From NCBI GenBank assembly GCA_030693065.1, contig JAUYBL010000038.1, forward strand, positions 1 to 64,000: a stretch of 64,000 bases of DNA. Reading direction: 5' to 3'. Numbering within the stretch: the stretch's first letter is position 1; the number at the start of each line of letters is the position of its first letter. This document shows, piece by piece, positions 1-64,000 of this stretch. Below the pieces are notes generated by a model. That model saw only the letters and a program-made list of their open reading frames with translations. It was not told the origin of the DNA and searched no databases. Source of the DNA: Methylococcaceae bacterium. Lineage in GTDB: Bacteria; Pseudomonadota; Gammaproteobacteria; Methylococcales; Methylomonadaceae. Both the position numbers and the translations under genes were made by a program.

Positions 1-2
1 GT

Positions 3-728
3 AAGGTGTGTGTAAGCCATGAAGCTCTCCCGTCAGTGATGTTTCGGGAGACTTTTTACCACATCTTGCTCCTGAACTCATGGAGTAAGCACTATCCCGA
101 TTCGTTAAACGGGTTATGCACTTATGATACGAATTCGCCAAATATTATAAATGGTAATGATGATATTAAAGCAGTTCTCCATTTTGATCCTGTTACAAAA
201 TTACTTTCAGTGGAAGATCCTCAATATGTTTATTATTTAAGAAATATTTCATGGTCATCTTTTGCCAAGCAAGTAGGATTTATGACCATGGATTTCCCAT
301 GTCCATACGACTTTGCCCTTTCATTTTCTGGCTCTGATAGAACTGTTGCGGAAGAATTATTCAATGCTCTTACTGAAATGGAATTTGAAGTCTTTTATGA
401 CCGCAATGAACAGCATCGAATTCTAGCAGAAGACGTTGAAGATTATTTGAGGCCTATATATATGACCGATGCTCAATATGTCATTGCATTGTTAGGTCCA
501 GAATATCCGAAGCGAATCTGGACTAGATTTGAATCCCAACAATTCAAAAACAGATTTAAGGAAAATGCTGTTATTCCGATTTGGTTTGATTCAGTGCCTG
601 AGGGTACATTTGATGAAAGTGCAAGAGTTGGAGGGTATGTGTTTAATACATCTAATGAACCTGCCCCTCAAATTGAGCAAATTGCTGAATTATGTAGGCA
701 GAAAATTGGGGAAACTAGACAACACTAA
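3..728 (+). CDS. TIR-domain protein, 5' end outside or unclear
   Basis: The C-terminal ~145 residues form a TIR fold: a first strand YDFALSFSGSDR, a loop and strand FEVFYDRNE, then YVIALLGPEYPKRIWTRFES, where the Trp and the following Glu (about residue 176 counted from the GTG at position 6) match the catalytic W..E region of NAD+-cleaving TIR domains. The N-terminal ~95 residues are unrecognised. The frame is open to the left edge, so the real start probably lies upstream and the protein may be longer. Bacterial TIR proteins usually act as NAD+ hydrolases or cyclases in antiphage defence; that role is inferred from the family and from the accessory surroundings. No partner gene such as a ThsA-like or Argonaute protein is visible downstream. 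Confidence 0.75.
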   Translation, partial: KVCVSHEALPSVMFRETFYHILLLNSWSKHYPDSLNGLCTYDTNSPNIINGNDDIKAVLHFDPVTKLLSVEDPQYVYYLRNISWSSFAKQVGFMTMDFPCPYDFALSFSGSDRTVAEELFNALTEMEFEVFYDRNEQHRILAEDVEDYLRPIYMTDAQYVIALLGPEYPKRIWTRFESQQFKNRFKENAVIPIWFDSVPEGTFDESARVGGYVFNTSNEPAPQIEQIAELCRQKIGETRQH

Positions 729-870
729 GCCTACCCTAAAGCTAGGCAACGATATAAATCCACCAATCATTGGGACTACCCAAATAGCATACCTTACGAA
801 TAGTTAGGCATGCCCCAGAGTTAGAAGCGAAACGGCTTCGTTATTAGAGTCTAGAGCTTTGGTAATAAAT

Positions 871-2073
871 TTAGTAGCCTTGAAAAATCCGGGGAGGGAG
901 ACGAACTCTCGAAATGAGCCTATCAGCGATAGCGTCCACTGATTCGCGATCACGAGAATCGTCAATAATCCGCTGCAGATTGATTGAGCAATATGTATCA
1001 TTTTGAAGTTTATCTCCTTTATGGATGGCTACCAGCCGTGTTAAGACAAACCTTTCGCAGTCGCGAATTGTCTGTGGTAAATGACCTACAGCCGCTTGTT
1101 CTGAGGCCAAGCGAGCAAATGCGAGTAGCGCTTCAGTCTGTAGACTACTCATAATCAAGTTGCGATGGTAGCTACTCAGTGATGGTTTGCCATCCCCTGT
1201 GGGCAGAAAATGTCTTGGCTCCCAAACCGCACGGGCACGGCTACGCCGAGGGCCAAAAAGTAGGGGGCCAGTAATGTTCGGCGGATTTCGAACCGGCTTA
1301 CTGTTAATGCGTCCCTTGTCCACAGGATCCTCATTACCCGCATCCAAATCCCATTGTGTAACATTTTCAAGAAATCGATGCACACTTCCGCCATTAATAA
1401 TAACCTCATCGGGATCAACACCGCCACCCTGGAGCACGGTGACCAGACTAAAAGGGTTTACCGGCTCTAACACACCGGCATTCGACTCACCGACTGCTTC
1501 GATATAAAGCTTATCAAGCATTTCCGCCGCTAATTCATCAACATTGAACGGAGAAGAAGAGCCCCCCCAGGAGAGCAGCCGATCATGTCGCAGTCCAAGG
1601 CAGACAGTCGCCGCCGTTTCTAGTGACATTGCTCCGCAAATAGTGAAATGGATTGCAAAACTGACCATATGCGGATGAAACCATGCTTCGGTCGTTAGCA
1701 ACTGGAGTATAACTTTATCTTCTACAACATGTTTTTTCTTGAAAGTCACCACAAGTTTAGGCGTAAGGGGGGCGTGTCGCCGTAACGGTACGAGTCTATC
1801 AAACGCAAGACTCCCTCCTTGAGTGCGGCGGAGGCTGGCTGGTGTGGCTTTTAGATAGCGAATCCAAAAAATATTCGGCTTTAATGGCTCCCACGGAAGC
1901 TCTAATGTCGGTACTGTGCTGGGAGGGAATATTTCCGTTTCATTTGACGCTGCTTGTAGAATATTAAAAAGCTGCTTGTAGCTTTCTCTCTTTCCGAGAG
2001 CTAATAACGGAGCATCAGACGGCGGGTTATCTTGGATTAGTGTCGTAAAGGGAGCGCTCCAGCTAAGCGACAT
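871..2073 (-). CDS. Hypothetical protein, about 400 aa
   Basis: I do not recognise this soluble-looking protein. It starts MSLSWSAPFTTLIQDNPP and has no clear membrane segment. The middle is rich in Gly/Pro turns (residues ~150-280) and the C-terminal third is helical (LQTEALLAFARLASEQAAV). The ATG at 2073 is preferred. An upstream TTG at 2223 would add 50 residues that read like untranslated DNA, although it would sit only 5 bases after the stop of the preceding membrane-protein gene. The two genes run in the same direction and may form a pair. The protein contains no catalytic motif that I can name. A role in the neighbouring membrane protein's system is only a guess from position. Confidence 0.55.
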   Translation of the reverse strand: MSLSWSAPFTTLIQDNPPSDAPLLALGKRESYKQLFNILQAASNETEIFPPSTVPTLELPWEPLKPNIFWIRYLKATPASLRRTQGGSLAFDRLVPLRRHAPLTPKLVVTFKKKHVVEDKVILQLLTTEAWFHPHMVSFAIHFTICGAMSLETAATVCLGLRHDRLLSWGGSSSPFNVDELAAEMLDKLYIEAVGESNAGVLEPVNPFSLVTVLQGGGVDPDEVIINGGSVHRFLENVTQWDLDAGNEDPVDKGRINSKPVRNPPNITGPLLFGPRRSRARAVWEPRHFLPTGDGKPSLSSYHRNLIMSSLQTEALLAFARLASEQAAVGHLPQTIRDCERFVLTRLVAIHKGDKLQNDTYCSINLQRIIDDSRDRESVDAIADRLISRVRLPPRIFQGY

Positions 2074-2228
2074 TCTAAGACGGCGAATTACTATAGTCAC
2101 TTGTATACTCCTATACTTTTTGGTATATTTTATTTGATTATGTTTTGCCTTCGGGCAATAACTGTAGATCCGAGCAATGAAATTCGAGTCTGCGGGGCTT
2201 GACCACGGGCAAGCCCCTATCAAATATC

Positions 2229-4064
2229 TTAGGTTTTATTAAACTCCTCATAAACTAAGAAATAAAAAGCAGACTCATCTTTTTCCGAAAGCTCTGTTAT
2301 ATTCATCTCGGTTGGCTTATTTAGACTCCCATTACTATTCCAAGATATTTCTGCCAGCGAATCATCCTCCGCTTTCTTTAAAAAATTATATATTGTTGTT
2401 GTGTCTTCTTTTTCTCCCGGCAGAGGCAATTGAAAAGGCTTATCATTTAGTTTTCGGCATAGAATCGGAGGAATCACCCAGACCATATCGTTTTTATTGT
2501 CTGACCAAAGACGGAACCCACAGAATGAGTTGGCGGTATCGTTCCCTTTCACCCTACGACAATCTCTGATTTCAACCCCATGGCGTATGATCCGTTCGAG
2601 AGCAGTAATTACACTATCGTTAGACGTGAGTAATTTAGCTACGCGGCGACCTTCTAAGTATTTTTCACGCCAACGTGTAACCCAGAAAATGAGCAAATAA
2701 GTGAGTAAACCTACACCTAAAGAAGCGCCCCAAAGGGTAGCGATATCGGATAATTGATAGGGCCTTTGGTAGCCCAGCCCCCAAAGATTACGAGCACTAA
2801 TGAACATAAGCAGAGAAAATGTGATTCCGAGCAACCAGAACTCTGGATCCGTCCCAGCTACAAAGAAATCATTACTGGATCCTTCTTTTTTAAGGAAGCT
2901 CACTCGAAGTCCCATTCTCCAAATTAGCAACCAAATCGACAACACTAGGAATCCCGGCAGGAACAGCAATGAAGGCACACCAATAGTGGTGAGTAACTCC
3001 GACTGTCCGAAAACGCCAAGTGTGACTTCATAAGCAGCAACTCGATGAAGCGAAACGCCACAACTGGTCTTCGCATCGACATCGATCAATCCGATGTACT
3101 TGCCTGGCAAAATTGTCGGATTCGCCTTGATCTTAAAATCAATCGCAACAGTGCTCTGAGGTGAAATTACTAACGGTATTTCTAATATTGACTTGCCATT
3201 ATCGGCACTCGCATTACTCACAGTGTCAGAGTCATTAGATCCGGTCACTTTCGCATGCGACACTTTGCTCATCTGTGGCTTGCTCAGGGTAAGAGTATCA
3301 TTGTTACCGTTAGCGATCGTCAGTACCACGCGCCCCTCTTCATTCTCATGGAGAGAAGTAAAACCTACTTTGGTTTCAACCTTTAGGGCATCTGTACTCG
3401 GCATAACAGGACCTCGTACATCAAGGGTACCAACCACCGTTGCCGGATCACTGCTCGGAGGCTTCCCGAACTGATACTTTGCTAAGAAATAGAGTGAAGC
3501 GCCTGTTACGGGATGTTTGACAAGCTGGACGTTAACCAAGGTTGAGAATGAACCTCCCTCAGGCAGCGGAGGTATCGAAATACCCTCGCAGGATTCATGA
3601 CTGCTGGCAAAATTATTGACCTCGCCTGAGGGCAATGTGGAAAACGCTGCGGTCACCGGACCATTCGAGAAAAAAGTCAAACACATATCATGAACGGGAG
3701 TTTGGCCTTTGTTCTGTATAACTACAAGTGTTTTTCCCTCATCTCCCGGACATAAATCCAAGCTTTGCGGCGTTGCAGTGACGGTCACGGCTGGACCGTC
3801 CGCGTATGCAGGTACCGCCGCCAACATTGCAAATCCTAATATCATTCCAAGACTAGCAAGATGCAGCGGTAGATTCCCGAAGCTCACATGCTTCAACTGA
3901 ACAAAATATTTATTGGTAAGACGATTCTTTACAATTGGTGAATTAATAGCGTTGATAAGCTGCACTGGCAATCTATACTCGCACGGAAGGTATTCCAACT
4001 TCTGATTGTTAACCAAAAATGGATTGCTAAAATAGGCTGATATCTTGTTCTTGGCTCCGTCCAT
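2229..4064 (-). CDS. Membrane protein with Ig-like extracytoplasmic region
   Basis: A hydrophobic segment ending in VPAYADGP (residues ~75-100) looks like a signal peptide preceded by an unusually long N-region, so the true start may be an internal GTG or TTG. I chose ATG 4064 because a G-rich Shine-Dalgarno-like tract lies just before it. The next ~280 residues are beta-rich and include LVVIQNKGQTPVHDMCL and VVLTIANGNNDTLTLSKP, which resemble CARDB/NEW3-type Ig-like domains. Three transmembrane helices follow (around LLFLPGFLVLSIWLLIW, FWLLGITFSLLMFISA and GVGLLTYLLIFWVT), then a ~130-residue cytoplasmic tail. Ectodomain, anchor and cytosolic tail would suit a sensor or anchor. The function is unknown; the gene sits directly upstream of another orphan. 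Confidence 0.6.
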   Translation of the reverse strand: MDGAKNKISAYFSNPFLVNNQKLEYLPCEYRLPVQLINAINSPIVKNRLTNKYFVQLKHVSFGNLPLHLASLGMILGFAMLAAVPAYADGPAVTVTATPQSLDLCPGDEGKTLVVIQNKGQTPVHDMCLTFFSNGPVTAAFSTLPSGEVNNFASSHESCEGISIPPLPEGGSFSTLVNVQLVKHPVTGASLYFLAKYQFGKPPSSDPATVVGTLDVRGPVMPSTDALKVETKVGFTSLHENEEGRVVLTIANGNNDTLTLSKPQMSKVSHAKVTGSNDSDTVSNASADNGKSILEIPLVISPQSTVAIDFKIKANPTILPGKYIGLIDVDAKTSCGVSLHRVAAYEVTLGVFGQSELLTTIGVPSLLFLPGFLVLSIWLLIWRMGLRVSFLKKEGSSNDFFVAGTDPEFWLLGITFSLLMFISARNLWGLGYQRPYQLSDIATLWGASLGVGLLTYLLIFWVTRWREKYLEGRRVAKLLTSNDSVITALERIIRHGVEIRDCRRVKGNDTANSFCGFRLWSDNKNDMVWVIPPILCRKLNDKPFQLPLPGEKEDTTTIYNFLKKAEDDSLAEISWNSNGSLNKPTEMNITELSEKDESAFYFLVYEEFNKT

Positions 4065-4218
4065 GCCCCCCCCTATAAAGTTATAAGTAGTCTCCCCCTT
4101 CAAGGCCGTTTATACAAATAATTTCCCTATATCAAGTCTACTAAATTCATATATTAACTTGGCTATTTTCGCCTTATAACACGTGTCACTTTTCAAAGTC
4201 AGGGTCAGCTGTCCGGCG

Positions 4219-4779
4219 TCAATTATCTTTTTCGGTGGACGCCAGGATTCGATAGACGGAAGCCTCACCAATTTTAAGTTGGCGGGCAATGTGTGTTTTT
4301 GCCAAGCCACTTGTGGCGAGGCGAACGACTTCTTGGCGTAGCTCATCTGCCAAAGGTTTACGGCCTTTGTACTTTCCGGCTACTTTGGCTTTGGCGACCC
4401 CTTCCCGCTGCCGCTCCAACATAATTTCTCGTTCGAATTGGGCGACAGCGCCCAAGACAGTTAGCATCAGCTTGCCGGTGGGTGTCTGAGTGTCCATACC
4501 CAGACTAAGAATCCGCAACCCTACCGTCTTTTTCTCAAACGTCTGAATTAATGCCATGAGGTCGGCTACTGATCGAGCGAGACGATCCAGCTTGGTGACC
4601 ACCAAGACATCACCTTCGCGTGCAAATTCCAATGCCGCTTCAAGTTGGGCTCGTTTAGCGACAGAGGAGACCTGCTCCTGAAATATTTTTTTGCATTGGG
4701 CAGCTTCCAGTTCCCTTATCTGTCCTTCAAGACCAGCGATTTGCTCGGTGGTTGAGGTTCTGGCATAGCCGATGATCAT
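4219..4779 (-). CDS. Serine recombinase (resolvase/invertase family)
   Basis: This is a full-length small serine recombinase of 186 residues. The N-terminal catalytic domain begins MIIGYARTSTTEQ, with the nucleophilic Ser of the ARTS motif. It continues with KLDRLARSVADL (the conserved arginines) and GAVAQFEREIMLERQREGV in the long E-helix. A C-terminal helix-turn-helix follows (LAKTHIARQLKIGEASVYRIL). Such enzymes resolve Tn3-family cointegrates or invert DNA, acting at repeats beside their own gene. No transposase is left next to it, so it is probably a remnant of a Tn3-type element. It is clearly different in sequence from the second serine recombinase about 8 kb away. Confidence 0.9.
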   Translation of the reverse strand: MIIGYARTSTTEQIAGLEGQIRELEAAQCKKIFQEQVSSVAKRAQLEAALEFAREGDVLVVTKLDRLARSVADLMALIQTFEKKTVGLRILSLGMDTQTPTGKLMLTVLGAVAQFEREIMLERQREGVAKAKVAGKYKGRKPLADELRQEVVRLATSGLAKTHIARQLKIGEASVYRILASTEKDN

Positions 4780-5368
4780 ATTTCGCTCACTAGAATTTAA
4801 GATGTTGTGATAGTGCTTCTATCATAAATCTTAATCCTATCTATTGGTAGGCTTTTTTGGCGGTTGCCAACTCCCTCACTAGACCAAGGTCTATTGAGAG
4901 GTAAATTTTGTAGATTCTACTTTTTTTTCAACGCACCTACATCGCGACTTCGACAATTTGCAACGTTTGCATATTCCACCCCAAATCAGCCAACTGTTCC
5001 GATTGATTTTCTGTCATTGATTCCGGTACGTTTACGCCAATAGCCAATTTTCTTTTGGAAAAAGCGAATTGTCACAATCGACCCATTTTTGCCACTCGCG
5101 CTTCTCCAAAACGGCCAGTCGGCCAAAGCCAGATTCTGCAAACTGGCGAACTACAAACCAGCTGTTGGCAAACTCAACCAAGCGGCCAATTGCACAGCCA
5201 ACCAATAATTTTGTGCAGATGGCCGTTGATAAACTGTAAGCGGCTGTTTCGTTTAGAGGCAATCATCGAACACGCAAGACAAAAGCGTTGGCTGAGTGGC
5301 ATTGTTTCGCGTATTTGACAACTTACTTGAACAGTGTTGAGCCGCCAAAAACAACTCCGATGCCAACA
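4780..5368. other. Gene-free spacer with a long imperfect hairpin
   Basis: I see no convincing gene here. The part next to the recombinase start is A/T-rich and could hold its recombination site. Between 5174 and 5229 lies an imperfect stem: CGGCCA and TGCAC at 5183-5195 pair with GTGCA and TGGCCG at 5213-5225 around a symmetric 2-base mismatch, with TCAA and TTGA outside. The flanks are rich in GGCCA and TTGGC words. The geometry recalls an integron attC site, but the outer 7-base boxes do not match the consensus, so the call is weak. Confidence 0.35.
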
Positions 5369-7297
5369 TCAACGGTAACACCATGCCTTCAGCGCCGCAT
5401 CCGCTCTAGCACATGAAACCCACAATTCGGGGACTGAATGAAGTAATGCCGATAAACGGAAATGAAGGTCCTCGCCCTCGCTTCCTTTCAACTCGCCAAA
5501 AGCAAGCTCAGTCAACCAGTCACCCGCAAATTCTCTCCATTCAATAATGTCTTTCCGCGAAGCAGATGCCACAAGGGAAATTCTCATAGCGACTTCGACG
5601 GAGAAACCAAATTGAGAATCTCGTCGATAACGACGCACAAGAATTCTGAGTTCATCGGCCAGCTCCGAGTTTCGAGATATTGCTGCAACTGTAGCCAAAC
5701 CATTCAAAATACCAATCAGTTGGAATTTGTCCTTAAGGTTAGCAAGCGTGTAGTTAGCTAGCCTGAGAGCCTTTGCTGCCAATTCCGCGTGCTCCGATGT
5801 AATCCTAAAAATCATCGCGGAGTTGACAAGAGCTATAAACGAGGCAGCTTCGACTCCGTCGCCGACAAGCTGTTCTTCTATAATATGAGCAAGGTCATCA
5901 GGTAACGTATTTGGACTATCATCAGCACCTTCGAGCGCCCCAGGAAAGTACGGGCGAGCAAACCCGGATCTTATACTAAGACTTTGTTCTCCATCACCGA
6001 GAACAGTATCGCGCAGCCCTCCCTCGCCGAAGTCCGCCCGGAAAAAGTTGCCTGCAATCATCATGCGTCCGAAAAAGTCCGCCTGCAACTGAGGTGCGGC
6101 CGCAAGGTCAGGGCTCCATCTCGGCTCGATGCGCATATCCACAAATGACTGCATATAGAAATGCTCGCCGCGATTGCTCAACGCCCACTTGGAGAATTGA
6201 TCGTAATCAATCCCACATTCGATAATTTGGCGATGTATCAACGCTGCCTGTGCCAGAGATGCTAGCCTTCGATAAAATGGAGGTTCCTCGGCTAGGATCC
6301 GTAATCTAGCAAGTTCCCCATCAACCAGAACGAACAAAGCCGAAATCAGCCTGAATTCAGAGGCTTTGCCTTCCACGTCATCGTCTCGGATTAGATGGAC
6401 GAGACGCAACAGAAAAGGCTCGACCTCTGGCCTATCTGGAAGAATGCGCAGTCCGACTTCGAACGCGCCCAACCGAGAGAGCATGTCACCGTGCTTCTCA
6501 ATATAGTGGAAAGCTTTTTCTAGTTCCTCATCAATGAGATGATCTGTATTGATTTCAACGGTCAGCGCCTGGTGAGAAGAGAGTAACAGACTGAATAGAA
6601 ACCCCTCATAAGGTCGCCAGGCTGTTAATTGCTTAAAGAACTCGCGACCAATACTAACGGCATAGTCCAGGATCGAACTGCTTCCATCATAAACGCCAAC
6701 CAGTCTTTCATAATACCGACGCGAATTCGGAACAAGAGACGACACACTGCTTTCGCCTGCCGTGATCCCGCTTCGTATAGTCCGTGCCACATAGACCGGC
6801 GTATCGTATATGTCACTTTGAAAAGTATCGACTTCGTCGTCTTCCAGTGCACGTTCTCCCAAGATACACCGCCATTTTTCCTGTGCACTAAGCGGTAGGT
6901 TCACGTCTGAAGCAGATTCTTCGAGAGAACGAATGCGCATAGAGGTATCTGAGGAAAGGACAGAGAAGTCAGGCAACACCAACCGTTGTTGATCGGATGA
7001 AAGGACAAAAAACAGGAGTTTATTCTCGCGTGCATCAATTGTGAGATTCCATTTTTGATCTTCAGTATCAGTCAATTCCGCTTGGACATCCCCGGCGAGA
7101 ACGTTACGAACAGCGTCGAAAAGTTTTGATCGCTGAAAAAGTACTCCGCTCGATCCGAAGGCTATCCTAGCCTCAGTCTGGAAGCCGTATGCTTCCCTAA
7201 AGCTTTGTTCATTTAGTAAGCTTTTACGTATCAGTGGCGGAATAAACTCCAACGCAGCATGCGCCATTGCCGCTCTTTCGTAGGCAGTGTTGGTCAC
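5369..7297 (-). CDS. Large helical protein, third gene of the TPR/PIN operon
   Basis: The sequence of 642 residues is unrecognised. It looks almost entirely alpha-helical in its C-terminal 350 residues, with repeat-like stretches such as AAKALRLANYTLANLKDKFQ. The N-terminal 200 residues are mixed and include LLFFVLSSDQQRLVLPDFSV. I see no nucleotide-binding or nuclease motif. The GTG at 7297 overlaps the stop of the upstream TPR/PIN gene as GTGA and is preceded by a good ribosome-binding sequence (AGAGGA), so I prefer it over a start 60 bases further upstream. The overlap implies translational coupling and a partnership with the upstream protein, perhaps as regulator or scaffold. That is inference from gene order. 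Confidence 0.65.
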   Translation of the reverse strand: MTNTAYERAAMAHAALEFIPPLIRKSLLNEQSFREAYGFQTEARIAFGSSGVLFQRSKLFDAVRNVLAGDVQAELTDTEDQKWNLTIDARENKLLFFVLSSDQQRLVLPDFSVLSSDTSMRIRSLEESASDVNLPLSAQEKWRCILGERALEDDEVDTFQSDIYDTPVYVARTIRSGITAGESSVSSLVPNSRRYYERLVGVYDGSSSILDYAVSIGREFFKQLTAWRPYEGFLFSLLLSSHQALTVEINTDHLIDEELEKAFHYIEKHGDMLSRLGAFEVGLRILPDRPEVEPFLLRLVHLIRDDDVEGKASEFRLISALFVLVDGELARLRILAEEPPFYRRLASLAQAALIHRQIIECGIDYDQFSKWALSNRGEHFYMQSFVDMRIEPRWSPDLAAAPQLQADFFGRMMIAGNFFRADFGEGGLRDTVLGDGEQSLSIRSGFARPYFPGALEGADDSPNTLPDDLAHIIEEQLVGDGVEAASFIALVNSAMIFRITSEHAELAAKALRLANYTLANLKDKFQLIGILNGLATVAAISRNSELADELRILVRRYRRDSQFGFSVEVAMRISLVASASRKDIIEWREFAGDWLTELAFGELKGSEGEDLHFRLSALLHSVPELWVSCARADAALKAWCYR

Positions 7298-10200
7298 AAA
7301 TCGTCCTCTAGGGAAAACTGAGTATCGGCCATCTCGGCAATTTGATTTCGATGCCAATCAACAAGCCATTCGTATATTGCGGGGAACTGTTCATGTATGG
7401 GTGCCAGAATCCTTTCTTCCACCCAATTCCAGTAAGCGCCCACAATGCTTTGATGGACGCCGGTAGGCGGTGTAACTAGTAAGAGGATATGTGTCGCACG
7501 CCCAATCCGAATGACATTGTCCGCATTCTCAGGAACGAGGCGATGTGCCCATCCTCGAACGTCGATCTGCTCAGCAAGCCAGTTTGATCGAGCGGTGACG
7601 TCTTCAATATCGGCGCCATCCACCCACAGTTTTCTGAGCGCATTTACAAATGCTTTGAGCGTCCTATCCAGCCAAGGGGCTTCTTCTTGAATCTGCAGCC
7701 AATCGCTCATTCTGATGCGGAGAACGGATTCCCGGATCGCTTTCAGCTCGGCCGTTTCAATCACTTTCCCTTTGTCAACAGTTGATTCCCTCAAACATCG
7801 GTAGAGTTCTTCTACACTGACAGGAATGAAGAAAAAACCTGCTCGGCGAAGTCGCGTCCGATGTTCAAGACGATCTTCATCCGAAATAATACCGGTGCCA
7901 GCTAACACATCCAGTAAGTCCAGTGTGCTTAAAATCGGGATCAAATTGCCTCCCGTGTCTATATTTTCGTGCTGGTTAATGAAACGGTCGTCCACAATCA
8001 CCGCGTCGCAATATGACGCTATCGCGATGATGTCAATTGTGGGATGTTCTAACATGGCTTTTTCTTCGACTTCGTCATAATTGCGTCTACGGTTCACCCT
8101 AGCACGTCCCGATTCGATCCGGGAATTAAGAGAAGTCCGTATGCGTTCTATGACATCCTTAACTTCTTCAGAGGTGCGTTCATAAGAAATCAGGGCATCC
8201 GTCTCGGAAACCTCTCTTTGAGAGACCACAGCCTTTAGTCCTGCCGCTTTCAATTTTCCGAGTAAGCCAAGATGCTGAAAATAAGTTATAGCAAGATCAT
8301 CAAGATATAGGGTTGCACCATCTGCAATATCAGGCTGATTCGGCCATGGTTTTTCATGAAGCTGCAAATAGGCCCGCGCCCGCTTTTCCTCTTGAGCGGT
8401 GAGTTGCCCTTTCTGTCTCAGCTTCTCCACCACAGCAAGACAACTGCTCAAGATGGCAGCATGAGCAGAAAGATCCGCTTCTTCCGCCATCAAACTAGAA
8501 AGCCGGTGAACCGGAGCAGAACGAACAACGATATGCTGAATGCCATCAGCGTACTGTAACTTCTCTGCCTCGGCTATTAATGCGGCCAGGTCGTCGCCAA
8601 TCTGGGCGGAGAGGTCGCTGCTGGCAACGCTGCTAGGCATGAACTCTTCGAGCACATTCGTTGCTAACAAATCCCGAACTTTGTGAGCATTTGCTATACG
8701 GCTAGGCTGATGAAACGTGGTTTTCTGGCGTTCCTCGAATAGCCACCCAAGGGTTGAATGCGGGAAATAAACAGCATCAAAAGCATCGAGCACCAGATCA
8801 AGAATATTCAGAAAGCTCAAGGTGAGCAATGCGGTTGCATCCAAAGCAACCGTTTTCCCTACGACATCGAATTCCAAGGACACACGCTTACCACTGTAAG
8901 CGGGAATTGCGCTTCTCCGCCTCGGATCGGTCTCCGTAAGATTGGCTAAGGCTGGGAAGATTGTAAGATCAATGAGAGTCCGATTAAGTGACTCAGCAGC
9001 TACAAAGATCGGTATTTTGCCTTGTGCAAGCAGACGCCATGTTTCTGATTCGCGACGATCCCATTCGGGCTTCCGATCAAAAAGATCTTTCAGGCTCATT
9101 CTGTGGAGAGGTCCATCGTCTCCAGATAGTTCTACTGCCTTTTCAAGCCATTGGAAAACCTGAGGGTCTTTTTCCCAACCGGCGCTTGTTGCGATGAAGT
9201 ATGCGGCAGTCAGGATGGAGGAATCATCATTAGCTTTGGCTGCCGCCTCGAAGACGAGATCCTTGGCTTGAGGTAAGCCCAAATGAAGCGCCAGTTGCGC
9301 AGCAGCAATCAGGTCATGCGAGCTTCTGTCTCCTCTGTTCCGGTATTCATCAGCGATATAGGCTGAGAGAGAGTCCCAGTCACCGGTAGCAATACCTAGA
9401 TTCACCTGCAGAGCGCGATAATTCGGGCTGCTCGTCTCATCACAAAGTTTCTTCAACTCAGCACGGGATTCAAGAAACACCCCCTCGTGATATAAACCCC
9501 AAGCATATGAAATATGTAGATGCTTGGATTGTGATAGCAGATCGACGTTATCTTTCAAGAAATTAACCAATTCTGCTGATCTGTGCGAGTTGTTTAGGGC
9601 GTTAACTAGGCGCTCAGCGTCTCTGAGATAATGAGTCTCATCAAACAGTAACCTGCCAAATTCGCAGAGTTCGTCCCAGTGCTGGTGCTTTTCGAGCTCT
9701 ACTACGAGATTGATCAAAGCATCAAGACCACCATTTGACCTGTATTGTGCTTTGCGAGATTCAATATGGTTGTTTCCCTGTGCTTCCGAGATCATCCAAC
9801 GCAGATTCTTCTCTTCTTCATCGGTAATTCCTTGCTGTATAAGCTGCCCAAGGATGTCATTAGCCTGCTGGATCAAATCCGCTCGCGAGAACATCTCGAT
9901 CTGACGAAATTGCATCACCTTTGAATCAATATGTGCAGCAAGCTGATTGTGATGGCGTGCGATGTAGTGGGCCGCCTCTTCAGTTGTCGGCTTTGTGAAT
10001 GCTAGTGCGAAACGAGCAATTGCAGCCTCCATTGTAATACCGCCGTTCCTTGCGATTTCTCGGTCGATCTCTCGCTCTACCCGATCTATGTCCAACTTGA
10101 TACCAAACTGAAGGGCGTAATGAACAACACCGAGCTCAGTGTCGGGATTTAGAAGTTTGCTTTCCAGTCTTTTTTTTCCATCAGCGGCCATGTCAGGGTC

Positions 10201-11097
10201 GAGTAACTCAAGCCAGAGCGCGTACTCGTCATCAATTCTTGCAGTGCGCGGGCATGATAGCAACGTCGCGGCCTCAAACCCCTTGATAAAGTGTTTGTGC
10301 GCAGCCCGACGTGCATTCATAGCAACGGAATCCGAAGCTAATGGAAACCCCTCCGCTTCAAACGGAATCTGTTTCAGAACAATAGCTCGGAAATCTTGCG
10401 GGACATTGGGAACCAGCGATGCTAACGCTACTAAATGATGCAGAATGGGGGTGTCTTCAAAATCGTTTTCGGAAATCGCACCAACCGTTTGCACAATCTC
10501 ATCCCAACGACTGAGTTGAAGCTGACAACTTAAAAGAAAACTTTTGCCGTCCGAATCTAGGTTCCCAACTGTATAGCCTGCATCATTCATCCACCTTAAA
10601 GAGCCTTCGGCACCTTCATGGTGTGCAACTGTCATTAAACTGGCTGAAAGCGAAGCACCCGAATCGAAATCTGTAAGGGCTCTAAGTGCCGCCGCCTTAT
10701 CTCCTTTCTGGGAAAAGATAAATGATTCCGCAATCTTGGCTTCTGGATAGTCTCCAAGGGTTATCGCGAGTTCCAGAAACGCCTCTGCTCGCCTAAGTTC
10801 CTTTAAACAAGATAATCTGGCGCACCACGCCAAAGCTCGACACTTTATTTCCTTCGAGCCTCCCGTAAGGTCGCCATCAATAAGACGCCCCCCAAGTCTC
10901 AAAGATGATGTGTGACTATCGAACTCAATGAAGAATCGTGACTTTTTAAGTTTCTCAACTTCCTCTTTTATTTTGTCGTCAACAAGCTCGGTCGGAATAT
11001 TCCCCGAATTGAGATAGATATTTCCACCAGCGTTCAAATTTACCGAATGGTCTCCGGCGGAAATCGACTGCTTACTGCTTTCCCACATCGCTCCCAT
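7294..11097 (-). CDS. Giant TPR-like protein with C-terminal PIN-like nuclease domain
   Basis: The protein has 1267 residues. A short N-terminal motif (ISAGDHSVNLNAGGNIYLNSG, about residues 12-32) is followed by helical TPR-like repeats to about residue 700, with blocks such as AYWLGLYHEGVFLESRAELK-type helix pairs. A PIN-like region then runs from VALDATALLTLSFLN (Asp at 753) to CDAVIVDDRFINQ (Asp 1036 and 1037), with YLDDLAITYF between. This gives the spaced acidic residues expected of a PIN RNase with large insertions. About 220 helical residues end the protein. The start overlaps the end of the small membrane-protein gene by 26 bases, and the stop overlaps the next gene by 4. A TPR sensor joined to an RNase domain suggests an abortive-infection effector; this is inference. 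Confidence 0.65.
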   Translation of the reverse strand: MGAMWESSKQSISAGDHSVNLNAGGNIYLNSGNIPTELVDDKIKEEVEKLKKSRFFIEFDSHTSSLRLGGRLIDGDLTGGSKEIKCRALAWCARLSCLKELRRAEAFLELAITLGDYPEAKIAESFIFSQKGDKAAALRALTDFDSGASLSASLMTVAHHEGAEGSLRWMNDAGYTVGNLDSDGKSFLLSCQLQLSRWDEIVQTVGAISENDFEDTPILHHLVALASLVPNVPQDFRAIVLKQIPFEAEGFPLASDSVAMNARRAAHKHFIKGFEAATLLSCPRTARIDDEYALWLELLDPDMAADGKKRLESKLLNPDTELGVVHYALQFGIKLDIDRVEREIDREIARNGGITMEAAIARFALAFTKPTTEEAAHYIARHHNQLAAHIDSKVMQFRQIEMFSRADLIQQANDILGQLIQQGITDEEEKNLRWMISEAQGNNHIESRKAQYRSNGGLDALINLVVELEKHQHWDELCEFGRLLFDETHYLRDAERLVNALNNSHRSAELVNFLKDNVDLLSQSKHLHISYAWGLYHEGVFLESRAELKKLCDETSSPNYRALQVNLGIATGDWDSLSAYIADEYRNRGDRSSHDLIAAAQLALHLGLPQAKDLVFEAAAKANDDSSILTAAYFIATSAGWEKDPQVFQWLEKAVELSGDDGPLHRMSLKDLFDRKPEWDRRESETWRLLAQGKIPIFVAAESLNRTLIDLTIFPALANLTETDPRRRSAIPAYSGKRVSLEFDVVGKTVALDATALLTLSFLNILDLVLDAFDAVYFPHSTLGWLFEERQKTTFHQPSRIANAHKVRDLLATNVLEEFMPSSVASSDLSAQIGDDLAALIAEAEKLQYADGIQHIVVRSAPVHRLSSLMAEEADLSAHAAILSSCLAVVEKLRQKGQLTAQEEKRARAYLQLHEKPWPNQPDIADGATLYLDDLAITYFQHLGLLGKLKAAGLKAVVSQREVSETDALISYERTSEEVKDVIERIRTSLNSRIESGRARVNRRRNYDEVEEKAMLEHPTIDIIAIASYCDAVIVDDRFINQHENIDTGGNLIPILSTLDLLDVLAGTGIISDEDRLEHRTRLRRAGFFFIPVSVEELYRCLRESTVDKGKVIETAELKAIRESVLRIRMSDWLQIQEEAPWLDRTLKAFVNALRKLWVDGADIEDVTARSNWLAEQIDVRGWAHRLVPENADNVIRIGRATHILLLVTPPTGVHQSIVGAYWNWVEERILAPIHEQFPAIYEWLVDWHRNQIAEMADTQFSLEDDL

Positions 11098-11287
11098 TTT
11101 TTATTGTCCCTATACTAACGTCACGGCCTGCTTGAACATTGGTTGAGTTATTGCCTGCACGGATGGTTTGTGTAGACGAAGCCTTAGTCTTTTTGAAGAT
11201 CACACCCACCACCCAGGAAACGACCACTAAACCGATACCAGAAAACAGCCACTCTTTGTTCTTAAAAACCCAATCAAATGCCTCCAA
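11072..11287 (-). CDS. Small single-pass membrane protein with G/N/Q-rich motif
   Basis: This 71-residue protein has a TTG start 9 bases after a strong AGGAG. One transmembrane helix (residues ~13-31, LFSGIGLVVVSWVVGVIF) is followed by a basic KKTK stop-transfer stretch. A short cytoplasmic tail then carries IRAGNNSTNVQAGRDVSIG. The same pattern (x-AG-[ND]-x-S-x-N-x-x-AG-x-[DN]-[VI]) recurs at the N-terminus of the large TPR/PIN-like protein encoded immediately downstream, whose start lies inside this gene. The two proteins therefore probably interact at the membrane through like-with-like motif pairing. The motif is common in accessory-genome proteins but I cannot name a described family. 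Confidence 0.65.
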   Translation of the reverse strand: MEAFDWVFKNKEWLFSGIGLVVVSWVVGVIFKKTKASSTQTIRAGNNSTNVQAGRDVSIGTIKNGSDVGKQ

Positions 11288-11570
11288 CTAAATTACTCCT
11301 TTCTCTGATATTAAAATGAATGACCAGTAAGGGTCTTAATCAGCGCCATTGCAACAGATAGGGCGGCTGACCGCAACGGGTCGTTATGACGCGGTCATAA
11401 TGTCAATTTGCTTGCCGAATACCGGTCATCCGATTGGGTTACTCGACGCCTTAACAATCCTTACCTTGAACCAAGAACGCTGGCTTTCATGTTTTCATCG
11501 TCTACTCGAAAAGCTCTTCATCAACTCTTCTAATATGCAAAGTATCTTCGATAATTCGCTCGACGGTCTC

Positions 11571-11861
11571 TTAAGGGGTGTGCGCTGTATCCGGCTCAAA
11601 ACTTATTTTGAGCCGGGAGTTTGTCGCCTTGGCGATTTTTTCCAAGGTGCGGATAGTTGGGATATGCCCACCTTCAATACGGGCAACAGCAGATTGCGTG
11701 GTATGCATCCGCTCGGCCAATTCGCCTTGGGTCAAGCCTGCGCGAGATCGTGCTTCGATCAGTGTCGCTGCCAGTGCAAACTCGTCTTCAAGCGCATCGT
11801 AAGCTTCTTGATAGGCTTTATCCTGTATCCATTTGGTATGCAGAGTATTTATCTTAGTCAT
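11571..11861 (-). CDS. higA: HigA-type antitoxin, XRE helix-turn-helix
   Basis: Of its 96 residues, 35-90 form a Cro/C1-type helix-turn-helix: RAGLTQGELAERMHTTQSAVARIEGG, then RTLEKIAKATNSRLKISF. It lies immediately downstream of a RelE-superfamily toxin gene and overlaps it by 8 bases. Toxin-first order with an XRE antitoxin is characteristic of HigBA modules. The antitoxin neutralises the toxin and represses the shared promoter through the inverted repeat upstream of the toxin gene. The N-terminal ~30 residues (TLHTKWIQDKAYQEAYDAL) probably provide the toxin contact. Confidence 0.85.
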   Translation of the reverse strand: MTKINTLHTKWIQDKAYQEAYDALEDEFALAATLIEARSRAGLTQGELAERMHTTQSAVARIEGGHIPTIRTLEKIAKATNSRLKISFEPDTAHTP

Positions 11862-12183
11862 CTTGAACCTCCTTTGCTCGTGTCAGAGCGATTTCAATCT
11901 CACGGCGTGGTGTTTTTTCGGTCTTCTTGATAAACACTCGCACAATTACCACCCGTTGCTTTCTGGCCGTTACATACAGCGCCCGTGATATGCCATCACG
12001 GCCCTTCATCCGCATTTCCCATATCAAGCCTTCAATATGCTTAACATGAGGCTGATGAACATTTTCTAAGCCGGACATGGCGATCAGTTGGGCTATACGC
12101 ACAAGACGCGCGCGCATATCAGCAGGAAGCGCCTCAATCTCATCATCCACGGTCGCATTAAGCGTTTCAACTGTCCACGTCAT
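11854..12183 (-). CDS. higB: HigB-type toxin, RelE/ParE superfamily (Gp49-like)
   Basis: At 109 residues, it begins MTWTVETLNATVDDEIEALP and matches the phage-derived Gp49-like/HigB branch of the RelE superfamily. The typical core is LENVHQPHVKHIEGLIWEMR followed by the basic strand SRALYVTARKQRVVIVRVFIKKTEKTP. Members are ribosome-dependent mRNA endonucleases. The toxin is first in the operon and overlaps its antitoxin. A promoter with an internal inverted repeat lies directly upstream, consistent with autorepression. Confidence 0.87.
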   Translation of the reverse strand: MTWTVETLNATVDDEIEALPADMRARLVRIAQLIAMSGLENVHQPHVKHIEGLIWEMRMKGRDGISRALYVTARKQRVVIVRVFIKKTEKTPRREIEIALTRAKEVQDD

Positions 12184-12192
12184 GAGTTTAAA

Positions 12193-12219
12193 ATTATAGC
12201 AAAGATGCTATATTGTCAA
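12193..12219 (-). promoter_or_regulatory. Promoter and operator of the first HigBA pair
   Basis: On the minus strand TTGACA (12214-12219) and TATAAT (12193-12198) are separated by 15 bases. The inverted repeat ATAGCA-TCTT-TGCTAT (12196-12211) fills the spacer and overlaps the -10 box, which is where an XRE antitoxin would bind to repress. Confidence 0.65.
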
Positions 12220-12368
12220 TGACATTATGGGAGTGTTGCGGAATGTTCATTTAGAGAATTAAGGCCTTTAGTTTAAGTAGTTACAGATTGCTAATCCGGA
12301 TTATTCTGGTTAGTCGTCTTATTTTATACCTTATATATTGGCCATCCCTTTTTCTATGATCGCTACAA

Positions 12369-12602
12369 TCACAAAATGGATTGGTAGCCTTTCTTCTCCT
12401 TAACGACTCTTATTTTTTCACCGGCGGTTACCGCGTCCTCCTCAGAATCAAACCAATCCTTCCGCACGGTACCAGGCGAACCCGCCCTGCCCCATTCGCG
12501 AACTAGAGACCAATCATCAAGTAGACCAGGAACAACAAACATCTGATAAAACCGATGCATATTTTTCTCGTCATCGTGCCGGACTAAATAAATGTGCTTC
12601 AT
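12369..12602 (-). CDS. WGR-domain protein, 77 aa
   Basis: Nearly the whole protein is one WGR domain: RFYQMFVVPGLLDDWSLVREWGRAGSPGTVR carries the eponymous W-G-R signature, and DSEEDAVTAGEKIRVVKEKKGY is the typical C-terminal helix. WGR domains bind nucleic acid or DNA ends and occur in PARP-type and bacterial accessory proteins, often beside a second domain. This one stands alone. It lies between a toxin-antitoxin module and a serine recombinase on the same strand. Its role here is unknown; free-standing bacterial WGR proteins are often carried on plasmids and islands. Confidence 0.75.
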   Translation of the reverse strand: MKHIYLVRHDDEKNMHRFYQMFVVPGLLDDWSLVREWGRAGSPGTVRKDWFDSEEDAVTAGEKIRVVKEKKGYQSIL

Positions 12603-12641
12603 GGCTTGCCTTAATTATCCGCCGCCAATTATTTTAATAAT

Positions 12642-13256
12642 CTAGCGAGCCTTATGATCTGCCCATATTCGTTTGACTTGGCTTTCGCTGCATCCAGCCA
12701 GCTCAGCGGTTCGTTTGATGGTATGACCTGCTCCACGCAATGCAACAATTCGCTGGTGGGTCGTCGTGTCAGCGACTCGACCGGTATATTTGCCAGCAAT
12801 TTTGGCAAGTTGAACGCCTTGGCGTTGACGCTCTCTGCGTGTTTCATAATCATCACGCGTCATTTGCAAGGCCAGTTTGAGTAAGAGCTCCTGCATCGCC
12901 TCCAGAACAATCTTGGCGACGCCATCGGCTTCCGCTGCAACATCGGATAAATCAACCAGACCCGGCACGGCCAACTTTGCTCCCTTGGCTCGAATTGATG
13001 CGACCAATTGTTCAGCTTCAACTAAAGGAAGTCGGCTGATACGGTCGATCTTTTCGGCGACAACTACTTCGCCCGGTTGCAGGTCGGCAATCATTCGCAG
13101 CAGCTCGGGGCGATCCGCACGAGCACCCGATGCTTTTTCACGGTAGATGCCAGCAATGTAATAACCTTCCACCCGAGCGCTGTCGACGATTTCGGTTTGG
13201 CGGGTAAGATCTTGTTCTTCGGTACTGACACGGAGATATATGCGAGCAACTTTCAT
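12642..13256 (-). CDS. Serine recombinase (Tn3-type resolvase family)
   Basis: This recombinase has 204 residues. The catalytic domain starts MKVARIYLRVSTEEQDLTRQ with the serine nucleophile in LRVS. It continues through EVVVAEKIDRISR and ends with TRRERQRQGVQLAKIAGKYTGR. A C-terminal helix-turn-helix reads IKRTAELAGCSESQVKRIWADH. Such enzymes resolve cointegrates. About 75-100 bases upstream of the start, several TTGGCCA and TAGCCAA words (13309-13369) could be the res site. A Tn5053/Tn402-like terminal repeat begins just beyond, so this gene may be the resolvase of a decayed transposon; no transposase remains. Confidence 0.88.
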   Translation of the reverse strand: MKVARIYLRVSTEEQDLTRQTEIVDSARVEGYYIAGIYREKASGARADRPELLRMIADLQPGEVVVAEKIDRISRLPLVEAEQLVASIRAKGAKLAVPGLVDLSDVAAEADGVAKIVLEAMQELLLKLALQMTRDDYETRRERQRQGVQLAKIAGKYTGRVADTTTHQRIVALRGAGHTIKRTAELAGCSESQVKRIWADHKAR

Positions 13257-13373
13257 GGGTGGGTAGCCAAAATGGGTATACTTAAGTTGCCTAACTATAA
13301 ATCATGTAGCCAATAATTAAAAACACAATGTAATTTGGCCACCTTCTAATTGGCCATCTATTTTGGCTATTGA

Positions 13374-13420
13374 TGTCAATGTCAGAAGTCGACAGCACGA
13401 ATATCAGAAGTTGACTGCAC
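13374..13420 (+). repeat. Tn5053/Tn402-like terminal repeat, copy 1
   Basis: The 25 bases from 13374 (TGTCAATGTCAG, then AAGTCGACAGCAC) follow the pattern of Tn402/Tn5053-family terminal repeats, TGTC-N4-CAGAAG-N2-GACTGCA. A second 19-base element (TATCAGAAGTTGACTGCAC, 13402-13420) follows after three bases, as do the TniA-binding repeats in that family. No tniABQ genes are present. Confidence 0.65.
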
Positions 13421-13495
13421 TCACTAAGAAATCCCCTCAGGATTCGTCGGACAAGGTCAATAAACGACTAATAGACTTTCATGAGAATGGAAAAA

Positions 13496-13918
13496 TTATT
13501 CAACACCGATCAAATACATCGGCACGGTGTTAGTGGTCCATGTGGCCACACCGCTACCGAAGAAATCCTGATCCTCCGTCCATACAGGACAATCCAAAGC
13601 CAGTGCTGTCGCTAATACCGGCCAGTCACGAACATCGCGGATACGTTTTCTCGCGTTGACTTCGAATTCACGATAGACATCAAATTCGATACGTTGAACC
13701 AGCGTTGGCAATAGGCTCAGTACGGCAGCGCCGATTGCCCAGCCTAGGCCTCGTGCCTTAAAGATTTGGGGAAGGTATTTTTCGGCATCTTCAAAAGCCT
13801 CGTCAGGTGCAAAGAATGCCGTCGTGCCGTGGTACTGGTTTAACAGCTTAAAGACTCGTTGGCCCAGCACTGCACGGACAAGAATGTTGGCATCAAGCAC
13901 CAGTGCTTGATGACTCAT
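13496..13918 (-). CDS. PIN-domain toxin (VapC-like)
   Basis: A complete PIN domain of 140 residues. ALVLDANILVRAVLG carries the first catalytic Asp, FFAPDEAFEDAEKY the second acidic cluster, and VRDWPVLATALALDCPVWTEDQDFFG the remaining Asp residues with the typical TEDxDF end. VapC-like toxins are Mg2+-dependent RNases that cut tRNA or rRNA. The gene overlaps the upstream antitoxin gene by 4 bases (ATGA), so the two are translationally coupled. Confidence 0.85.
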   Translation of the reverse strand: MSHQALVLDANILVRAVLGQRVFKLLNQYHGTTAFFAPDEAFEDAEKYLPQIFKARGLGWAIGAAVLSLLPTLVQRIEFDVYREFEVNARKRIRDVRDWPVLATALALDCPVWTEDQDFFGSGVATWTTNTVPMYLIGVE

Positions 13919-14172
13919 TGCTTATCGGTCGTGCGACGCATTTTGAACTCGGCAACGATGTCATCTTCAGATACACCCAGCGCAGACATCATGGCCTCTA
14001 ATTTCGCTGCAGCCTGTTTGAGCGCATCAAGTTCAGCTTGGTTACGCCCCTGGTGTGCCGGAATGTAATAGCCGATGGTTTCCCCGTGACGGGTGATCGC
14101 GATTGGCGACACAGATTCCAGATATGAAGGCAAATGTGCCCGGAACTCTTTCACGCCTACTTTAGTTTCCAT
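13915..14172 (-). CDS. Phd/YefM-family antitoxin
   Basis: The N-terminus of this 85-residue protein, METKVGVKEFRAHLPSYLESV followed by PIAITRHGETIGYYIP, is the Phd/YefM DNA-binding fold. The C-terminal ~40 residues (AELDALKQAAAKLEAMMSAL) form a helix that should cover the PIN toxin's active site. It is the first gene of the pair, with a good ribosome-binding site (AGAGGG). A strong -10 box with an overlapping operator lies upstream. Confidence 0.85.
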   Translation of the reverse strand: METKVGVKEFRAHLPSYLESVSPIAITRHGETIGYYIPAHQGRNQAELDALKQAAAKLEAMMSALGVSEDDIVAEFKMRRTTDKQ

Positions 14173-14183
14173 AACGCCCTCTT

Positions 14184-14210
14184 TGTGTACTTAGGTGTAC
14201 ACATTATAGC
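14184..14210 (-). promoter_or_regulatory. Promoter/operator of the Phd-VapC pair
   Basis: On the minus strand TATAAT (14205-14210) is followed directly by the inverted repeat TGTGTAC-N6-GTACACA (14184-14203), about 12 bases before the antitoxin start codon. The repeat is placed to let the antitoxin or the toxin-antitoxin complex block transcription initiation. Confidence 0.65.
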
Positions 14211-14270
14211 GGGTCAGTCAGTGTTCGACAAAACGATTAATTCAGCGAACTTCGACAGCAAAGTTTTTCC

Positions 14271-14318
14271 TGTCATTTTCAGAAGTCGACTGCAAGAAAT
14301 ATCAGAAGTCGAATGCAC
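14271..14318 (+). repeat. Tn5053/Tn402-like terminal repeat, copy 2
   Basis: TGTCATTTTCAGAAGTCGAC begins a 25-base repeat (14271-14295) that is close to the Tn402/Tn5053 terminal consensus. A 19-base second element (TATCAGAAGTCGAATGCAC, 14300-14318) follows, with the same spacing and orientation as copy 1. The two copies lie as direct repeats on either side of the Phd-VapC operon. Confidence 0.7.
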
Positions 14319-14857
14319 TACTAGATGCTTTTAACATCGGCAGAATTACTAGAAATGTCTTAAGAGAGAGATTACGAACGTTGAGTCGCGACAGTCCGCA
14401 CCCGACCCCTATGTGTAGATTCACATAGCGACCCTAACCAGACACTAGGAATTATTTGATATTTTTCTCGAGAATGCTCCAAAGCTGACATTTATTGTGT
14501 TGACCAAGAAAGCAATCGCTATTTATTTTTAAGATCAAAAAATCATAAACAGAACATTTCAATCCAACCGGTAAAATTCAAACGTTACCCCTGTGTTGTC
14601 GCATTCCTATTTGCCTTTTTTGCTGCCATTTTTTGGCTTTGTTTTTAGCAACTTGTAATTATCGTTTGCTCATTTGTGCAGCAATGGTAAAAGAAATTTT
14701 AGGAACCTATACATTGAGATCTATCCCTTTCGAGTTAAGTGAGTCGTACAAATTGAAGACATTCCCAATCATCCCCTGGTAACAAAGTTTTTTCTAAGCC
14801 ACTTACACAGCGGCAACAAACAAGAATCAACACATTTGAAAATGTTTGATAATCCAA
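14319..14857. other. Gene-free A/T-rich spacer
   Basis: No reading frame here looks like a gene. The only structure noted is a short hairpin, CTATGTG-TAGATT-CACATAG, near 14410-14430. The segment probably represents decayed transposon DNA next to the terminal repeat. Confidence 0.4.
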
Positions 14858-15397
14858 CTAAAACAACTCGCCGTATTCGCCATGATTTTCATTAATCCTG
14901 TCATCCCGGTTTTCGGTGGGTAAACCCTGGCGAACATAACGGTGTAAGGATGAATACGGCCAGCCGGCGGCTTGTTCAACCAGGCCATGTTTGACAGGAT
15001 TGTAATGAATGTAATCGACATGGTGACGGTAATCCCGTTCATCGCGGATGGTGTGTTCCCAGAAACGTCGTTGCCATAGTTGGTATTCGCCGCGATTGTC
15101 GCGAATCAGCGGCACTCCAGCCGTGCGTAAATGCCGGGTAAAATTCGATTTGATCGCTCGCCAGCGCCCGGAATAATCCGTGTCACCTTCCGGCAAGGTC
15201 CAAAGCGCATGTAAATGTTCCGGCAGAATGACAATGGCATCAATAGTAAAAGGGCGGATGTTATGCACCAACCGAAATGCCTCGCGTAACAAGTCAACAT
15301 GCCGAACCAGCAAATCCGACGACCGATCGCGCAACGTCACCGTAAAAAAATACGTCCCGCCCGCAACCCGATTCCGCCGATACAACACCATAACCAT
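14858..15397 (-). CDS. REP-associated tyrosine transposase (RAYT)
   Basis: An intact single-domain Y1 transposase of the IS200-like/TnpA-REP family, 179 residues long. The N-terminus is YRRNRVAGGTYFFTVTLRDR. The HUH-type metal site lies in ILPEHLHALW (His 61 and His 63). The nucleophilic Tyr is probably Tyr 129 in DYIHYNPVKHG, preceded by the family signature QLWQRRFWEHTIRDERDY. RAYTs process REP hairpins and are domesticated rather than autonomous insertion sequences. A pair of oppositely oriented REP sequences lies immediately upstream of the gene start, as is typical. Confidence 0.92.
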   Translation of the reverse strand: MVMVLYRRNRVAGGTYFFTVTLRDRSSDLLVRHVDLLREAFRLVHNIRPFTIDAIVILPEHLHALWTLPEGDTDYSGRWRAIKSNFTRHLRTAGVPLIRDNRGEYQLWQRRFWEHTIRDERDYRHHVDYIHYNPVKHGLVEQAAGWPYSSLHRYVRQGLPTENRDDRINENHGEYGELF

Positions 15398-15431
15398 TCA
15401 ACCAACATGTTAAAAAACGCATTGCAAATGC

Positions 15432-15610
15432 GTAGCCCGTATGAAGTGCAACGGAATACGGGACATCAAAATCACGAGTGCCCATTATTTCCGCCGATAC
15501 GGGTTATCGAATATCCAAAACGGCGAGGCTTCGAATAACCCGGATTCAATAATGTATCCATATCTCGTCGTACACCCAACCCGGATTACGCTGCGCTTCA
15601 TCCAGGCTAC
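15432..15610. repeat. Inverted pair of REP sequences (BIME-like) at the RAYT gene
   Basis: The first REP (15432-15462) reads GTAGCCCGTATGAAGTGCAA and ends in ATACGGG. The second (15578-15610), read on the opposite strand, starts GTAGCCTGGATGAAGCGCAG and ends in ATCCGGG. Both share the GTAGC head, the GATGAAGCGCAGCG core and the foldback arms recognised by RAYTs. Between them lies a looser inverted repeat, GGGTTATCGAA with TTCGAATAACCC (15495-15541). Confidence 0.75.
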
Positions 15611-15618
15611 TTGCTCCG

Positions 15619-18600
15619 TCACATGGAATCAGCAAGAATTCCCACAGTGGCGTTCCAGTCAAAGCCGGTGTGAATCAATACATAGGTACCACCGAGTGCA
15701 CGATCCCATCCAGTGACCTTTCCTATGCCCTTTCCAATTTGAATCATGCTCGCACCATAGGCTACTGCTGGGTTCGGAGCCATTCCCGCTGCGCTTAGAG
15801 CCAAATCAACAGTATTTTCGTTGGAGGGATCGCAGTAATACTTTCCCAAGCTCTGTCCAAAAGAGTACGCATTCATAAAAGTACCTACATGTCCCAATGT
15901 TATTGCTATACCTTTGGCATTTGACACTGAACTTGCAGTTCTAGTTTGATTGCCAAAGTAACCGGGCTTGTAATACTTGCCTACGGTAAAGTCATACCAC
16001 TTCCCGGTGATAGGATGTTCTCCCGCCAAACCGGCACCCGTACTGACAATATTTTGCAAAAGATCAGTAGTATCATTAGATAGGCCGAAGGCATCACTTC
16101 CTCCAATGGGATCGCTACCAGAATAGAGATATAAATTACTATCCCCACCCCCAAACCCAATCGGATCCTTACTAACCCACCTGCCTATCGAAGCATCATA
16201 ATCCCTAGCCCCAAACCTAACCAACCCCGTATCCTTATCATACAATCCCCCCGCAAACCCAAACGGCTGAAACCCCGGATTGGTATCTTTAATGACCCGG
16301 CCAAACTCATCAAACTCCATTTCCTGAGCCACGGTATTGGTAGCAATATCCGCCACCACCCGTGGACTGCCCAGATGATCCTTGATAATCCGATAAGTCG
16401 CGCCGCCCTTGATCATATATTCCGGCACGTTAATGCCGGTGGCGTAAACAAAGCGGCTGACCACGTTGCCGTTGCCGTCCAATTCGGCAATCGGTTGCAA
16501 CTGACCTTGCCAGAGGAAGGCTTGAGACAGAGTACCGTTGACCTTCTTTCCGATGCGACGGTTTTGGCCGTCGGTGAGATAGTCGATTTTGCTGCCGCTA
16601 GGCAAGACCACTTTTTTCAGGTTGCCCAGCACGTCGTAATCGTATTGCGTCACCGCAGCGCCGATGGTTTTGGTTTGCAGCTCACCGTTAGCGGTATAGC
16701 TATAACTTACTCCGTTGTAAGTCAGCAAGCGATCCTGTGCGTCGTATGTGCCGGACTGGATGACGCCGCCTGTGGTTCGACTTAGGCGGTTGCCGTTGTC
16801 GTCGTAGCTATAACTTGATTGCACAACGTTGTTTTTCTTCACTTCGACCAGACGGCCAGCAGTATCGTAACCGTAGTCGTAAGTGCTGAGCACGCCGCCA
16901 CGGGTTTCCTGTTTCTGCGTGATACGGCCCAGTTTGTCACGCGTATAAGCCAGTTTCAGGTGAGACGATGTCAAGTATTTGGCTTCGTAACCCGCCAGTT
17001 CGCCGAAACTGCTGTAACTATAGCTGTCAGTCAGGCTGCCAAGCGCAGTGCCGGTCAACAGGCCGTTTTGTGTGTTGCGGGTCAGTGTCAAGTTGCCGGC
17101 CTTGGTTAACAGACTGTCGGCATCGTAGCTATAGGCGATCAGATTCGCGCCGTTCAAACTAACCGAAGTAACGCGGAAGTCGTTATCGTAACCGTAGCCG
17201 ACGTTGCCGCTAACCGCGCCTGTCCAGGCGGTGTTGGTCAACAAAGCGCCGTTGTAGGTATAGCTAAGGCCACCATCGGGCGCGGTAACTCCCGTCAACT
17301 TACCCGTGGTGGTGTCGTAAGCGTAACTGGCCAGCGTCTGGTTAGCGGGGTTCAACAGTATTGATGAGACTCGTCCGGCGCTATCATGGTTGATGTCTAT
17401 GCTCTGACCGTCAGGTCGGGCCACAGACACCAAGGCTTTGTCCTTGTCGTAGGTGTATACGGTGTTATTGGTGCCTGCACTGACATCAGGCGGTAAGTAT
17501 TTTGATGTTTGGTCGATACCGGTGTAGTTAAACAAATGTGTCGGCTGGCCGGGCGGCGTCAGTGAAGCCAGATTGCCGTTGGTATCGTAGCTATACAGGA
17601 CTTGTCGTCCATCGGGCAAAGTCTGAGTAGTAACCCGTCCGGCTTGGTCGTACTGGAACTGCACTTGCCGACCCAGCGGATCAAGCACACTGGCTAGATA
17701 GCCTTGTGGATTATAGGTATAGTCCAGTTTACGCTGGTCGGCACCGGTACCTTGTGAGATCGTTTCCAAACGGCCATGCGCATCGTAACTGGCATTGGCC
17801 ACCAGGATGCCCGAAACCTGAGCCTGAGTGACACGGCCTTTCGCGTCGAGCAACGTCGTAGACACGCGGCTGGCCGGGCTGGTTGAGGTTATGGTTTTGG
17901 CCGATGCATCGTAGGCACTGGTGGCAGTACGGCCATTTAGGGTAAAAGTGCCGGTAAGTGTCTTCAGGCTCAACGGATCATTCGGGTCATTAAGCACAAC
18001 CGTGCGCTGAGTAGCCATGTTGGCGGTCAAATTACCCGTGGTAAATGTTTGAGACGAAGCCACCGGTGCCAGCAGGCCAAAGCGCGGATCAGGGCTGCTA
18101 ACTGAAGATGAGACGCTGCCATCGGCCGCAGTGCTTACCGTTGTGCCGTCGGCTTTGGTGCTGACTACCGAGACGGTGCCATCCGGCTGGGTGACTTGTC
18201 TTTTTTCTTCACCGGTTAAGTTTTCAACCGTGTATAGAGTCTTACGACCATTGCTGGTGGTATGCGCGACTTGATAGCCGTTGCCAATTTCACTACGTTC
18301 TAGGGTTTGGCTACCGTTTTCGGCATTGGTGTCATTGGTTAATTTGCCCAAGGCATCATAGGTCATGACTGAGGCAAAGTGACGTGGATTCTCAAACTTC
18401 GTCAATAAACCACTTGCCGTATAGGTAGCCTGATACTGATCGCCAGCAGGATTGGTGACCGCACCAAGATAACCATTGCTATCGAGCGATAACACAGTAC
18501 GTTGCCCAAATGCCGAAACGATTGCAGCGGGATTGCCCAGATTATCGCGTTCTATGCTGCTGATGTTGTTATCAATGTCGGTGATTTTGGTTAATTGCCC

Positions 18601-20055
18601 GGATTGATCATAACTAAATGTAAGTAATACCTTACCTGTTATGGCGTCCTTTGTTTCCAGATGGCGTCCGGATGAATCAAAACGGTAAAGTTGTGAGCCA
18701 TCTCGGGAGGGGATTGCAATATCGGTAATGCCTATGCCGGGCAAAGCAGGGGCGATGCGGCGGATACGATTATTCCCGGCATCTGTGAAAACAATTGAAT
18801 CGTCAGGCAAAATATTAATGCCAGTGGGCACGCTTAACGCTGCCTGCAAAGCACCACCATTATCCCCTGAAAAGCCTGGTGAACCACCGACACCAGCAAT
18901 GGTAGAAATAATCCCATCGGTGCCGACAATACGAATGCGATTATTTCCTGTATCAGGAATGTAAAGCCTCCCGTCTTTTATGAGTGGGTGTCCTGCCTTC
19001 CAAGCACTTGCCCACAGAGGATCGATTGAAGCGTTAGTGGCCAGATCACCATCTCCGCTAAACCCTTCTATGCCATTTCCTGCAAAGGTAGAGATTAGAC
19101 CATCGCTACCAATGCGCCGAATTCGGTTTACCCCGTCATCCAATACGTAGACACTGCCATCATGCCCAACAGTAATTCCAGCAGGAAAAGAGAGCCCAGC
19201 ATCGACAGCAGGTTTACCATCTCCATTGCTCCCACCGCCGGCAATTGTCGAGATAAAGCCGGCAGCATCGACTCGACGAATTAGATGATTTGGGCCGTCC
19301 GTAATATACAAGCTGCCATCAGTCGCTATAGCCAACCCTCCCCCCTTAGTACTACCATTAAGATTGAACTTTGCCTGCGTAGCTAAACCGCCGTCACCGC
19401 TAGAACCTTGAATACCATTCCCGGCAACCGTGGTAATAATGCCATTGGGGGAAATTCGCCGAATTCGATTATTACCTGTATCAGCAAAATAAACAGAACC
19501 ATCTGAACCTATAGCAATTCCATCTGGACCAGATATGTCAGCATCAGTTGCTGGTCCATTATCTCCACTAAAGTGGGATCCGCTACCTCTATGAGTACCT
19601 GCTATACCTGCGATAGTAGAGATAATGCCATCAGTACCGATCCGGCGAATACGATTTCCGCGGAATTCGGTTATATAAATACTGCCATCTGCAGCAATGG
19701 CAATTCCCGAAGGGGAACTGATCTTCGCATTAGTAGCCAAACCGCCATCTCTCTCATCTCCGTAATAATTAGGACTACTCCCCATTCCTGCGATAGTTGT
19801 AACAACCGAAGTGTTAATGCCAGAGTTTTGGATATCGCGAATGCTGCCATCACCCATATAAAGGGTTTTCGATGTGGGATCATAGCGATGATGGGCATTC
19901 AGACTCCATGCCCCCAACCCCGCAGCCTGATTGCCGGATAAGCCAATCCCCACGGTTTGGCTTTGCGTCAGTTTTATTTCCTGACGTGTTGGGATATCCC
20001 CAGCAATGGTTTGCCCACTGGCGGCGCCAAAACTACGGGCAACAGCGGGTGGCAA
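15619..20055 (-). CDS. NHL-repeat plus RHS/YD-repeat protein, 5'-truncated
   Basis: The 1478 residues divide into a short leader, about seven NHL-type beta-propeller repeats (residues ~80-450, unit GDGGLATNAKISSPSGIAIA, then GNRIRRIG), and ~850 residues of YD repeats (YDAHGRLETIS, YDTNGNLASLTPPGQPTHLF-like). The RHS core end is RWVSKDPIGFGGGDSNLYLY, followed by a unique ~145-residue C-terminal tip. RHS proteins are usually exported and deliver the tip as a toxin. No secretion signal remains: homologous-looking codons (RINYVYDGYYN) continue upstream of the TTG start and then hit a stop at about 20091. The 5' part is therefore missing. No immunity gene follows the tip. Confidence 0.8.
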   Translation of the reverse strand: MPPAVARSFGAASGQTIAGDIPTRQEIKLTQSQTVGIGLSGNQAAGLGAWSLNAHHRYDPTSKTLYMGDGSIRDIQNSGINTSVVTTIAGMGSSPNYYGDERDGGLATNAKISSPSGIAIAADGSIYITEFRGNRIRRIGTDGIISTIAGIAGTHRGSGSHFSGDNGPATDADISGPDGIAIGSDGSVYFADTGNNRIRRISPNGIITTVAGNGIQGSSGDGGLATQAKFNLNGSTKGGGLAIATDGSLYITDGPNHLIRRVDAAGFISTIAGGGSNGDGKPAVDAGLSFPAGITVGHDGSVYVLDDGVNRIRRIGSDGLISTFAGNGIEGFSGDGDLATNASIDPLWASAWKAGHPLIKDGRLYIPDTGNNRIRIVGTDGIISTIAGVGGSPGFSGDNGGALQAALSVPTGINILPDDSIVFTDAGNNRIRRIAPALPGIGITDIAIPSRDGSQLYRFDSSGRHLETKDAITGKVLLTFSYDQSGQLTKITDIDNNISSIERDNLGNPAAIVSAFGQRTVLSLDSNGYLGAVTNPAGDQYQATYTASGLLTKFENPRHFASVMTYDALGKLTNDTNAENGSQTLERSEIGNGYQVAHTTSNGRKTLYTVENLTGEEKRQVTQPDGTVSVVSTKADGTTVSTAADGSVSSSVSSPDPRFGLLAPVASSQTFTTGNLTANMATQRTVVLNDPNDPLSLKTLTGTFTLNGRTATSAYDASAKTITSTSPASRVSTTLLDAKGRVTQAQVSGILVANASYDAHGRLETISQGTGADQRKLDYTYNPQGYLASVLDPLGRQVQFQYDQAGRVTTQTLPDGRQVLYSYDTNGNLASLTPPGQPTHLFNYTGIDQTSKYLPPDVSAGTNNTVYTYDKDKALVSVARPDGQSIDINHDSAGRVSSILLNPANQTLASYAYDTTTGKLTGVTAPDGGLSYTYNGALLTNTAWTGAVSGNVGYGYDNDFRVTSVSLNGANLIAYSYDADSLLTKAGNLTLTRNTQNGLLTGTALGSLTDSYSYSSFGELAGYEAKYLTSSHLKLAYTRDKLGRITQKQETRGGVLSTYDYGYDTAGRLVEVKKNNVVQSSYSYDDNGNRLSRTTGGVIQSGTYDAQDRLLTYNGVSYSYTANGELQTKTIGAAVTQYDYDVLGNLKKVVLPSGSKIDYLTDGQNRRIGKKVNGTLSQAFLWQGQLQPIAELDGNGNVVSRFVYATGINVPEYMIKGGATYRIIKDHLGSPRVVADIATNTVAQEMEFDEFGRVIKDTNPGFQPFGFAGGLYDKDTGLVRFGARDYDASIGRWVSKDPIGFGGGDSNLYLYSGSDPIGGSDAFGLSNDTTDLLQNIVSTGAGLAGEHPITGKWYDFTVGKYYKPGYFGNQTRTASSVSNAKGIAITLGHVGTFMNAYSFGQSLGKYYCDPSNENTVDLALSAAGMAPNPAVAYGASMIQIGKGIGKVTGWDRALGGTYVLIHTGFDWNATVGILADSM

Positions 20056-20347
20056 ATTGTAGTAACCATCGTAAACATAGTTGATACGAATTCGCCATTA
20101 ACAACATGCAATAACTTCTGAATTTAAAAACGCGCTGGTTTCTTTGTTTGCGCAGGGCGAACCCTAAAGGGCCGGGCTTTGCACTACAACCCACCTTTAA
20201 AGCTAATAACTTCGACTAATTTTAAAAATGCTATTACGCAAAGCTTCATAGATTTTTAAAAAGTCTTCGTAATTCAGCTTTAATGGCGGGTTTTCGCTGC
20301 AATCCCTTTCGCAAGAGCGGTTTTGTGCTACGCGGTTTATTTTGATA

Positions 20348-20405
20348 ACCCCACCAACTCACCAACCGACTAGTTCCCGCCAGACGGTTGGTGAGTTGGT
20401 GGGGT
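20348..20405. repeat. Perfect 21-bp inverted repeat (palindrome 1)
   Basis: ACCCCACCAACTCACCAACC plus G (20348-20368) pairs perfectly with 20385-20405 across a 16-base loop. No T-tract follows on either strand, so a simple intrinsic terminator is not obvious. Confidence 0.85.
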
Positions 20406-20414
20406 GAAGGAGAA

Positions 20415-20480
20415 TCGAGTAACTGAAGGGGCATGTCAACACGATACAGACTGTGTTGACATGCCCCTTCAGTTACTCGA
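20415..20480. repeat. Perfect 28-bp inverted repeat (palindrome 2)
   Basis: The arms at 20415-20442 and 20453-20480 (starting TCGAGTAACTGAAGGGGCAT) are exact reverse complements across a 10-base loop. The structure lies only 9 bases from palindrome 1, in the gap between the RHH-like gene and the truncated RHS gene. The length and perfection suggest a recent origin or active maintenance. Confidence 0.9.
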
Positions 20481-20532
20481 AAAGATATTTCACCCCATAC
20501 GACGGCTCCGACTGGCTTAAATTCCAATCCGA

Positions 20533-20826
20533 TCAGGCTTCTAAATCTTCACTCTTTAAAGCACCCGCCTCTTCTACTTTATTAGGTCTAACTAATTCAT
20601 TGTGTAACCATAGCTTTACTACAGCACTGGCTATACGGTAGGGAGTGGTTTTTTTCTGATAAGCGATTCTTTCGATCAGGTAGTAATCATCAACCGTCAA
20701 TTGCATGAACATTTTACGGAATGTTCGTTGTTTTGATTTATTGGTTGACGTTTCGTTGACAGTTGACAGTAAGTTAACTGGATTTTGCAATTCTTCGGCT
20801 GTTAAGCCATTGATTTTATTATTCAT
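20533..20826 (-). CDS. Ribbon-helix-helix-like small protein, 97 aa
   Basis: The central segment, KMFMQLTVDDYYLIERIA followed by KKTTPYRIASAVVKLWLHNEL, resembles the strand-helix-helix pattern of plasmid and island RHH DNA-binding proteins. The N-terminal 35 residues look disordered (ETSTNKSKQRT). The ATG lies 3 bases outside the tRNA 3'-end copy that bounds the satellite-like element. The gene therefore belongs to the DNA left of the element, and its original upstream region was displaced or formed by the integration. No ribosome-binding site is visible. The family call is tentative. Confidence 0.5.
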   Translation of the reverse strand: MNNKINGLTAEELQNPVNLLSTVNETSTNKSKQRTFRKMFMQLTVDDYYLIERIAYQKKTTPYRIASAVVKLWLHNELVRPNKVEEAGALKSEDLEA

Positions 20827-20828
20827 TT

Positions 20829-20874
20829 TGGTGGCGATAGGTGGATTTGAACCACCGACCCCGGGGTTATGAAT
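20829..20874 (-). repeat. att site: 46-bp copy of the tRNA-Met 3' end
   Basis: The 46 bases are identical to positions 33901-33946, which form the tRNA 3' half from the anticodon loop to CCA. The base on each side differs, fixing the repeat length. This is the distal attachment site left by integrase-mediated recombination. Confidence 0.93.
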
Positions 20875-20911
20875 GCTAGATTTACAAGCCCGAGACTACC
20901 TGCTTAGCTTC

Positions 20912-21033
20912 GAAACACGCTGAAACTCTCCATAGTTTCAATAGGATAGCATAAAAGACCCCGTGGCCAATAAATTTCAGCGTGTTTCAAATAAGCTTGG
21001 TTTTGTTTCACGTGGTGCCCTATAAAGTGCCCT
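20912..21033. other. Putative integrase arm-type sites, distal end
   Basis: GGTGCCCTATAAAGTGCCCT (21014-21033) is a tandem GTGCCCT pair that recurs with one change at 33813-33832, inside the opposite end of the element. TTCAGCGTGTTT (20976-20987) recurs exactly at 33844-33855 and also appears inverted as AAACACGCTGAAA (20913-20925). Repeats placed inside both attachment sites are typical arm-binding sites for tyrosine integrases or excisionases. Confidence 0.6.
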
Positions 21034-21093
21034 CTGTCTCTATAAAACCCCGCGGTCTGAGTTTAAATTTAACGATTGCGTTTTTGCCTAAAA

Positions 21094-21108
21094 TAACCAA
21101 TTAGGTTA
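21094..21108 (+). promoter_or_regulatory. MqsA-type operator
   Basis: TAACC-AATTA-GGTTA lies 10 bases before the mqsR start. It matches the AACC/GGTT palindrome bound by MqsA in the known mqsRA system, so the module is probably autorepressed. No clear ribosome-binding site precedes mqsR. Confidence 0.6.
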
Positions 21109-21118
21109 ATATTGCTAC

Positions 21119-21415
21119 ATGGAAAAGCAAACTCCCCATTGCAAGCTATCGGTTGTCAAAACCATGATCTCAGCCGGAAAAGTGAGAACGACCCGGACAG
21201 CCAGAGAAGGCGCAACGGCATTGGGGTTTGATTTTGACGGCATGCTTACCGTTGTAATGGCGCTCACTCAGGCCGACTTCTATAAAAGCATGACAACCCA
21301 TGCAGACCATAGAGTTTGGCAGGATGTTTACCGTCCAATGACTTCAACAGGTGAAGTTTATTTAAAACTCACTGTCGTTGATGATGTCCTCATCGTATCG
21401 TTTAAGGAACTGTGA
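21119..21415 (+). CDS. mqsR: MqsR toxin (GCU-specific mRNA interferase family)
   Basis: The 98 residues match the MqsR family over the full length. MEKQTPHCKLSVVKTMISAG at the start, LGFDFDGMLTVVMALTQADFYKSM in the middle and TGEVYLKLTVVDDVLIVSFKEL at the end closely track the E. coli protein. MqsR is an mRNA interferase of the RelE fold. It precedes its antitoxin, as usual for this pair. This is the only rightward operon in the integrative element and lies at its distal end, where an addiction module would stabilise the element. Confidence 0.95.
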   Translation: MEKQTPHCKLSVVKTMISAGKVRTTRTAREGATALGFDFDGMLTVVMALTQADFYKSMTTHADHRVWQDVYRPMTSTGEVYLKLTVVDDVLIVSFKEL

Positions 21416-21417
21416 TT

Positions 21418-21819
21418 ATGAAATGCCCATCCTGTGCGACGGCCGAATTGATGCATGACACCCGCGACATGCCCTACACCTACAAAGGTGAATCAACCAT
21501 CATCCCGGATGTAACTGGCGATTTTTGCCCAGCCTGCGATGAAGTGATCACTAATGCGGAAGAATCAAAACGAACAATGGCGCTGATGCTTGAGTTTAAC
21601 AAACAGGTCAACGCCTCGATTGTCGACCCCAGCTTTATAGCCAGTGTTCGCAAAAAACTGGCACTTGACCAACGGGAAGCCTCTGAAATTTTCGGCGGCG
21701 GCATCAATGCATTTTCACGATATGAGAATGGCAAAACCAAACCGCCTTTGGCATTGGTGAAACTGCTTAAGGTTTTAGATCGTCATCCTGATTTGCTGGA
21801 TGAAGTGAGAGCGGCCTAA
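21418..21819 (+). CDS. mqsA: MqsA antitoxin (zinc ribbon plus XRE helix-turn-helix)
   Basis: The N-terminal zinc-binding domain has two pairs of cysteines (MKCPSC and DFCPAC). The C-terminal helix-turn-helix reads VRKKLALDQREASEIFGGGI, then NAFSRYENGKTKPP, the hallmark of MqsA. The ATG at 21418 follows the mqsR stop by 2 bases. A GTG 6 bases earlier overlaps the stop but would add residues the family lacks. A strong hairpin terminator follows the gene. Confidence 0.94.
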   Translation: MKCPSCATAELMHDTRDMPYTYKGESTIIPDVTGDFCPACDEVITNAEESKRTMALMLEFNKQVNASIVDPSFIASVRKKLALDQREASEIFGGGINAFSRYENGKTKPPLALVKLLKVLDRHPDLLDEVRAA

Positions 21820-21851
21820 TCTCTCAAGATTAGGCTAGATATTTTAGGCAA

Positions 21852-21879
21852 TAATAAACCCGCCGAAGCGGGTTTATTA
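21852..21879. terminator. Terminator hairpin between mqsA and the tape-measure gene
   Basis: TAATAAACCCGC-CGAA-GCGGGTTTATTA is a perfect 12-bp stem with a CGAA tetraloop. It lies between convergent genes, and its A/T-rich ends could serve as a terminator on both strands. Confidence 0.8.
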
Positions 21880-21906
21880 GTTATAAGGCTTCTAAGCAAT
21901 AGACTA

Positions 21907-23547
21907 TTAAGCCACCAGCGGCCCGCCAATTGTGCGATAACCAACGTTTTGCGAAGCTCGCACAGGCCCGCGCGTTTGTGCCGGCGCCACTCGCATACCT
22001 GCGGGCGAATTGTCGAAGCTGACTTTCACCTCAACACTGCCCCGATCACGACTGAGTATGCTGCCTTGCTTTTGGAAGCCGGGCGGTCTCATGCCGTTGG
22101 CTTGGGTTTTGTCGGCTTCATCAAAAAACCCGCTCAAGCTGGGCGCAAGATTCTTTATCGACTCTAAGCTAGTTTCAAAAAAGTTGATAAAGACATTAAA
22201 TTTGTCAGTAATCCAGTTAATGGACGTCTCGAAGCTGGATTTTATGTGGCCGGTGATTTTATCCCAATTCTCATAGATAAGCGGGGCGGTAATAAGCAAG
22301 CCCTGAATTAACAGCATCCAAGGATTTAATTTCATGGTGCCGTTAAGTATTTTTATCGCGGTACTGGCAAAGCCGACGGCCTTGGTTAAAGCCAACATGC
22401 CCACTTTCATCAATACCACGCCACCCGCAAGTAAAATTGCCGCTTTAACAGCTGTGGGATTTTGCACTATAAAATCAGTTAAGCCAGCCGCCAAATTATT
22501 AATGCTGTCCAAAGCAGACTTTAGTTGTGGTGCGTAAGTATTGGCAAACACGGCCATTGTGCCTTGAAATGTTCCCGTAGCAGAATCCAAAATATTTGTC
22601 AGCGTGCCAAGCGATTGTTGAACACGCTGATTAAGGTCACCTTGCTCCTTAAATTTGTTAACCATATCGGCATAGCCACCACTAGCAATTATCATTGCCT
22701 TAGATGCGTGCTCTTTGCCGAACAATTTCTCAAACGTAGCGATAAGTTTGGTCGGGTTGAGTTTATTCATTTTCTCAAGGTTTTTGACAAGATCCTCAAC
22801 TGAGGTGAATTTACCCGCTGACGCCGCCTCCGAGATCAAAGTGCGAAGCCCGGTACCCGCTTCACTTGGATCAACCCCGGCTTGCGTCAATAAGGCAACA
22901 AGCGGAGCCATTGCATTAGCTACGCCTAAGCCTTGCTGACGTAACGCCTTCAAAGGCCCACCAGCTTTAGACATTGCCGAAGTAAAGTCGCCAATGCTAA
23001 CGCCAACATTAACGACGCGCTGCATGGTATCGGCAAGACCTACAAAATCACTATTTGCTACTCCAAAGACATTGCTTATCTTTGCAATACCAACCGCGGC
23101 CGTTTGATAGGTTTCACCTAGGTCTTTAGTGGCAACACCCAAATAGGCAGCCGCCTTTAGGCCGTCATTAATTAGCGTATTGGTGCCAATACTATTGGCC
23201 TTCATGGTTGTCGCCATGTTTTGAAAGTCTGCCGTTGAGCCTGGTAGTTTGTTACCCAGTTCGGTGACTATTTTGTTGAGTTTTTCAAATCCCGGTGATA
23301 ACCCATCCTTGGTCATCAAGGTGTTTTTGAGTTGGACAGAGGCGCTTTCCATATCCATAAAGGCCTTGGCTGGAAATGCCAACGCAGCAGTAAAGCCCGC
23401 AGCCAGTGGTATGGCGCCACGACCTACGCCTGTTGATCGAAGTTGCCGTTTAAAGATCTCGATATTCTTGCCAATACCCTTTAAGACCGGAGAAATTCGA
23501 TCAACCGCCATCAGCACTGCCTTTAATTTAAAATTGTTTGATGACAT
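21907..23547 (-). CDS. Phage tail tape-measure-like protein
   Basis: The N-terminal half of this 546-residue protein matches the TP901-type tape-measure core: AFMDMESASVQLKNTLMTKDG, GNKLPGSTADFQNMATTM, VGIAKISNVFGV and KAGGPLKALRQQGLGVANAM. Hydrophobic stretches follow near residues 360-420 (AAILLAGGVVLMKVGMLAL), as in other tape measures. The protein is short for a siphophage tape measure. It would span the tail lumen and set tail length. The start overlaps the stop of the upstream 106-aa gene (TAATG). No tail tube, chaperone or baseplate gene accompanies it, which is odd for an ordinary prophage. Confidence 0.88.
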   Translation of the reverse strand: MSSNNFKLKAVLMAVDRISPVLKGIGKNIEIFKRQLRSTGVGRGAIPLAAGFTAALAFPAKAFMDMESASVQLKNTLMTKDGLSPGFEKLNKIVTELGNKLPGSTADFQNMATTMKANSIGTNTLINDGLKAAAYLGVATKDLGETYQTAAVGIAKISNVFGVANSDFVGLADTMQRVVNVGVSIGDFTSAMSKAGGPLKALRQQGLGVANAMAPLVALLTQAGVDPSEAGTGLRTLISEAASAGKFTSVEDLVKNLEKMNKLNPTKLIATFEKLFGKEHASKAMIIASGGYADMVNKFKEQGDLNQRVQQSLGTLTNILDSATGTFQGTMAVFANTYAPQLKSALDSINNLAAGLTDFIVQNPTAVKAAILLAGGVVLMKVGMLALTKAVGFASTAIKILNGTMKLNPWMLLIQGLLITAPLIYENWDKITGHIKSSFETSINWITDKFNVFINFFETSLESIKNLAPSLSGFFDEADKTQANGMRPPGFQKQGSILSRDRGSVEVKVSFDNSPAGMRVAPAQTRGPVRASQNVGYRTIGGPLVA

Positions 23548-23867
23548 TATTGGGGCTCCTGATAAAGACCGCTAAAACGGTCATGTTGAGTTTGAAACCA
23601 AGGTGGGTTTTCACCCGTTGCAGACTTAAAGTAAAACTGCCCCTTGTCTTTAAAAAACTGGACCACCCAAAACTTAATATCAGGGTGGTAGGATTGAAGC
23701 GTTTTTTTAGTCTCAGCGGCATCGGCCAGTTTTTTGGCTGAAACGCTGTTTAAAATACCTTTTTCAAAACCGGCATCGAGAACCAACCCCTCTGGTTCTT
23801 TTTTGATCCCATACCGAGATAAAAAGTGACCCTCAGACGTGGCGACGGTATAGCCTAAACTTTTCAT
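23547..23867 (-). CDS. Hypothetical phage-type protein, 106 aa
   Basis: Soluble and unrecognised. It starts MKSLGYTVATSEGHFLSRYG; the C-terminal half (DIKFWVVQFFKDKGQFYFKS, PPWFQTQHDRFSGLYQE) is aromatic. It is translationally coupled to the tape-measure gene (TAATG overlap), so it may be a tail-assembly partner. Confidence 0.65.
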   Translation of the reverse strand: MKSLGYTVATSEGHFLSRYGIKKEPEGLVLDAGFEKGILNSVSAKKLADAAETKKTLQSYHPDIKFWVVQFFKDKGQFYFKSATGENPPWFQTQHDRFSGLYQEPQ

Positions 23868-23926
23868 AATTTCTCCTTAATGCAGAATGGCCAGCGGCCC
23901 GGAAAGGCCACTGGCTGTGTTTACGA

Positions 23927-24085
23927 TTAATCAGGTTTTCTGACGATGACCGGGGAGTCAATTGATAACTCACTTTCAATACTTTGACCGGGAGAGAGTA
24001 AGAATGCTGGATTTACTCCTTCTTCAATTTCCGCGTTTTCACCAGAAATATTAGTAATGATTATTTTGATTTTTAAATTGCTCAC
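23927..24085 (-). CDS. Small beta-module protein, 52 aa (GTG start)
   Basis: Translation from GTG 24085 gives VSNLKIKIIITNISGENAEI, continuing to SPGQSIESELSIDSPVIVRK. A ribosome-binding sequence GAGG lies 9 bases upstream. The C-terminal half repeats the module found twice in the adjacent 101-aa protein (SPEQSLELEIELDTPVIIRG and KAGKTIELEVDLMSSIIVRE). The two genes are thus paralogous. The function is unknown. Confidence 0.6.
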   Translation of the reverse strand: MSNLKIKIIITNISGENAEIEEGVNPAFLLSPGQSIESELSIDSPVIVRKPD

Positions 24086-24130
24086 TTGTTTTTCCTCATA
24101 TTTGGATTAAAAAATTTAGTGTTTGCTGTT

Positions 24131-24436
24131 TTAAGCAGCGGCCTGCTCCCGAACAATAATTGAAGACATTAAGTCCACCTCTAATTCGATAGTTTTACCT
24201 GCTTTTAATGCGATGACGGGGCTTGTGCCACGCTCAATTTCTGCCAGTAGCTTAGATTTGTTTTCAATGACGACGTTATTTGAAGCTTCCGTGTACCCTC
24301 GAATAATAACCGGCGTATCGAGTTCTATTTCCAACTCCAGTGACTGCTCCGGTGACAGTGTGGTGGCTGTTTTGTAGCCGTGCTCGATGCAGACTACAGA
24401 TGCTGACAGGCCGGTGTTTTTAATATCGATTTTCAT
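24131..24436 (-). CDS. Hypothetical protein with duplicated beta module, 101 aa
   Basis: Two copies of a ~45-residue unit end in strands LEIELDTPVIIRG and LEVDLMSSIIVRE. The neighbouring 52-aa protein carries a third copy. Beta-rich, small and acidic, it could be a virion decoration or assembly protein in the tape-measure cluster. I do not recognise a family. Confidence 0.65.
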   Translation of the reverse strand: MKIDIKNTGLSASVVCIEHGYKTATTLSPEQSLELEIELDTPVIIRGYTEASNNVVIENKSKLLAEIERGTSPVIALKAGKTIELEVDLMSSIIVREQAAA

Positions 24437-24528
24437 AGTTAACTCATGGTTGGTTAAAACGATTTATGAAGTTGAGTCAGGGACATTGCTTGGCCCGTTT
24501 CTCAGCGCTGTTTAAAATGTGCAGGCGA

Positions 24529-25260
24529 TCAGTCCTGAAACCTGAGAACCGCATCGCCATCCTTTTGCGGGGCTTTGACGTTATCTAATTTGTCGAGTGT
24601 TGGCGGGTGCATTTTCAATTTTGCCAATGGCGCTCTCAATGTGTCGCTTAAGCCCCGCAAGTTTTGGGTTACCTCGGTATAGGTGGCGGCAGATAATTGC
24701 AGGTCATTTAAAGCCGTCACCGCATTGTTAAGGTTGTCGGTAGCCGATATAACATCATCGATATTCGAACGTTGGATAGTACCCTGGACCCCATTTACCC
24801 ATGTACCGTCATGATCAAACCAATACTCCTCCTTAACCCGGACTCGACCCAGGAGGTTATTGATCTCAAAGCGGTATTCAGCAATCCTATGATCAGCACC
24901 GGCGGCAAGTTCGCGTTCTATTGCTCTTTCACGTCCTTGCATTTGCTGATCAAGGCCACTAGCCTCCATCCAAGCCATATTGCGGCCTGCTTTAGCCGCG
25001 TAGAATTCCGCTTCTGCCAAATCGAACCGTTTAACGGCGGCAACCGCTGCTCTTTCCGCTAACGCTTTGGCTTTGGTGAACTGCGCAGGGAGCCCTTTCA
25101 GTTCCTGGATAAGGGTTTTACGCGCTGTAATTCGCTCGATTTCGTCGGCATTGACTACCGCCTGCACTTCCGGGCGGTTTAATATCCGATCGAACTCGGC
25201 CCGGTCTGCTTTAGGCAACTTCAGCCCTTTAAATAGTTTGTTGATAACGGCGTTACTCAT
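24529..25260 (-). CDS. Hypothetical phage-type protein with long helices, 243 aa
   Basis: Residues 1-120 are helical and Ala-rich with coiled-coil character (KALAERAAVAAVKRFDLAEA, AERELAAGADHRI-like). A short middle section (EEYWFDHDGTWVNGVQG) and another helical segment follow. It belongs to the same leftward cluster as the tape-measure gene. A structural or scaffolding role is possible but not shown by any motif. Confidence 0.6.
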   Translation of the reverse strand: MSNAVINKLFKGLKLPKADRAEFDRILNRPEVQAVVNADEIERITARKTLIQELKGLPAQFTKAKALAERAAVAAVKRFDLAEAEFYAAKAGRNMAWMEASGLDQQMQGRERAIERELAAGADHRIAEYRFEINNLLGRVRVKEEYWFDHDGTWVNGVQGTIQRSNIDDVISATDNLNNAVTALNDLQLSAATYTEVTQNLRGLSDTLRAPLAKLKMHPPTLDKLDNVKAPQKDGDAVLRFQD

Positions 25261-25416
25261 AGAAGATCCTAGATGGGTGGAAAAAATGCGCTCTAGCAGA
25301 ATTACCAGTGTGTCGCTTTGATGATTATGTTAACGGGGGGGAAATTCCCCCGGAAGGTATTTTTTTAAATAAGAAAAACCAGTAAAAACAAGACCTCTGG
25401 CCGGGGGAGTGGTTTT

Positions 25417-26028
25417 TTATTGGGGCCCCCCGGTCACATTTACTAACCCCCCATTTTTACTCCGACCGGTAATTCCTTTCAGTGCGTCTTTTTTGATAGT
25501 CTCCCAATGTAGGAACTTTCCTTGCGGCCCTCTGATTTCTCGACGAGCCAGTTCGCCCTCTACATGCTGTGCAATTTTTACTATGGAAGGGTTTTTGCCA
25601 GTTTTTGACTCCTGTTCTTCCATCCACTTTTCACCAATCTCCCGGGCGGTAGCTATCCAGGGGTGCGGCTTTGGTGACTCATCTACCAGGTGTTTTATTG
25701 ACGGGGTCTGGTTGCTGACCTGCGCGGATTCGGCCGCTTCGACATTTCCCCACGGCCAATCAGTAGAGATAAAACATAAACCGGCCTTTTCCCATTGCAA
25801 CAACTCTGCCCGAAGACGTGAGAGCCTTTCTTCTTTGCGCTCAAATTGACCAAAGTCCAACACAGGCAATGGTTTGATATGGGAAATCTGATTTTCAACA
25901 TATCGCCATTCCAGAACGGCGCGTTCTTTTAGTTGTTCAAGTGCCAGCCGCCGATCATCCCAAGTCATCTTAGCAAGATCCAACGGGGCGCAAGGGAAGT
26001 AGGGTTGTTCAAAATCTTCATTGGTCAT
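25417..26028 (-). CDS. Putative DNA-binding protein, about 203 aa
   Basis: I chose ATG 26028, which has a good AGAGGA ribosome-binding site; an earlier start would add 31 unlikely residues. The N-terminal half is helical with acidic and aromatic content (MTWDDRRLALEQLKERAVLE). The C-terminal part, NPSIVKIAQHVEGELARREI, then FLHWETIKKDALKGITGR, looks like a helix-turn-helix segment seen in small prophage regulators. It lies between the replication genes and the morphogenetic-type genes, a position suited to a late-gene regulator. The family is not identified. Confidence 0.55.
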   Translation of the reverse strand: MTNEDFEQPYFPCAPLDLAKMTWDDRRLALEQLKERAVLEWRYVENQISHIKPLPVLDFGQFERKEERLSRLRAELLQWEKAGLCFISTDWPWGNVEAAESAQVSNQTPSIKHLVDESPKPHPWIATAREIGEKWMEEQESKTGKNPSIVKIAQHVEGELARREIRGPQGKFLHWETIKKDALKGITGRSKNGGLVNVTGGPQ

Positions 26029-26400
26029 GATTCGATTCCTCTGTAGTGGGTTTTGTTTGTAAATATGAGTTGTGGTGAAATTAAAAACTTGGATCAACCG
26101 GAGAAACTGCAAGGTGTTCAATCATCGGCCCCATACCAAGAAAGCCAATTGATAACCACTACAGTGGGCTTTTTGTATTCAAAAAATCCTCAATAAAAAT
26201 TTAGCTAGCTGACGGGTCAGGGGCGTTAAGGTCCGAAGGATTTCACCCCCATAGGGGTATCCATGTGGTTTTTGTATTTGTAGAAACATGCCCAACAAAA
26301 ATTTATCGGGCTATCCGATCATGAGGAAAGTGAACCATGAAACTACCAACACTAACCTCATATTGGGGTATACCCCCCTCCCGAAATTCCCGCGCCTGCA

Positions 26401-26516
26401 CGTAAGTAATTGCAATCGGTCTAGGAGGCAATCGGTTTAGGGATTTTGCCCCCCCCCCCTACCCCCATCAGGAATTTCCCGCGCCCAAACGTAAGTAATT
26501 GCAATCGGTCTAGGAG
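26401..26516. repeat. Iteron-like direct repeats in a gene-free region
   Basis: Two exact 27-bp copies (CGTAAGTAATTGCAATCGGT, then CTAGGAG) start at 26401 and 26490, 89 bases apart, each preceded by CCCGCGCC. GCAATCGGT also occurs at 26428 and at 29223, beside the primase gene. An 11-C run (26449-26459) lies between the copies. The ~780-bp gene-free region 26029-26808 has no other gene-like content; near 26690-26800 it holds scattered AACTTTCC/GGAAGTTT words. The repeats flank the primase-helicase genes and could be a replication origin. Confidence 0.5.
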
Positions 26517-26808
26517 TGTTACACCACAAAACCTATTCACATTGGTCATGAAGAGATATGGCGTGGCATTGTGGACAGTATGTAAGTTGCTTTTGATCAT
26601 GGCTTCATCATCATAAATATATTTATTTACTCCGGAAATTAGGGGATATGGTAAATTAGTTTTAAATCAATAAGTTACGCCGGTAACTTTGCAGGAAAAT
26701 AGCAGGAAGTTTGGTTTTAGCAATCCATTTAAAAAACAAACTTACCGCCTAAGTTTCCGCTAACTTTCCAGCTGTAAGCCTTGGTAACTCTCTAACTTCC
26801 TATATTCC

Positions 26809-28242
26809 CTAATTTCCCTTTATGGTCTTAAGCGGTTTGCTAACCCAGAACACCGATGACCCACGCCCTGGTTTTCCATCTGACCTTGCTAACTGTTCCT
26901 GACGGATTAAAGGTGGCGCAGAATTCAATAGATGATTCAGCACGCCGGTAACTTGTGGGCCGGTCATCCGATGTTTGAATGCAGTTGTTATCACTGATCG
27001 AGGACAGCGTGGGTTCTGGCTAATAAACTCCAACACCTCGGCAGCGGTATCATTCAATCGCTTAGCCTCAGCTTTGGCGCTCAAAGTCTGGAAAATGTAA
27101 CTGACCGAATCCCTCCAGTAATTAACCCAAGCCAGCGCCGCACGGATATGTTGTGGCTCGATCACCGATCGACGGTCCAGTAAAGCGAATATCATCGCAA
27201 ACATCCGGCAATAGATTTCCACCCGCACCAGTAATGAACCGGTAATACCCGGTTGCTCAGCGGTTAGCGCTGGATATTCGGCAGTCCATAGGGTATCAGC
27301 GGCTTGTGTGTGCGCCATCCACTTGCTGTTTGTGGCAGTGAGACTCACCCCAATAGCAACCCTTAGCGATTCAGCCACTTGTGAAGCCAGGCGATCAATA
27401 TCCTCCTTTGGCGTTGGCTTAGGTAAAGGGACCAGCTTGGCGCGGACAATATGTAAAATAACAAATCGATTCAAAAAACCCGACTGTGCATCCACATCGG
27501 TCATACGGTCGATCAATTCAGAAGCGGTGATGTGCCCAACAGTAACCACATGCGGCTTTGACGCGCACCAGACAGCATTTTTCACCAAAGGAGAAATATC
27601 CTTGCCATCCCAGCAGGTGCGTATTGTTGCGCTAAGCGTGTTCTTCTCACGTGAGGCCGCTGCCATAGCCCCGGCAAACTCAGCCTCTACAACCAACATA
27701 CGCTTGTCTTCGGTTCCGCCAGTATCGTCGTCATCCATTTTGTCGCGTATTGCCCAGCCCAAGCCCTCGCCGGTACTAAGGCCACCTTCGTGGCGCTTCA
27801 TACGTGGATAGTCATCGACTGTAATTTGCTCAACTGCGTCGAAGATCCTGCGAACCGTGAACTCACTGGTTCCTTTGCGGGCCTTACCAGTACGACCGAC
27901 CAGCAGAATGAAAGGCCGAGCGTGGCACACGCCATCGCCAATATGCTGAAAAGGCCCACGGCCCACCATCGCACTAAACGTCGCAAGAAAATTGGCCGCC
28001 ACGGCCACAGGTGATGCCTCAGAGGTTCGACAAGCCACTTTCACCACATCATACAAAATGCCGTGATAGGCCTCTTTGGCCAGCGTGGGTGGTGGGTTTA
28101 ATAGATCGTCTTTATCGTTTTTATCGGCCTCACTGGGCATAGGCGGCACCATATCGTTAGCCGTCGCCAATTGGCCTTCGATCATCGCTTTAGCGGCTGG
28201 CAATCCCTGGGCGACATGAACATCATTCCAATCCGGCATCAT
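26809..28242 (-). CDS. DUF3987-type helicase/ATPase-like replication protein
   Basis: About 477 residues from ATG 28242, which overlaps the primase stop (ATGA) after a GAGGTGG ribosome-binding sequence. It shows the DUF3987 pattern: ANFLATFSAMVGRGPF, a phosphate-loop-like LLVGRTGKARKGTSEFTV, a Walker-B-like MLVVEAEFAGAM, and HVVTVGHITASELI, followed by QSGFLNRFVILHI. The C-terminal region is winged-helix-like. The P-loop departs from the strict GxxxxGK[ST] form. Proteins of this kind accompany Toprim primases in satellites, prophages and plasmids and probably unwind DNA at the element's origin. Confidence 0.8.
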   Translation of the reverse strand: MMPDWNDVHVAQGLPAAKAMIEGQLATANDMVPPMPSEADKNDKDDLLNPPPTLAKEAYHGILYDVVKVACRTSEASPVAVAANFLATFSAMVGRGPFQHIGDGVCHARPFILLVGRTGKARKGTSEFTVRRIFDAVEQITVDDYPRMKRHEGGLSTGEGLGWAIRDKMDDDDTGGTEDKRMLVVEAEFAGAMAAASREKNTLSATIRTCWDGKDISPLVKNAVWCASKPHVVTVGHITASELIDRMTDVDAQSGFLNRFVILHIVRAKLVPLPKPTPKEDIDRLASQVAESLRVAIGVSLTATNSKWMAHTQAADTLWTAEYPALTAEQPGITGSLLVRVEIYCRMFAMIFALLDRRSVIEPQHIRAALAWVNYWRDSVSYIFQTLSAKAEAKRLNDTAAEVLEFISQNPRCPRSVITTAFKHRMTGPQVTGVLNHLLNSAPPLIRQEQLARSDGKPGRGSSVFWVSKPLKTIKGN

Positions 28243-29102
28243 GCGGCCACCTCGCGCGGAGGAAATACCGCTCGACCACCAACAGCGCACGCGGCAGCAA
28301 TTGCCTTAGCACGCCCTGGATTTTGTGGATTGTCCAGGTCATCGTCACCAAAAATGATGATTTTTGCTTGCGGGTGCTTGGAGCGAATGGCCGGGGCTAC
28401 CGGCTCCAGGTTCCCAGCATCGAAAGCCACAAAAACCGGCATTTGCCCGGCCATGTGACAAGAAATAGCCGTCGCATAGCCCTCCGCTACACCGACAAAC
28501 CCAGTTGGATCAACAACTTCGCCAATCGGACAACAACGGCCTTTTTTGGCTGTGCCGGTCAAAAACCGCTTATTGCCATCTGCATCAATAAACTGTAATC
28601 CATGCAACTTACCGTCCAGGTCCAACACCGGCAGCACTAAGCTACCACGCGAAAAACGGACACCTAGGCAGGCAACCCGCTTTCGTTGGGCGTATTTACT
28701 ATGGCCTTCAGTATTGCAGCCACTCCAGATCTTCAACGCCTTATCGGCCGCTTGCTGCAACTCTGCCAGACGTTCCTGATCAGCCAGGCGCCGTTTTTCT
28801 GCCTGCTCCCGGTCAAACCTTACCCGATCTGCTTGAGATAAGGACACACCGGCCTTAACGTCGAGACTGAATTCAAACGACTCGGCACCGACAAACCAGC
28901 CGAAGGCGCCTGCGGCCATGGTCTCCCCATTATCCAAGCGAAACGGATAAACGACATACCAGGCGCGCTTTTTACTCTTGACCGGCTCCCAGTCAGGTCG
29001 AAACCTGTGCAAGCTACCATCTGCCACCAACTCAACAGATGTCAACCCTGTTAAGCCTGTATTCGCCATCTGCTCTATTACAAACTGTCTAACATCAATC
29101 AT
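28239..29102 (-). CDS. Toprim-domain primase
   Basis: The 287 residues comprise an N-terminal substrate-like region (HRFRPDWEPVKSKKRAWYVV), a coiled linker, and a catalytic core with GRCCPIGEVV, the Toprim Glu in VAEGYATAISCHM, and the Asp cluster IIIFGDDDLDNPQNPGR. There is no N-terminal zinc finger. It makes RNA or DNA primers for element replication. It is the first gene of a coupled pair with the DUF3987-type protein. The closely related arrangement in PICIs and plasmids supports autonomous replication after excision. Confidence 0.85.
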   Translation of the reverse strand: MIDVRQFVIEQMANTGLTGLTSVELVADGSLHRFRPDWEPVKSKKRAWYVVYPFRLDNGETMAAGAFGWFVGAESFEFSLDVKAGVSLSQADRVRFDREQAEKRRLADQERLAELQQAADKALKIWSGCNTEGHSKYAQRKRVACLGVRFSRGSLVLPVLDLDGKLHGLQFIDADGNKRFLTGTAKKGRCCPIGEVVDPTGFVGVAEGYATAISCHMAGQMPVFVAFDAGNLEPVAPAIRSKHPQAKIIIFGDDDLDNPQNPGRAKAIAAACAVGGRAVFPPREVAA

Positions 29103-29359
29103 TACCCAGACCTCTTAAACCAGCGTGTGATGAAGGATATTTTGCGATACAAAATACACCGCCCACATAAGCCATCTTGAAGCTGATGAATGCTTGAGTG
29201 ACACCCACAGGCGCTACAATTTGCAATCGGTTGGGGTATTTTTTTGTAAAAATTGGAAATATTCATTTTGTCAAAATCCTAAAAATTATCATTTGCCATC
29301 GGTCCGACTCACCGCCAATCCAAGCGGCATGCTGATTGAGTCGATTTGATTGAAAAAAA

Positions 29360-29596
29360 TTAGGCTTTTTGACTGGCAAACCACTGTGTAAACAGCGGCT
29401 CGTTGATATAGAACTTCCGAGCTGACAAGATCACCGCGCCAGACTCTGACAGGCCATTGCGCTCACGATTGCGCATGAACCAAGTTAATTGACCGGGTGT
29501 GAATTTGTCCGCGTGTTTTTTTTGGAAGTTGTCCAGCGATTCAATTTGGTCAAGCGCGGGGGCTTGTGGCTGGGTTTGATTTTGGCTTGTTTGCAT
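29360..29596 (-). CDS. AlpA-like small regulator, about 78 aa
   Basis: ATG 29596 follows GGAGA at correct spacing; an in-frame ATG 6 codons upstream is less likely. The C-terminal part, LTWFMRNRERNGLSESGAVI followed by FYINEPLFTQWFASQKA, has the pattern of AlpA/excisionase-type winged helices, and the N-terminus is Gln-rich and disordered. It precedes the primase gene, where AlpA-like activators sit in satellites. It may control excision and replication. Confidence 0.6.
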   Translation of the reverse strand: MQTSQNQTQPQAPALDQIESLDNFQKKHADKFTPGQLTWFMRNRERNGLSESGAVILSARKFYINEPLFTQWFASQKA

Positions 29597-29792
29597 GTGA
29601 CTATCTCCGTTCATAAGTAAACACGCGGGTTTCAGTGCGTGTGAAGAAACTATGAACGAGCTAGCGTCTTTCTTAAAGTAACATTTAGGAAAGATTATTG
29701 GCGTTAAAACCGTTTTATCTTTCCTTTTAATAACAATAAGTTGTCGTCTTGTCTTCTAATAAACACGACAACCTTACTCATTTTCAGCGGCA

Positions 29793-30788
29793 CTAGCTGC
29801 CGTTTTTTTTGCGGGTGTCTCGGGTAAAAAAACCCCAATCCTTATCGATGTAATTTGACGGCTTTTTATCCCCGTAGGGATACAAAGCCTCCGTAAACTC
29901 CCTAAAACTTCGACTGGACAGCTTAAACAGTTCCTCAGGTAAGCTACCACAACCAATCCAATAACGCAGTTCATCGGCAAAAAGTCGTAAAAAATCGCCA
30001 GCCGAGCGCTTAGATGAAAATCTTCTAACGTCATCACAAGAGCTAACAACCATCCGGCCATAGGCCAGGAGTAATGAATCAAAGCTCGGCATTGGGTGCT
30101 CATTCCAATCATCATTCAACAAAGGCAGCAGCTGTTCCTCAATGGACTCGGTGTAGTAACAACTAGGATCACGAGTAGGATTTGAAGGCATAGCTTCGGG
30201 CCCGTTCATCTTGGCAATAAAGTCGCGTATTTCTTGCGTCCTCAAGAAGTCCTGCACATACGTTTTGTTGTGAATATCAGCCGCATCTCGAAGCAGGCCG
30301 GGATAAACCAATTTACTTGGCGGTAATTGCTCATCCGATCCGGTATAATTTTCGAGTTCTTGAATCAATGCCGCCATCGCAATGGTTTTTTCAAAAATTT
30401 CTTGGCGGATAGTTTTCTCACGCTTGTTGCGCTCCACTATTTTTTCAGCAGCAAGACCATCACGCCCCGCATGGTGCAGTAAATAAGCAAAACCATGCCA
30501 TCTTCGACACAATTCAGCCTCACCCTGTACGCCAAGGCCGGATGACAAAAGCAGTCCGTCGACCTCAATAAGTGCCCGCTTAAGCGTGTGTTTTTTTAAG
30601 AGGAAGTTGGCAGCGACGCTTTTAAATTCGGGTGCAGGATTAATTGGATGAAAAATCAGCCATAACCAATAAGGCAGGCCCTCATCATCAAGCCAGCGAA
30701 TAAGGCCATGCTCCTCTTGGTCAAATTTATCAAACCTGGATTTAAATAAAGCCCTAAGGGCATCATCATCAATAGCAGTCACAAACAA
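29793..30788 (-). CDS. Hypothetical protein, 331 aa, satellite cargo candidate
   Basis: No known family is evident. The protein appears mostly helical with many aromatic and acidic residues (GLPYWLWLIFHPINPAPEF, WHGFAYLLHHAGRDGLAAEK). It has no nucleotide-binding or nuclease motif I can point to. It stands alone between the AlpA-like regulator and the HigBA module, a region where satellites often carry interference or defence cargo; this is only a positional hint. Confidence 0.6.
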   Translation of the reverse strand: MFVTAIDDDALRALFKSRFDKFDQEEHGLIRWLDDEGLPYWLWLIFHPINPAPEFKSVAANFLLKKHTLKRALIEVDGLLLSSGLGVQGEAELCRRWHGFAYLLHHAGRDGLAAEKIVERNKREKTIRQEIFEKTIAMAALIQELENYTGSDEQLPPSKLVYPGLLRDAADIHNKTYVQDFLRTQEIRDFIAKMNGPEAMPSNPTRDPSCYYTESIEEQLLPLLNDDWNEHPMPSFDSLLLAYGRMVVSSCDDVRRFSSKRSAGDFLRLFADELRYWIGCGSLPEELFKLSSRSFREFTEALYPYGDKKPSNYIDKDWGFFTRDTRKKNGS

Positions 30789-30920
30789 CGCCTCTCAAGT
30801 GCCGCGCGGATGAGAATCCGCTTTTCGCTCCGTCGAGCTAGGCTTGGTTAATTCATGCTGTTCGTTGCCGATCAGCTTGCGTCATCCGGATTGATTCCGG
30901 ACTGTCTTAAACTTTGAACA

Positions 30921-30957
30921 GCTTCATCAAGATCAAATACAGTTGTCTTGATGAAGC
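30921..30957. terminator. 12-bp perfect hairpin after higA
   Basis: GCTTCATCAAGA and TCTTGATGAAGC pair across a 13-base loop, one base beyond the end of the leftward higA gene. There is no U-tract on the minus strand, so it may stabilise mRNA or act as a factor-dependent terminator. Confidence 0.55.
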
Positions 30958-30958
30958 A

Positions 30959-31258
30959 TTAGGCCACTTTCGGTGGTCTCTCAATTGGTTTGACTTCGGG
31001 CCTAGGCTTTTGCCTAGCCTGCCATAAATCATATTCGGCTTGCATGCGCACCCAGCTTTCGGCGGTGGGGCCGTTCATCCAGGCTTCCAAACGAATCGCC
31101 ATATCGGCACTGATAGCCGCTCGACCGTTGATAACACGCGACAACGCCACGCGCGACACACCAAGCTGAGCGGCGGCTTCGGTGACGCCGATACCCAGCT
31201 CGGGTAATACATCGTCTTTCAAGAGGCTGCCGGGGTGAGGAGGGTTAAACATAGCCAT
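30959..31258 (-). CDS. higA: HigA antitoxin (second HigBA module)
   Basis: The 99-residue protein begins MAMFNPPHPGSLLKDDVLPE, the standard HigA/VapI-like start. A helix-turn-helix follows (VTEAAAQLGVSRVALSRVINGRAAIS), then DMAIRLEAWMNGPTAESWVR. It lies 12 bases after its toxin gene in toxin-first order. It is close in type to I. HigA proteins of Enterobacteria and unrelated in detail to the XRE antitoxin of the first module. Confidence 0.93.
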   Translation of the reverse strand: MAMFNPPHPGSLLKDDVLPELGIGVTEAAAQLGVSRVALSRVINGRAAISADMAIRLEAWMNGPTAESWVRMQAEYDLWQARQKPRPEVKPIERPPKVA

Positions 31259-31270
31259 TTTATTTACCTG

Positions 31271-31549
31271 CTAGTGATAGTCTTGGTAATCGACCAGAAT
31301 GGAGTCTTCACCTTCGAACCTGAAGGTAAGACGCCAGTTACCGTTGACTCTGACCGCCCAATGTTCGGCCAAGTCGCCTTTGAGTGGATGGAGTTTCCAA
31401 CCAACGACAGCCATTTCTTGCGGATCTTTGGCGGCATTGAGCAACATCAATTGCCGGGCCAGTTTTGGCGCGTGCTCTGCTGCAATGCCGCCTTTAGATC
31501 CGGTTTCAAAAAACTGCTGAATGCCTTTGTGACGGAAACTCTTTATCAT
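31271..31549 (-). CDS. higB: HigB toxin (second HigBA module)
   Basis: A typical HigB/RelE-type ribosome-dependent RNase of 92 residues: FRHKGIQQFFETGSKGGIAA, followed by MAVVGWKLHPLKGDLAEHW and VRVNGNWRLTFRFEGEDSILVDYQDYH. The final segment carries the conserved basic and His/Tyr residues. It lies inside the integrative element and probably stabilises it. Confidence 0.93.
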   Translation of the reverse strand: MIKSFRHKGIQQFFETGSKGGIAAEHAPKLARQLMLLNAAKDPQEMAVVGWKLHPLKGDLAEHWAVRVNGNWRLTFRFEGEDSILVDYQDYH

Positions 31550-31608
31550 AGTTAAGTGTATCGTTATGCTTTACGCGTTACAAGCGGGTTATTGCAAGCC
31601 AACTCCAA

Positions 31609-31836
31609 TCAGTTCATTTCACTGTCTTCAATCAAATCCATTAATTGTCTTGCTGTTGAATTGGCCCCACCAGACAGCGCCGCAAAAACAAAGCGATCTT
31701 TGATTTCGACATCTTTCCAAAACCGCTCGGTAAGCAGCTGCGTTAGTTCTATGATGGTGTTCAGTTGTTTATAGGCTTCTGCCTTTGCTTCTGATAATTT
31801 TGATTCGCTTATTGTGTTTTCATCTGACATTGACAT
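31609..31836 (-). CDS. Hypothetical protein, 75 aa
   Basis: Acidic and helical (SEAKAEAYKQLNTIIELTQLLTE), with a conserved-looking ALSGGANSTARQLMDLIED end. It sits between the HigBA module and another small gene in the leftward cluster next to the integrase. Not recognised. Confidence 0.55.
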   Translation of the reverse strand: MSMSDENTISESKLSEAKAEAYKQLNTIIELTQLLTERFWKDVEIKDRFVFAALSGGANSTARQLMDLIEDSEMN

Positions 31837-31871
31837 GGTATTTCTCCAAATAATAATTAATTTATGATGGA

Positions 31872-32144
31872 TTATTGATCGATACTGCTTGTGGCCGCTG
31901 CCCGCGCACCTATACCATCCAGCTCTTCTTTGTAATGCTCAACCAATGCTAACGCGTCCAGTATTTCGTAGCCGATCGACTCGACGGCGGCAGAAACATT
32001 AACCAAATCCATTAGCTCTTCATCAGCCAGCGTTTTAAGCATGCTAGCAAGCGCTTGAGCACGTATCAAAGCCCCCTCAAGAGCAGGGGCAAAGCCTAAA
32101 CAATGAGTTCTATGATCAAATATATTCTGAGTGATTTTTTTCAT
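31872..32144 (-). CDS. Hypothetical protein, 90 aa
   Basis: Residues 15-75 form Ala/Leu-rich helices (ALEGALIRAQALASMLKTLA), a pattern seen in small DUF3077-like accessory proteins, though I cannot assign it firmly. The start lies 2 bases before the integrase stop on the other side, so it is likely co-transcribed with the integrase. Confidence 0.55.
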   Translation of the reverse strand: MKKITQNIFDHRTHCLGFAPALEGALIRAQALASMLKTLADEELMDLVNVSAAVESIGYEILDALALVEHYKEELDGIGARAAATSSIDQ

Positions 32145-32146
32145 GA

Positions 32147-33220
32147 TTATCTCCTACCTGGTTGAATAGCTGCAGTCATGACTTTATCCACCAAGCGTGA
32201 TTTATGGTCGGTTGATAAGTGGCTGTAACGCATAGTGGTTTGGGCGCAGCGATGACCCAACACCTGCCCCACTTCATATAAGCTGGCTCCGCCCATCGCT
32301 AATAGGCTGGCGGCAGTGTGCCGTAAGTCATGCCAACGAAAATTTTCAATGCCGGCATCGGCCATTGCTTTAAACCAATGTTTTTTAAACTCAAAGGGTT
32401 TTTCAGAATCAGTGGTGCTGGGAAACAATAAGCTGTTGCCGATTCGCCGCATTGGCCGTAATTGGACCATGACAAAATCTGGAATAGGACAGTTACGCGC
32501 TTCGCCGTTTTTGGTATCGGCCAAAAAGGCCAGGTTGCGGTCGAAATCCATATCAGACCAACGCAACCCCATTAGTTCCGATTTCCGCATACCCGAGGTC
32601 ATGGCCATCAAAACCAGTAACCGTAAATGTCGCCATTCGGACACCTCACAAGCTTTTAATAAGCTTTCGCGCTCGAAATCTTTGAGATAACGAGTGCGTT
32701 GGTTGCTGACTTTGCGCGCAGGTACTTTGTTGACCGGGTTTTGTGTAACGATGCCTTCACCCATGGCATATTTGAACACCGCACTCAGTACCGCCCTTAG
32801 CCGATTGACAGTTGCCGGACTGCGAGTTTTTTTCAGTTGTTGGGTTTTACCTCTACCATCGCCACGGAGGCATTGACCAGACTCAAACGCTTTTAACTCT
32901 CTCCGAATCATGTCGGCGTTAATGTCGATAAGCCTGTAATGTCCAAAGCAATCGCTCCAATAAGCCGCACGGGGTAACTGCCTGGGACACTTTCCAGACC
33001 ATTGCGCGGCATATTCATTGACCAGTTCGGAAAACTTTAAACCGGCACCACGCGACCCCAACGCCTCAATGGCGTCTTGATCGGCTTCAATGCGCTTTGC
33101 CCAAGCAACGGCATCGGTCTTACGGTCAAACGTTTTGGACTTGAGGGCAACGCCCCGTTGTTTGATTATCGCCTTATAGACGACGCCTGACTGGCGTACG
33201 ATTTTGCGGATGGTGGCCAT
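32147..33220 (-). CDS. int: Tyrosine recombinase (phage-type integrase)
   Basis: A complete integrase with 357 residues: an N-terminal arm-binding domain (FDRKTDAVAWAKRIEADQDA), a core-binding domain and a C-terminal catalytic domain. The catalytic residues are visible: Arg 212 (TSGMRKSELMGLRW), His 297 and Arg 300 (HDLRHTAAS), the GH pair of VLGHRC, and Tyr 332 (TTMRYSHLS). It begins 1 base into the stop of the upstream zinc-finger-like gene (TAATG). It lies beside the intact tRNA-Met and its att core and should catalyse integration and excision of the 13.1-kb element. Confidence 0.96.
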   Translation of the reverse strand: MATIRKIVRQSGVVYKAIIKQRGVALKSKTFDRKTDAVAWAKRIEADQDAIEALGSRGAGLKFSELVNEYAAQWSGKCPRQLPRAAYWSDCFGHYRLIDINADMIRRELKAFESGQCLRGDGRGKTQQLKKTRSPATVNRLRAVLSAVFKYAMGEGIVTQNPVNKVPARKVSNQRTRYLKDFERESLLKACEVSEWRHLRLLVLMAMTSGMRKSELMGLRWSDMDFDRNLAFLADTKNGEARNCPIPDFVMVQLRPMRRIGNSLLFPSTTDSEKPFEFKKHWFKAMADAGIENFRWHDLRHTAASLLAMGGASLYEVGQVLGHRCAQTTMRYSHLSTDHKSRLVDKVMTAAIQPGRR

Positions 33221-33756
33221 TATGCAGCCCTCTCTTCTGAGTAATCCTCCCGAAATTGCGGCAAGGAATACCCCAAAAGACCGGCAGCCCGGGCGACATG
33301 GGGAAGCTCTTCTCGTGGCGGTGTCGGTAATTTGAGTAGATTAACTAACAGGCGACGGCTAAGATCAAGGTCATCTATCATCTCTTGTCGATTTTCATCG
33401 TCGCAATCAATAGATTCTTCATTGAAGTCAACCACCCCCTCCCATAACTGGTAACCATTTTCCGACGCCATGCCAAAAAATCCGGCAAATTGCCGAGCTT
33501 CTCCAGGCGTAGAGAATTTAGGCGATGCAGGTTGGCGGCTCCGCCAGTCCATCAGGTAAAAAATAGGAATGTCGCCGTGACCTTGGCTTTTACCACAGGT
33601 GTGGCAAACCCAAAAAAGGCAATTGGAAAGGGCTGTTCGAACTAATTCAGTGGCCGAGCCACAATGTGCGCAGTTCTGATGAGGATCGGTGGGTTGGAGT
33701 TTTAAGCAGGTATCAGCGGAGGATGCTGAAAGATTTTCTTGAAATAATGAAGTCAT
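33220..33756 (-). CDS. Small protein with a CxxC zinc-ribbon-like motif
   Basis: ATG 33756, with an AGAGG ribosome-binding sequence, is preferred over a GTG 10 codons earlier. Two CxxC pairs (NCAHCGSA and VCHTCGK, about 20 residues apart) form a zinc-ribbon-like site. The C-terminal region is acidic and helical (IDCDDENRQEMIDDLDLSRR) and ends in a helix-turn-helix-like stretch (VARAAGLLGYSLPQFREDY). It is the first gene of the integrase operon, translationally coupled to it, and may regulate it. Confidence 0.65.
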   Translation of the reverse strand: MTSLFQENLSASSADTCLKLQPTDPHQNCAHCGSATELVRTALSNCLFWVCHTCGKSQGHGDIPIFYLMDWRSRQPASPKFSTPGEARQFAGFFGMASENGYQLWEGVVDFNEESIDCDDENRQEMIDDLDLSRRLLVNLLKLPTPPREELPHVARAAGLLGYSLPQFREDYSEERAA

Positions 33757-33812
33757 GATTACAGCCTCTGATTGAGCACGGGGCACGTTAAGTACCCATT
33801 GAAAAATTCACA

Positions 33813-33855
33813 GGTGCCCTATAAGGTGCCCTGTGTCGTATTTTTCAGCGTGTTT
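33813..33855. other. Putative integrase arm-type sites, tRNA-proximal end
   Basis: GGTGCCCTATAAGGTGCCCT (33813-33832) and TTCAGCGTGTTT (33844-33855) repeat, in the same orientation, the sequences found inside the distal end. They lie between the integrase operon's start and the attachment core, as expected for arm-binding sites. Confidence 0.6.
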
Positions 33856-33900
33856 AACCGATAGCGTTTGATTAAAAATCCTTTTTAATCAAGGTCTTAC

Positions 33901-33977
33901 TGGTGGCGATAGGTGGATTTGAACCACCGACCCCGGGGTTATGAATCCCGTGCTCTAACCAACTGAGCTATATCGCC
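33901..33977 (-). tRNA. tRNA-Met (CAT), elongator type
   Basis: The 77 bases fold into a full cloverleaf. Acceptor GGCGATA pairs with TATCGCC, followed by ACCA. The D-arm is GCTC/GAGC, the T-arm GGTGG/CCACC with loop TTCAAAT, and the anticodon loop TTCATAA gives CAT. The anticodon stem CGGGA/CCCCG has one A-C mismatch at its loop end. A lysidine-modified tRNA-Ile2 cannot be excluded from the sequence alone. Its 3' 46 bases are the attachment core of the integrative element, so the present 3' half was supplied by the element. Confidence 0.93.
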
Positions 33978-33997
33978 TTAATCTGTCTGTATCAAAG

Positions 33998-34022
33998 AGG
34001 GCGCATTTTAGTTATGCGCCCT
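33998..34022 (-). terminator. Hairpin downstream of ychF
   Basis: A perfect 9-bp stem (AGGGCGCAT/ATGCGCCCT) with a 7-base loop lies just past the ychF stop and before the tRNA gene. On the minus strand it is followed only by a short CTTT stretch, so it is a moderate terminator. Confidence 0.65.
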
Positions 34023-34029
34023 GCTTTTG

Positions 34030-35121
34030 TCAAACGTTGAATCTGAAATGCATTACATCGCCGTCTTTAACGATGTAATCTTTTCCTTCCAATCGCCACT
34101 TACCAGCATCTTTCGCGCCTTGTTCGCCTTTGTAAGCAATAAAATCCTGATAGGCAATTACTTCCGCACGAATGAAGCCTTTTTCGAAATCAGTGTGGAT
34201 CACACCGGCTGCTTGCGGTGCGGTGGCGCCGATGGAAATGGTCCAAGCTCTAACTTCTTTAACGCCAGCGGTAAAATATGTCGCTAGATTTAACAAACTG
34301 TAGCCAGCCCTGACAACACGATTCAGACCGGGTTCTTCCAACCCTAAATCATCCAGAAATTCTTGTTTTTCGTCGTCATCTAATTGAGAGATTTCCGCTT
34401 CAATAGCCGCACAGATGGGCACTACCATTGCACCTTCTTGATCAGCAAACGCTCTTACGCGAACGAGTAAAGGATTGTTATCAAAGCCATCATCTTGGAC
34501 ATTGGCAATGTACATAGTCGGCTTGATGGTTAACAAACACAGGTCTTTAATCAGAGCTTTTTCATCATCAGTCAACCCTAAAGTCCGTGCTGGTGCCCCA
34601 GTGTCAAGTTGTACCAGTATTTTTTCGAGCACTAGCTTTTTGGCTACGTCGTCTTTATTACCGGATTTAGCACCTTTGCTGGTTTTTTGTAACGCTCGTT
34701 CGACTGAAGCCATGTCGGCTAATGCCAATTCGGTATTGATAACTTCAATATCATTAATAGGATCAATCTTGCCTGCGACGTGAATTACATTATCGTCCTG
34801 GAAACAGCGCACGACATGGGCAATTGCATCGGTTTCGCGAATATTGCCCAAAAACTGGTTACCAAGGCCTTCACCTTTGGATGCCCCCGCGACTAAACCG
34901 GCAATATCTACAAATTCAATTGTGGTTGGCAGCATGCGTTCAGGTTTAACGATTTCTGCCAGTTTATCCATACGTGGATCAGGCACAGGCACAACGCCTA
35001 CATTGGGATCAATAGTGCAAAATGGGTAGTTTTCAGCCGCAATTTTGGCACGGGTTAATGCATTAAATAGGGTAGATTTACCGACATTCGGTAAGCCAAC
35101 AATTCCACAGTACAACGCCAT
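34030..35121 (-). CDS. ychF: YchF, redox-sensitive ribosome-binding ATPase
   Basis: The full-length protein (363 residues) begins [23 protein letters not shown] with a perfect P-loop. It has [20 protein letters not shown] as the switch II region and a C-terminal TGS domain ending in MHFRFNV. The Obg-family NKxD position reads NVQD, as in YchF proteins, which prefer ATP over GTP. It binds ribosomes and affects stress responses. It marks the return to core-genome sequence to the right of the tRNA. Confidence 0.97.
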
Positions 35122-35282
35122 AAAGTTCTCTTAAGAGTTTTTGATAAAAGGTTTGTTCGGCAAAGAAAATTCAGCTGAAACAACCGCGGAATTATACTAG
35201 CTATGACAGTAAGCAAAGCAACTAAATGGACAACTAATAATACTTATGTATTGTTAGCAAAAATGTATCGCGCCAAAAGCGT

Positions 35283-35639
35283 TCACTTCTCAGAGATGCT
35301 TGCTTTAAATTGACGCATCACAACGTAGCCAGAGATAGCGCCCCATAACATCATAAAAAGGCTGTAGAGCATCATCTCAGGCACAAAGCTATCAATATCT
35401 CTAACGTAATCCCAAAGGTCATCTATCAAAACTAGCGTTAGTAAAATATAAATTGATACTTTCAAGCGAATAACATGTGCATAAAAGACACCGATGCCAA
35501 GAATGACAAAACCGGCAACAAACCTGATTGCACTATGCACAAACAATTCTGTACTAAAACTCACTTTTAATGCTGCAACAGCAAAATAAAGCATAATCAG
35601 ACCCAATACGAACACGATGACAACATTTAATAACTTCAT
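35283..35639 (-). CDS. Small multi-pass membrane protein, 118 aa
   Basis: Four hydrophobic helices fill the protein: VVIVFVLGLIMLYFAVAAL, FVAGFVILGIGVFYAHVI, SIYILLTLVLIDDLW and MMLYSLFMMLWGAISGYVV, with a short basic C-terminus. No family is recognised. It lies 12 bases after the stop of the Hsp70-like gene on the same strand and may be co-transcribed with it. Confidence 0.7.
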   Translation of the reverse strand: MKLLNVVIVFVLGLIMLYFAVAALKVSFSTELFVHSAIRFVAGFVILGIGVFYAHVIRLKVSIYILLTLVLIDDLWDYVRDIDSFVPEMMLYSLFMMLWGAISGYVVMRQFKASISEK

Positions 35640-35651
35640 TAATACTCCACG

Positions 35652-38420
35652 TTATTCGCTAATTAATTTCAGGCCTGGCGGCAACGTTTCGCCAAACATT
35701 TGTTTTTCTTCAGCCGAATCCAATTCTTTAAAGTGTTCAACCATGTCGATCCAAGGTTGCGGCACCTTGCTCTGCTTCAGTTTTTCAATGATTTGTTGTC
35801 GAGTATCTGGGGCAATATCTCTTACTCTATCGCCACTCATTCTAGCAATGAGGGTGGCTGCAAAAGCAGCTTGTGGTGTTTTTTTCCAGTCTTCAAGCAT
35901 GATTTGTTGCAACCATTTTTCTGCTATGCCAGCAGCTATCACATTATGGCTACTGCCATGAAACGGTACTCGTGCACCGATTCGGCCTATTGCCCACCAT
36001 GTTTGGCTAGGTTCAGAAGATTTTTGCAAACGTTTTAACAGCCATTCGCCCAACTGACTTTTTTTATCGATCGGCAAACGTTCCAATACGGCCGCCAGCC
36101 TCACCATGTCATCATAACCACGTGTCTTGATTTGCTTGGCTACGCCGGGCTGCCTGGCTGACTCTGGATTGATGTATTTGGCAATATCTTCAAAAATTTG
36201 TTGCTGAGCTTGTTCGTTTAAACCACCGGCAACCCGCCGCCACAGTATCCACCACTCCGCCCAATGCTGTGCTTCAGTAACAAACTGAATGCCTTGTGGA
36301 TAAAGCTTCCAAAGTTGTTCGACGCGCCAATCGTCAAGCGGGTAACCGAAACCCGGACGCAAACAGAAGCCAATAAGACTCAACCACAGGCGCTCATGAT
36401 GTTCCGATCGACGACGGTATTTTACGCCCTCCAAGAGCGCCGTAAACATCGCTCTTAGTAAGGCTGTAGGCCATTGGTTCCGGTCAGTTCCGAGGATTTT
36501 TTCCAGATTAGTACGGAGATTTTTAACAGCTTTGGGATCAACTAATTTTGATTTCGAGCCAAAAACTGTTTGTATTTGATCGATAACTTTATCGAACTGA
36601 GCCGGTAGCGTGGCATCGAATTGAGCGGCGCTTACCGATTTTTTTCTTATTTGAAATTCGACGTCCCAACGCTGAGTATTATCGCTGACGGAAACGCATT
36701 GGATTTTAAGCGTGCCAATCTCAGTTTGTGTGACAGCAAGTTCAACAACAATTTCTTCTTTACCTTTATTATCATCTCCTTCGAAGGCAACCGCTAATGG
36801 TGGCAAGGAGTGAAATACATCAGTAATTTCGGTCACATCGCCAGGCTTAAAAGGGCTGTCGCCGGACAATGAAGCCAAGTGAAAGCGTACCGGCACCCCA
36901 AGTCGCAACGCAAAACGACGATCTTTTAAGATAATCTCCGCGCCTTCTTCACTACCTTTGGGTAATAAACAAACACCCTGTTGCCCACTTGCATCACTGG
37001 TATCAATCAGCAAAAAATAACTGCGTGCAGAGCCACCACCAATCTTTAACTTTTGGTCGCGCCTGGCCACGGCATAGCTCACCGCACCAAACGCAACGGC
37101 CAATTCAGGATGATTGTTTTCTAGCAACACCGGCGGACTGGAGCGCCAAGCGCTAATCAGATCAACTACTCGCTTGGTAATCGACTGACTGCGAAATACT
37201 CCACCGTTTAGTAATAAGGCATCGGGTACCTCAGACTTTCCTGATAACGCTTCGCGGCAAGCGCCAGTATGCAACTGCAAAAATGCGGCAATATGTTTAC
37301 TGACAGCTGGTTCGGCGGCATAGGGCAAACCAAATTCGACCACACCACTGCGCTTTCTATCTGGTAATTCATTCAAACCAGACAATGGAAAAAACCCATC
37401 CAGTGCAATTGATCTGACATCCTCTTTGGATAAAGCCATAGAACGTGAGCCGCCAATCAGCTTTGCTCCACCACCTAATAAAGTGACGCTGTATTGTTCG
37501 GGAGCATCATCAGCCAGCAACCGTTCTTTAGCCGTTCGGCATTGTTCAATAAGCTGGGCAAACTCGGCGGCAGATAAGCGTTTTTCGTCATTTGTTAAGT
37601 GATTTTCTGCAACATGAGCCAGTGCCAAATCAATATTATCGCCGCCCAGCATAAGATGATCGCCAACACCGACACGGGTTAACTTGGGCTCTGAATCGCC
37701 CTGCTCAACCTTAATCAGTGTTAAATCGGTAGTGCCGCCACCGACATCACAGACCAACAATAAGTGTACGTCAGCTAGAGCCTGCTTGATATTACCCCCA
37801 TGGCGTCGTAACCAGTCATAGCAAACGGCCTGAGGCTCTTCCAGCAGCCTGACATTATTAAGACCGGCAATTCGTGCAGCTTCTAAAGTCAAAGATCGTG
37901 CCGCCTCATCAAATGAAGCCGGTACGGTCAAGACAATATCTTGTTGCTCTAACAGCGCATCTGGAAACTTATGCCCCCAAACTGTCCGGATATGAGTAAG
38001 GTAACTGGCGCTGGCATCAATAGGTGAAACTTTATCGACATCATCACCCGCACCCCACGGCAAAATATCTGCCGCATGATCAACTGAAGGATGTGAAAGC
38101 CAGCTCTTGGCGCTAGTTACTAATCGACCTTTACTTTTCGCGCCTAAAAGGCGAGCAGCTTCACCGATGACAGAAGGTTGCTTTGAGTTATGCCGTCCAT
38201 TTGGAAAAGCTGCATCAGCTTCAGATAACTCGCCTTCAACAGAGTGGTAACGCACTGACGGCAACAATGGTCTTGCGGCCACTTGTCCAGGCGCAATCAA
38301 TTGCTCGATTTGAAATAATTGAATGTCTTGCTTGGCCTGATCTGCATTTGTGTAAGCAACAACAGTGTGAGTTGTGCCCAGATCAATGCCGACCAGATAA
38401 TGTGGAATGGAGTTATTCAC
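35652..38420 (-). CDS. Large Hsp70-family protein (DnaK-like ATPase)
   Basis: About 922 residues from GTG 38420. The alternative TTG start 29 codons upstream adds a stretch that does not look coding. Hsp70 nucleotide-binding signatures are all present: phosphate-1 VGIDLGTTHTVVAY, phosphate-2 LLVCDVGGGTTDLTLI and adenosine motif LLNGGVFRSQSITKRV. A short beta region follows (LRLGVPVRFHLASLSGDSP), then a long helical C-terminal half (~350 residues) without an EEVD-type tail. This is the enlarged proteobacterial Hsp70 relative, not the housekeeping DnaK. The substrate is unknown. Confidence 0.88.
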   Translation of the reverse strand: MNNSIPHYLVGIDLGTTHTVVAYTNADQAKQDIQLFQIEQLIAPGQVAARPLLPSVRYHSVEGELSEADAAFPNGRHNSKQPSVIGEAARLLGAKSKGRLVTSAKSWLSHPSVDHAADILPWGAGDDVDKVSPIDASASYLTHIRTVWGHKFPDALLEQQDIVLTVPASFDEAARSLTLEAARIAGLNNVRLLEEPQAVCYDWLRRHGGNIKQALADVHLLLVCDVGGGTTDLTLIKVEQGDSEPKLTRVGVGDHLMLGGDNIDLALAHVAENHLTNDEKRLSAAEFAQLIEQCRTAKERLLADDAPEQYSVTLLGGGAKLIGGSRSMALSKEDVRSIALDGFFPLSGLNELPDRKRSGVVEFGLPYAAEPAVSKHIAAFLQLHTGACREALSGKSEVPDALLLNGGVFRSQSITKRVVDLISAWRSSPPVLLENNHPELAVAFGAVSYAVARRDQKLKIGGGSARSYFLLIDTSDASGQQGVCLLPKGSEEGAEIILKDRRFALRLGVPVRFHLASLSGDSPFKPGDVTEITDVFHSLPPLAVAFEGDDNKGKEEIVVELAVTQTEIGTLKIQCVSVSDNTQRWDVEFQIRKKSVSAAQFDATLPAQFDKVIDQIQTVFGSKSKLVDPKAVKNLRTNLEKILGTDRNQWPTALLRAMFTALLEGVKYRRRSEHHERLWLSLIGFCLRPGFGYPLDDWRVEQLWKLYPQGIQFVTEAQHWAEWWILWRRVAGGLNEQAQQQIFEDIAKYINPESARQPGVAKQIKTRGYDDMVRLAAVLERLPIDKKSQLGEWLLKRLQKSSEPSQTWWAIGRIGARVPFHGSSHNVIAAGIAEKWLQQIMLEDWKKTPQAAFAATLIARMSGDRVRDIAPDTRQQIIEKLKQSKVPQPWIDMVEHFKELDSAEEKQMFGETLPPGLKLISE

Positions 38421-38549
38421 GATAATATTTGTCAGTGTGTTATTTGTCTGATGAGACCACGAGGGACAAACATAACAATTAATGAAAGAGGTTATAAATA
38501 CAGGCAATAACGAATCATCATTGCCTGTATTGCAACTATAAATCAGGAA

Positions 38550-41189
38550 TTATTTTTCTGTCGACTCACTGGATGAGGTAATTTCGTTATCCAGATCTTC
38601 AGCATCCAAGCCGGATTTGTTAAGTCGATAGTTTGGCGCGATGCTAATAAGCAGAGTTACCAGAGCAGCAGCGTAAGGCACTACTTGCACGGATAAAATA
38701 GCGATCCACAAGCGACCACTAAAATTATCAAAATGCTCAATAGATGCCATTGCGGCAATAGCGGAGCCTATTAAGATAAGTAGCAGTAATTCCTGACGGA
38801 TAACCAGAAGACCGGCAATTAATGGCCCTTGTTTTTCGTACTTAGGTGTACGCATAAATGGTTTACCCGAGGTAAACAAGCCTTGCAAAGTACCTTTCGC
38901 CACCGTATGAGTTAAAGACAACCCTGTCAATGCCGCACCCAATGACTGCCAGAAAGAACACGGAACCCGGGCCTGATAAAGCCATAAGCCTCGGAGTATC
39001 TTGAAGCTGAATAAACCAATGGTAGGTAATAAAAATACATTAGATGGTAATTCGCTATGAATTGGGTCGTATAAAATGACAGCCGTCAACAATAAGCTGG
39101 TGCCGGTAAATAGCAAGGCTAATGCATCAGAAAACCACGGCAACCAACCAGCTACAAAATAATATTTTTGAGCAGGTGTAAGTGGCGATTTACTAGACGG
39201 CAAAAAGCTGCGCCAATGGCCCTTGATAATTTGCATAGCGCCGTAAACCCAGCGAAAACGCTGGGTCATATAGCCAGACATGGTGTCAGGCATCAGCCCT
39301 TGACCGAAAGAATCTTTAACATAGACCGAATCGTAACCCGCTTCGTACAAGCGCAAGCCCAATTCACTGTCTTCGCAAATACACCATTGCGCCCAGTTAC
39401 CGACTTCCAGCATGGCAGACTTTCTGACCATGGTCATGGTGCCGTGTTGAATAATGGCGTTGTATTCGTTTCGTTGCACCATGCCGATGTTAAAAAAGCC
39501 GGCATATTCCCAATAACAGAATGATTTAAAGGAACTTAAATCGCGGTCCCGATAATCCTGTGGCGATTGAACAAAGCCGACATTTTCATTGTCGAAATAA
39601 GGCACCATGGACTTTAGCCAATCAGGCGACAAAATATAATCACTGTCGATAACAGCAATGATTTCTGCATCTGGGGCAGTTTGTTCAAGAGCGTGATTGA
39701 GCGCTCCGGCCTTGAAACCGGGCCAGTTTTCCAAATGGAAGAAACGGAACATTGGGCCTAAGCGTTCACAATCATCGCGTACCGGCTCCCATATTGTCGG
39801 ATCATAGGTGTTGTTATCCATTACCAACACTTCCAGGTTGGGATAATCCACTTTGGCAAGTGCTTCCAAGGTCTTGCGCACCATCATCGGTGGCTCATTA
39901 TGGATCGGCAGGTGCAAGGAAACTTTGGGGTATTTGAAGCTTTCTGAAGGCGTGAGCGGTTGAAAGGTTCGTGCGGTTTTATGATGCCAGATAACTTCAG
40001 CTATTTCTAAGCTTTCTATCAGCAAAATGGCAGCGGCCATCACCTGCATCAAGATTAAAATCCCCCAAAATACCGCTGTAATAGGTGTCTGGTATTGCTG
40101 CGCTCCGATAGAAGCAGACCAAAAAATTACCGAAACGGCAAGGTTAGCTACCAAGCCGAAAAATAGTAGGCCGGGCAGTTTTAAGCTTTTTCTAGTAAAC
40201 AGGAACAATATCATCAGCACAAAACTGAAAATAGCTGCACCTGTCGCCCAATGCTGCCAGCCAGGCAACGCAATAACGTCACCGTCCATCGGATATTTAG
40301 GCTGTCTATCTGCGTTAAATATGCCCCAATAAGCTCCTGCGGAACCTTCTATGGATTTTTTCCAAGGTTGGTCAAAGGCTTCAACCACGTAGTACGTTAT
40401 TTTTTCTTTATCTGCACGATTGAGAAACTCTCGCAAAAACCTTGCCTGATTGGCAACAGATGCAGTGGCATGTTTGAACGGTTGACCATCTGACGGCCAG
40501 CCTACTTCAGTAATAATAATTGGCTTGTTTGGATAAGCTTTTTGCACGTCATGGTAACGGTCAAACACATAGTCCACAGCATCTTCCGCAGCTATGCCTT
40601 CCCAATAAGGCAAGATATGTACAGCAATAAAATCAACTTCATTTACCAGTTCGGGATGTTTAATCCATACATCCCATGTTTCAGAAGTACTTACAGGTCG
40701 CCAAGTGCGTTGCTTAACTTCACGGATATAGTCGATCAATTGTTGCACAGGAATGTCATCACGAAGTAACACCTCGTTACCCACCATCAAGCGGATAATT
40801 TTCGGGTTATTTTCTCGGCTGACGTTAATCAATGTCTCAATTTCTTGGCGATTTTTTTCCAAATTGCCGTCGATCCAGGCACCTACAGTGACATTTAGAT
40901 TGTGTTTGGCGGCTAATTCAGGAATTTTGTCTAAGCCTTTAAGCACGCTATAGGTTCGAACCGCATAAGCCTTATTAGCGAGCAAAGCCAAGTCATTATC
41001 AATATCGGCTGCACTAGGAAAAGTGCCGCTGGTGGGTGTATCGTCTTTACGCTGAGGGTCGAAAGTAACCCCCATGGTGGTTTTCGTCCATGGTTGAAGT
41101 TGCAAGGGGTTGTTAACATAACTCCAGATACTGAAGTTAATGACAACCAGTAAAGCGATGGCGATAACAGTAACTATTTTGGTTTTCAT
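38550..41189 (-). CDS. GH17-GT2 fusion, beta-glucan synthase-like (NdvB/NdvC type)
   Basis: This is an 879-residue inner-membrane enzyme. A signal-anchor helix (residues 5-24) precedes a periplasmic GH17-like domain with both acidic catalytic positions (MVGNEVLLRDDI and IITEVGWPSDGQP). Two helices lead to a cytoplasmic GT2 domain with VMDNNTYDP, AVIDSDYILS, CEDSELGLRLYEAG and TQRFRWVYGAMQ (the QxxRW motif). Several C-terminal membrane helices follow. The fusion suggests synthesis of beta-1,3 glucan with branching or cyclisation by the GH17 domain, as for periplasmic glucans. The precise product cannot be read from the sequence. Confidence 0.88.
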   Translation of the reverse strand: MKTKIVTVIAIALLVVINFSIWSYVNNPLQLQPWTKTTMGVTFDPQRKDDTPTSGTFPSAADIDNDLALLANKAYAVRTYSVLKGLDKIPELAAKHNLNVTVGAWIDGNLEKNRQEIETLINVSRENNPKIIRLMVGNEVLLRDDIPVQQLIDYIREVKQRTWRPVSTSETWDVWIKHPELVNEVDFIAVHILPYWEGIAAEDAVDYVFDRYHDVQKAYPNKPIIITEVGWPSDGQPFKHATASVANQARFLREFLNRADKEKITYYVVEAFDQPWKKSIEGSAGAYWGIFNADRQPKYPMDGDVIALPGWQHWATGAAIFSFVLMILFLFTRKSLKLPGLLFFGLVANLAVSVIFWSASIGAQQYQTPITAVFWGILILMQVMAAAILLIESLEIAEVIWHHKTARTFQPLTPSESFKYPKVSLHLPIHNEPPMMVRKTLEALAKVDYPNLEVLVMDNNTYDPTIWEPVRDDCERLGPMFRFFHLENWPGFKAGALNHALEQTAPDAEIIAVIDSDYILSPDWLKSMVPYFDNENVGFVQSPQDYRDRDLSSFKSFCYWEYAGFFNIGMVQRNEYNAIIQHGTMTMVRKSAMLEVGNWAQWCICEDSELGLRLYEAGYDSVYVKDSFGQGLMPDTMSGYMTQRFRWVYGAMQIIKGHWRSFLPSSKSPLTPAQKYYFVAGWLPWFSDALALLFTGTSLLLTAVILYDPIHSELPSNVFLLPTIGLFSFKILRGLWLYQARVPCSFWQSLGAALTGLSLTHTVAKGTLQGLFTSGKPFMRTPKYEKQGPLIAGLLVIRQELLLLILIGSAIAAMASIEHFDNFSGRLWIAILSVQVVPYAAALVTLLISIAPNYRLNKSGLDAEDLDNEITSSSESTEK

Positions 41190-41377
41190 TTTATGGCTCG
41201 GAAACCTTTAATTTACGCGATGTTTATGTTGAAAGAGATAGGAAATACCTAAGTTCATATTTTACACAGCTAGCAAAACGGGCAAGTATTTATTTAAGAT
41301 AATCAACCTGCTGATAAGCGACTTAACTTCTGCTATAAACTTCAATATAAACTTTCAAGTTTTAATTCAGCTTAATA

Positions 41378-42754
<1,377 letters not shown>

Positions 42755-42776
42755 TTATACACTTTTAAAAAATTGT

Positions 42777-43871
42777 TTAGACTGCATTTGATCTGGATTC
42801 AATAATCCCACCACCCAAACAAATATCGCCGTCATAAAAAACGACTGACTGGCCGGGTGTGATTGCTCGTTGCGGTTCATCAAACACGGCTCGACAACGG
42901 TCATCACCCAATGGTTCCAGAAAACAAGCCTGATCAGCCTGACGGTAACGGGTTTTGGCGGCGCAGCGCAGCGGCTGTGTTAAGGGTCTATCGCTACACC
43001 AATCTAATTGGCAAGCTTCTAGGATGTTGTGGAGCATTAAAGGGTGGTCATGCCCCTGCCCAACGATAAGAACATTATTTTCCAGATCTTTTTCCAGAAC
43101 ATACCATGGTTCATCGGGGGCATCTTTTACACCACCGATACCCAATCCCTGACGCTGACCAAAGGTGTAATACATCAAACCATGGTGTTTGCCGATATAT
43201 TGGCCCTCAGGAGTCCACATTTCGCCAGGCTGTGTAGGAAGATAACGCTTTAGAAATTCGGTAAATTTACGCTCACCGATAAAACAAATACCGGTGCTGT
43301 CTTTTTTTCGACTATTCGCAAAGCCAGCTTTATCCGCCATTGCTCTAATTTCCGGCTTGTGTAAATGACCAATCGGAAACAGAGTTTTTGATAAGGCTTT
43401 TTGGCCAAGCGTGTAAAGAAAATAACTTTGTTCTTTATTGGGATCCAGGCCTTTTAGCAATTGAATCTCACCATTTTGCTCGGCAACGCGAGCGTAATGC
43501 CCGGTAGCAATGTATTCAGCACCCAAATCTTCGGTTGCATAATTCAAAAAAGCTTTGAACTTGACGTGCTTATTACAAAGAATGTCCGGATTGGGTGTCC
43601 GGCCTGCCTTGAACTCAGACAAAAATACTTCAAACACTTCATCCCAATATTCTGCGGCAAAGTTGACTGTTTTAAGTTCTATACCCAATTTATCGCAAAC
43701 CTGCTGAGCGTCAGCAAGGTCTTGCATGGCAGTACAGAATTCGGTGCCATCATCCTCATCCCAGTTTTTCATAAACAAGCCGGTCACTTGATGACCTTGT
43801 TCCTGGAGAATTAAGGCAGTTACAGATGAATCAACACCTCCGGACATGCCGACAATTATGTTTTTACGCAT
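42777..43871 (-). CDS. mnmA: tRNA-specific 2-thiouridylase MnmA
   Basis: The N-terminal PP-loop is [17 protein letters not shown]. The two redox-active cysteines lie in [12 protein letters not shown] and [12 protein letters not shown], and [17 protein letters not shown] is also diagnostic. ATG 43871 overlaps the end of the Nudix gene by 8 bases; an earlier in-frame start would add 4 residues. MnmA makes s2U34 in tRNA-Lys, -Glu and -Gln, using sulfur from the Tus relay. Confidence 0.97.
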
Positions 43872-44325
43872 AGTCAACATCAAGGAAGGATTTTAATAAT
43901 GACAACGGAAACCGCTGCCCACTCAAAAACTCATCAACACTAAACAACACAAGTGGACTACGAAGACGATGTCGTTCTGCGACAATCTCATTGTAACTAA
44001 GCCAATGAGTAGCAACGATTCCTTCATCCAGCTGTTGTTCGGGAGCATGAGAGTGGCAATGACCTGCAAAGCAGAATCTCATAAAACTCGGGTAGTCTGG
44101 GTTTTTGCGCCATAGTTGCACCGACACAAGGAATTCAGGCTCAAATTGCCAGGCAGTTTCTTCTTGCATTTCCCGCTTAACAGCAGCAATCAAATCCTCA
44201 TTTTCTTCCAGATGCCCTGCAGGTTGGTTGAACTGCAATCCATGAGGGGTATGTTCTTCAACAAGTAAAAAGCGACCATCTCGCTCGACCACTGCAGCTA
44301 CTGTAACGTGTGGTTTCCAAACCAT
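43864..44325 (-). CDS. Nudix hydrolase, NudJ-like
   Basis: The protein starts [20 protein letters not shown] and is ~153 residues long. The Nudix box [20 protein letters not shown] is complete, preceded by FNQPAG. The start and the match WKPHVTVA resemble NudJ (phosphatase acting on HMP-PP and NDPs/NTPs), which is also encoded immediately upstream of mnmA in Enterobacteria. An upstream GTG/ATG-type extension of 21 residues is less likely. It is translationally coupled to mnmA. Confidence 0.88.
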
Positions 44326-44531
44326 TGCGAAATTCCGAATCTCAAAAATTCGATATTTTACAAGATTATATGGACGCCATGTTGGCAATGATCAAATCTA
44401 AAGCTCAATTGAATGATTTAATTGAATAAATTGGCAACGGAACAGTACTTGTAATTTGTTGTGTTAATAATGTTGAAATCTACTAATATTGGCACCATGT
44501 TATGCAACCAATCTGTTTTTATACAACGACT

Positions 44532-44855
44532 ATGTCAGAGATAGACCCAACAAAAAATAATGATAACGACTTAGCTGTTCAAGAAGCCAGGCCGAAGTTG
44601 CAAAGACCTCCATTGTATAAAGTTATTCTTTTGAATGATGACTTTACGCCCATGGATTTTGTGATAGAAGTATTGATGGACTTTTTTGCCATGACTGAAG
44701 AAAAAGCGACCCAAGTTATGCTGCAGGTTCATACTGAAGGCATTGGTGTTTGCGGAACTTATTCTAAAGATGTTGCCGAAACTAAAGTTTACCTGGTCAA
44801 CGAATATTCACGAGAAAACCACCATCCATTGCTGTGTACAATGGAAGCAGACTAG
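44532..44855 (+). CDS. clpS: ClpS adaptor protein
   Basis: The core [20 protein letters not shown] and the C-terminal [14 protein letters not shown] are diagnostic, with the N-degron-binding residues in [10 protein letters not shown] disordered acidic N-terminus precedes them. I chose ATG 44532; an ATG 10 codons upstream is also possible and neither has a strong ribosome-binding site. ClpS delivers N-degron substrates to ClpA and lies directly upstream of clpA. Confidence 0.95.
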
Positions 44856-44867
44856 CTTGGAGCATCT

Positions 44868-47132
44868 ATGTTAAGCAAAGAACTTGAAATCACCTTAAAC
44901 ACTGCCTTTAAAAACGCGCACGACAAAAGGCATGAATTTATAACAGTTGAACATTTACTACTGGCATTACTCGATAACGCTTCAGCTGAAGCAATTATGA
45001 CGGCGTGTGGCTGCGACATTAGTGGCTTGCGCGGACAGTTAACGCAATTCATTGATGAAACTATTTCCCTTATACCTGAAGGTGTGCATCGAGAAACCCA
45101 GCCAACACTGGGATTTCAACGGGTTCTGCAGCGCGCAGTGTTTCATGTGCAAGCTTCCGATAAAAAAGAGGTAACTGGCGCAAACTTATTTGTCGCCTTA
45201 TTTAGCGAACAAGACTCGCACGCAGTTTACTTACTTAACAAACAAGACATTTCAAGACTGGATGTTGTCAATTACTTGGCGCATGGCATTTCAAAAATCA
45301 ATCCTGACCCACTTGAATATCGTAATAACGAGCAAAATAACACCGATACCGAAGCGTCTGGTTCTGCATTAGAAAAGTACGCAAGCAATCTTAACGAAGA
45401 AGCGCTTAAAGGTAGAATCGACCCGCTAATTGGCCGAGAACAAGAGCTTGAGCGAACCATTCAAACACTCTGCCGTCGCCGAAAAAATAACCCATTGTTG
45501 GTTGGTGAAGCAGGGGTTGGCAAAACCGCCATTGCCGAAGGTTTAGCAAAACGCATCGTCGAAGAAAACGTACCTGAAATTCTTAAAAATAGCGTTATTT
45601 ACTCCCTTGACTTAGGTGCATTGGTTGCGGGCACAAAATACAGAGGCGATTTTGAAAAGCGCCTTAAGGCATTGGTTAATCAACTAAAAAAAGAACCCGA
45701 TTCAATTTTGTTTATCGATGAAATTCATACCCTTATTGGTGCTGGTTCGGCATCAGGTGGCGTAATGGACGCATCTAACCTAATTAAACCCGTTCTAGCC
45801 TCTGGACAATTACGCTGTATTGGCTCTACCACTTATCAAGAATATCGAGGTATTTTTGAAAAAGACCACGCTTTGGCAAGACGTTTCCAGAAAATCGACG
45901 TGCTCGAACCTTCGGTTGAGGACACAATTCTAATCCTTAAAGGCTTGAAATCTCGTTTTGAAGATCATCACGATGTAAAGTATTCTGCAGAAGCATTACG
46001 CCTGGCAGCAGAGCTATCAGATCGATATATTACCGACCGACATTTGCCAGACAAAGCAATAGATGTAATTGACGAAGCCGGCGCAAAGCAACGGATGACA
46101 GCAGAAGCCGATCGTAAAAGACTTATTGATGTAGCCGAAATAGAGGACATCGTTTCAAAAATAGCCAGAGTGCCCGCAAAATCCGTTTCATCTAATGATA
46201 TTGATAAACTTGCTAATCTGGAAAAGAATTTAAAAATGCTTGTTTTTGGTCAAGATGAGGCCATTACGGCATTAGCTTCAGCAATAAAATTATCACGTGC
46301 CGGGCTACGCGATTCTCAAAAAACTATCGGTTCATTTCTGTTTGCCGGACCGACAGGCGTTGGCAAAACAGAAGTAACCAGGCAATTAGCCAAAGTACTT
46401 GGCGTTGAACTGCTTCGCTTTGATATGTCTGAATACATGGAACGACATACTGTATCCAGATTAATTGGAGCACCCCCTGGATATGTCGGCTTTGATCAAG
46501 GCGGATTATTGACTGAACAAGTCACCAAACACCCCCACGCAGTATTACTTTTGGACGAACTGGAAAAGGCTCACCCCGACGTATTTAATTTATTATTGCA
46601 AGTTATGGATCATGGTTCATTAACCGATAATAATGGGCGTAAAGCCGATTTTCGTAACATAATTTTAGTAATGACTACTAATGCCGGCGCGGAAGAAGGC
46701 AGTCGTGCATCCATAGGGTTCACGCATCAAGATCATGCCACTGACAGCATGAAAGTAATAGAAAAAGGCTTTTCGCCGGAATTCCGCAATCGTTTAGATG
46801 CGATAATTCAGTTTAAACCGCTCGATATTTCAATCGTTGGTTATGTTGTTGATAAATTTATTTTTGAGCTTGAAGCGCTACTTACAGAAAAACACGTAAC
46901 ATTAATGCTGGAGCCAGATGCCAGACTCTGGCTTGCCGAAAACGGCTGCGACCCCAAAATGGGGGCAAGACCAATGGCGAGATTAATACAAGAAAAAATT
47001 AAAAAGCCATTAGCTAATGACTTGTTATTTGGCGAATTAGCTCAGGGTGGTAGCGTACGAATTTATGTACAAGATAATGAACTTGCCTTTGCAATAAAAC
47101 GTAATGAAATGAGTATTACGGAAAACAGCTAG
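44868..47132 (+). CDS. clpA: ClpA, ATPase subunit of the ClpAP protease
   Basis: The 754 residues include an N-domain with paired Clp repeats ([20 protein letters not shown]). The first AAA+ module has Walker [10 protein letters not shown] (~213) and the second has GPTGVGKTE (~494). The ClpP-docking loop and the sensor-2 region [18 protein letters not shown] follow. It unfolds proteins for ClpP. GGAG precedes the ATG by 6 bases, and the gap from clpS is only 12 bases. The pair converges on infA, as in E. coli. Confidence 0.97.
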
Positions 47133-47167
47133 CTTAGCTTAAATAGTGCGCTATATCGATAATACGA

Positions 47168-47386
47168 TTAGCGCATACGGAATGTAATTCGACCTTTAGT
47201 TAAATCATAAGGAGTCATTTCAACCTTAACGCTATCCCCTGTTAAGATTCGAATATAATGTTTGCGCATTTTTCCAGATATATGAGCCGTAACGATATGC
47301 CCGTTCTCAAGTTGCACTCTAAACATAGTATTAGGAAGCGTATCAATTACCTTACCTTCCATTTCAATCTGATCTTCTTTAGCCAT
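47168..47386 (-). CDS. infA: Translation initiation factor IF-1
   Basis: The standard 72 residues, [20 protein letters not shown] through to KGRITFRMR, form the S1-like OB fold of IF-1, including [19 protein letters not shown]. It binds the 30S A-site during initiation. It faces clpA, with about 35 bases between the stops and no strong terminator hairpin visible there. Confidence 0.98.
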
Positions 47387-47487
47387 TTATAATCGCCTGT
47401 AGTATTAAAACTAGGAATAATACCATAGCCTGATTTTTAACAACAGAAGTGGAAAAGACAAAGCAAAAAATCTGCTTAGAATCACAA

Positions 47488-48015
47488 TCAAACAGCGGCG
47501 GCAATCAATTTTAAATACTCAGCCTCTGAAAACACATCAGTGTTGCTTTCAACTCGATCCAGAAAAACTTTACCAATCAAATGATCATATTCATGCTGAA
47601 ATACTCGTGCGATGAACCCATCCAGCTCCAGTTCAACGTAAAGCCCTTGTACGTTAATGTATTGAACTGAAATTTTTTTATACCTTGGAACTAATGCGCG
47701 TATTCCAGGAATGCTCAAACAACCCTCCCAATCCTTTTCCTTAACATCCGACCTATTTGTTAATCGAGGATTGATCATGATTGTAGGCTCCATAAAAGGA
47801 GCATTCGGGTAGCGCGGAGTGGGTCTTGAAGCTACAACAATTAACTGTTTTGAAATGCCTATTTGAGGCGCCGCAAGCCCAACACCCTGGGTAGACGCGA
47901 GTGTAGATCGCAAGTCTTCAATTAATTGACTTGTATCAATCGAACCAACATCCTCAACGCTCGTGGCTGTCTGCCTTAGAACCTTAGCACCCAATTGAGC
48001 AATATCATAAATCAT
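47488..48015 (-). CDS. def: Peptide deformylase
   Basis: All three motifs of the family are present in the 175 residues: GVGLAAPQIG, WEGCLSIPG (the Cys metal ligand) and FQHEYDHLIG (HExxH-like with Glu catalytic). It removes the formyl group from nascent N-terminal Met. It lies 2 bases after the ppk1 stop on the same strand, so it is probably co-transcribed with ppk1, an unusual pairing since def usually sits with fmt. Confidence 0.96.
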   Translation of the reverse strand: MIYDIAQLGAKVLRQTATSVEDVGSIDTSQLIEDLRSTLASTQGVGLAAPQIGISKQLIVVASRPTPRYPNAPFMEPTIMINPRLTNRSDVKEKDWEGCLSIPGIRALVPRYKKISVQYINVQGLYVELELDGFIARVFQHEYDHLIGKVFLDRVESNTDVFSEAEYLKLIAAAV

Positions 48016-48017
48016 TT

Positions 48018-50099
48018 CTACCCCTGCAATTCCTGTAAAAGCAAGCCTTGAGCTTGAATAATCTCTTCACCTTCATCTCTTACTGCCTGATAATAACTAC
48101 CATCTGATTGCAGTAACCACGACTGTGAATTATCTTTTAAATATAATTCCAGATCTTGCAAAAGCCGATTGTGCAATTTTTTGTTTTCAATAGGAAAACA
48201 AATCTCAACACGCCGGAACATATTGCGATTCATCAAATCGGCGCTAGAAGCAAACACCTCCCAGTTCCCGCCATTAGCAAAGGCATAAACCCGCGCATGC
48301 TCCAAAAACCGACCGATTATTGAACGAACTTCTATGTTTTCAGATACCCCAGGTATTCCGGGACGTAAACAGCAAATCCCTCTGACAATCAATTTAATCT
48401 GAACACCAGCTTGCGATGCACGATACAAACTTTGAATAGCCAACTCTTCTACTACAGCATTAACTTTAATAATGATTTTTGCGGGTTTACCGGCTTTTGC
48501 ATTGTGGATTTCTCGTTCAATTTTTTCCATTAATCCACTATGCAATGTAAATGGCGCCTGCAGTAATTTATTTAGTCGAGTAACCTTACCAAGGCTAGTC
48601 AGCTGAGCAAATACTCGCCTAACGTCTTCGCCAAGCTCTTTATCGCATGAAAACAGCCCGTAATCAGTATAAAACTGCGCCGTTTTGGGGTGATAATTGC
48701 CCGTACCAAGATGCACATAGTTACGCAAGTCTTTACCCTCGCGTTTTAATACCAAACACATTTTGGCGTGTGTTTTATATCCAACCACACCATAAACAAC
48801 GTGAACTGCAGCTTCTTGCAATTTTGCCGCCAAATCAATATTGGCTTTTTCATCAAAACGGGCTCTTAATTCGATAACCACCGTCACTTCTTTACCGGCT
48901 CTTGCCGCTTTGATTAAAGCAGCAACAATCGGCGAATCCGCGCCTGTTCTATACAATGTTTGTTTGATAGCTAAAACATCAGGTGCAATTGCTGCCTGAC
49001 GCAAGAATTCAACAACAGGCGAAAACGATTCATAAGGATGTTGGAGCAAAATATCATTGCGCTTAATAGCTGCAAAAATATCTTTGTTTCGACCTAATAC
49101 AACTGGAACCGACGGCTTAAAAGCAACAAATTTAAGATCTGGGCGATCTAGCAGATTGTTAATCTCTTGCATTCTATTTAGATTGACCGGCCCATCCACC
49201 AAAAATAAGCGATCCCTCGTCATGTCAAAGCGACCCAGTAAAAAATCCACTGTTTCTTGGGGGCATTTCGCATCAATCTCAAGCCTGACTTCATCACCAT
49301 AATTGCGCATCGCCAACTCACCTTCAACAGCCAGTAGTAAATCATCGATAGCATCGTCATCGACGAAAAAATCGCTATTTCTGGTTACCCTAAACTGATA
49401 ACAGCCTTTGACGGTCATGCCGTTAAATAGCTGCTCCACAAATGCATGAATAATTGACGATAAAAAAACAAAGTCTGCAGGACCGCTATTGGTATCAGAT
49501 CTAGGTAACTGAATAATGCGTGGCAACGCTCGAGGGGCCTGCAAAATTGCTCTACCGCTATTCCTACCAAAGGCATCCTTGCCAGTCAGTGAAATTATAA
49601 AATTTAAACTTTTATTAAGAATACGGGGAAAAGGGTGAGCTGAATCAAGCCCAACTGGCGTTAAAATTGGCATTAATTCATTATTAAAGTAAGCCTCAAG
49701 CCACTTATGTTGAGCTTCCGTCCATTCTTTACGCCGCAAAAAACGAATATTTTGTTCACTTAACTTTGGAATTAAAATCTCGTTAAGAACCTTGTACTGA
49801 TCTTCAACCAATTGATGTGCTTTGACAGCAATTAGCTCCAACTGCTCATTTGGTGTTAAGCCATCAGGACCGACAGCTTTAGGGTCAATACTTGCCATCT
49901 GAATAACACTAGCTACTCGAACCTCGTAAAATTCATCTAAATTTGAACAAGAAATACACAGATAGTTAAGCCGCTCAAGCAAAGGAACCTCTTCATTTTT
50001 TGCCTGCGCCAAGACTCGTTTATTGAATTCCAACAAACTGAATTCACGATTGATGTATAGCTCTGTCTTTTGAAGATCAAAAACTTCATTCTCCTGCAT
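48018..50099 (-). CDS. ppk1: Polyphosphate kinase 1
   Basis: At about 693 residues from ATG 50099, it starts NREFSLLEFNKRVLAQA, the N-domain signature. The autophosphorylated His lies in VHLGTGNYHPKTAQFYTDYG, and the second catalytic region includes SRASQAGVQIKLIVRGICCL. It reversibly polymerises the gamma-phosphate of ATP into polyphosphate. Upstream TTG/GTG codons could add up to 3 residues. Confidence 0.97.
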   Translation of the reverse strand: MQENEVFDLQKTELYINREFSLLEFNKRVLAQAKNEEVPLLERLNYLCISCSNLDEFYEVRVASVIQMASIDPKAVGPDGLTPNEQLELIAVKAHQLVEDQYKVLNEILIPKLSEQNIRFLRRKEWTEAQHKWLEAYFNNELMPILTPVGLDSAHPFPRILNKSLNFIISLTGKDAFGRNSGRAILQAPRALPRIIQLPRSDTNSGPADFVFLSSIIHAFVEQLFNGMTVKGCYQFRVTRNSDFFVDDDAIDDLLLAVEGELAMRNYGDEVRLEIDAKCPQETVDFLLGRFDMTRDRLFLVDGPVNLNRMQEINNLLDRPDLKFVAFKPSVPVVLGRNKDIFAAIKRNDILLQHPYESFSPVVEFLRQAAIAPDVLAIKQTLYRTGADSPIVAALIKAARAGKEVTVVIELRARFDEKANIDLAAKLQEAAVHVVYGVVGYKTHAKMCLVLKREGKDLRNYVHLGTGNYHPKTAQFYTDYGLFSCDKELGEDVRRVFAQLTSLGKVTRLNKLLQAPFTLHSGLMEKIEREIHNAKAGKPAKIIIKVNAVVEELAIQSLYRASQAGVQIKLIVRGICCLRPGIPGVSENIEVRSIIGRFLEHARVYAFANGGNWEVFASSADLMNRNMFRRVEICFPIENKKLHNRLLQDLELYLKDNSQSWLLQSDGSYYQAVRDEGEEIIQAQGLLLQELQG

Positions 50100-50442
50100 T
50101 TTCACCAACCCATGTGTAAGTTATTCGGAATTTACTTGCAATTTACCATATATTTTAGTTTGTAGATCAGAGTGAAAATTTACCAACAGATCAACAGTAT
50201 TAATTTTAATAAGCATTTTCCTCCCTCTAAAAATGACACTGCTAGTGTCATTTTTAAAATACATTTGAAAATTATCATTGGCTTAATAGCCCATAAAATA
50301 CCTTTATAAATTAAATACAACGACCTACTTTTTTTTAAGCGAGATATTAGGGATTGTTTAAAAAGAATCGCCAAAACAACTTTTTCTAAAGTCGACAACG
50401 AATATTTACCTAACTTTCTGATAGATATAATTTTTATATTTT

Positions 50443-51964
<1,522 letters not shown>

Positions 51965-51965
<1 letters not shown>

Positions 51966-53167
51966 TGTCGGCTAGAGATTTTTTAGATAGCATTGAGCCG
52001 CATTTTACAAAAGGCGGCCGGTTAGAAAAGTATTACGGTCTCTATGAGATGGTTGATACCTTTATTTATACCCCTGCTGATGTAACACGCGGAACTACTC
52101 ATGTTCGCGATGGTAACGACCTCAAACGGACAATGACGTTTGTGGTAATAGCCACGTTTTTCTGCATCTTGATGGCCTTATACAATACAGGCTATCAAGC
52201 AAATGTCGCCCTCGAAGCATTAGGATTAGAGAAAGCCGACAATTGGCGCAGCATACCCATGATGATATTCGGGTATAGCCCATATAATCCATTGTCTTGT
52301 ATTGTTCACGGTGCATTATATTTTCTGCCCATCTACATTACGACACTAGCAATTGGTGGTATTTGGGAAGTTTTATTCGCAACAGTTCGTGGACATGAAG
52401 TAAACGAAGGCTTCCTAGTTTCCTCCATGCTTTACACACTGATCATGCCCCCAGACATGCCTTTATGGCAGGTGGCATTAGGTATTTCATTCGGAATTGT
52501 TATCGGTAAAGAAGTATTTGGCGGCACCGGCAAAAACTTTCTGAATCCTGCATTAACTGGAAGAGCATTCTTATACTTCGCTTATCCCGCGTCTATTTCT
52601 GGCGATGCCGTTTGGGTAGCCGTTGATGGTTATACCGCCGCTACGCCTTTAGGCCTTGCTGCTAATGGTGGTCTTGAAGCGGTATATGCAGCTAACTACA
52701 GCTGGATTCAAACTTTTTTTGGTTTTGAGCCGGGCTGTTTAGGTGAAACTTCAACATTGGCTATTTTGATTGGCGCTGCATTTTTGTTGTATACCCGGGT
52801 TGCTTCTTACCGCATCATGGGTGGCGTATTTTTAGGAATGCTTGCAACATCATTGTTATTTAACACAATCGGCAGCGATACCAACCCAATGTTTGCATTT
52901 CCTTGGTACTGGCATCTAACTGTCGGCGGCTTTGCTTTTGGTATGGTTTATATGGCAACCGACCCAGTAAGTGCTGCAATGACCAACACCGGACGCTGGG
53001 TATTTGGTGGATTAGTAGGTGTGATGACGGTATTAATCAGAGTTGTGAATCCTGCCTTCCCTGAAGGCATTATGCTAGCAATTCTCTTTTCCAATATGTT
53101 CGCACCGACTATCGATTATTTCGTCATTCAGGCCAACATTAGAAGAAGGATAAAACGTCATGCCTAA
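51965..53167 (+). CDS. nqrB: Na+-NQR subunit B
   Basis: A 400-residue protein with about ten membrane helices, homologous to RnfD. The covalent FMN site aligns to [11 protein letters not shown], with acceptor Thr 227. The second motif position is Ala where the usual ApbE target pattern D-x-x-S/T-G-A-T has Gly. A riboflavin site and the Na+ route also lie in this subunit. It overlaps nqrC by 8 bases. Confidence 0.97.
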
Positions 53168-54056
53168 TGAAAACAAGCAATGCGGGCATTACGAAAAACT
53201 TTGTGCTGTCCTCGAAAAAAATGAAAATTATCAAAAATTTAAAGTGTATGCCGAGCATATTCTTGGCCTGAGCAACAATAGTTTAGAAAAAACTATCGCT
53301 ATTGCTGTTGCACTTTGTTTAGTCTGCGCAGTATTAGTTTCATTGGCTGCAGTTGCATTAAAACCATTGCAGATTAACAACAAAGAACAGGATATGAAGC
53401 AAAATATCCTTGATGTGGCAGGCTTGCTTGAAGAAGGCAAAGATATTGACGCTGCTTTTGCAGAAAAAATTGAAGCTAAAATTGTTGATTTAGAAACTGG
53501 TGATTATGTCGAGAACATTAACGCTGCCGACTATGATCAACGAAAAGCCGCAAAAGATCCTGCACAAAGTGTCGCAATTCCTAAAGATAAAGATATTGCT
53601 CACATCAGAATCAAAGCTAAATATGCCAAGGTGTTTTTGGTTAAAGAAGCGGGAGCAATTAAATCAATTATTTTGCCAATCAACGGTTATGGTTTGTGGT
53701 CAACTTTATATGGCTTTTTATCGGTTGATGCCGATGGACAGACCGTACAAAGCATTAACTTTTATGACCAAGCTGAAACACCGGGACTAGGTGGTGAAGT
53801 AGTTAATCCAAATTGGCGCGCTTTGTGGAAAGGCAAGAAAATTTATGCCGAGACCGATACGAACGAGCCTACATTAAGTTTAATTAAAGGGGTTGTTGAT
53901 AACAGCAAACCTGGCGCGCAATATCAAGTTGATGGCCTAGCTGGTGCAACCTTGACTAGTACAGGTGTAACCAATCTGATCAGATATTGGACTAGCAAAG
54001 AAGGTTTTGCTCCGTATTTGAACAAAGTAAGAACGGTTAAAGGAGCCAAATCATGA
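53160..54056 (+). CDS. nqrC: Na+-NQR subunit C
   Basis: After a 40-residue N-terminal part comes one membrane helix ([20 protein letters not shown]), then a periplasmic FMN-binding domain. The flavin attachment motif reads [11 protein letters not shown] (Asp 258, Thr 264), with Ala in place of the usual Ser/Thr before GAT. FMN is attached by ApbE. The gene overlaps nqrD by 4 bases. The N-terminal extension before the helix is longer than in Vibrio NqrC. Confidence 0.96.
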
Positions 54057-54748
54057 GTGCAGTAGTTGATAGTTCAATTATTAATGATGAAACAAAAAAA
54101 GTATTAGTAGACCCTTTAGTCACAAACAACCCAATTACATTACAAGTATTGGGAATTTGTTCGGCCTTAGCGGTTACCTCACAAATGTCTACATCACTGA
54201 TTATGGCGTTGGCATTAACATTAGTTACTGCTTTCTCAAGTGCCGCAATTAGCGCTATTCGTAACCATATTCCAAGCAGCATCCGGATTATTGTTCAAAT
54301 GACTATTATTGCGTCATTGGTAATTGTGGTTGATCAACTTTTGAAAGCGTTTGCTTATGACGTCAGTAAACAGCTATCAGTATTTGTTGGTTTAATTATT
54401 ACCAACTGTATCGTGATGGGTCGCGCTGAAGGCTATGCAATGAAAAATCCACCATTGGAAAGTTTCATTGATGGTATCGGTAACGGCTTGGGTTACAGTT
54501 TAATTTTGATCATAGTGGCTTTTTTTAGAGAAACCCTAGGATCTGGCAAGCTGTTGGGAATCGAAGTCTTCAAATTAACAAAAGACGGCGGTTGGTATGA
54601 TCCAAATGGCTTGATGCTACTGCCACCTAGTGCATTTTTCATCATTGGTTTGATTATTTGGGGCGTTCGCCAATGGAAACCAAATCAAGTTGAAAAGGCA
54701 GACTTCAAAATCATGTCGATTACTCATGGTGAAGGAGGACATCACTAA
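54053..54748 (+). CDS. nqrD: Na+-NQR subunit D
   Basis: This 231-residue protein has six membrane helices. Conserved [14 protein letters not shown] contains one of the cysteines that hold the iron centre shared with NqrE, and [16 protein letters not shown] is characteristic. It transfers electrons across the membrane within NQR. The stop overlaps the nqrE start (TAATG). Confidence 0.97.
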
Positions 54749-55356
54749 TGGAAGCGTATATCAGTTTATTTGTTAAGGCAGTCTTTATTGAAAACTTGGC
54801 ACTTTCCTTCTTTTTGGGAATGTGTACGTTTATTGCTGTTTCAAAAAAGATTTCCACCGCGATGGGCTTGGGCATTGCGGTCATGGTGGTGCAAACCATT
54901 ACTGTGCCCGCTAACAACCTTGTCTATCATACGTTACTTAAAGAAGATGCACTGTCTTGGCTGGGAATTACCGGCGTCGATTTGAGCTTTTTGGCATTAC
55001 TAAGTTGTATTGGCATGATTGCCGCTTTAGTACAAATTCTGGAAATGATTTTAGATAAGTTTTTTCCAGCTCTGTACCACGCATTAGGGGTATTCCTGCC
55101 TTTAATCACAGTAAACTGCGCCATTCTCGGTGGTAGTTTGTTCATGATCGAACGTGATTATAACTTCGGCGAAAGCGTTACCTATGGTGTAGGTAGTGGT
55201 TTAGGTTGGGCATTAGCTATAACTGTTATGGCTGGCGTGCGAGAAAAACTTAAATACAGTGATATACCGGCCGGATTACAAGGCCTGGGTATTACCTTTA
55301 TTACCGCAGGCTTGATGTCTCTTGGCTTCATGGCTTTCTCTGGAATCCAACTTTAA
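54748..55356 (+). CDS. nqrE: Na+-NQR subunit E
   Basis: Inverted-topology homologue of NqrD, 202 residues with six helices. [16 protein letters not shown] and [15 protein letters not shown] carry the two cysteines that complete the NqrD/E iron site. The C-terminus is [19 protein letters not shown]. nqrF begins 12 bases later. Confidence 0.97.
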
Positions 55357-55368
55357 GAAGGTAACGTA

Positions 55369-56589
55369 ATGCTGGAAATTTTATTAGGGATTATTATTTT
55401 CACGGCCTTTGTATTAGCGCTTGTGTTTGTGATTATTGGCGCCAAAAAGAAATTGGTTGCTGAAGGGGATGTCGAAATCCTGATAAATCATGAAAAGAAA
55501 ATCCATGTACCTGTAGGTTCAAAGCTATTAACTGCACTAGCGGACAATGGTTTATTTGTGTCATCAGCTTGCGGTGGCGGCGGGACCTGTGCGCAATGTA
55601 AGGTTAAGGTGCATTCAGGTGGTGGTGAAATCCTCCCAACTGAATTAGGCCACATCACCAAACGTGAAGCCGCAGAAGGTGAGCGTCTTGCTTGCCAAGT
55701 CTCTGTTAAACACAACATGGACATCGAAGTTGAAGACTCTGTTTTTGGCGTAAAAAAATGGGAATGTACTGTTAAATCAAATAACAACGTTGCCACTTTC
55801 ATTAAAGAGTTGGTTCTCAATTTACCTGCTGGTGAAGAAATTCATTACCGTGCAGGTGGCTACATTCAAATCGAATGTCCACCACATGTTGTTAAATACA
55901 GCGACTTTGCGATTGAAGATAGATTTCACGAAGACTGGGATAAATATAACTTGTGGCGTTACGTCTCTGATGTGAAAGAACCTGCTTTGCGTGCTTATTC
56001 AATGGCAAGCTATCCAGAAGAAAAAGAAATAATGCTGAACGTGCGTATTGCGACACCGCCTCCTGGTGCTCCCGAAAGCGTTCCGCCTGGTATTATGTCG
56101 TCTTTTATATTTGGCTTAAAACCAGGTGATAAATGTATTGTGTCTGGTCCTTATGGCGAGTTTTACGCCAAAGATACTGATGCAGAAATGGTCTTTGTAG
56201 GTGGTGGTGCGGGTATGGCGCCTATGCGTTCACATATCTTCGATCTACTCCGTAGACTAAAATCTAAACGTAAGATCACCTTCTGGTACGGAGCTCGTAG
56301 TAAGCGTGAAATGTTTTATGTCGAAGATTTCGATATGCTTGCAAGAGAAAATGACAACTTTGAGTGGCATGTTGCCTTGTCAGACCCATTACCTGAAGAT
56401 AATTGGGAAGGTTATACCGGCTTTATTCATAATGTTCTTTACGAAGAGTTTATTAAAAAGCACCCTGCCCCTGAAGATTGTGAGTTTTACATGTGCGGAC
56501 CTCCAATCATGAACACCTCAGTAATCAAAATGCTTTTGGATAATGGCGTTGAATCTGAAAACATTGCCCTTGATGACTTTGGCGGCTAA
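55369..56589 (+). CDS. nqrF: Na+-NQR subunit F, NADH dehydrogenase
   Basis: The 406 residues start with an N-terminal membrane helix. A [2Fe-2S] ferredoxin-like domain follows with Cys 68, 74, 77 and 109 ([13 protein letters not shown] and LACQV). A FAD-binding domain ([11 protein letters not shown]) and a NADH-binding domain ([23 protein letters not shown]) complete it. It oxidises NADH and feeds electrons into the pump. A rho-independent terminator follows about 50 bases after the stop. Confidence 0.98.
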
Positions 56590-56639
56590 TACTTGAAATC
56601 TAAGTGACTTTTTAGTCTTAAGAGCATATCAAGCAATAT

Positions 56640-56676
56640 AAACGGGGAGTAAATCGATTTTGCTTCCCGTTTTTTT
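56640..56676 (+). terminator. Rho-independent terminator after nqrF
   Basis: ACGGGGAG (56642-56649) pairs with CTTCCCGT (56663-56670) with one G-U pair, and seven T residues follow. It should end the nqrABCDEF transcript before nqrM. Confidence 0.85.
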
Positions 56677-56827
56677 ATGTTCAAATCCAAATAAGATACA
56701 TCACTATTTAATATCAAAATCTGATAAGCAGTCTTATCCACAACCGGATTAGAGTTTGTGTGCGTTATTGTTATTAAATTGATATAGTGACAAACATCAT
56801 ATCCATTTTATTCGCAAGGGAGTCCCA

Positions 56828-57010
56828 ATGACTTATTTTGTAGTGACGTTTATATTTATGCTGATAATCATCGCCATTATGGCAATAGGCGTAATATTCG
56901 GGAGAAAAGCCATCAAAGGATCTTGTGGTGGCGTAAGCAATAGCAACTGTGTTTGTGTAGAAAAATGCGATAAACGCAAAAAATTTGAAGCTGAAGGTTT
57001 AAATCATTAG
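56828..57010 (+). CDS. nqrM: NqrM, NQR iron-delivery/assembly protein
   Basis: A 60-residue protein with one N-terminal membrane helix (VVTFIFMLIIIAIMAIGVI) and a cysteine-rich tail (GSCGG, NCVCVEKC), the form of NqrM (DUF539). NqrM is needed to load iron into the NqrD/NqrE centre. It is separated from nqrF by the terminator, and a GGGAG ribosome-binding sequence lies just before its ATG. Confidence 0.92.
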   Translation: MTYFVVTFIFMLIIIAIMAIGVIFGRKAIKGSCGGVSNSNCVCVEKCDKRKKFEAEGLNH

Positions 57011-57054
57011 TCGGTATTTTTAAATTATCCTCAACTGTAAATCTGGAGTTGGTC

Positions 57055-57450
57055 ATGCTAGCAAAAATTACTGTTGCAGATTACATGTCAAAAAATCTGG
57101 TTAAACTCAGCAAAGAAACAAATGTTGTTGATGCAATAAAAATCCTATTAGATCATAAAATTACCAGTGCCCCGGTTGTCGATCCACAAGGCCAATTATT
57201 AGGGGTATTTTCTGAAAAGGATGTCATGCGTGTGGTTTTGGAAACCGTTTACAACCAGAGCCAAAGCGGATTAGTTTCAGAATACATGTCTACGGAAATT
57301 AGTAGTGTTAATGCCGATGACAGCATCGTCGATTTAGCAGAAAAATTCCAAAAATCCTCGATTCGAAGCTTCCCTGTCTTTAGTGATAACAAATTGGTTG
57401 GCATTGTCAGTCGCACAGATGTGTTGAGGGCATTGGCGTCTATCCATTGA
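57055..57450 (+). CDS. CBS-domain protein, 131 aa
   Basis: Two CBS motifs: VADYMSKNLVKLSKETNVVD with HKITSAPVVDPQGQLLGVFS, and VSEYMSTEISSVNADDSIVD with SIRSFPVFSDNKLVGIVSRT. ATG 57055 follows GGAG by 6 bases. Stand-alone tandem CBS proteins bind adenine nucleotides and regulate partners. Its partner is unknown; it lies between nqrM and sbcB in one direction. Confidence 0.9.
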   Translation: MLAKITVADYMSKNLVKLSKETNVVDAIKILLDHKITSAPVVDPQGQLLGVFSEKDVMRVVLETVYNQSQSGLVSEYMSTEISSVNADDSIVDLAEKFQKSSIRSFPVFSDNKLVGIVSRTDVLRALASIH

Positions 57451-57471
57451 TAGCCTGATGAGATGTAGTGA

Positions 57472-58911
57472 GTGACAAACCATACCCTATATTGGCACGA
57501 CTATGAAACATGGGGCGCAGATCCTAGAATGGATAGACCGGCTCAATTTGCCGGCATTCGAACCGACCATGATTTTAATATCGTAGATGAGCCGTTAATA
57601 ATCTATTGCAAACCCAGCCCTGATGTCCTGCCGCATCCAGATGCCTGCCTGATCACTGGCATCACGCCACAAACTGCCGAACAAAAGGGCGTTTCTGAGT
57701 CACATTTTGTACAGCTAATTCATGAACAACTGGCACAACCCAATACCTGTACTTTAGGCTACAACAGTCTTCGCTTTGACGATGAAGTCACCCGCAATGC
57801 CTTGTATAGGAACTTCTATGATCCCTATGCCCGTGAATGGCAAAACGGCAATTCACGCTGGGATATTATCGACGTAGCCAGAGCCGCCAGAGCATTACGC
57901 CCATCAGGCATTCAATGGCCTGATGATGAAGACGGCAAACCCAGTTTCAGACTTGAGCGACTAACCCAAGCCAATGGCATTGCACATGAATCTGCGCACG
58001 ATGCATTATCTGACGTATATGCAACCATTGCCTGCGCCAAATTGATTAAAGATGCTCAACCCAAGCTCTATCAATTTCTGTTTCAACACCGCGTAAAAGC
58101 CAAAGCGTTAGAGTTATTAAAACTGGGTAGTTTTAATCCAGTTGTACACATTTCAGGCAAATATCCCGCAGCAAAAAATTGCTTGGCCATAGTTCTTCCT
58201 ATTTGCAAACACCCCACCAATAGCAATGGTGTGATTGTTTACGACCTGTCTGTCGACCCTACCCCTCTGCTTTCTTTATCAGTACAAGAAATCCAACAAC
58301 GTATTTTTACTGCCACCGCTGATTTACCAGACGGTGTTGAAAGAATCCCGCTGAAAACCGTACACATTAACAAGTGTCCCGTATTAGCCCCTATTTCAGT
58401 GATTAAACCTGAAGATGCACAACGTCTTAACATCGACATAGACGTATGCAATAAAAACATTGAACAAATCAAAGCAGCAAGCGGCCTACCTGAAAAGTTA
58501 GCAGCTGTTTTTAGTGATACCCATTTAGGATCTTCTGATTTAGACCCTGATCTTGCAATTTACAGTGGTGGCTTTTTTTCTGATACCGATAAGCAAAAAA
58601 TGGCAAAAATCAGAGTCATGTCGCCAGAACAATTAACTAATAGCATTCAATTTCAAGATCCTCGATTACCACAAATGCTCTTTAGATACCGAGCACGTAA
58701 TTTCCCAGAAACCCTCAATGCTGACGAACAACAGCGTTGGAAGCAATTTTGCATTGCCCGATTAAAAGGAAGCCAGTCAGGAGCAAGCCTTTCCCTTGAT
58801 AGTTACTTAGCCCGCTTAAAAGAATTACGCGCCGACCAAAATACCAACATATCGATTATTGATGCCCTCGACAATTACGCAATAGATAAAATGCACCAAT
58901 TAGGTATTTAG
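57472..58911 (+). CDS. sbcB: Exodeoxyribonuclease I
   Basis: Of 479 residues, from GTG. The DEDDh exonuclease motifs are complete: YWHDYETWGADP, CTLGYNSLRFDDEV and HESAHDALSDVYATI. The SH3-like and C-terminal helical domains that encircle ssDNA follow (KMAKIRVMSPEQL). It degrades ssDNA 3' to 5' in mismatch repair and recombination. The length is right for the family. Confidence 0.96.
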   Translation: MTNHTLYWHDYETWGADPRMDRPAQFAGIRTDHDFNIVDEPLIIYCKPSPDVLPHPDACLITGITPQTAEQKGVSESHFVQLIHEQLAQPNTCTLGYNSLRFDDEVTRNALYRNFYDPYAREWQNGNSRWDIIDVARAARALRPSGIQWPDDEDGKPSFRLERLTQANGIAHESAHDALSDVYATIACAKLIKDAQPKLYQFLFQHRVKAKALELLKLGSFNPVVHISGKYPAAKNCLAIVLPICKHPTNSNGVIVYDLSVDPTPLLSLSVQEIQQRIFTATADLPDGVERIPLKTVHINKCPVLAPISVIKPEDAQRLNIDIDVCNKNIEQIKAASGLPEKLAAVFSDTHLGSSDLDPDLAIYSGGFFSDTDKQKMAKIRVMSPEQLTNSIQFQDPRLPQMLFRYRARNFPETLNADEQQRWKQFCIARLKGSQSGASLSLDSYLARLKELRADQNTNISIIDALDNYAIDKMHQLGI

Positions 58912-59032
58912 CAGGCGTTTTGTAACATCAAACAATGCAAAATATACGCTAAGATTTCACTCAATCAGTTGCTGCCCTAGCCCAGCAATTGATCAATACC
59001 CAAACAACTAAACCTACATAAGGAAAAAATTC

Positions 59033-60433
59033 ATGATCCCTGTTATTTTATCTGGCGGCTCAGGCACCCGACTTTGGCCTTTATCTCGCGGTCAATATCC
59101 TAAGCAATTTTTGCCATTAGTTTCTGATAACACCATGTTGCAGGAAACCCTGCTCAGATTATCCGGCCTTGAGCAATTGCAGCCCCCAATTGCAGTGTGT
59201 AATGAAGATCATCGATTTATGCTGGCAGAGCAATTATGGGAAATACACTCTAAACCTGCAGCGATTATTCTGGAACCCATCGGCAAAAACACTGCTCCTG
59301 CCGTAGCACTCGCGGCATTATCAGCGCAATCCCCGGATGATGTTCTCTTGGTACTGCCGGCTGACCACGTCATCAACAATATTAAAGCCTTTCATACCGC
59401 GGTCAACCAAGCACGCGAACTAGCAGAACAAGGGTACTTAGTAACTTTTGGAATTGTCCCTACAGAACCGGAAACCGGCTACGGCTACATTAAACGCGCG
59501 TCATCGCCACAAGGAGCGGCTTTTAATGTCGAAGCCTTTGTTGAAAAACCAAATTTAGAAACTGCCAAACATTATCTGCAAACCGGCGACTATTTTTGGA
59601 ACAGCGGTATGTTTGCTTTCAAAGCCGGTGTGTACTTAGCAGAGTTGGAAAAGTTTCACCCAACGATGCTTGCAACCTGCAAGCGAGCACTGTCTGCTGC
59701 AAAAATCGACCTGGATTTTGTACGCTTAAACAAAGAAATTTTCTCTACCTGTCCGTCTGACTCCATTGACTATGCGGTGATGGAAAAAACCGACAAAGCC
59801 GTCGTCATCCCCCTTGATGCTGATTGGAATGACGTTGGCTCTTGGTCAGCCTTATGGGATGTTACTGACAAAGACGGTTCCGGCAATGCCATCAACGGGG
59901 ATGTGTTAACCGTTGACACTCAAAACTCATACATTCACGCGGGAAGCCGATTAGTCGCTGCCATTGGAGTAAGAGACCTAGTCATTATTGAAACCGCCGA
60001 TGCGGTCATGGTTGCGCCTAAAGATAGGGTGCAAGAAGTTAAAGACATCGTCGCGCAACTTAAAAACCTGGGACGAAAAGAAGCCAATATTCACCGTAAA
60101 GCCTACCGACCTTGGGGACATTACGATTCGGTAGACAACGGCGAACGCCACCAAACCAAACGCATCGTAGTCAAACCCGGCGCACGGTTATCACTGCAAA
60201 AACATCACCACCGTGCAGAACATTGGGTAGTAGTCAAAGGCACAGCGCTGGTCACTAAAGGCGAGGAGAAACTACTGATTTCCGAAAATGAATCTATCTA
60301 CATTCCGCTGGGTATCATCCATTGCCTGGAAAATCCCGGTGTAATCCCTCTGGAAATTGTCGAAGTGCAATCAGGCAGCTACTTAGGAGAAGATGACATC
60401 GTTCGGATTGATGATTCATACGGCCGCGTTTGA
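59033..60433 (+). CDS. manC: Mannose-1-phosphate guanylyltransferase / mannose-6-phosphate isomerase
   Basis: The 466 residues start with a nucleotidyltransferase domain, ILSGGSGTRLWPLSRGQYPK, with EPIGKNTAPAVALAAL and VEAFVEKP. A C-terminal cupin carries GARLSLQKHHHRAEHW, the type II isomerase site. The bifunctional enzyme makes GDP-mannose for polysaccharides. No sugar-export cluster adjoins it. A good AAGGA precedes the start. Confidence 0.95.
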   Translation: MIPVILSGGSGTRLWPLSRGQYPKQFLPLVSDNTMLQETLLRLSGLEQLQPPIAVCNEDHRFMLAEQLWEIHSKPAAIILEPIGKNTAPAVALAALSAQSPDDVLLVLPADHVINNIKAFHTAVNQARELAEQGYLVTFGIVPTEPETGYGYIKRASSPQGAAFNVEAFVEKPNLETAKHYLQTGDYFWNSGMFAFKAGVYLAELEKFHPTMLATCKRALSAAKIDLDFVRLNKEIFSTCPSDSIDYAVMEKTDKAVVIPLDADWNDVGSWSALWDVTDKDGSGNAINGDVLTVDTQNSYIHAGSRLVAAIGVRDLVIIETADAVMVAPKDRVQEVKDIVAQLKNLGRKEANIHRKAYRPWGHYDSVDNGERHQTKRIVVKPGARLSLQKHHHRAEHWVVVKGTALVTKGEEKLLISENESIYIPLGIIHCLENPGVIPLEIVEVQSGSYLGEDDIVRIDDSYGRV

Positions 60434-60452
60434 AGTATCAATTAACAAATTA

Positions 60453-60491
60453 ATTCCATTCATGGTGAGCTTGTCGAACCATGAATGGAAT
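60453..60491. repeat. 14-bp inverted repeat between manC and fumarase
   Basis: ATTCCATTCATGGT and ACCATGAATGGAAT pair perfectly around GAGCTTGTCGA. It resembles dispersed intergenic palindromes of this type and may stabilise or end the manC transcript. Confidence 0.65.
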
Positions 60492-60516
60492 CAACAAAAC
60501 TATCAAGAATCTCTAC

Positions 60517-62043
60517 ATGACCATTATCCGCCAGGACGACTTTATCCAGAGCATTGCAGGCTCGCTGCAATTCATTTCCTACTACCACCCGAAAGATTTC
60601 ATCGATGCCCTCTATCAGGCTTATTTAAAGGAACAAAGCCCGGCCGCTAAAGATGCAATGGCGCAAATCTTGATCAATTCAAGACTCTGTGCGGAAGGCC
60701 GTAGACCGATTTGTCAGGATACCGGCATTGTCACCGTGTTTTTAAAAATCGGTATGGATGTGCAATGGCAGAGCACCATGGGTGTCACTGACATGGTCAA
60801 TGAAGGCGTTAGACGTGCTTATTTGCATCCGGATAATGTACTGCGCGCTTCTATCCTCGCAGACCCGGCCGGTAAGCGCATTAATACCAAAGACAACACC
60901 CCGGCGGTGATCCACATGGAAGTTGTCCCCGGCAATACCATTGATGTCGAAATTGCCGCCAAAGGCGGCGGTTCTGAAGCCAAGGCCAAATTCATTATGC
61001 TCAATCCGTCCGATAGCATTGTCGACTGGGTATTAAAAACCGTGCCCACTATGGGCGCAGGCTGGTGTCCGCCCGGCATATTAGGCATCGGCATCGGCGG
61101 CACCGCTGAAAAAGCCATGCTGTTAGCCAAACAAGCCTGCATGGGCAGTATCGATATTCAAGAACTCATCGCCCGCGGCCCGACCAATGCGCTGGAAGAA
61201 CTCCGCTTGGAGCTATATGAAAAAGTCAACGCTCTAGGAATTGGGGCGCAAGGCTTAGGCGGCTTAACGACTGTGCTGGATATTAAAATCTTGGATTACC
61301 CCACGCATGCCGCCAACCTCCCCGTCGCGCTCATCCCCAATTGCGCAGCGACCCGTCATGTGCATTTTGTACTCGATGGCAGCGGCCCGGCAGAATTTAA
61401 TCCACCAAAACTGGAAGATTGGCCGCAGGTTAACTGGGATGCAGGCGCCACCGCACGCCGCGTTAACCTAGACACACTCACCCGGCAAGACATCGCCAGC
61501 TGGAAACCCGGTGAAACCTTGTTATTGAACGGCACACTGCTCACAGGCCGCGATGCCGCGCACAAACGCTTGGTAGATTTATTCAATCGCGGCGAAGCCT
61601 TACCGGACAGCGTCGACTTCACCAACAAATTTATCTACTACGTCGGCCCAGTCGATCCTGTTCGAGATGAAGTTGTTGGCCCCGCAGGCCCCACCACCGC
61701 CACACGCATGGACAAATTTACCGAAACCATGCTCGATAAAACCGGCTTGCTGGGCATGATCGGCAAAGCCGAACGCGGCCCTATCGGTGTCGCCGCAATA
61801 AAAAAACACCAAGCAGTCTATCTAATCGCAGTGGGCGGAGCCGCCTATCTCGTCTCAAAAGCCATTCGTAAAGCCCGTATCGTTGCCTTCGAAGACTTAG
61901 GCATGGAAGCAATTCATGAATTTGTAGTTGAGGATATGCCAGTCACCGTCGCTGTAGATACTCAAGGCGTCTCCATCCACGACACCGCACCCAAATTATG
62001 GCAATCGAAAATTGGTAAGATTCCGGTAGTTGTGCAAGCTTAA
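60517..62043 (+). CDS. fumA: Fumarate hydratase, class I (Fe-S)
   Basis: From ATG 60517 (MTIIRQDDFIQSIAGSLQ) the protein has 508 residues. Cys ligands for the [4Fe-4S] cluster lie in PICQDTGIVT, KQACMGSI or GAGWCPPGILGIGIGG, and PNCAATRHVHF. C-terminal FTETMLDKTGLLGMIGKAER and KKHQAVYLIAVGGAA are class I marks. It interconverts fumarate and malate in the TCA cycle. An upstream ATG inside the inverted repeat would add 12 residues and is less likely. Confidence 0.94.
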   Translation: MTIIRQDDFIQSIAGSLQFISYYHPKDFIDALYQAYLKEQSPAAKDAMAQILINSRLCAEGRRPICQDTGIVTVFLKIGMDVQWQSTMGVTDMVNEGVRRAYLHPDNVLRASILADPAGKRINTKDNTPAVIHMEVVPGNTIDVEIAAKGGGSEAKAKFIMLNPSDSIVDWVLKTVPTMGAGWCPPGILGIGIGGTAEKAMLLAKQACMGSIDIQELIARGPTNALEELRLELYEKVNALGIGAQGLGGLTTVLDIKILDYPTHAANLPVALIPNCAATRHVHFVLDGSGPAEFNPPKLEDWPQVNWDAGATARRVNLDTLTRQDIASWKPGETLLLNGTLLTGRDAAHKRLVDLFNRGEALPDSVDFTNKFIYYVGPVDPVRDEVVGPAGPTTATRMDKFTETMLDKTGLLGMIGKAERGPIGVAAIKKHQAVYLIAVGGAAYLVSKAIRKARIVAFEDLGMEAIHEFVVEDMPVTVAVDTQGVSIHDTAPKLWQSKIGKIPVVVQA

Positions 62044-62051
62044 CGATCCCT

Positions 62052-63218
62052 ATGCTACGCCCCCTTCTAGCTCTCCCTCGCACCATCTGGCTACTCGGCC
62101 TAGTCAGCTTCTTTAACGATGCAGCCAGCGAGTTGGTGTATCCGCTGGTACCGATTTATCTGGCGTCGGTGCTGATGGCTGGCCCGAAAGCATTGGGGCT
62201 GATTGAAGGTTTGGCCGAGGCAACCGGCAGTCTGTTGAAGTTATTTGCCGGAGTGATGTCCGATCGTTTGGGTTCAACCAAGCGCTGGGTGGTGGGCGGT
62301 TATACGATAGCCGCCATAGCCAGACCGCTATTGGCATTTACCAGTATATGGCCGATGGTATTAGCGTTGCGGTTTGCCGATAGGATTGGTAAAGGTTTGC
62401 GAACTGCACCACGGGATGCGCTATTGGCATTGACGGTCGATGAAGGGAGTCGAGGTCTGGCTTTCGGCCTACATCGTGCCATGGATAATACCGGTGCGGT
62501 AGTAGGCCCACTGCTGGCTGCTTGGTTATTGGCTGAGCAGATACCATTAAAAGAAGTGTTTCTGTGGTCTGCGTTGGGTGGCGTATTAGCCGTCAGCCTT
62601 GCTCTATGGATAAAAGAACCCAGTCGCAACATTGAGCATCCGGTTCAGCATTTTAGCTGGCGAGTGACCGCCCTCCCCTTAGCTTTTAAGCGCTATTTAT
62701 TGGTGTTGGCGTTGTTCACATTGGGCAATGCGTCGAATATGTTTTTGTTGTTACGGGCGAAAGACTTAGGGCTTCCGGAATATCAAATCCCATTACTGTG
62801 GGCACTGACATCATTGACGGCGGCAGTATTCTCTACACCGTTATCGGCGCTTTCCGATAAAGTCGGCCGTATCCGCCTGATCGTTGGCGGCTGGAGTGTT
62901 TATGGAATCTTCTATTTGCTGCTGGGTTTCAACAGCCAGCCTTTACTACTGTGGCCGTTATTTGCCTTTTACGGTTTGTTTATGGCGGCAACAGAAGGTG
63001 CGGAAAAAGCTTTGGTCGCTGACATCGTACCGCGCGAGGTGCTAGGCACAGCTTACGGCTGGTTTAACCTGACTGCCGGCATCATGCTGTTGCCGGCCTC
63101 CATCATCTTTGGCTGGTTGTGGCAAATGACCAATCCACTGACCGCTTTTGGCTTTGCGACTTGCTGCGCTTTGCTTGCAGCGTTGTTATTACGTGGCTGG
63201 GTAATGCGGCGGAGTTAA
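62052..63218 (+). CDS. MFS transporter
   Basis: A 388-residue protein with about twelve membrane helices. Family motifs are GVMSDRLGSTKRWVVGGYTI (loop 2-3) and RFADRIGKGLRTAPRDALLA, with the related DKVGRIRLIVGGWSVYG in the second half. The substrate is unknown; proteins with this GKGLR..PRDA signature are usually annotated as efflux-type carriers. It starts 8 bases after the fumarase stop, so the two are probably co-transcribed. Confidence 0.9.
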   Translation: MLRPLLALPRTIWLLGLVSFFNDAASELVYPLVPIYLASVLMAGPKALGLIEGLAEATGSLLKLFAGVMSDRLGSTKRWVVGGYTIAAIARPLLAFTSIWPMVLALRFADRIGKGLRTAPRDALLALTVDEGSRGLAFGLHRAMDNTGAVVGPLLAAWLLAEQIPLKEVFLWSALGGVLAVSLALWIKEPSRNIEHPVQHFSWRVTALPLAFKRYLLVLALFTLGNASNMFLLLRAKDLGLPEYQIPLLWALTSLTAAVFSTPLSALSDKVGRIRLIVGGWSVYGIFYLLLGFNSQPLLLWPLFAFYGLFMAATEGAEKALVADIVPREVLGTAYGWFNLTAGIMLLPASIIFGWLWQMTNPLTAFGFATCCALLAALLLRGWVMRRS

Positions 63219-63239
63219 CCCAACATCGGGTTATTTTTT
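63216..63239 (+). terminator. Rho-independent terminator after the MFS gene
   Basis: TAACCC-AACATC-GGGTTA followed by six T residues. The left arm begins with the stop codon of the transporter gene. Confidence 0.8.
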
Positions 63240-63401
63240 AAAATCCATCCCCTCAATACGATTATAATAACCGCTGTATTTCGTCAAAAGGCGGCTTTGC
63301 CGAAATGACAATTCACAAATTTTAATTCTCTTGCCCATTCTTGTTGTTAGTTTGCTTCTAACCGGCAAGACCATGTGGCAGATTAATCCACTGAGTCAAT
63401 C

Positions 63402-64000
63402 ATGAAATTACCCGACTATTTTAGCCTGGCGCTCGCTGCTGCATTGCTTACTGGTTGTTCTGAACAAGTTATTGAAAAACTCGAAGGTGCCGCCCAAGGC
63501 ACTACCTATCACATCAGTTATTGGTCACAAAAGCCGACAAATCCCGCTGAGATTAAATCCAGCATCGAAAATGAAATTGCCGCCATCGATAAAGCATTGT
63601 CCAATTACCGTAACGATTCGGACATAGAAACATTTAATCAAGCCGAAAACACGACTAGTCAGACAGTAAACACTGAAATAATATCGCTGATTCGCATTGC
63701 TAAAACAGTTTTCCAAGCCAGTCACGGGTGTTACGACCTGACGATTAAACCATTGTTTGAATTATGGGGATTTAAAGGCGATACCCTGACTATTCCCAGC
63801 GATGTTGCTATTCACGAGAACCTTAGCAATATTGGTCTGGATAAGCTGGAAATTGTTGATGACAACCACCTAAGAAAAAAATTGCCGACTATAAAAATCG
63901 ATTTGGGATCCATCGCGCAAGGTTATAGCGTGGAAAGAATCAGCAAGTTATTGGAACAACAAGGTGTTCAGCAGTACATGGTAGAAATTGGCGGCGAATT
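63402..64000 (+). CDS. apbE: ApbE, FAD:protein FMN transferase (3' end outside window)
   Basis: Translation gives a lipoprotein signal, SLALAAALLTGCSEQ, with the lipobox Cys. The ApbE core follows: LEGAAQGTTYHISYWS, ALSNYRNDSDIETFN, YDLTIKPLFELWGFKG and IKIDLGSIAQGYSVERIS, ending in MVEIGGE at the window edge. ApbE moves FMN from FAD to Thr in NqrB, NqrC and related proteins on the periplasmic side. It lies about 6.8 kb downstream of nqrF rather than next to it. The gene is cut by the window end after ~199 residues. Confidence 0.95.
   Translation, partial: MKLPDYFSLALAAALLTGCSEQVIEKLEGAAQGTTYHISYWSQKPTNPAEIKSSIENEIAAIDKALSNYRNDSDIETFNQAENTTSQTVNTEIISLIRIAKTVFQASHGCYDLTIKPLFELWGFKGDTLTIPSDVAIHENLSNIGLDKLEIVDDNHLRKKLPTIKIDLGSIAQGYSVERISKLLEQQGVQQYMVEIGGE

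Follow-up and report, generated by a model that had tools for sequence, protein, structure and literature searches.

A tape measure gene as the only recognised tail gene of a tRNA-Met-integrated, satellite-like element in a Methylococcaceae bacterium

PICIs combine an integrase, an AlpA/Stl-type regulator and a primase with packaging interference and induction by a helper phage, and cf-PICIs bring their own capsid and packaging module. In 2026, Vibrio PLEs were described as satellites that swap their own tape measure protein (TMP) into tails made with helper parts (PMC12987554). Virions of PLE11 contain the PLE11 TMP in place of that of ICP1, and deletion of tmp lowers transduction by about 99.9% for PLE11, 99% for PLE4 and 96% for PLE1 (PMC12987554). 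According to the legend of Extended Data Fig. 10 of that work, putative tmp genes are also listed for PLE-like elements as well as some cf-PICIs, and its accessible text leaves open how frequent satellite TMP swaps are and what purpose they serve (PMC12987554). Searches of the open-access literature turned up no satellites with a TMP other than PLEs, PLE-like elements and cf-PICIs. Here we describe a lone TMP gene on an element within a stretch of 64,000 nucleotides, referred to as the window, and compare it with related elements and phages.

A 13.07-kb element in tRNA-Met

The element is flanked by perfect 46-bp direct att repeats with a spacing of 13,072 bp at a tRNA-Met (CAT) gene (33901..33977, minus strand), its integration target. 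The distal att (20829..20874) repeats the 3' end of the tRNA, and the proximal copy (33901..33946) lies within it. Just inside the distal and proximal ends, two 25-bp repeats (21014..21038 and 33813..33837, 92% alike) might serve as integrase arm sites. By its integrase, att repeats and tRNA target the element is a tRNA-targeting tyrosine-recombinase mobile element, and the exact att pair together with the tRNA bears out the first-pass annotation of a 13.1-kb insertion in tRNA-Met.

We assigned 17 genes to the element. An MqsR toxin (21119..21415; family match 1.8e-36) and an MqsA antitoxin (21412..21819; 1.6e-63) lie on the plus strand and all other genes on the minus strand, including a second pair of a HigA-type HTH antitoxin (30959..31258) and a HigB-like toxin (31271..31549; 1.5e-20). 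The tyrosine integrase (32147..33220; PF00589, 2.5e-27) adjoins a 188-aa protein with two CxxC pairs (33220..33786) which, like the product of a 331-aa gene (29793..30788), has homologues in sister elements. A Toprim primase with a P4 alpha-like part (28239..29102) matched Toprim_3 above the cut-off (7.1e-8), a PHROG and P4 alpha (1e-19); the neighbouring DUF3987-like helicase/primase C-terminal protein (26809..28290) matched Pfam below the cut-off and a primase/helicase PHROG. Intergenic direct repeats (26182..26525; two of 57 nt and two of 38 nt) may mark an origin or a crr-like region. Family matches thus agree with the integrase, primase/helicase, two toxin-antitoxin pairs and TMP named at first pass. 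The AlpA-like label given there to an 84-aa gene (29360..29614) was not confirmed: searches of Pfam, PHROGs and NCBIfam brought up no family for it, and PF05930 matched only L074 and L062 among the proteins tried. The gene is kept in related elements and possibly encodes a regulator.

The other small genes encode proteins of 75 aa (31609..31836; homologue in L058), 90 aa (31872..32144), 101 aa (24131..24436; no family match) and 234 aa (25417..26121; nearly unique among the sequences searched). A 243-aa protein (24529..25260) is helical in a low-confidence model (pLDDT 61.9) and has a homologue of 46% identity in the same place in L093. We considered it as a Sid/Psu-like capsid factor and found no link to P4 Sid, to the coil protein of sister elements or to an L074 protein; a sequence comparison with the PDB yielded nothing better than E 0.1, and its model had no structural match at E ≤ 0.001. 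Ten uncharacterised proteins, eight of them from the window element, gave no match to defence families at E ≤ 0.01. Of the 17 genes, Pfam and PHROGs (E ≤ 0.1) assigned only the TMP gene to any of the head, packaging, portal and tail families, and for these scans the earlier statement that capsid, terminase, portal and tail tube genes are missing holds.

The tape measure protein and its partner gene

The TMP gene (21907..23547, minus strand) is a single open frame for an intact protein of 546 aa that matched PF10145 (2.7e-12) and TIGR01760 (1.2e-26) above their cut-offs as well as phrog_28 (1.8e-51). The best phage TMPs span 97-98% of it, so that it is a full-length TMP. The TMP of SfV is 27% identical over 98% of the protein, and those of the Mu/SfV-type prophage L073 and IMG/VR contigs L168-L173 are 40-45% identical. 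Judged by sequence, the lineage related to the window TMP is that of contractile phages with a Mu/SfV-type tail. Satellite TMPs of the window type form one group amid contractile-phage TMPs (98/99; 91/90 without long rows), the support for a single clade no longer being starred once long-branch rows are removed. With 546-549 aa in five of seven (three of these near copies), they are as long as the complete TMPs of six cousins in phages (509-568 aa). The window type is therefore not expected to bring a new tail length, and a change of tail length, as proposed at first pass, cannot be the whole purpose of its TMP. Residues 361-440 are far more alike among satellites (0.51-0.58) than between satellites and phages (0.31-0.33), so that part of the C-terminal half has diverged as a block. 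In sister elements the TMP is under purifying selection, with dN/dS of 0.09-0.18 among three distinct copies; these are sister copies and not the window copy.

Immediately upstream, with a one-base overlap with the TMP start, lies the gene of a 106-aa protein (23547..23867, minus strand), a candidate satellite tail chaperone or blocker of the helper TMP. Of 311 genomes, 7 carry this partner gene (~105 aa), with 8 places in total, and each time a TMP follows directly downstream of it; among 339 genomes sampled from the class, the window copy was the only one. It had no confirmed occurrence in IMG/VR and was not seen in the prophages examined. Among three distinct sister copies its dN/dS is 0.17-0.20, and in one of the eight copies (G511) a stop interrupts the part that matched. 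We dropped its identification as a known tail chaperone because it matches neither Pfam nor PHROG families and a profile comparison did not connect it with the L073 prophage chaperone. At E ≤ 0.001 its model (pLDDT 74.8) had no structural counterpart in PDB or BFVD. The window-type TMP is thus accompanied at 8 of 8 places by a small linked gene without detectable profile link to a tail chaperone, and we regard this gene as a candidate selectivity factor.

Related elements and other lone tape measure genes

Seven elements, the window element included, have integrases at least 65% identical and were compared by marker scans and ORF reading. A TMP is present in five and absent in two; terminase, portal, sheath, tube and baseplate genes were recognised in none. 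The tRNA-Met relatives measure 13,273 bp and 19,903 bp (48-bp att), and 13,097 bp and 8,791 bp, the one of 19,903 bp containing resolvase and transposase genes by eye. Methylomonas sp. LW13 carries two relatives. Two other tRNA-Met elements are thus close to 13 kb as well. The TMP, absent from two of the seven, does not belong to a fixed core. Four sister copies (L055-L058) pair the TMP with a capsid protease and a capsid protein, with no recognised portal or terminase, and L270 and L264 carry capsid genes, either lone or paired with a protease. In L264 an apparent toxin-antitoxin pair (by eye) occupies the place where partner and TMP sit elsewhere, so this slot also takes cargo.

Within the host order, the TMP was the only recognised tail gene at 11 loci in 8 genomes, on tRNA-targeting integrase and primase backbones; the context of two of the 11 is incomplete (L093 on an 8.3-kb and L099 on a 5.4-kb contig). 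Since the marker scan overlooks many siphophage tail genes, lone-TMP loci were judged by reading the first residues of their ORFs. Satellite-like elements appear to have captured a TMP from contractile-phage lineages at least three times, and they probably kept it alone to build their own version of a helper tail. Elsewhere the TMP usually has company: at least one other tail gene stood beside it in 38 of 41 loci of a GTDB scan, and the remaining three coincide with L062, L093 and L055. An IMG/VR scan gave 526 TMP loci, and among the best 80 of them 77 had at least one further tail gene; L183, L193 and L234 have a lone TMP by marker scan only. A single-protein TMP search of 101 genomes returned the window copy only and was too insensitive; PF10145 was used instead and gave 70 match rows, of which 54 were fetched with flanks, one more lay in the same protein and 15 were left out. 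Some fetched rows (G673, G595) resemble other proteins by eye.

Next to tRNA-Leu, this genome contains another satellite-like element, unrelated to the window element, in which again a TMP and no other tail gene was recognised. This second element carries a P4-type integrase (5e-70), a P4 alpha-like primase part (6e-28) and the only Ogr/Delta match in the genome (1.1e-11); psu, sid and epsilon were not found in it and alpA had no confirmed match. For this second TMP type one shared satellite origin was rejected (p-AU 3.4e-7). Its TMP has 579 aa, the length of the L250 and L251 TMPs (55 and 52% identity). The TMP of prophage L092, with 64% identity to it over 444 residues, is 956 aa long, and the L074 TMP (647 aa) falls short of its nearest, L090 (709) and L086 (933). 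With lengths so mixed, shorter tails are still possible for the second type, and we dropped length as a general case against tail shortening there, as L092, L090 and L086 are longer. A 246-aa protein of L074 matched a Psu/Sid PHROG (3.5e-6) and is a lead only; it matched neither P4 Sid and P4 Psu (BLASTP) nor a phage record.

No helper prophage, and none with a related TMP, was found in the window genome with five families, none of them a P2-type or Mu-type head family. PF10145 detected the two satellite TMPs only, PF03354, PF05065 and PF04860 gave no matches, and the single sheath match sits in an apparent contractile injection system (by eye).

Possible roles and known systems

We lean towards the window element being a phage satellite that supplies its own TMP for tails built from helper parts. 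In such a cycle, a contractile helper with a Mu/SfV-type tail would infect or be induced, and the element would leave tRNA-Met and replicate with its own primase. Sheath, tube and baseplate would come from the helper and the TMP from the satellite, aided by the ~105-aa partner, and satellite particles would end up with chimeric tails. Helper mobilisation, entry of the TMP into tails and an advantage are what we infer from the genes. For the window type, the advantage most likely lies in evading or pairing with TMP-directed blocking, or in preferential incorporation, rather than in a new tail length. Comparison with related elements supports the satellite reading of the first-pass annotation and its proposal that the TMP replaces that of the helper. 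If the hosts are methanotrophs, as named relatives suggest, unseen helper phages may take part in methane cycling.

A more far-reaching version, which we hold only tentatively and rated lower because TMP lengths give a mixed picture in the second type, is a replaceable slot for one structural gene on related integrase/primase backbones. Single phage assembly proteins (TMP, or capsid protein with or without protease) would seed the two ends of the virion, the partner would be a new satellite tail factor steering helper tube polymerisation onto the satellite TMP and not the helper TMP, and the window type would hijack tail identity but not length. Rather unlikely, in our judgement, is a pure poison, in which the TMP, with or without the partner, jams or titrates helper tail assembly as interference or defence and never enters satellite tails. 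The known tail-assembly blockers Tab (PMC10884400) and Rta (PMC12987554) are described as targeting the TMP, the slot holds cargo in L264, and the partner is unrelated by profile to a tail chaperone. However, a jamming fragment needs no intact tape, whereas full length is kept in five of seven satellites under purifying selection in sister copies, and the capsid protease and capsid protein beside the TMP in four sister copies fit particle building. We give little credence to a decoy, an extra TMP that absorbs a blocker aimed at the TMP, whether from the host or from rival elements, and so rescues the helper to the benefit of the satellite: the reported action of Tab (PMC10884400) and Rta (PMC12987554) via the TMP and the block divergence of residues 361-440 would suit it, but a decoy has no need for a cognate partner gene. 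A deleted prophage that retained its TMP by chance, the alternative raised at first pass, would explain a TMP related to phage tail genes and the lack of a further recognised virion gene, but it is very improbable given that the seven related elements have a TMP in five and a recognised portal, terminase, other tail gene or full head-tail module in none, that the att ends are exact, the integrase intact and two other tRNA-Met elements near 13 kb, that sister TMPs are under purifying selection, that the lone TMP recurs alongside unrelated integrases, and that the partner gene was not seen in prophages.

Among the traits of PICIs, integrase and primase are present in the window element and the regulator candidate has no AlpA match; it differs from cf-PICIs in that no capsid, portal or terminase was recognised (Pfam, PHROGs). 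P4-like satellites share the P4-type integrase, the Ogr/Delta activator and the alpha-type primase part with the second element, and with the window element only the possession of an integrase and an alpha-type primase part. Of P4, psu, sid, delta and epsilon were not recognised in the window element (Pfam/PHROG and single P4 sequences), and the gene annotation of P4 includes no TMP. In Mu/SfV-type phages (SfV, L073, L168-L173), unlike the window element, the TMP gene is surrounded by genes for sheath, tube, chaperone or baseplate. In SaPIbov5 (Ccm), as proposed here, one captured phage structural gene redirects helper assembly; there it is a capsid protein and not a TMP (PMC8569155). Among the sister elements here, L270 and L264 carry capsid genes. 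The small Pseudomonas satellite AH14b carries tail assembly protein I, 71-74% identical to the helper copies, and so has another tail gene that is close to that of its helper; the accessible text mentions no TMP for the satellite (PMC4936722). PLEs combine a satellite TMP with small adjoining tail genes and use helper tail parts (PMC12987554), a scheme that the window element would share on the reading preferred here. Their TMP is divergent from the helper TMP (20% identity), and they encode a predicted tail assembly chaperone and, in PLE11, a hub protein (PMC12987554), whereas the partner in the window has no known fold match. Between the PLE11 and ICP1 TMPs there is a difference of 95 aa, and tails of PLEs are ~10 nm shorter (PMC12987554), whereas window-type TMP lengths match those of phages. 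The window type further differs from PLEs in its tRNA-integrated integrase/primase backbone and in what appear to be several captures.

Two satellite-like elements in one genome

The window element (20829-33946) is bounded by perfect 46-bp att-type repeats that start at 20829 and 33901, 13,072 bp apart, and the copy at 33901 sits within tRNA-Met. Nearest the tRNA is a gene for a 188-aa protein bearing two CxxC pairs; the integrase, two small genes and HigBA come next, and then genes of 331 and 84 aa ahead of a Toprim primase and a DUF3987-like protein. Past a 0.7-kb intergenic stretch with direct repeats of 57 nt and 38 nt lie three proteins without assigned role (234, 243 and 101 aa). A 106-aa gene and the tape measure protein (TMP) come after them, and MqsRA follows at the distal end, on the opposite strand to the TMP. 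The TMP (546 aa) is intact, its TMP-family matches exceed the family cut-offs, and it is the only one of the element's 17 genes recognised as a virion gene. The tRNA-Met-integrated 13.1-kb element with a lone TMP described in the first-pass annotation is thus borne out. Its host is presumably a methanotroph. Adjoining the element, a 1478-aa protein (15619-20055) was labelled by eye as having NHL-like and YD/Rhs-like repeats.

A PF10145 search of the whole window genome returned two TMPs. The second (579 aa, C34:152852-154591) is the sole recognised tail gene of element 2 (L023, C34:145035-157711), which spans 12.6 kb, adjoins tRNA-Leu and is flanked by imperfect repeats 12,637 bp apart. Element 2 encodes a P4-type integrase (5e-70) and a second recombinase; its primase part resembles P4 alpha (6e-28), and the genome's single Ogr/Delta match (1.1e-11) lies here too. 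Its TMP begins within the 3′ end of a small gene (84 aa) that by eye resembles a regulator and had no match in family searches. Besides weak recombinase similarity, only the primase is common to both elements (34% identity), and the two TMPs fall in separate phage lineages.

Relatives at tRNA-Met and the partner gene

Integrases at least 65% identical to that of the window element occur in five other genomes, giving seven elements including the window's. Five of the seven carry a TMP: the window element, those of G580 and G591, and two in G585. One G585 copy is split across two contig ends (L265 and L057, which we infer to be one element) and ends in a 47-of-48 tRNA-Met remnant; for the other, the tRNA is present and a distal repeat was looked for and not found. 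The partner, the counterpart of the window's 106-aa gene, is present in all four sister TMP copies, as are a coiled-coil protein and two head genes: a ClpP-type protease (phrog_133, 1.3e-69 in L056) and a capsid protein of HK97 fold (phrog_10, 9.4e-38 in L056). Of the two elements without TMP, that of G586 encodes protease and capsid protein and has what by eye resembles a toxin-antitoxin pair at the position of partner and TMP, and that of G001, a genome of the same genus as the window's, shows pieces that look capsid-like by eye and were not flagged in the marker scan. At L264:11859-13085, in a sister element encoding a protease and a capsid protein, a 190-aa gene and a toxin-antitoxin-like pair (by eye) occupy the place of partner and TMP. 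In a 9.0-kb cousin at tRNA-Lys (L270:1259-10309, integrase 57%), the capsid protein is the only recognised structural gene, which recalls SaPIbov5 Ccm. Gene content varies in this way among these relatives, so the distal part of the elements seems to serve as a slot that takes single assembly proteins or cargo.

A deleted prophage had been the alternative to a satellite, with close relatives expected to hold full head-tail modules. None of the relatives checked had one, and marker scans, partly with single reference proteins, recognised no portal, terminase, tube, sheath or baseplate gene in the tRNA-Met family or L270, which favours the satellite. Between L057 and L058, both from G585, TMP and partner show no codon differences, against about 45 differing sites in the capsid genes, which may reflect recent exchange or an assembly effect.

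The partner was found at eight places in 7 of the 311 genomes of the order, directly upstream of a window-type TMP in all eight, with 30-57% identity to the window's protein; the G511 match holds one stop. It was not found in the 338 other genomes of a class sample or among the ORFs of the scanned prophage loci, and an IMG/VR search confirmed none. Its predicted model (pLDDT 74.8) has strands and helices and no structural match at E <= 0.001. Contractile phages keep their tail assembly chaperone at this position, and a profile comparison with the chaperone of prophage L073 showed no relation.

Lone TMPs across the order and their phage relatives

Of the order's 311 genomes, 55 have a PF10145 match, and surroundings were fetched for 54 of the 70 match rows, the window counted in. 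Among these 54, the TMP is the sole recognised tail gene in 11 loci from 8 genomes: the window element, element 2, L055, L056, L057, L058, L062, L069, L074, L093 and L099. Context is incomplete for L093 and L099, whose contigs are short at 8.3 and 5.4 kb, and L057 starts at a contig end. In contrast, at least one further tail gene accompanies 38 of 41 TMP loci in a GTDB-wide scan, whose three exceptions (L114, L116 and L117) coincide with L062, L093 and L055, and 77 of the best 80 of at least 526 TMP loci in IMG/VR.

Three loci have further neighbors worth recording. Directly upstream of the lone TMP of L074, a 246-aa protein (8659-9399) has a Psu/Sid PHROG match (3.5e-6), for which pairwise comparison gave no confirmation. 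At L089:7671-11331 a portal protein gene (phrog_21, 1.8e-84) adjoins the TMP, with primase and helicase genes nearby, few other recognised virion genes and borders not found. L091:8205-12005 holds a coiled-coil protein, the TMP and then a head maturation protease (phrog_328), again with few other recognised virion genes.

The window-type satellite TMPs fall together among Mu/SfV-type contractile phage TMPs with support of 98/99 on all rows; because support is 91/90 without long-branch rows, we regard a single group as likely. As a group they depart most clearly from phage TMPs at residues 361-440. The second TMP type does not form a single group: one origin of the TMPs of element 2, L069 and L074 was rejected (p-AU 3.4e-7), as was grouping element 2 with L074 (p-AU 1.3e-4); grouping it with L069 was not (p-AU 0.27). 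With phages taken as the source, these trees indicate at least three TMP captures. When three distinct sister copies are compared, the TMP has a dN/dS of 0.09-0.18 and the partner one of 0.17-0.20.

A proposed substitution of the helper's TMP

Beyond the anatomy, recurrence, linkage, relationship and selection observed, we infer what happens inside a particle: the satellite TMP would take the place of the helper's, and the helpers would be phages with Mu/SfV-type or P2-type contractile tails. The first-pass annotation had suggested that the TMP may change tail length or assembly. For the window type a change of length is not supported: five of seven satellite TMPs (three of them near copies) measure 546-549 aa and the remaining two 566 and 687 aa, and six complete phage cousins span 509-568 aa. 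The gain is thus probably not a different tail length, and probably lies in escape from TMP-directed blocking or in preferential incorporation. Rta (PMC12987554) and Tab (PMC10884400) both act through the TMP. For the second type, shorter tails are possible, and lengths relative to phage relatives are mixed: the element 2 TMP equals L250 and L251 in length (579 aa), yet a prophage TMP of 956 aa, L092, is 64% identical to it over 444 residues; L069, at 598 aa, compares with 573 in L252, and L074 has 647 versus 709 (L090) and 933 (L086).

In the window genome a helper prophage was sought with five families (PF10145, PF03354, PF05065, PF04860 and a sheath family) and not found, nor was one with a related TMP, so we assume a helper from outside this genome. 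The same genome holds contractile injection system-like genes (C32:83594-91406; sheath, tube and a large protein), all but the sheath match labelled by eye.

The window element falls outside the P4-like satellites as defined by the published seven-component rule, and it is not a capsid-forming PICI. Two traits of PICIs in general, integrase and primase, are present; a third, an AlpA-like regulator, was looked for in Pfam, PHROGs and NCBIfam and not confirmed. The closest worked case for tail substitution is the Vibrio PLE, where PLE11 replaces the helper's TMP and hub in the virion with its own and deletion of tmp lowers transduction by ~99.9% in PLE11, 99% in PLE4 and 96% in PLE1 (PMC12987554); the elements described here would do the same. 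At most, the window element works like a PLE in a single respect, and it would best be filed under satellite tail substitution, as a variant of it.
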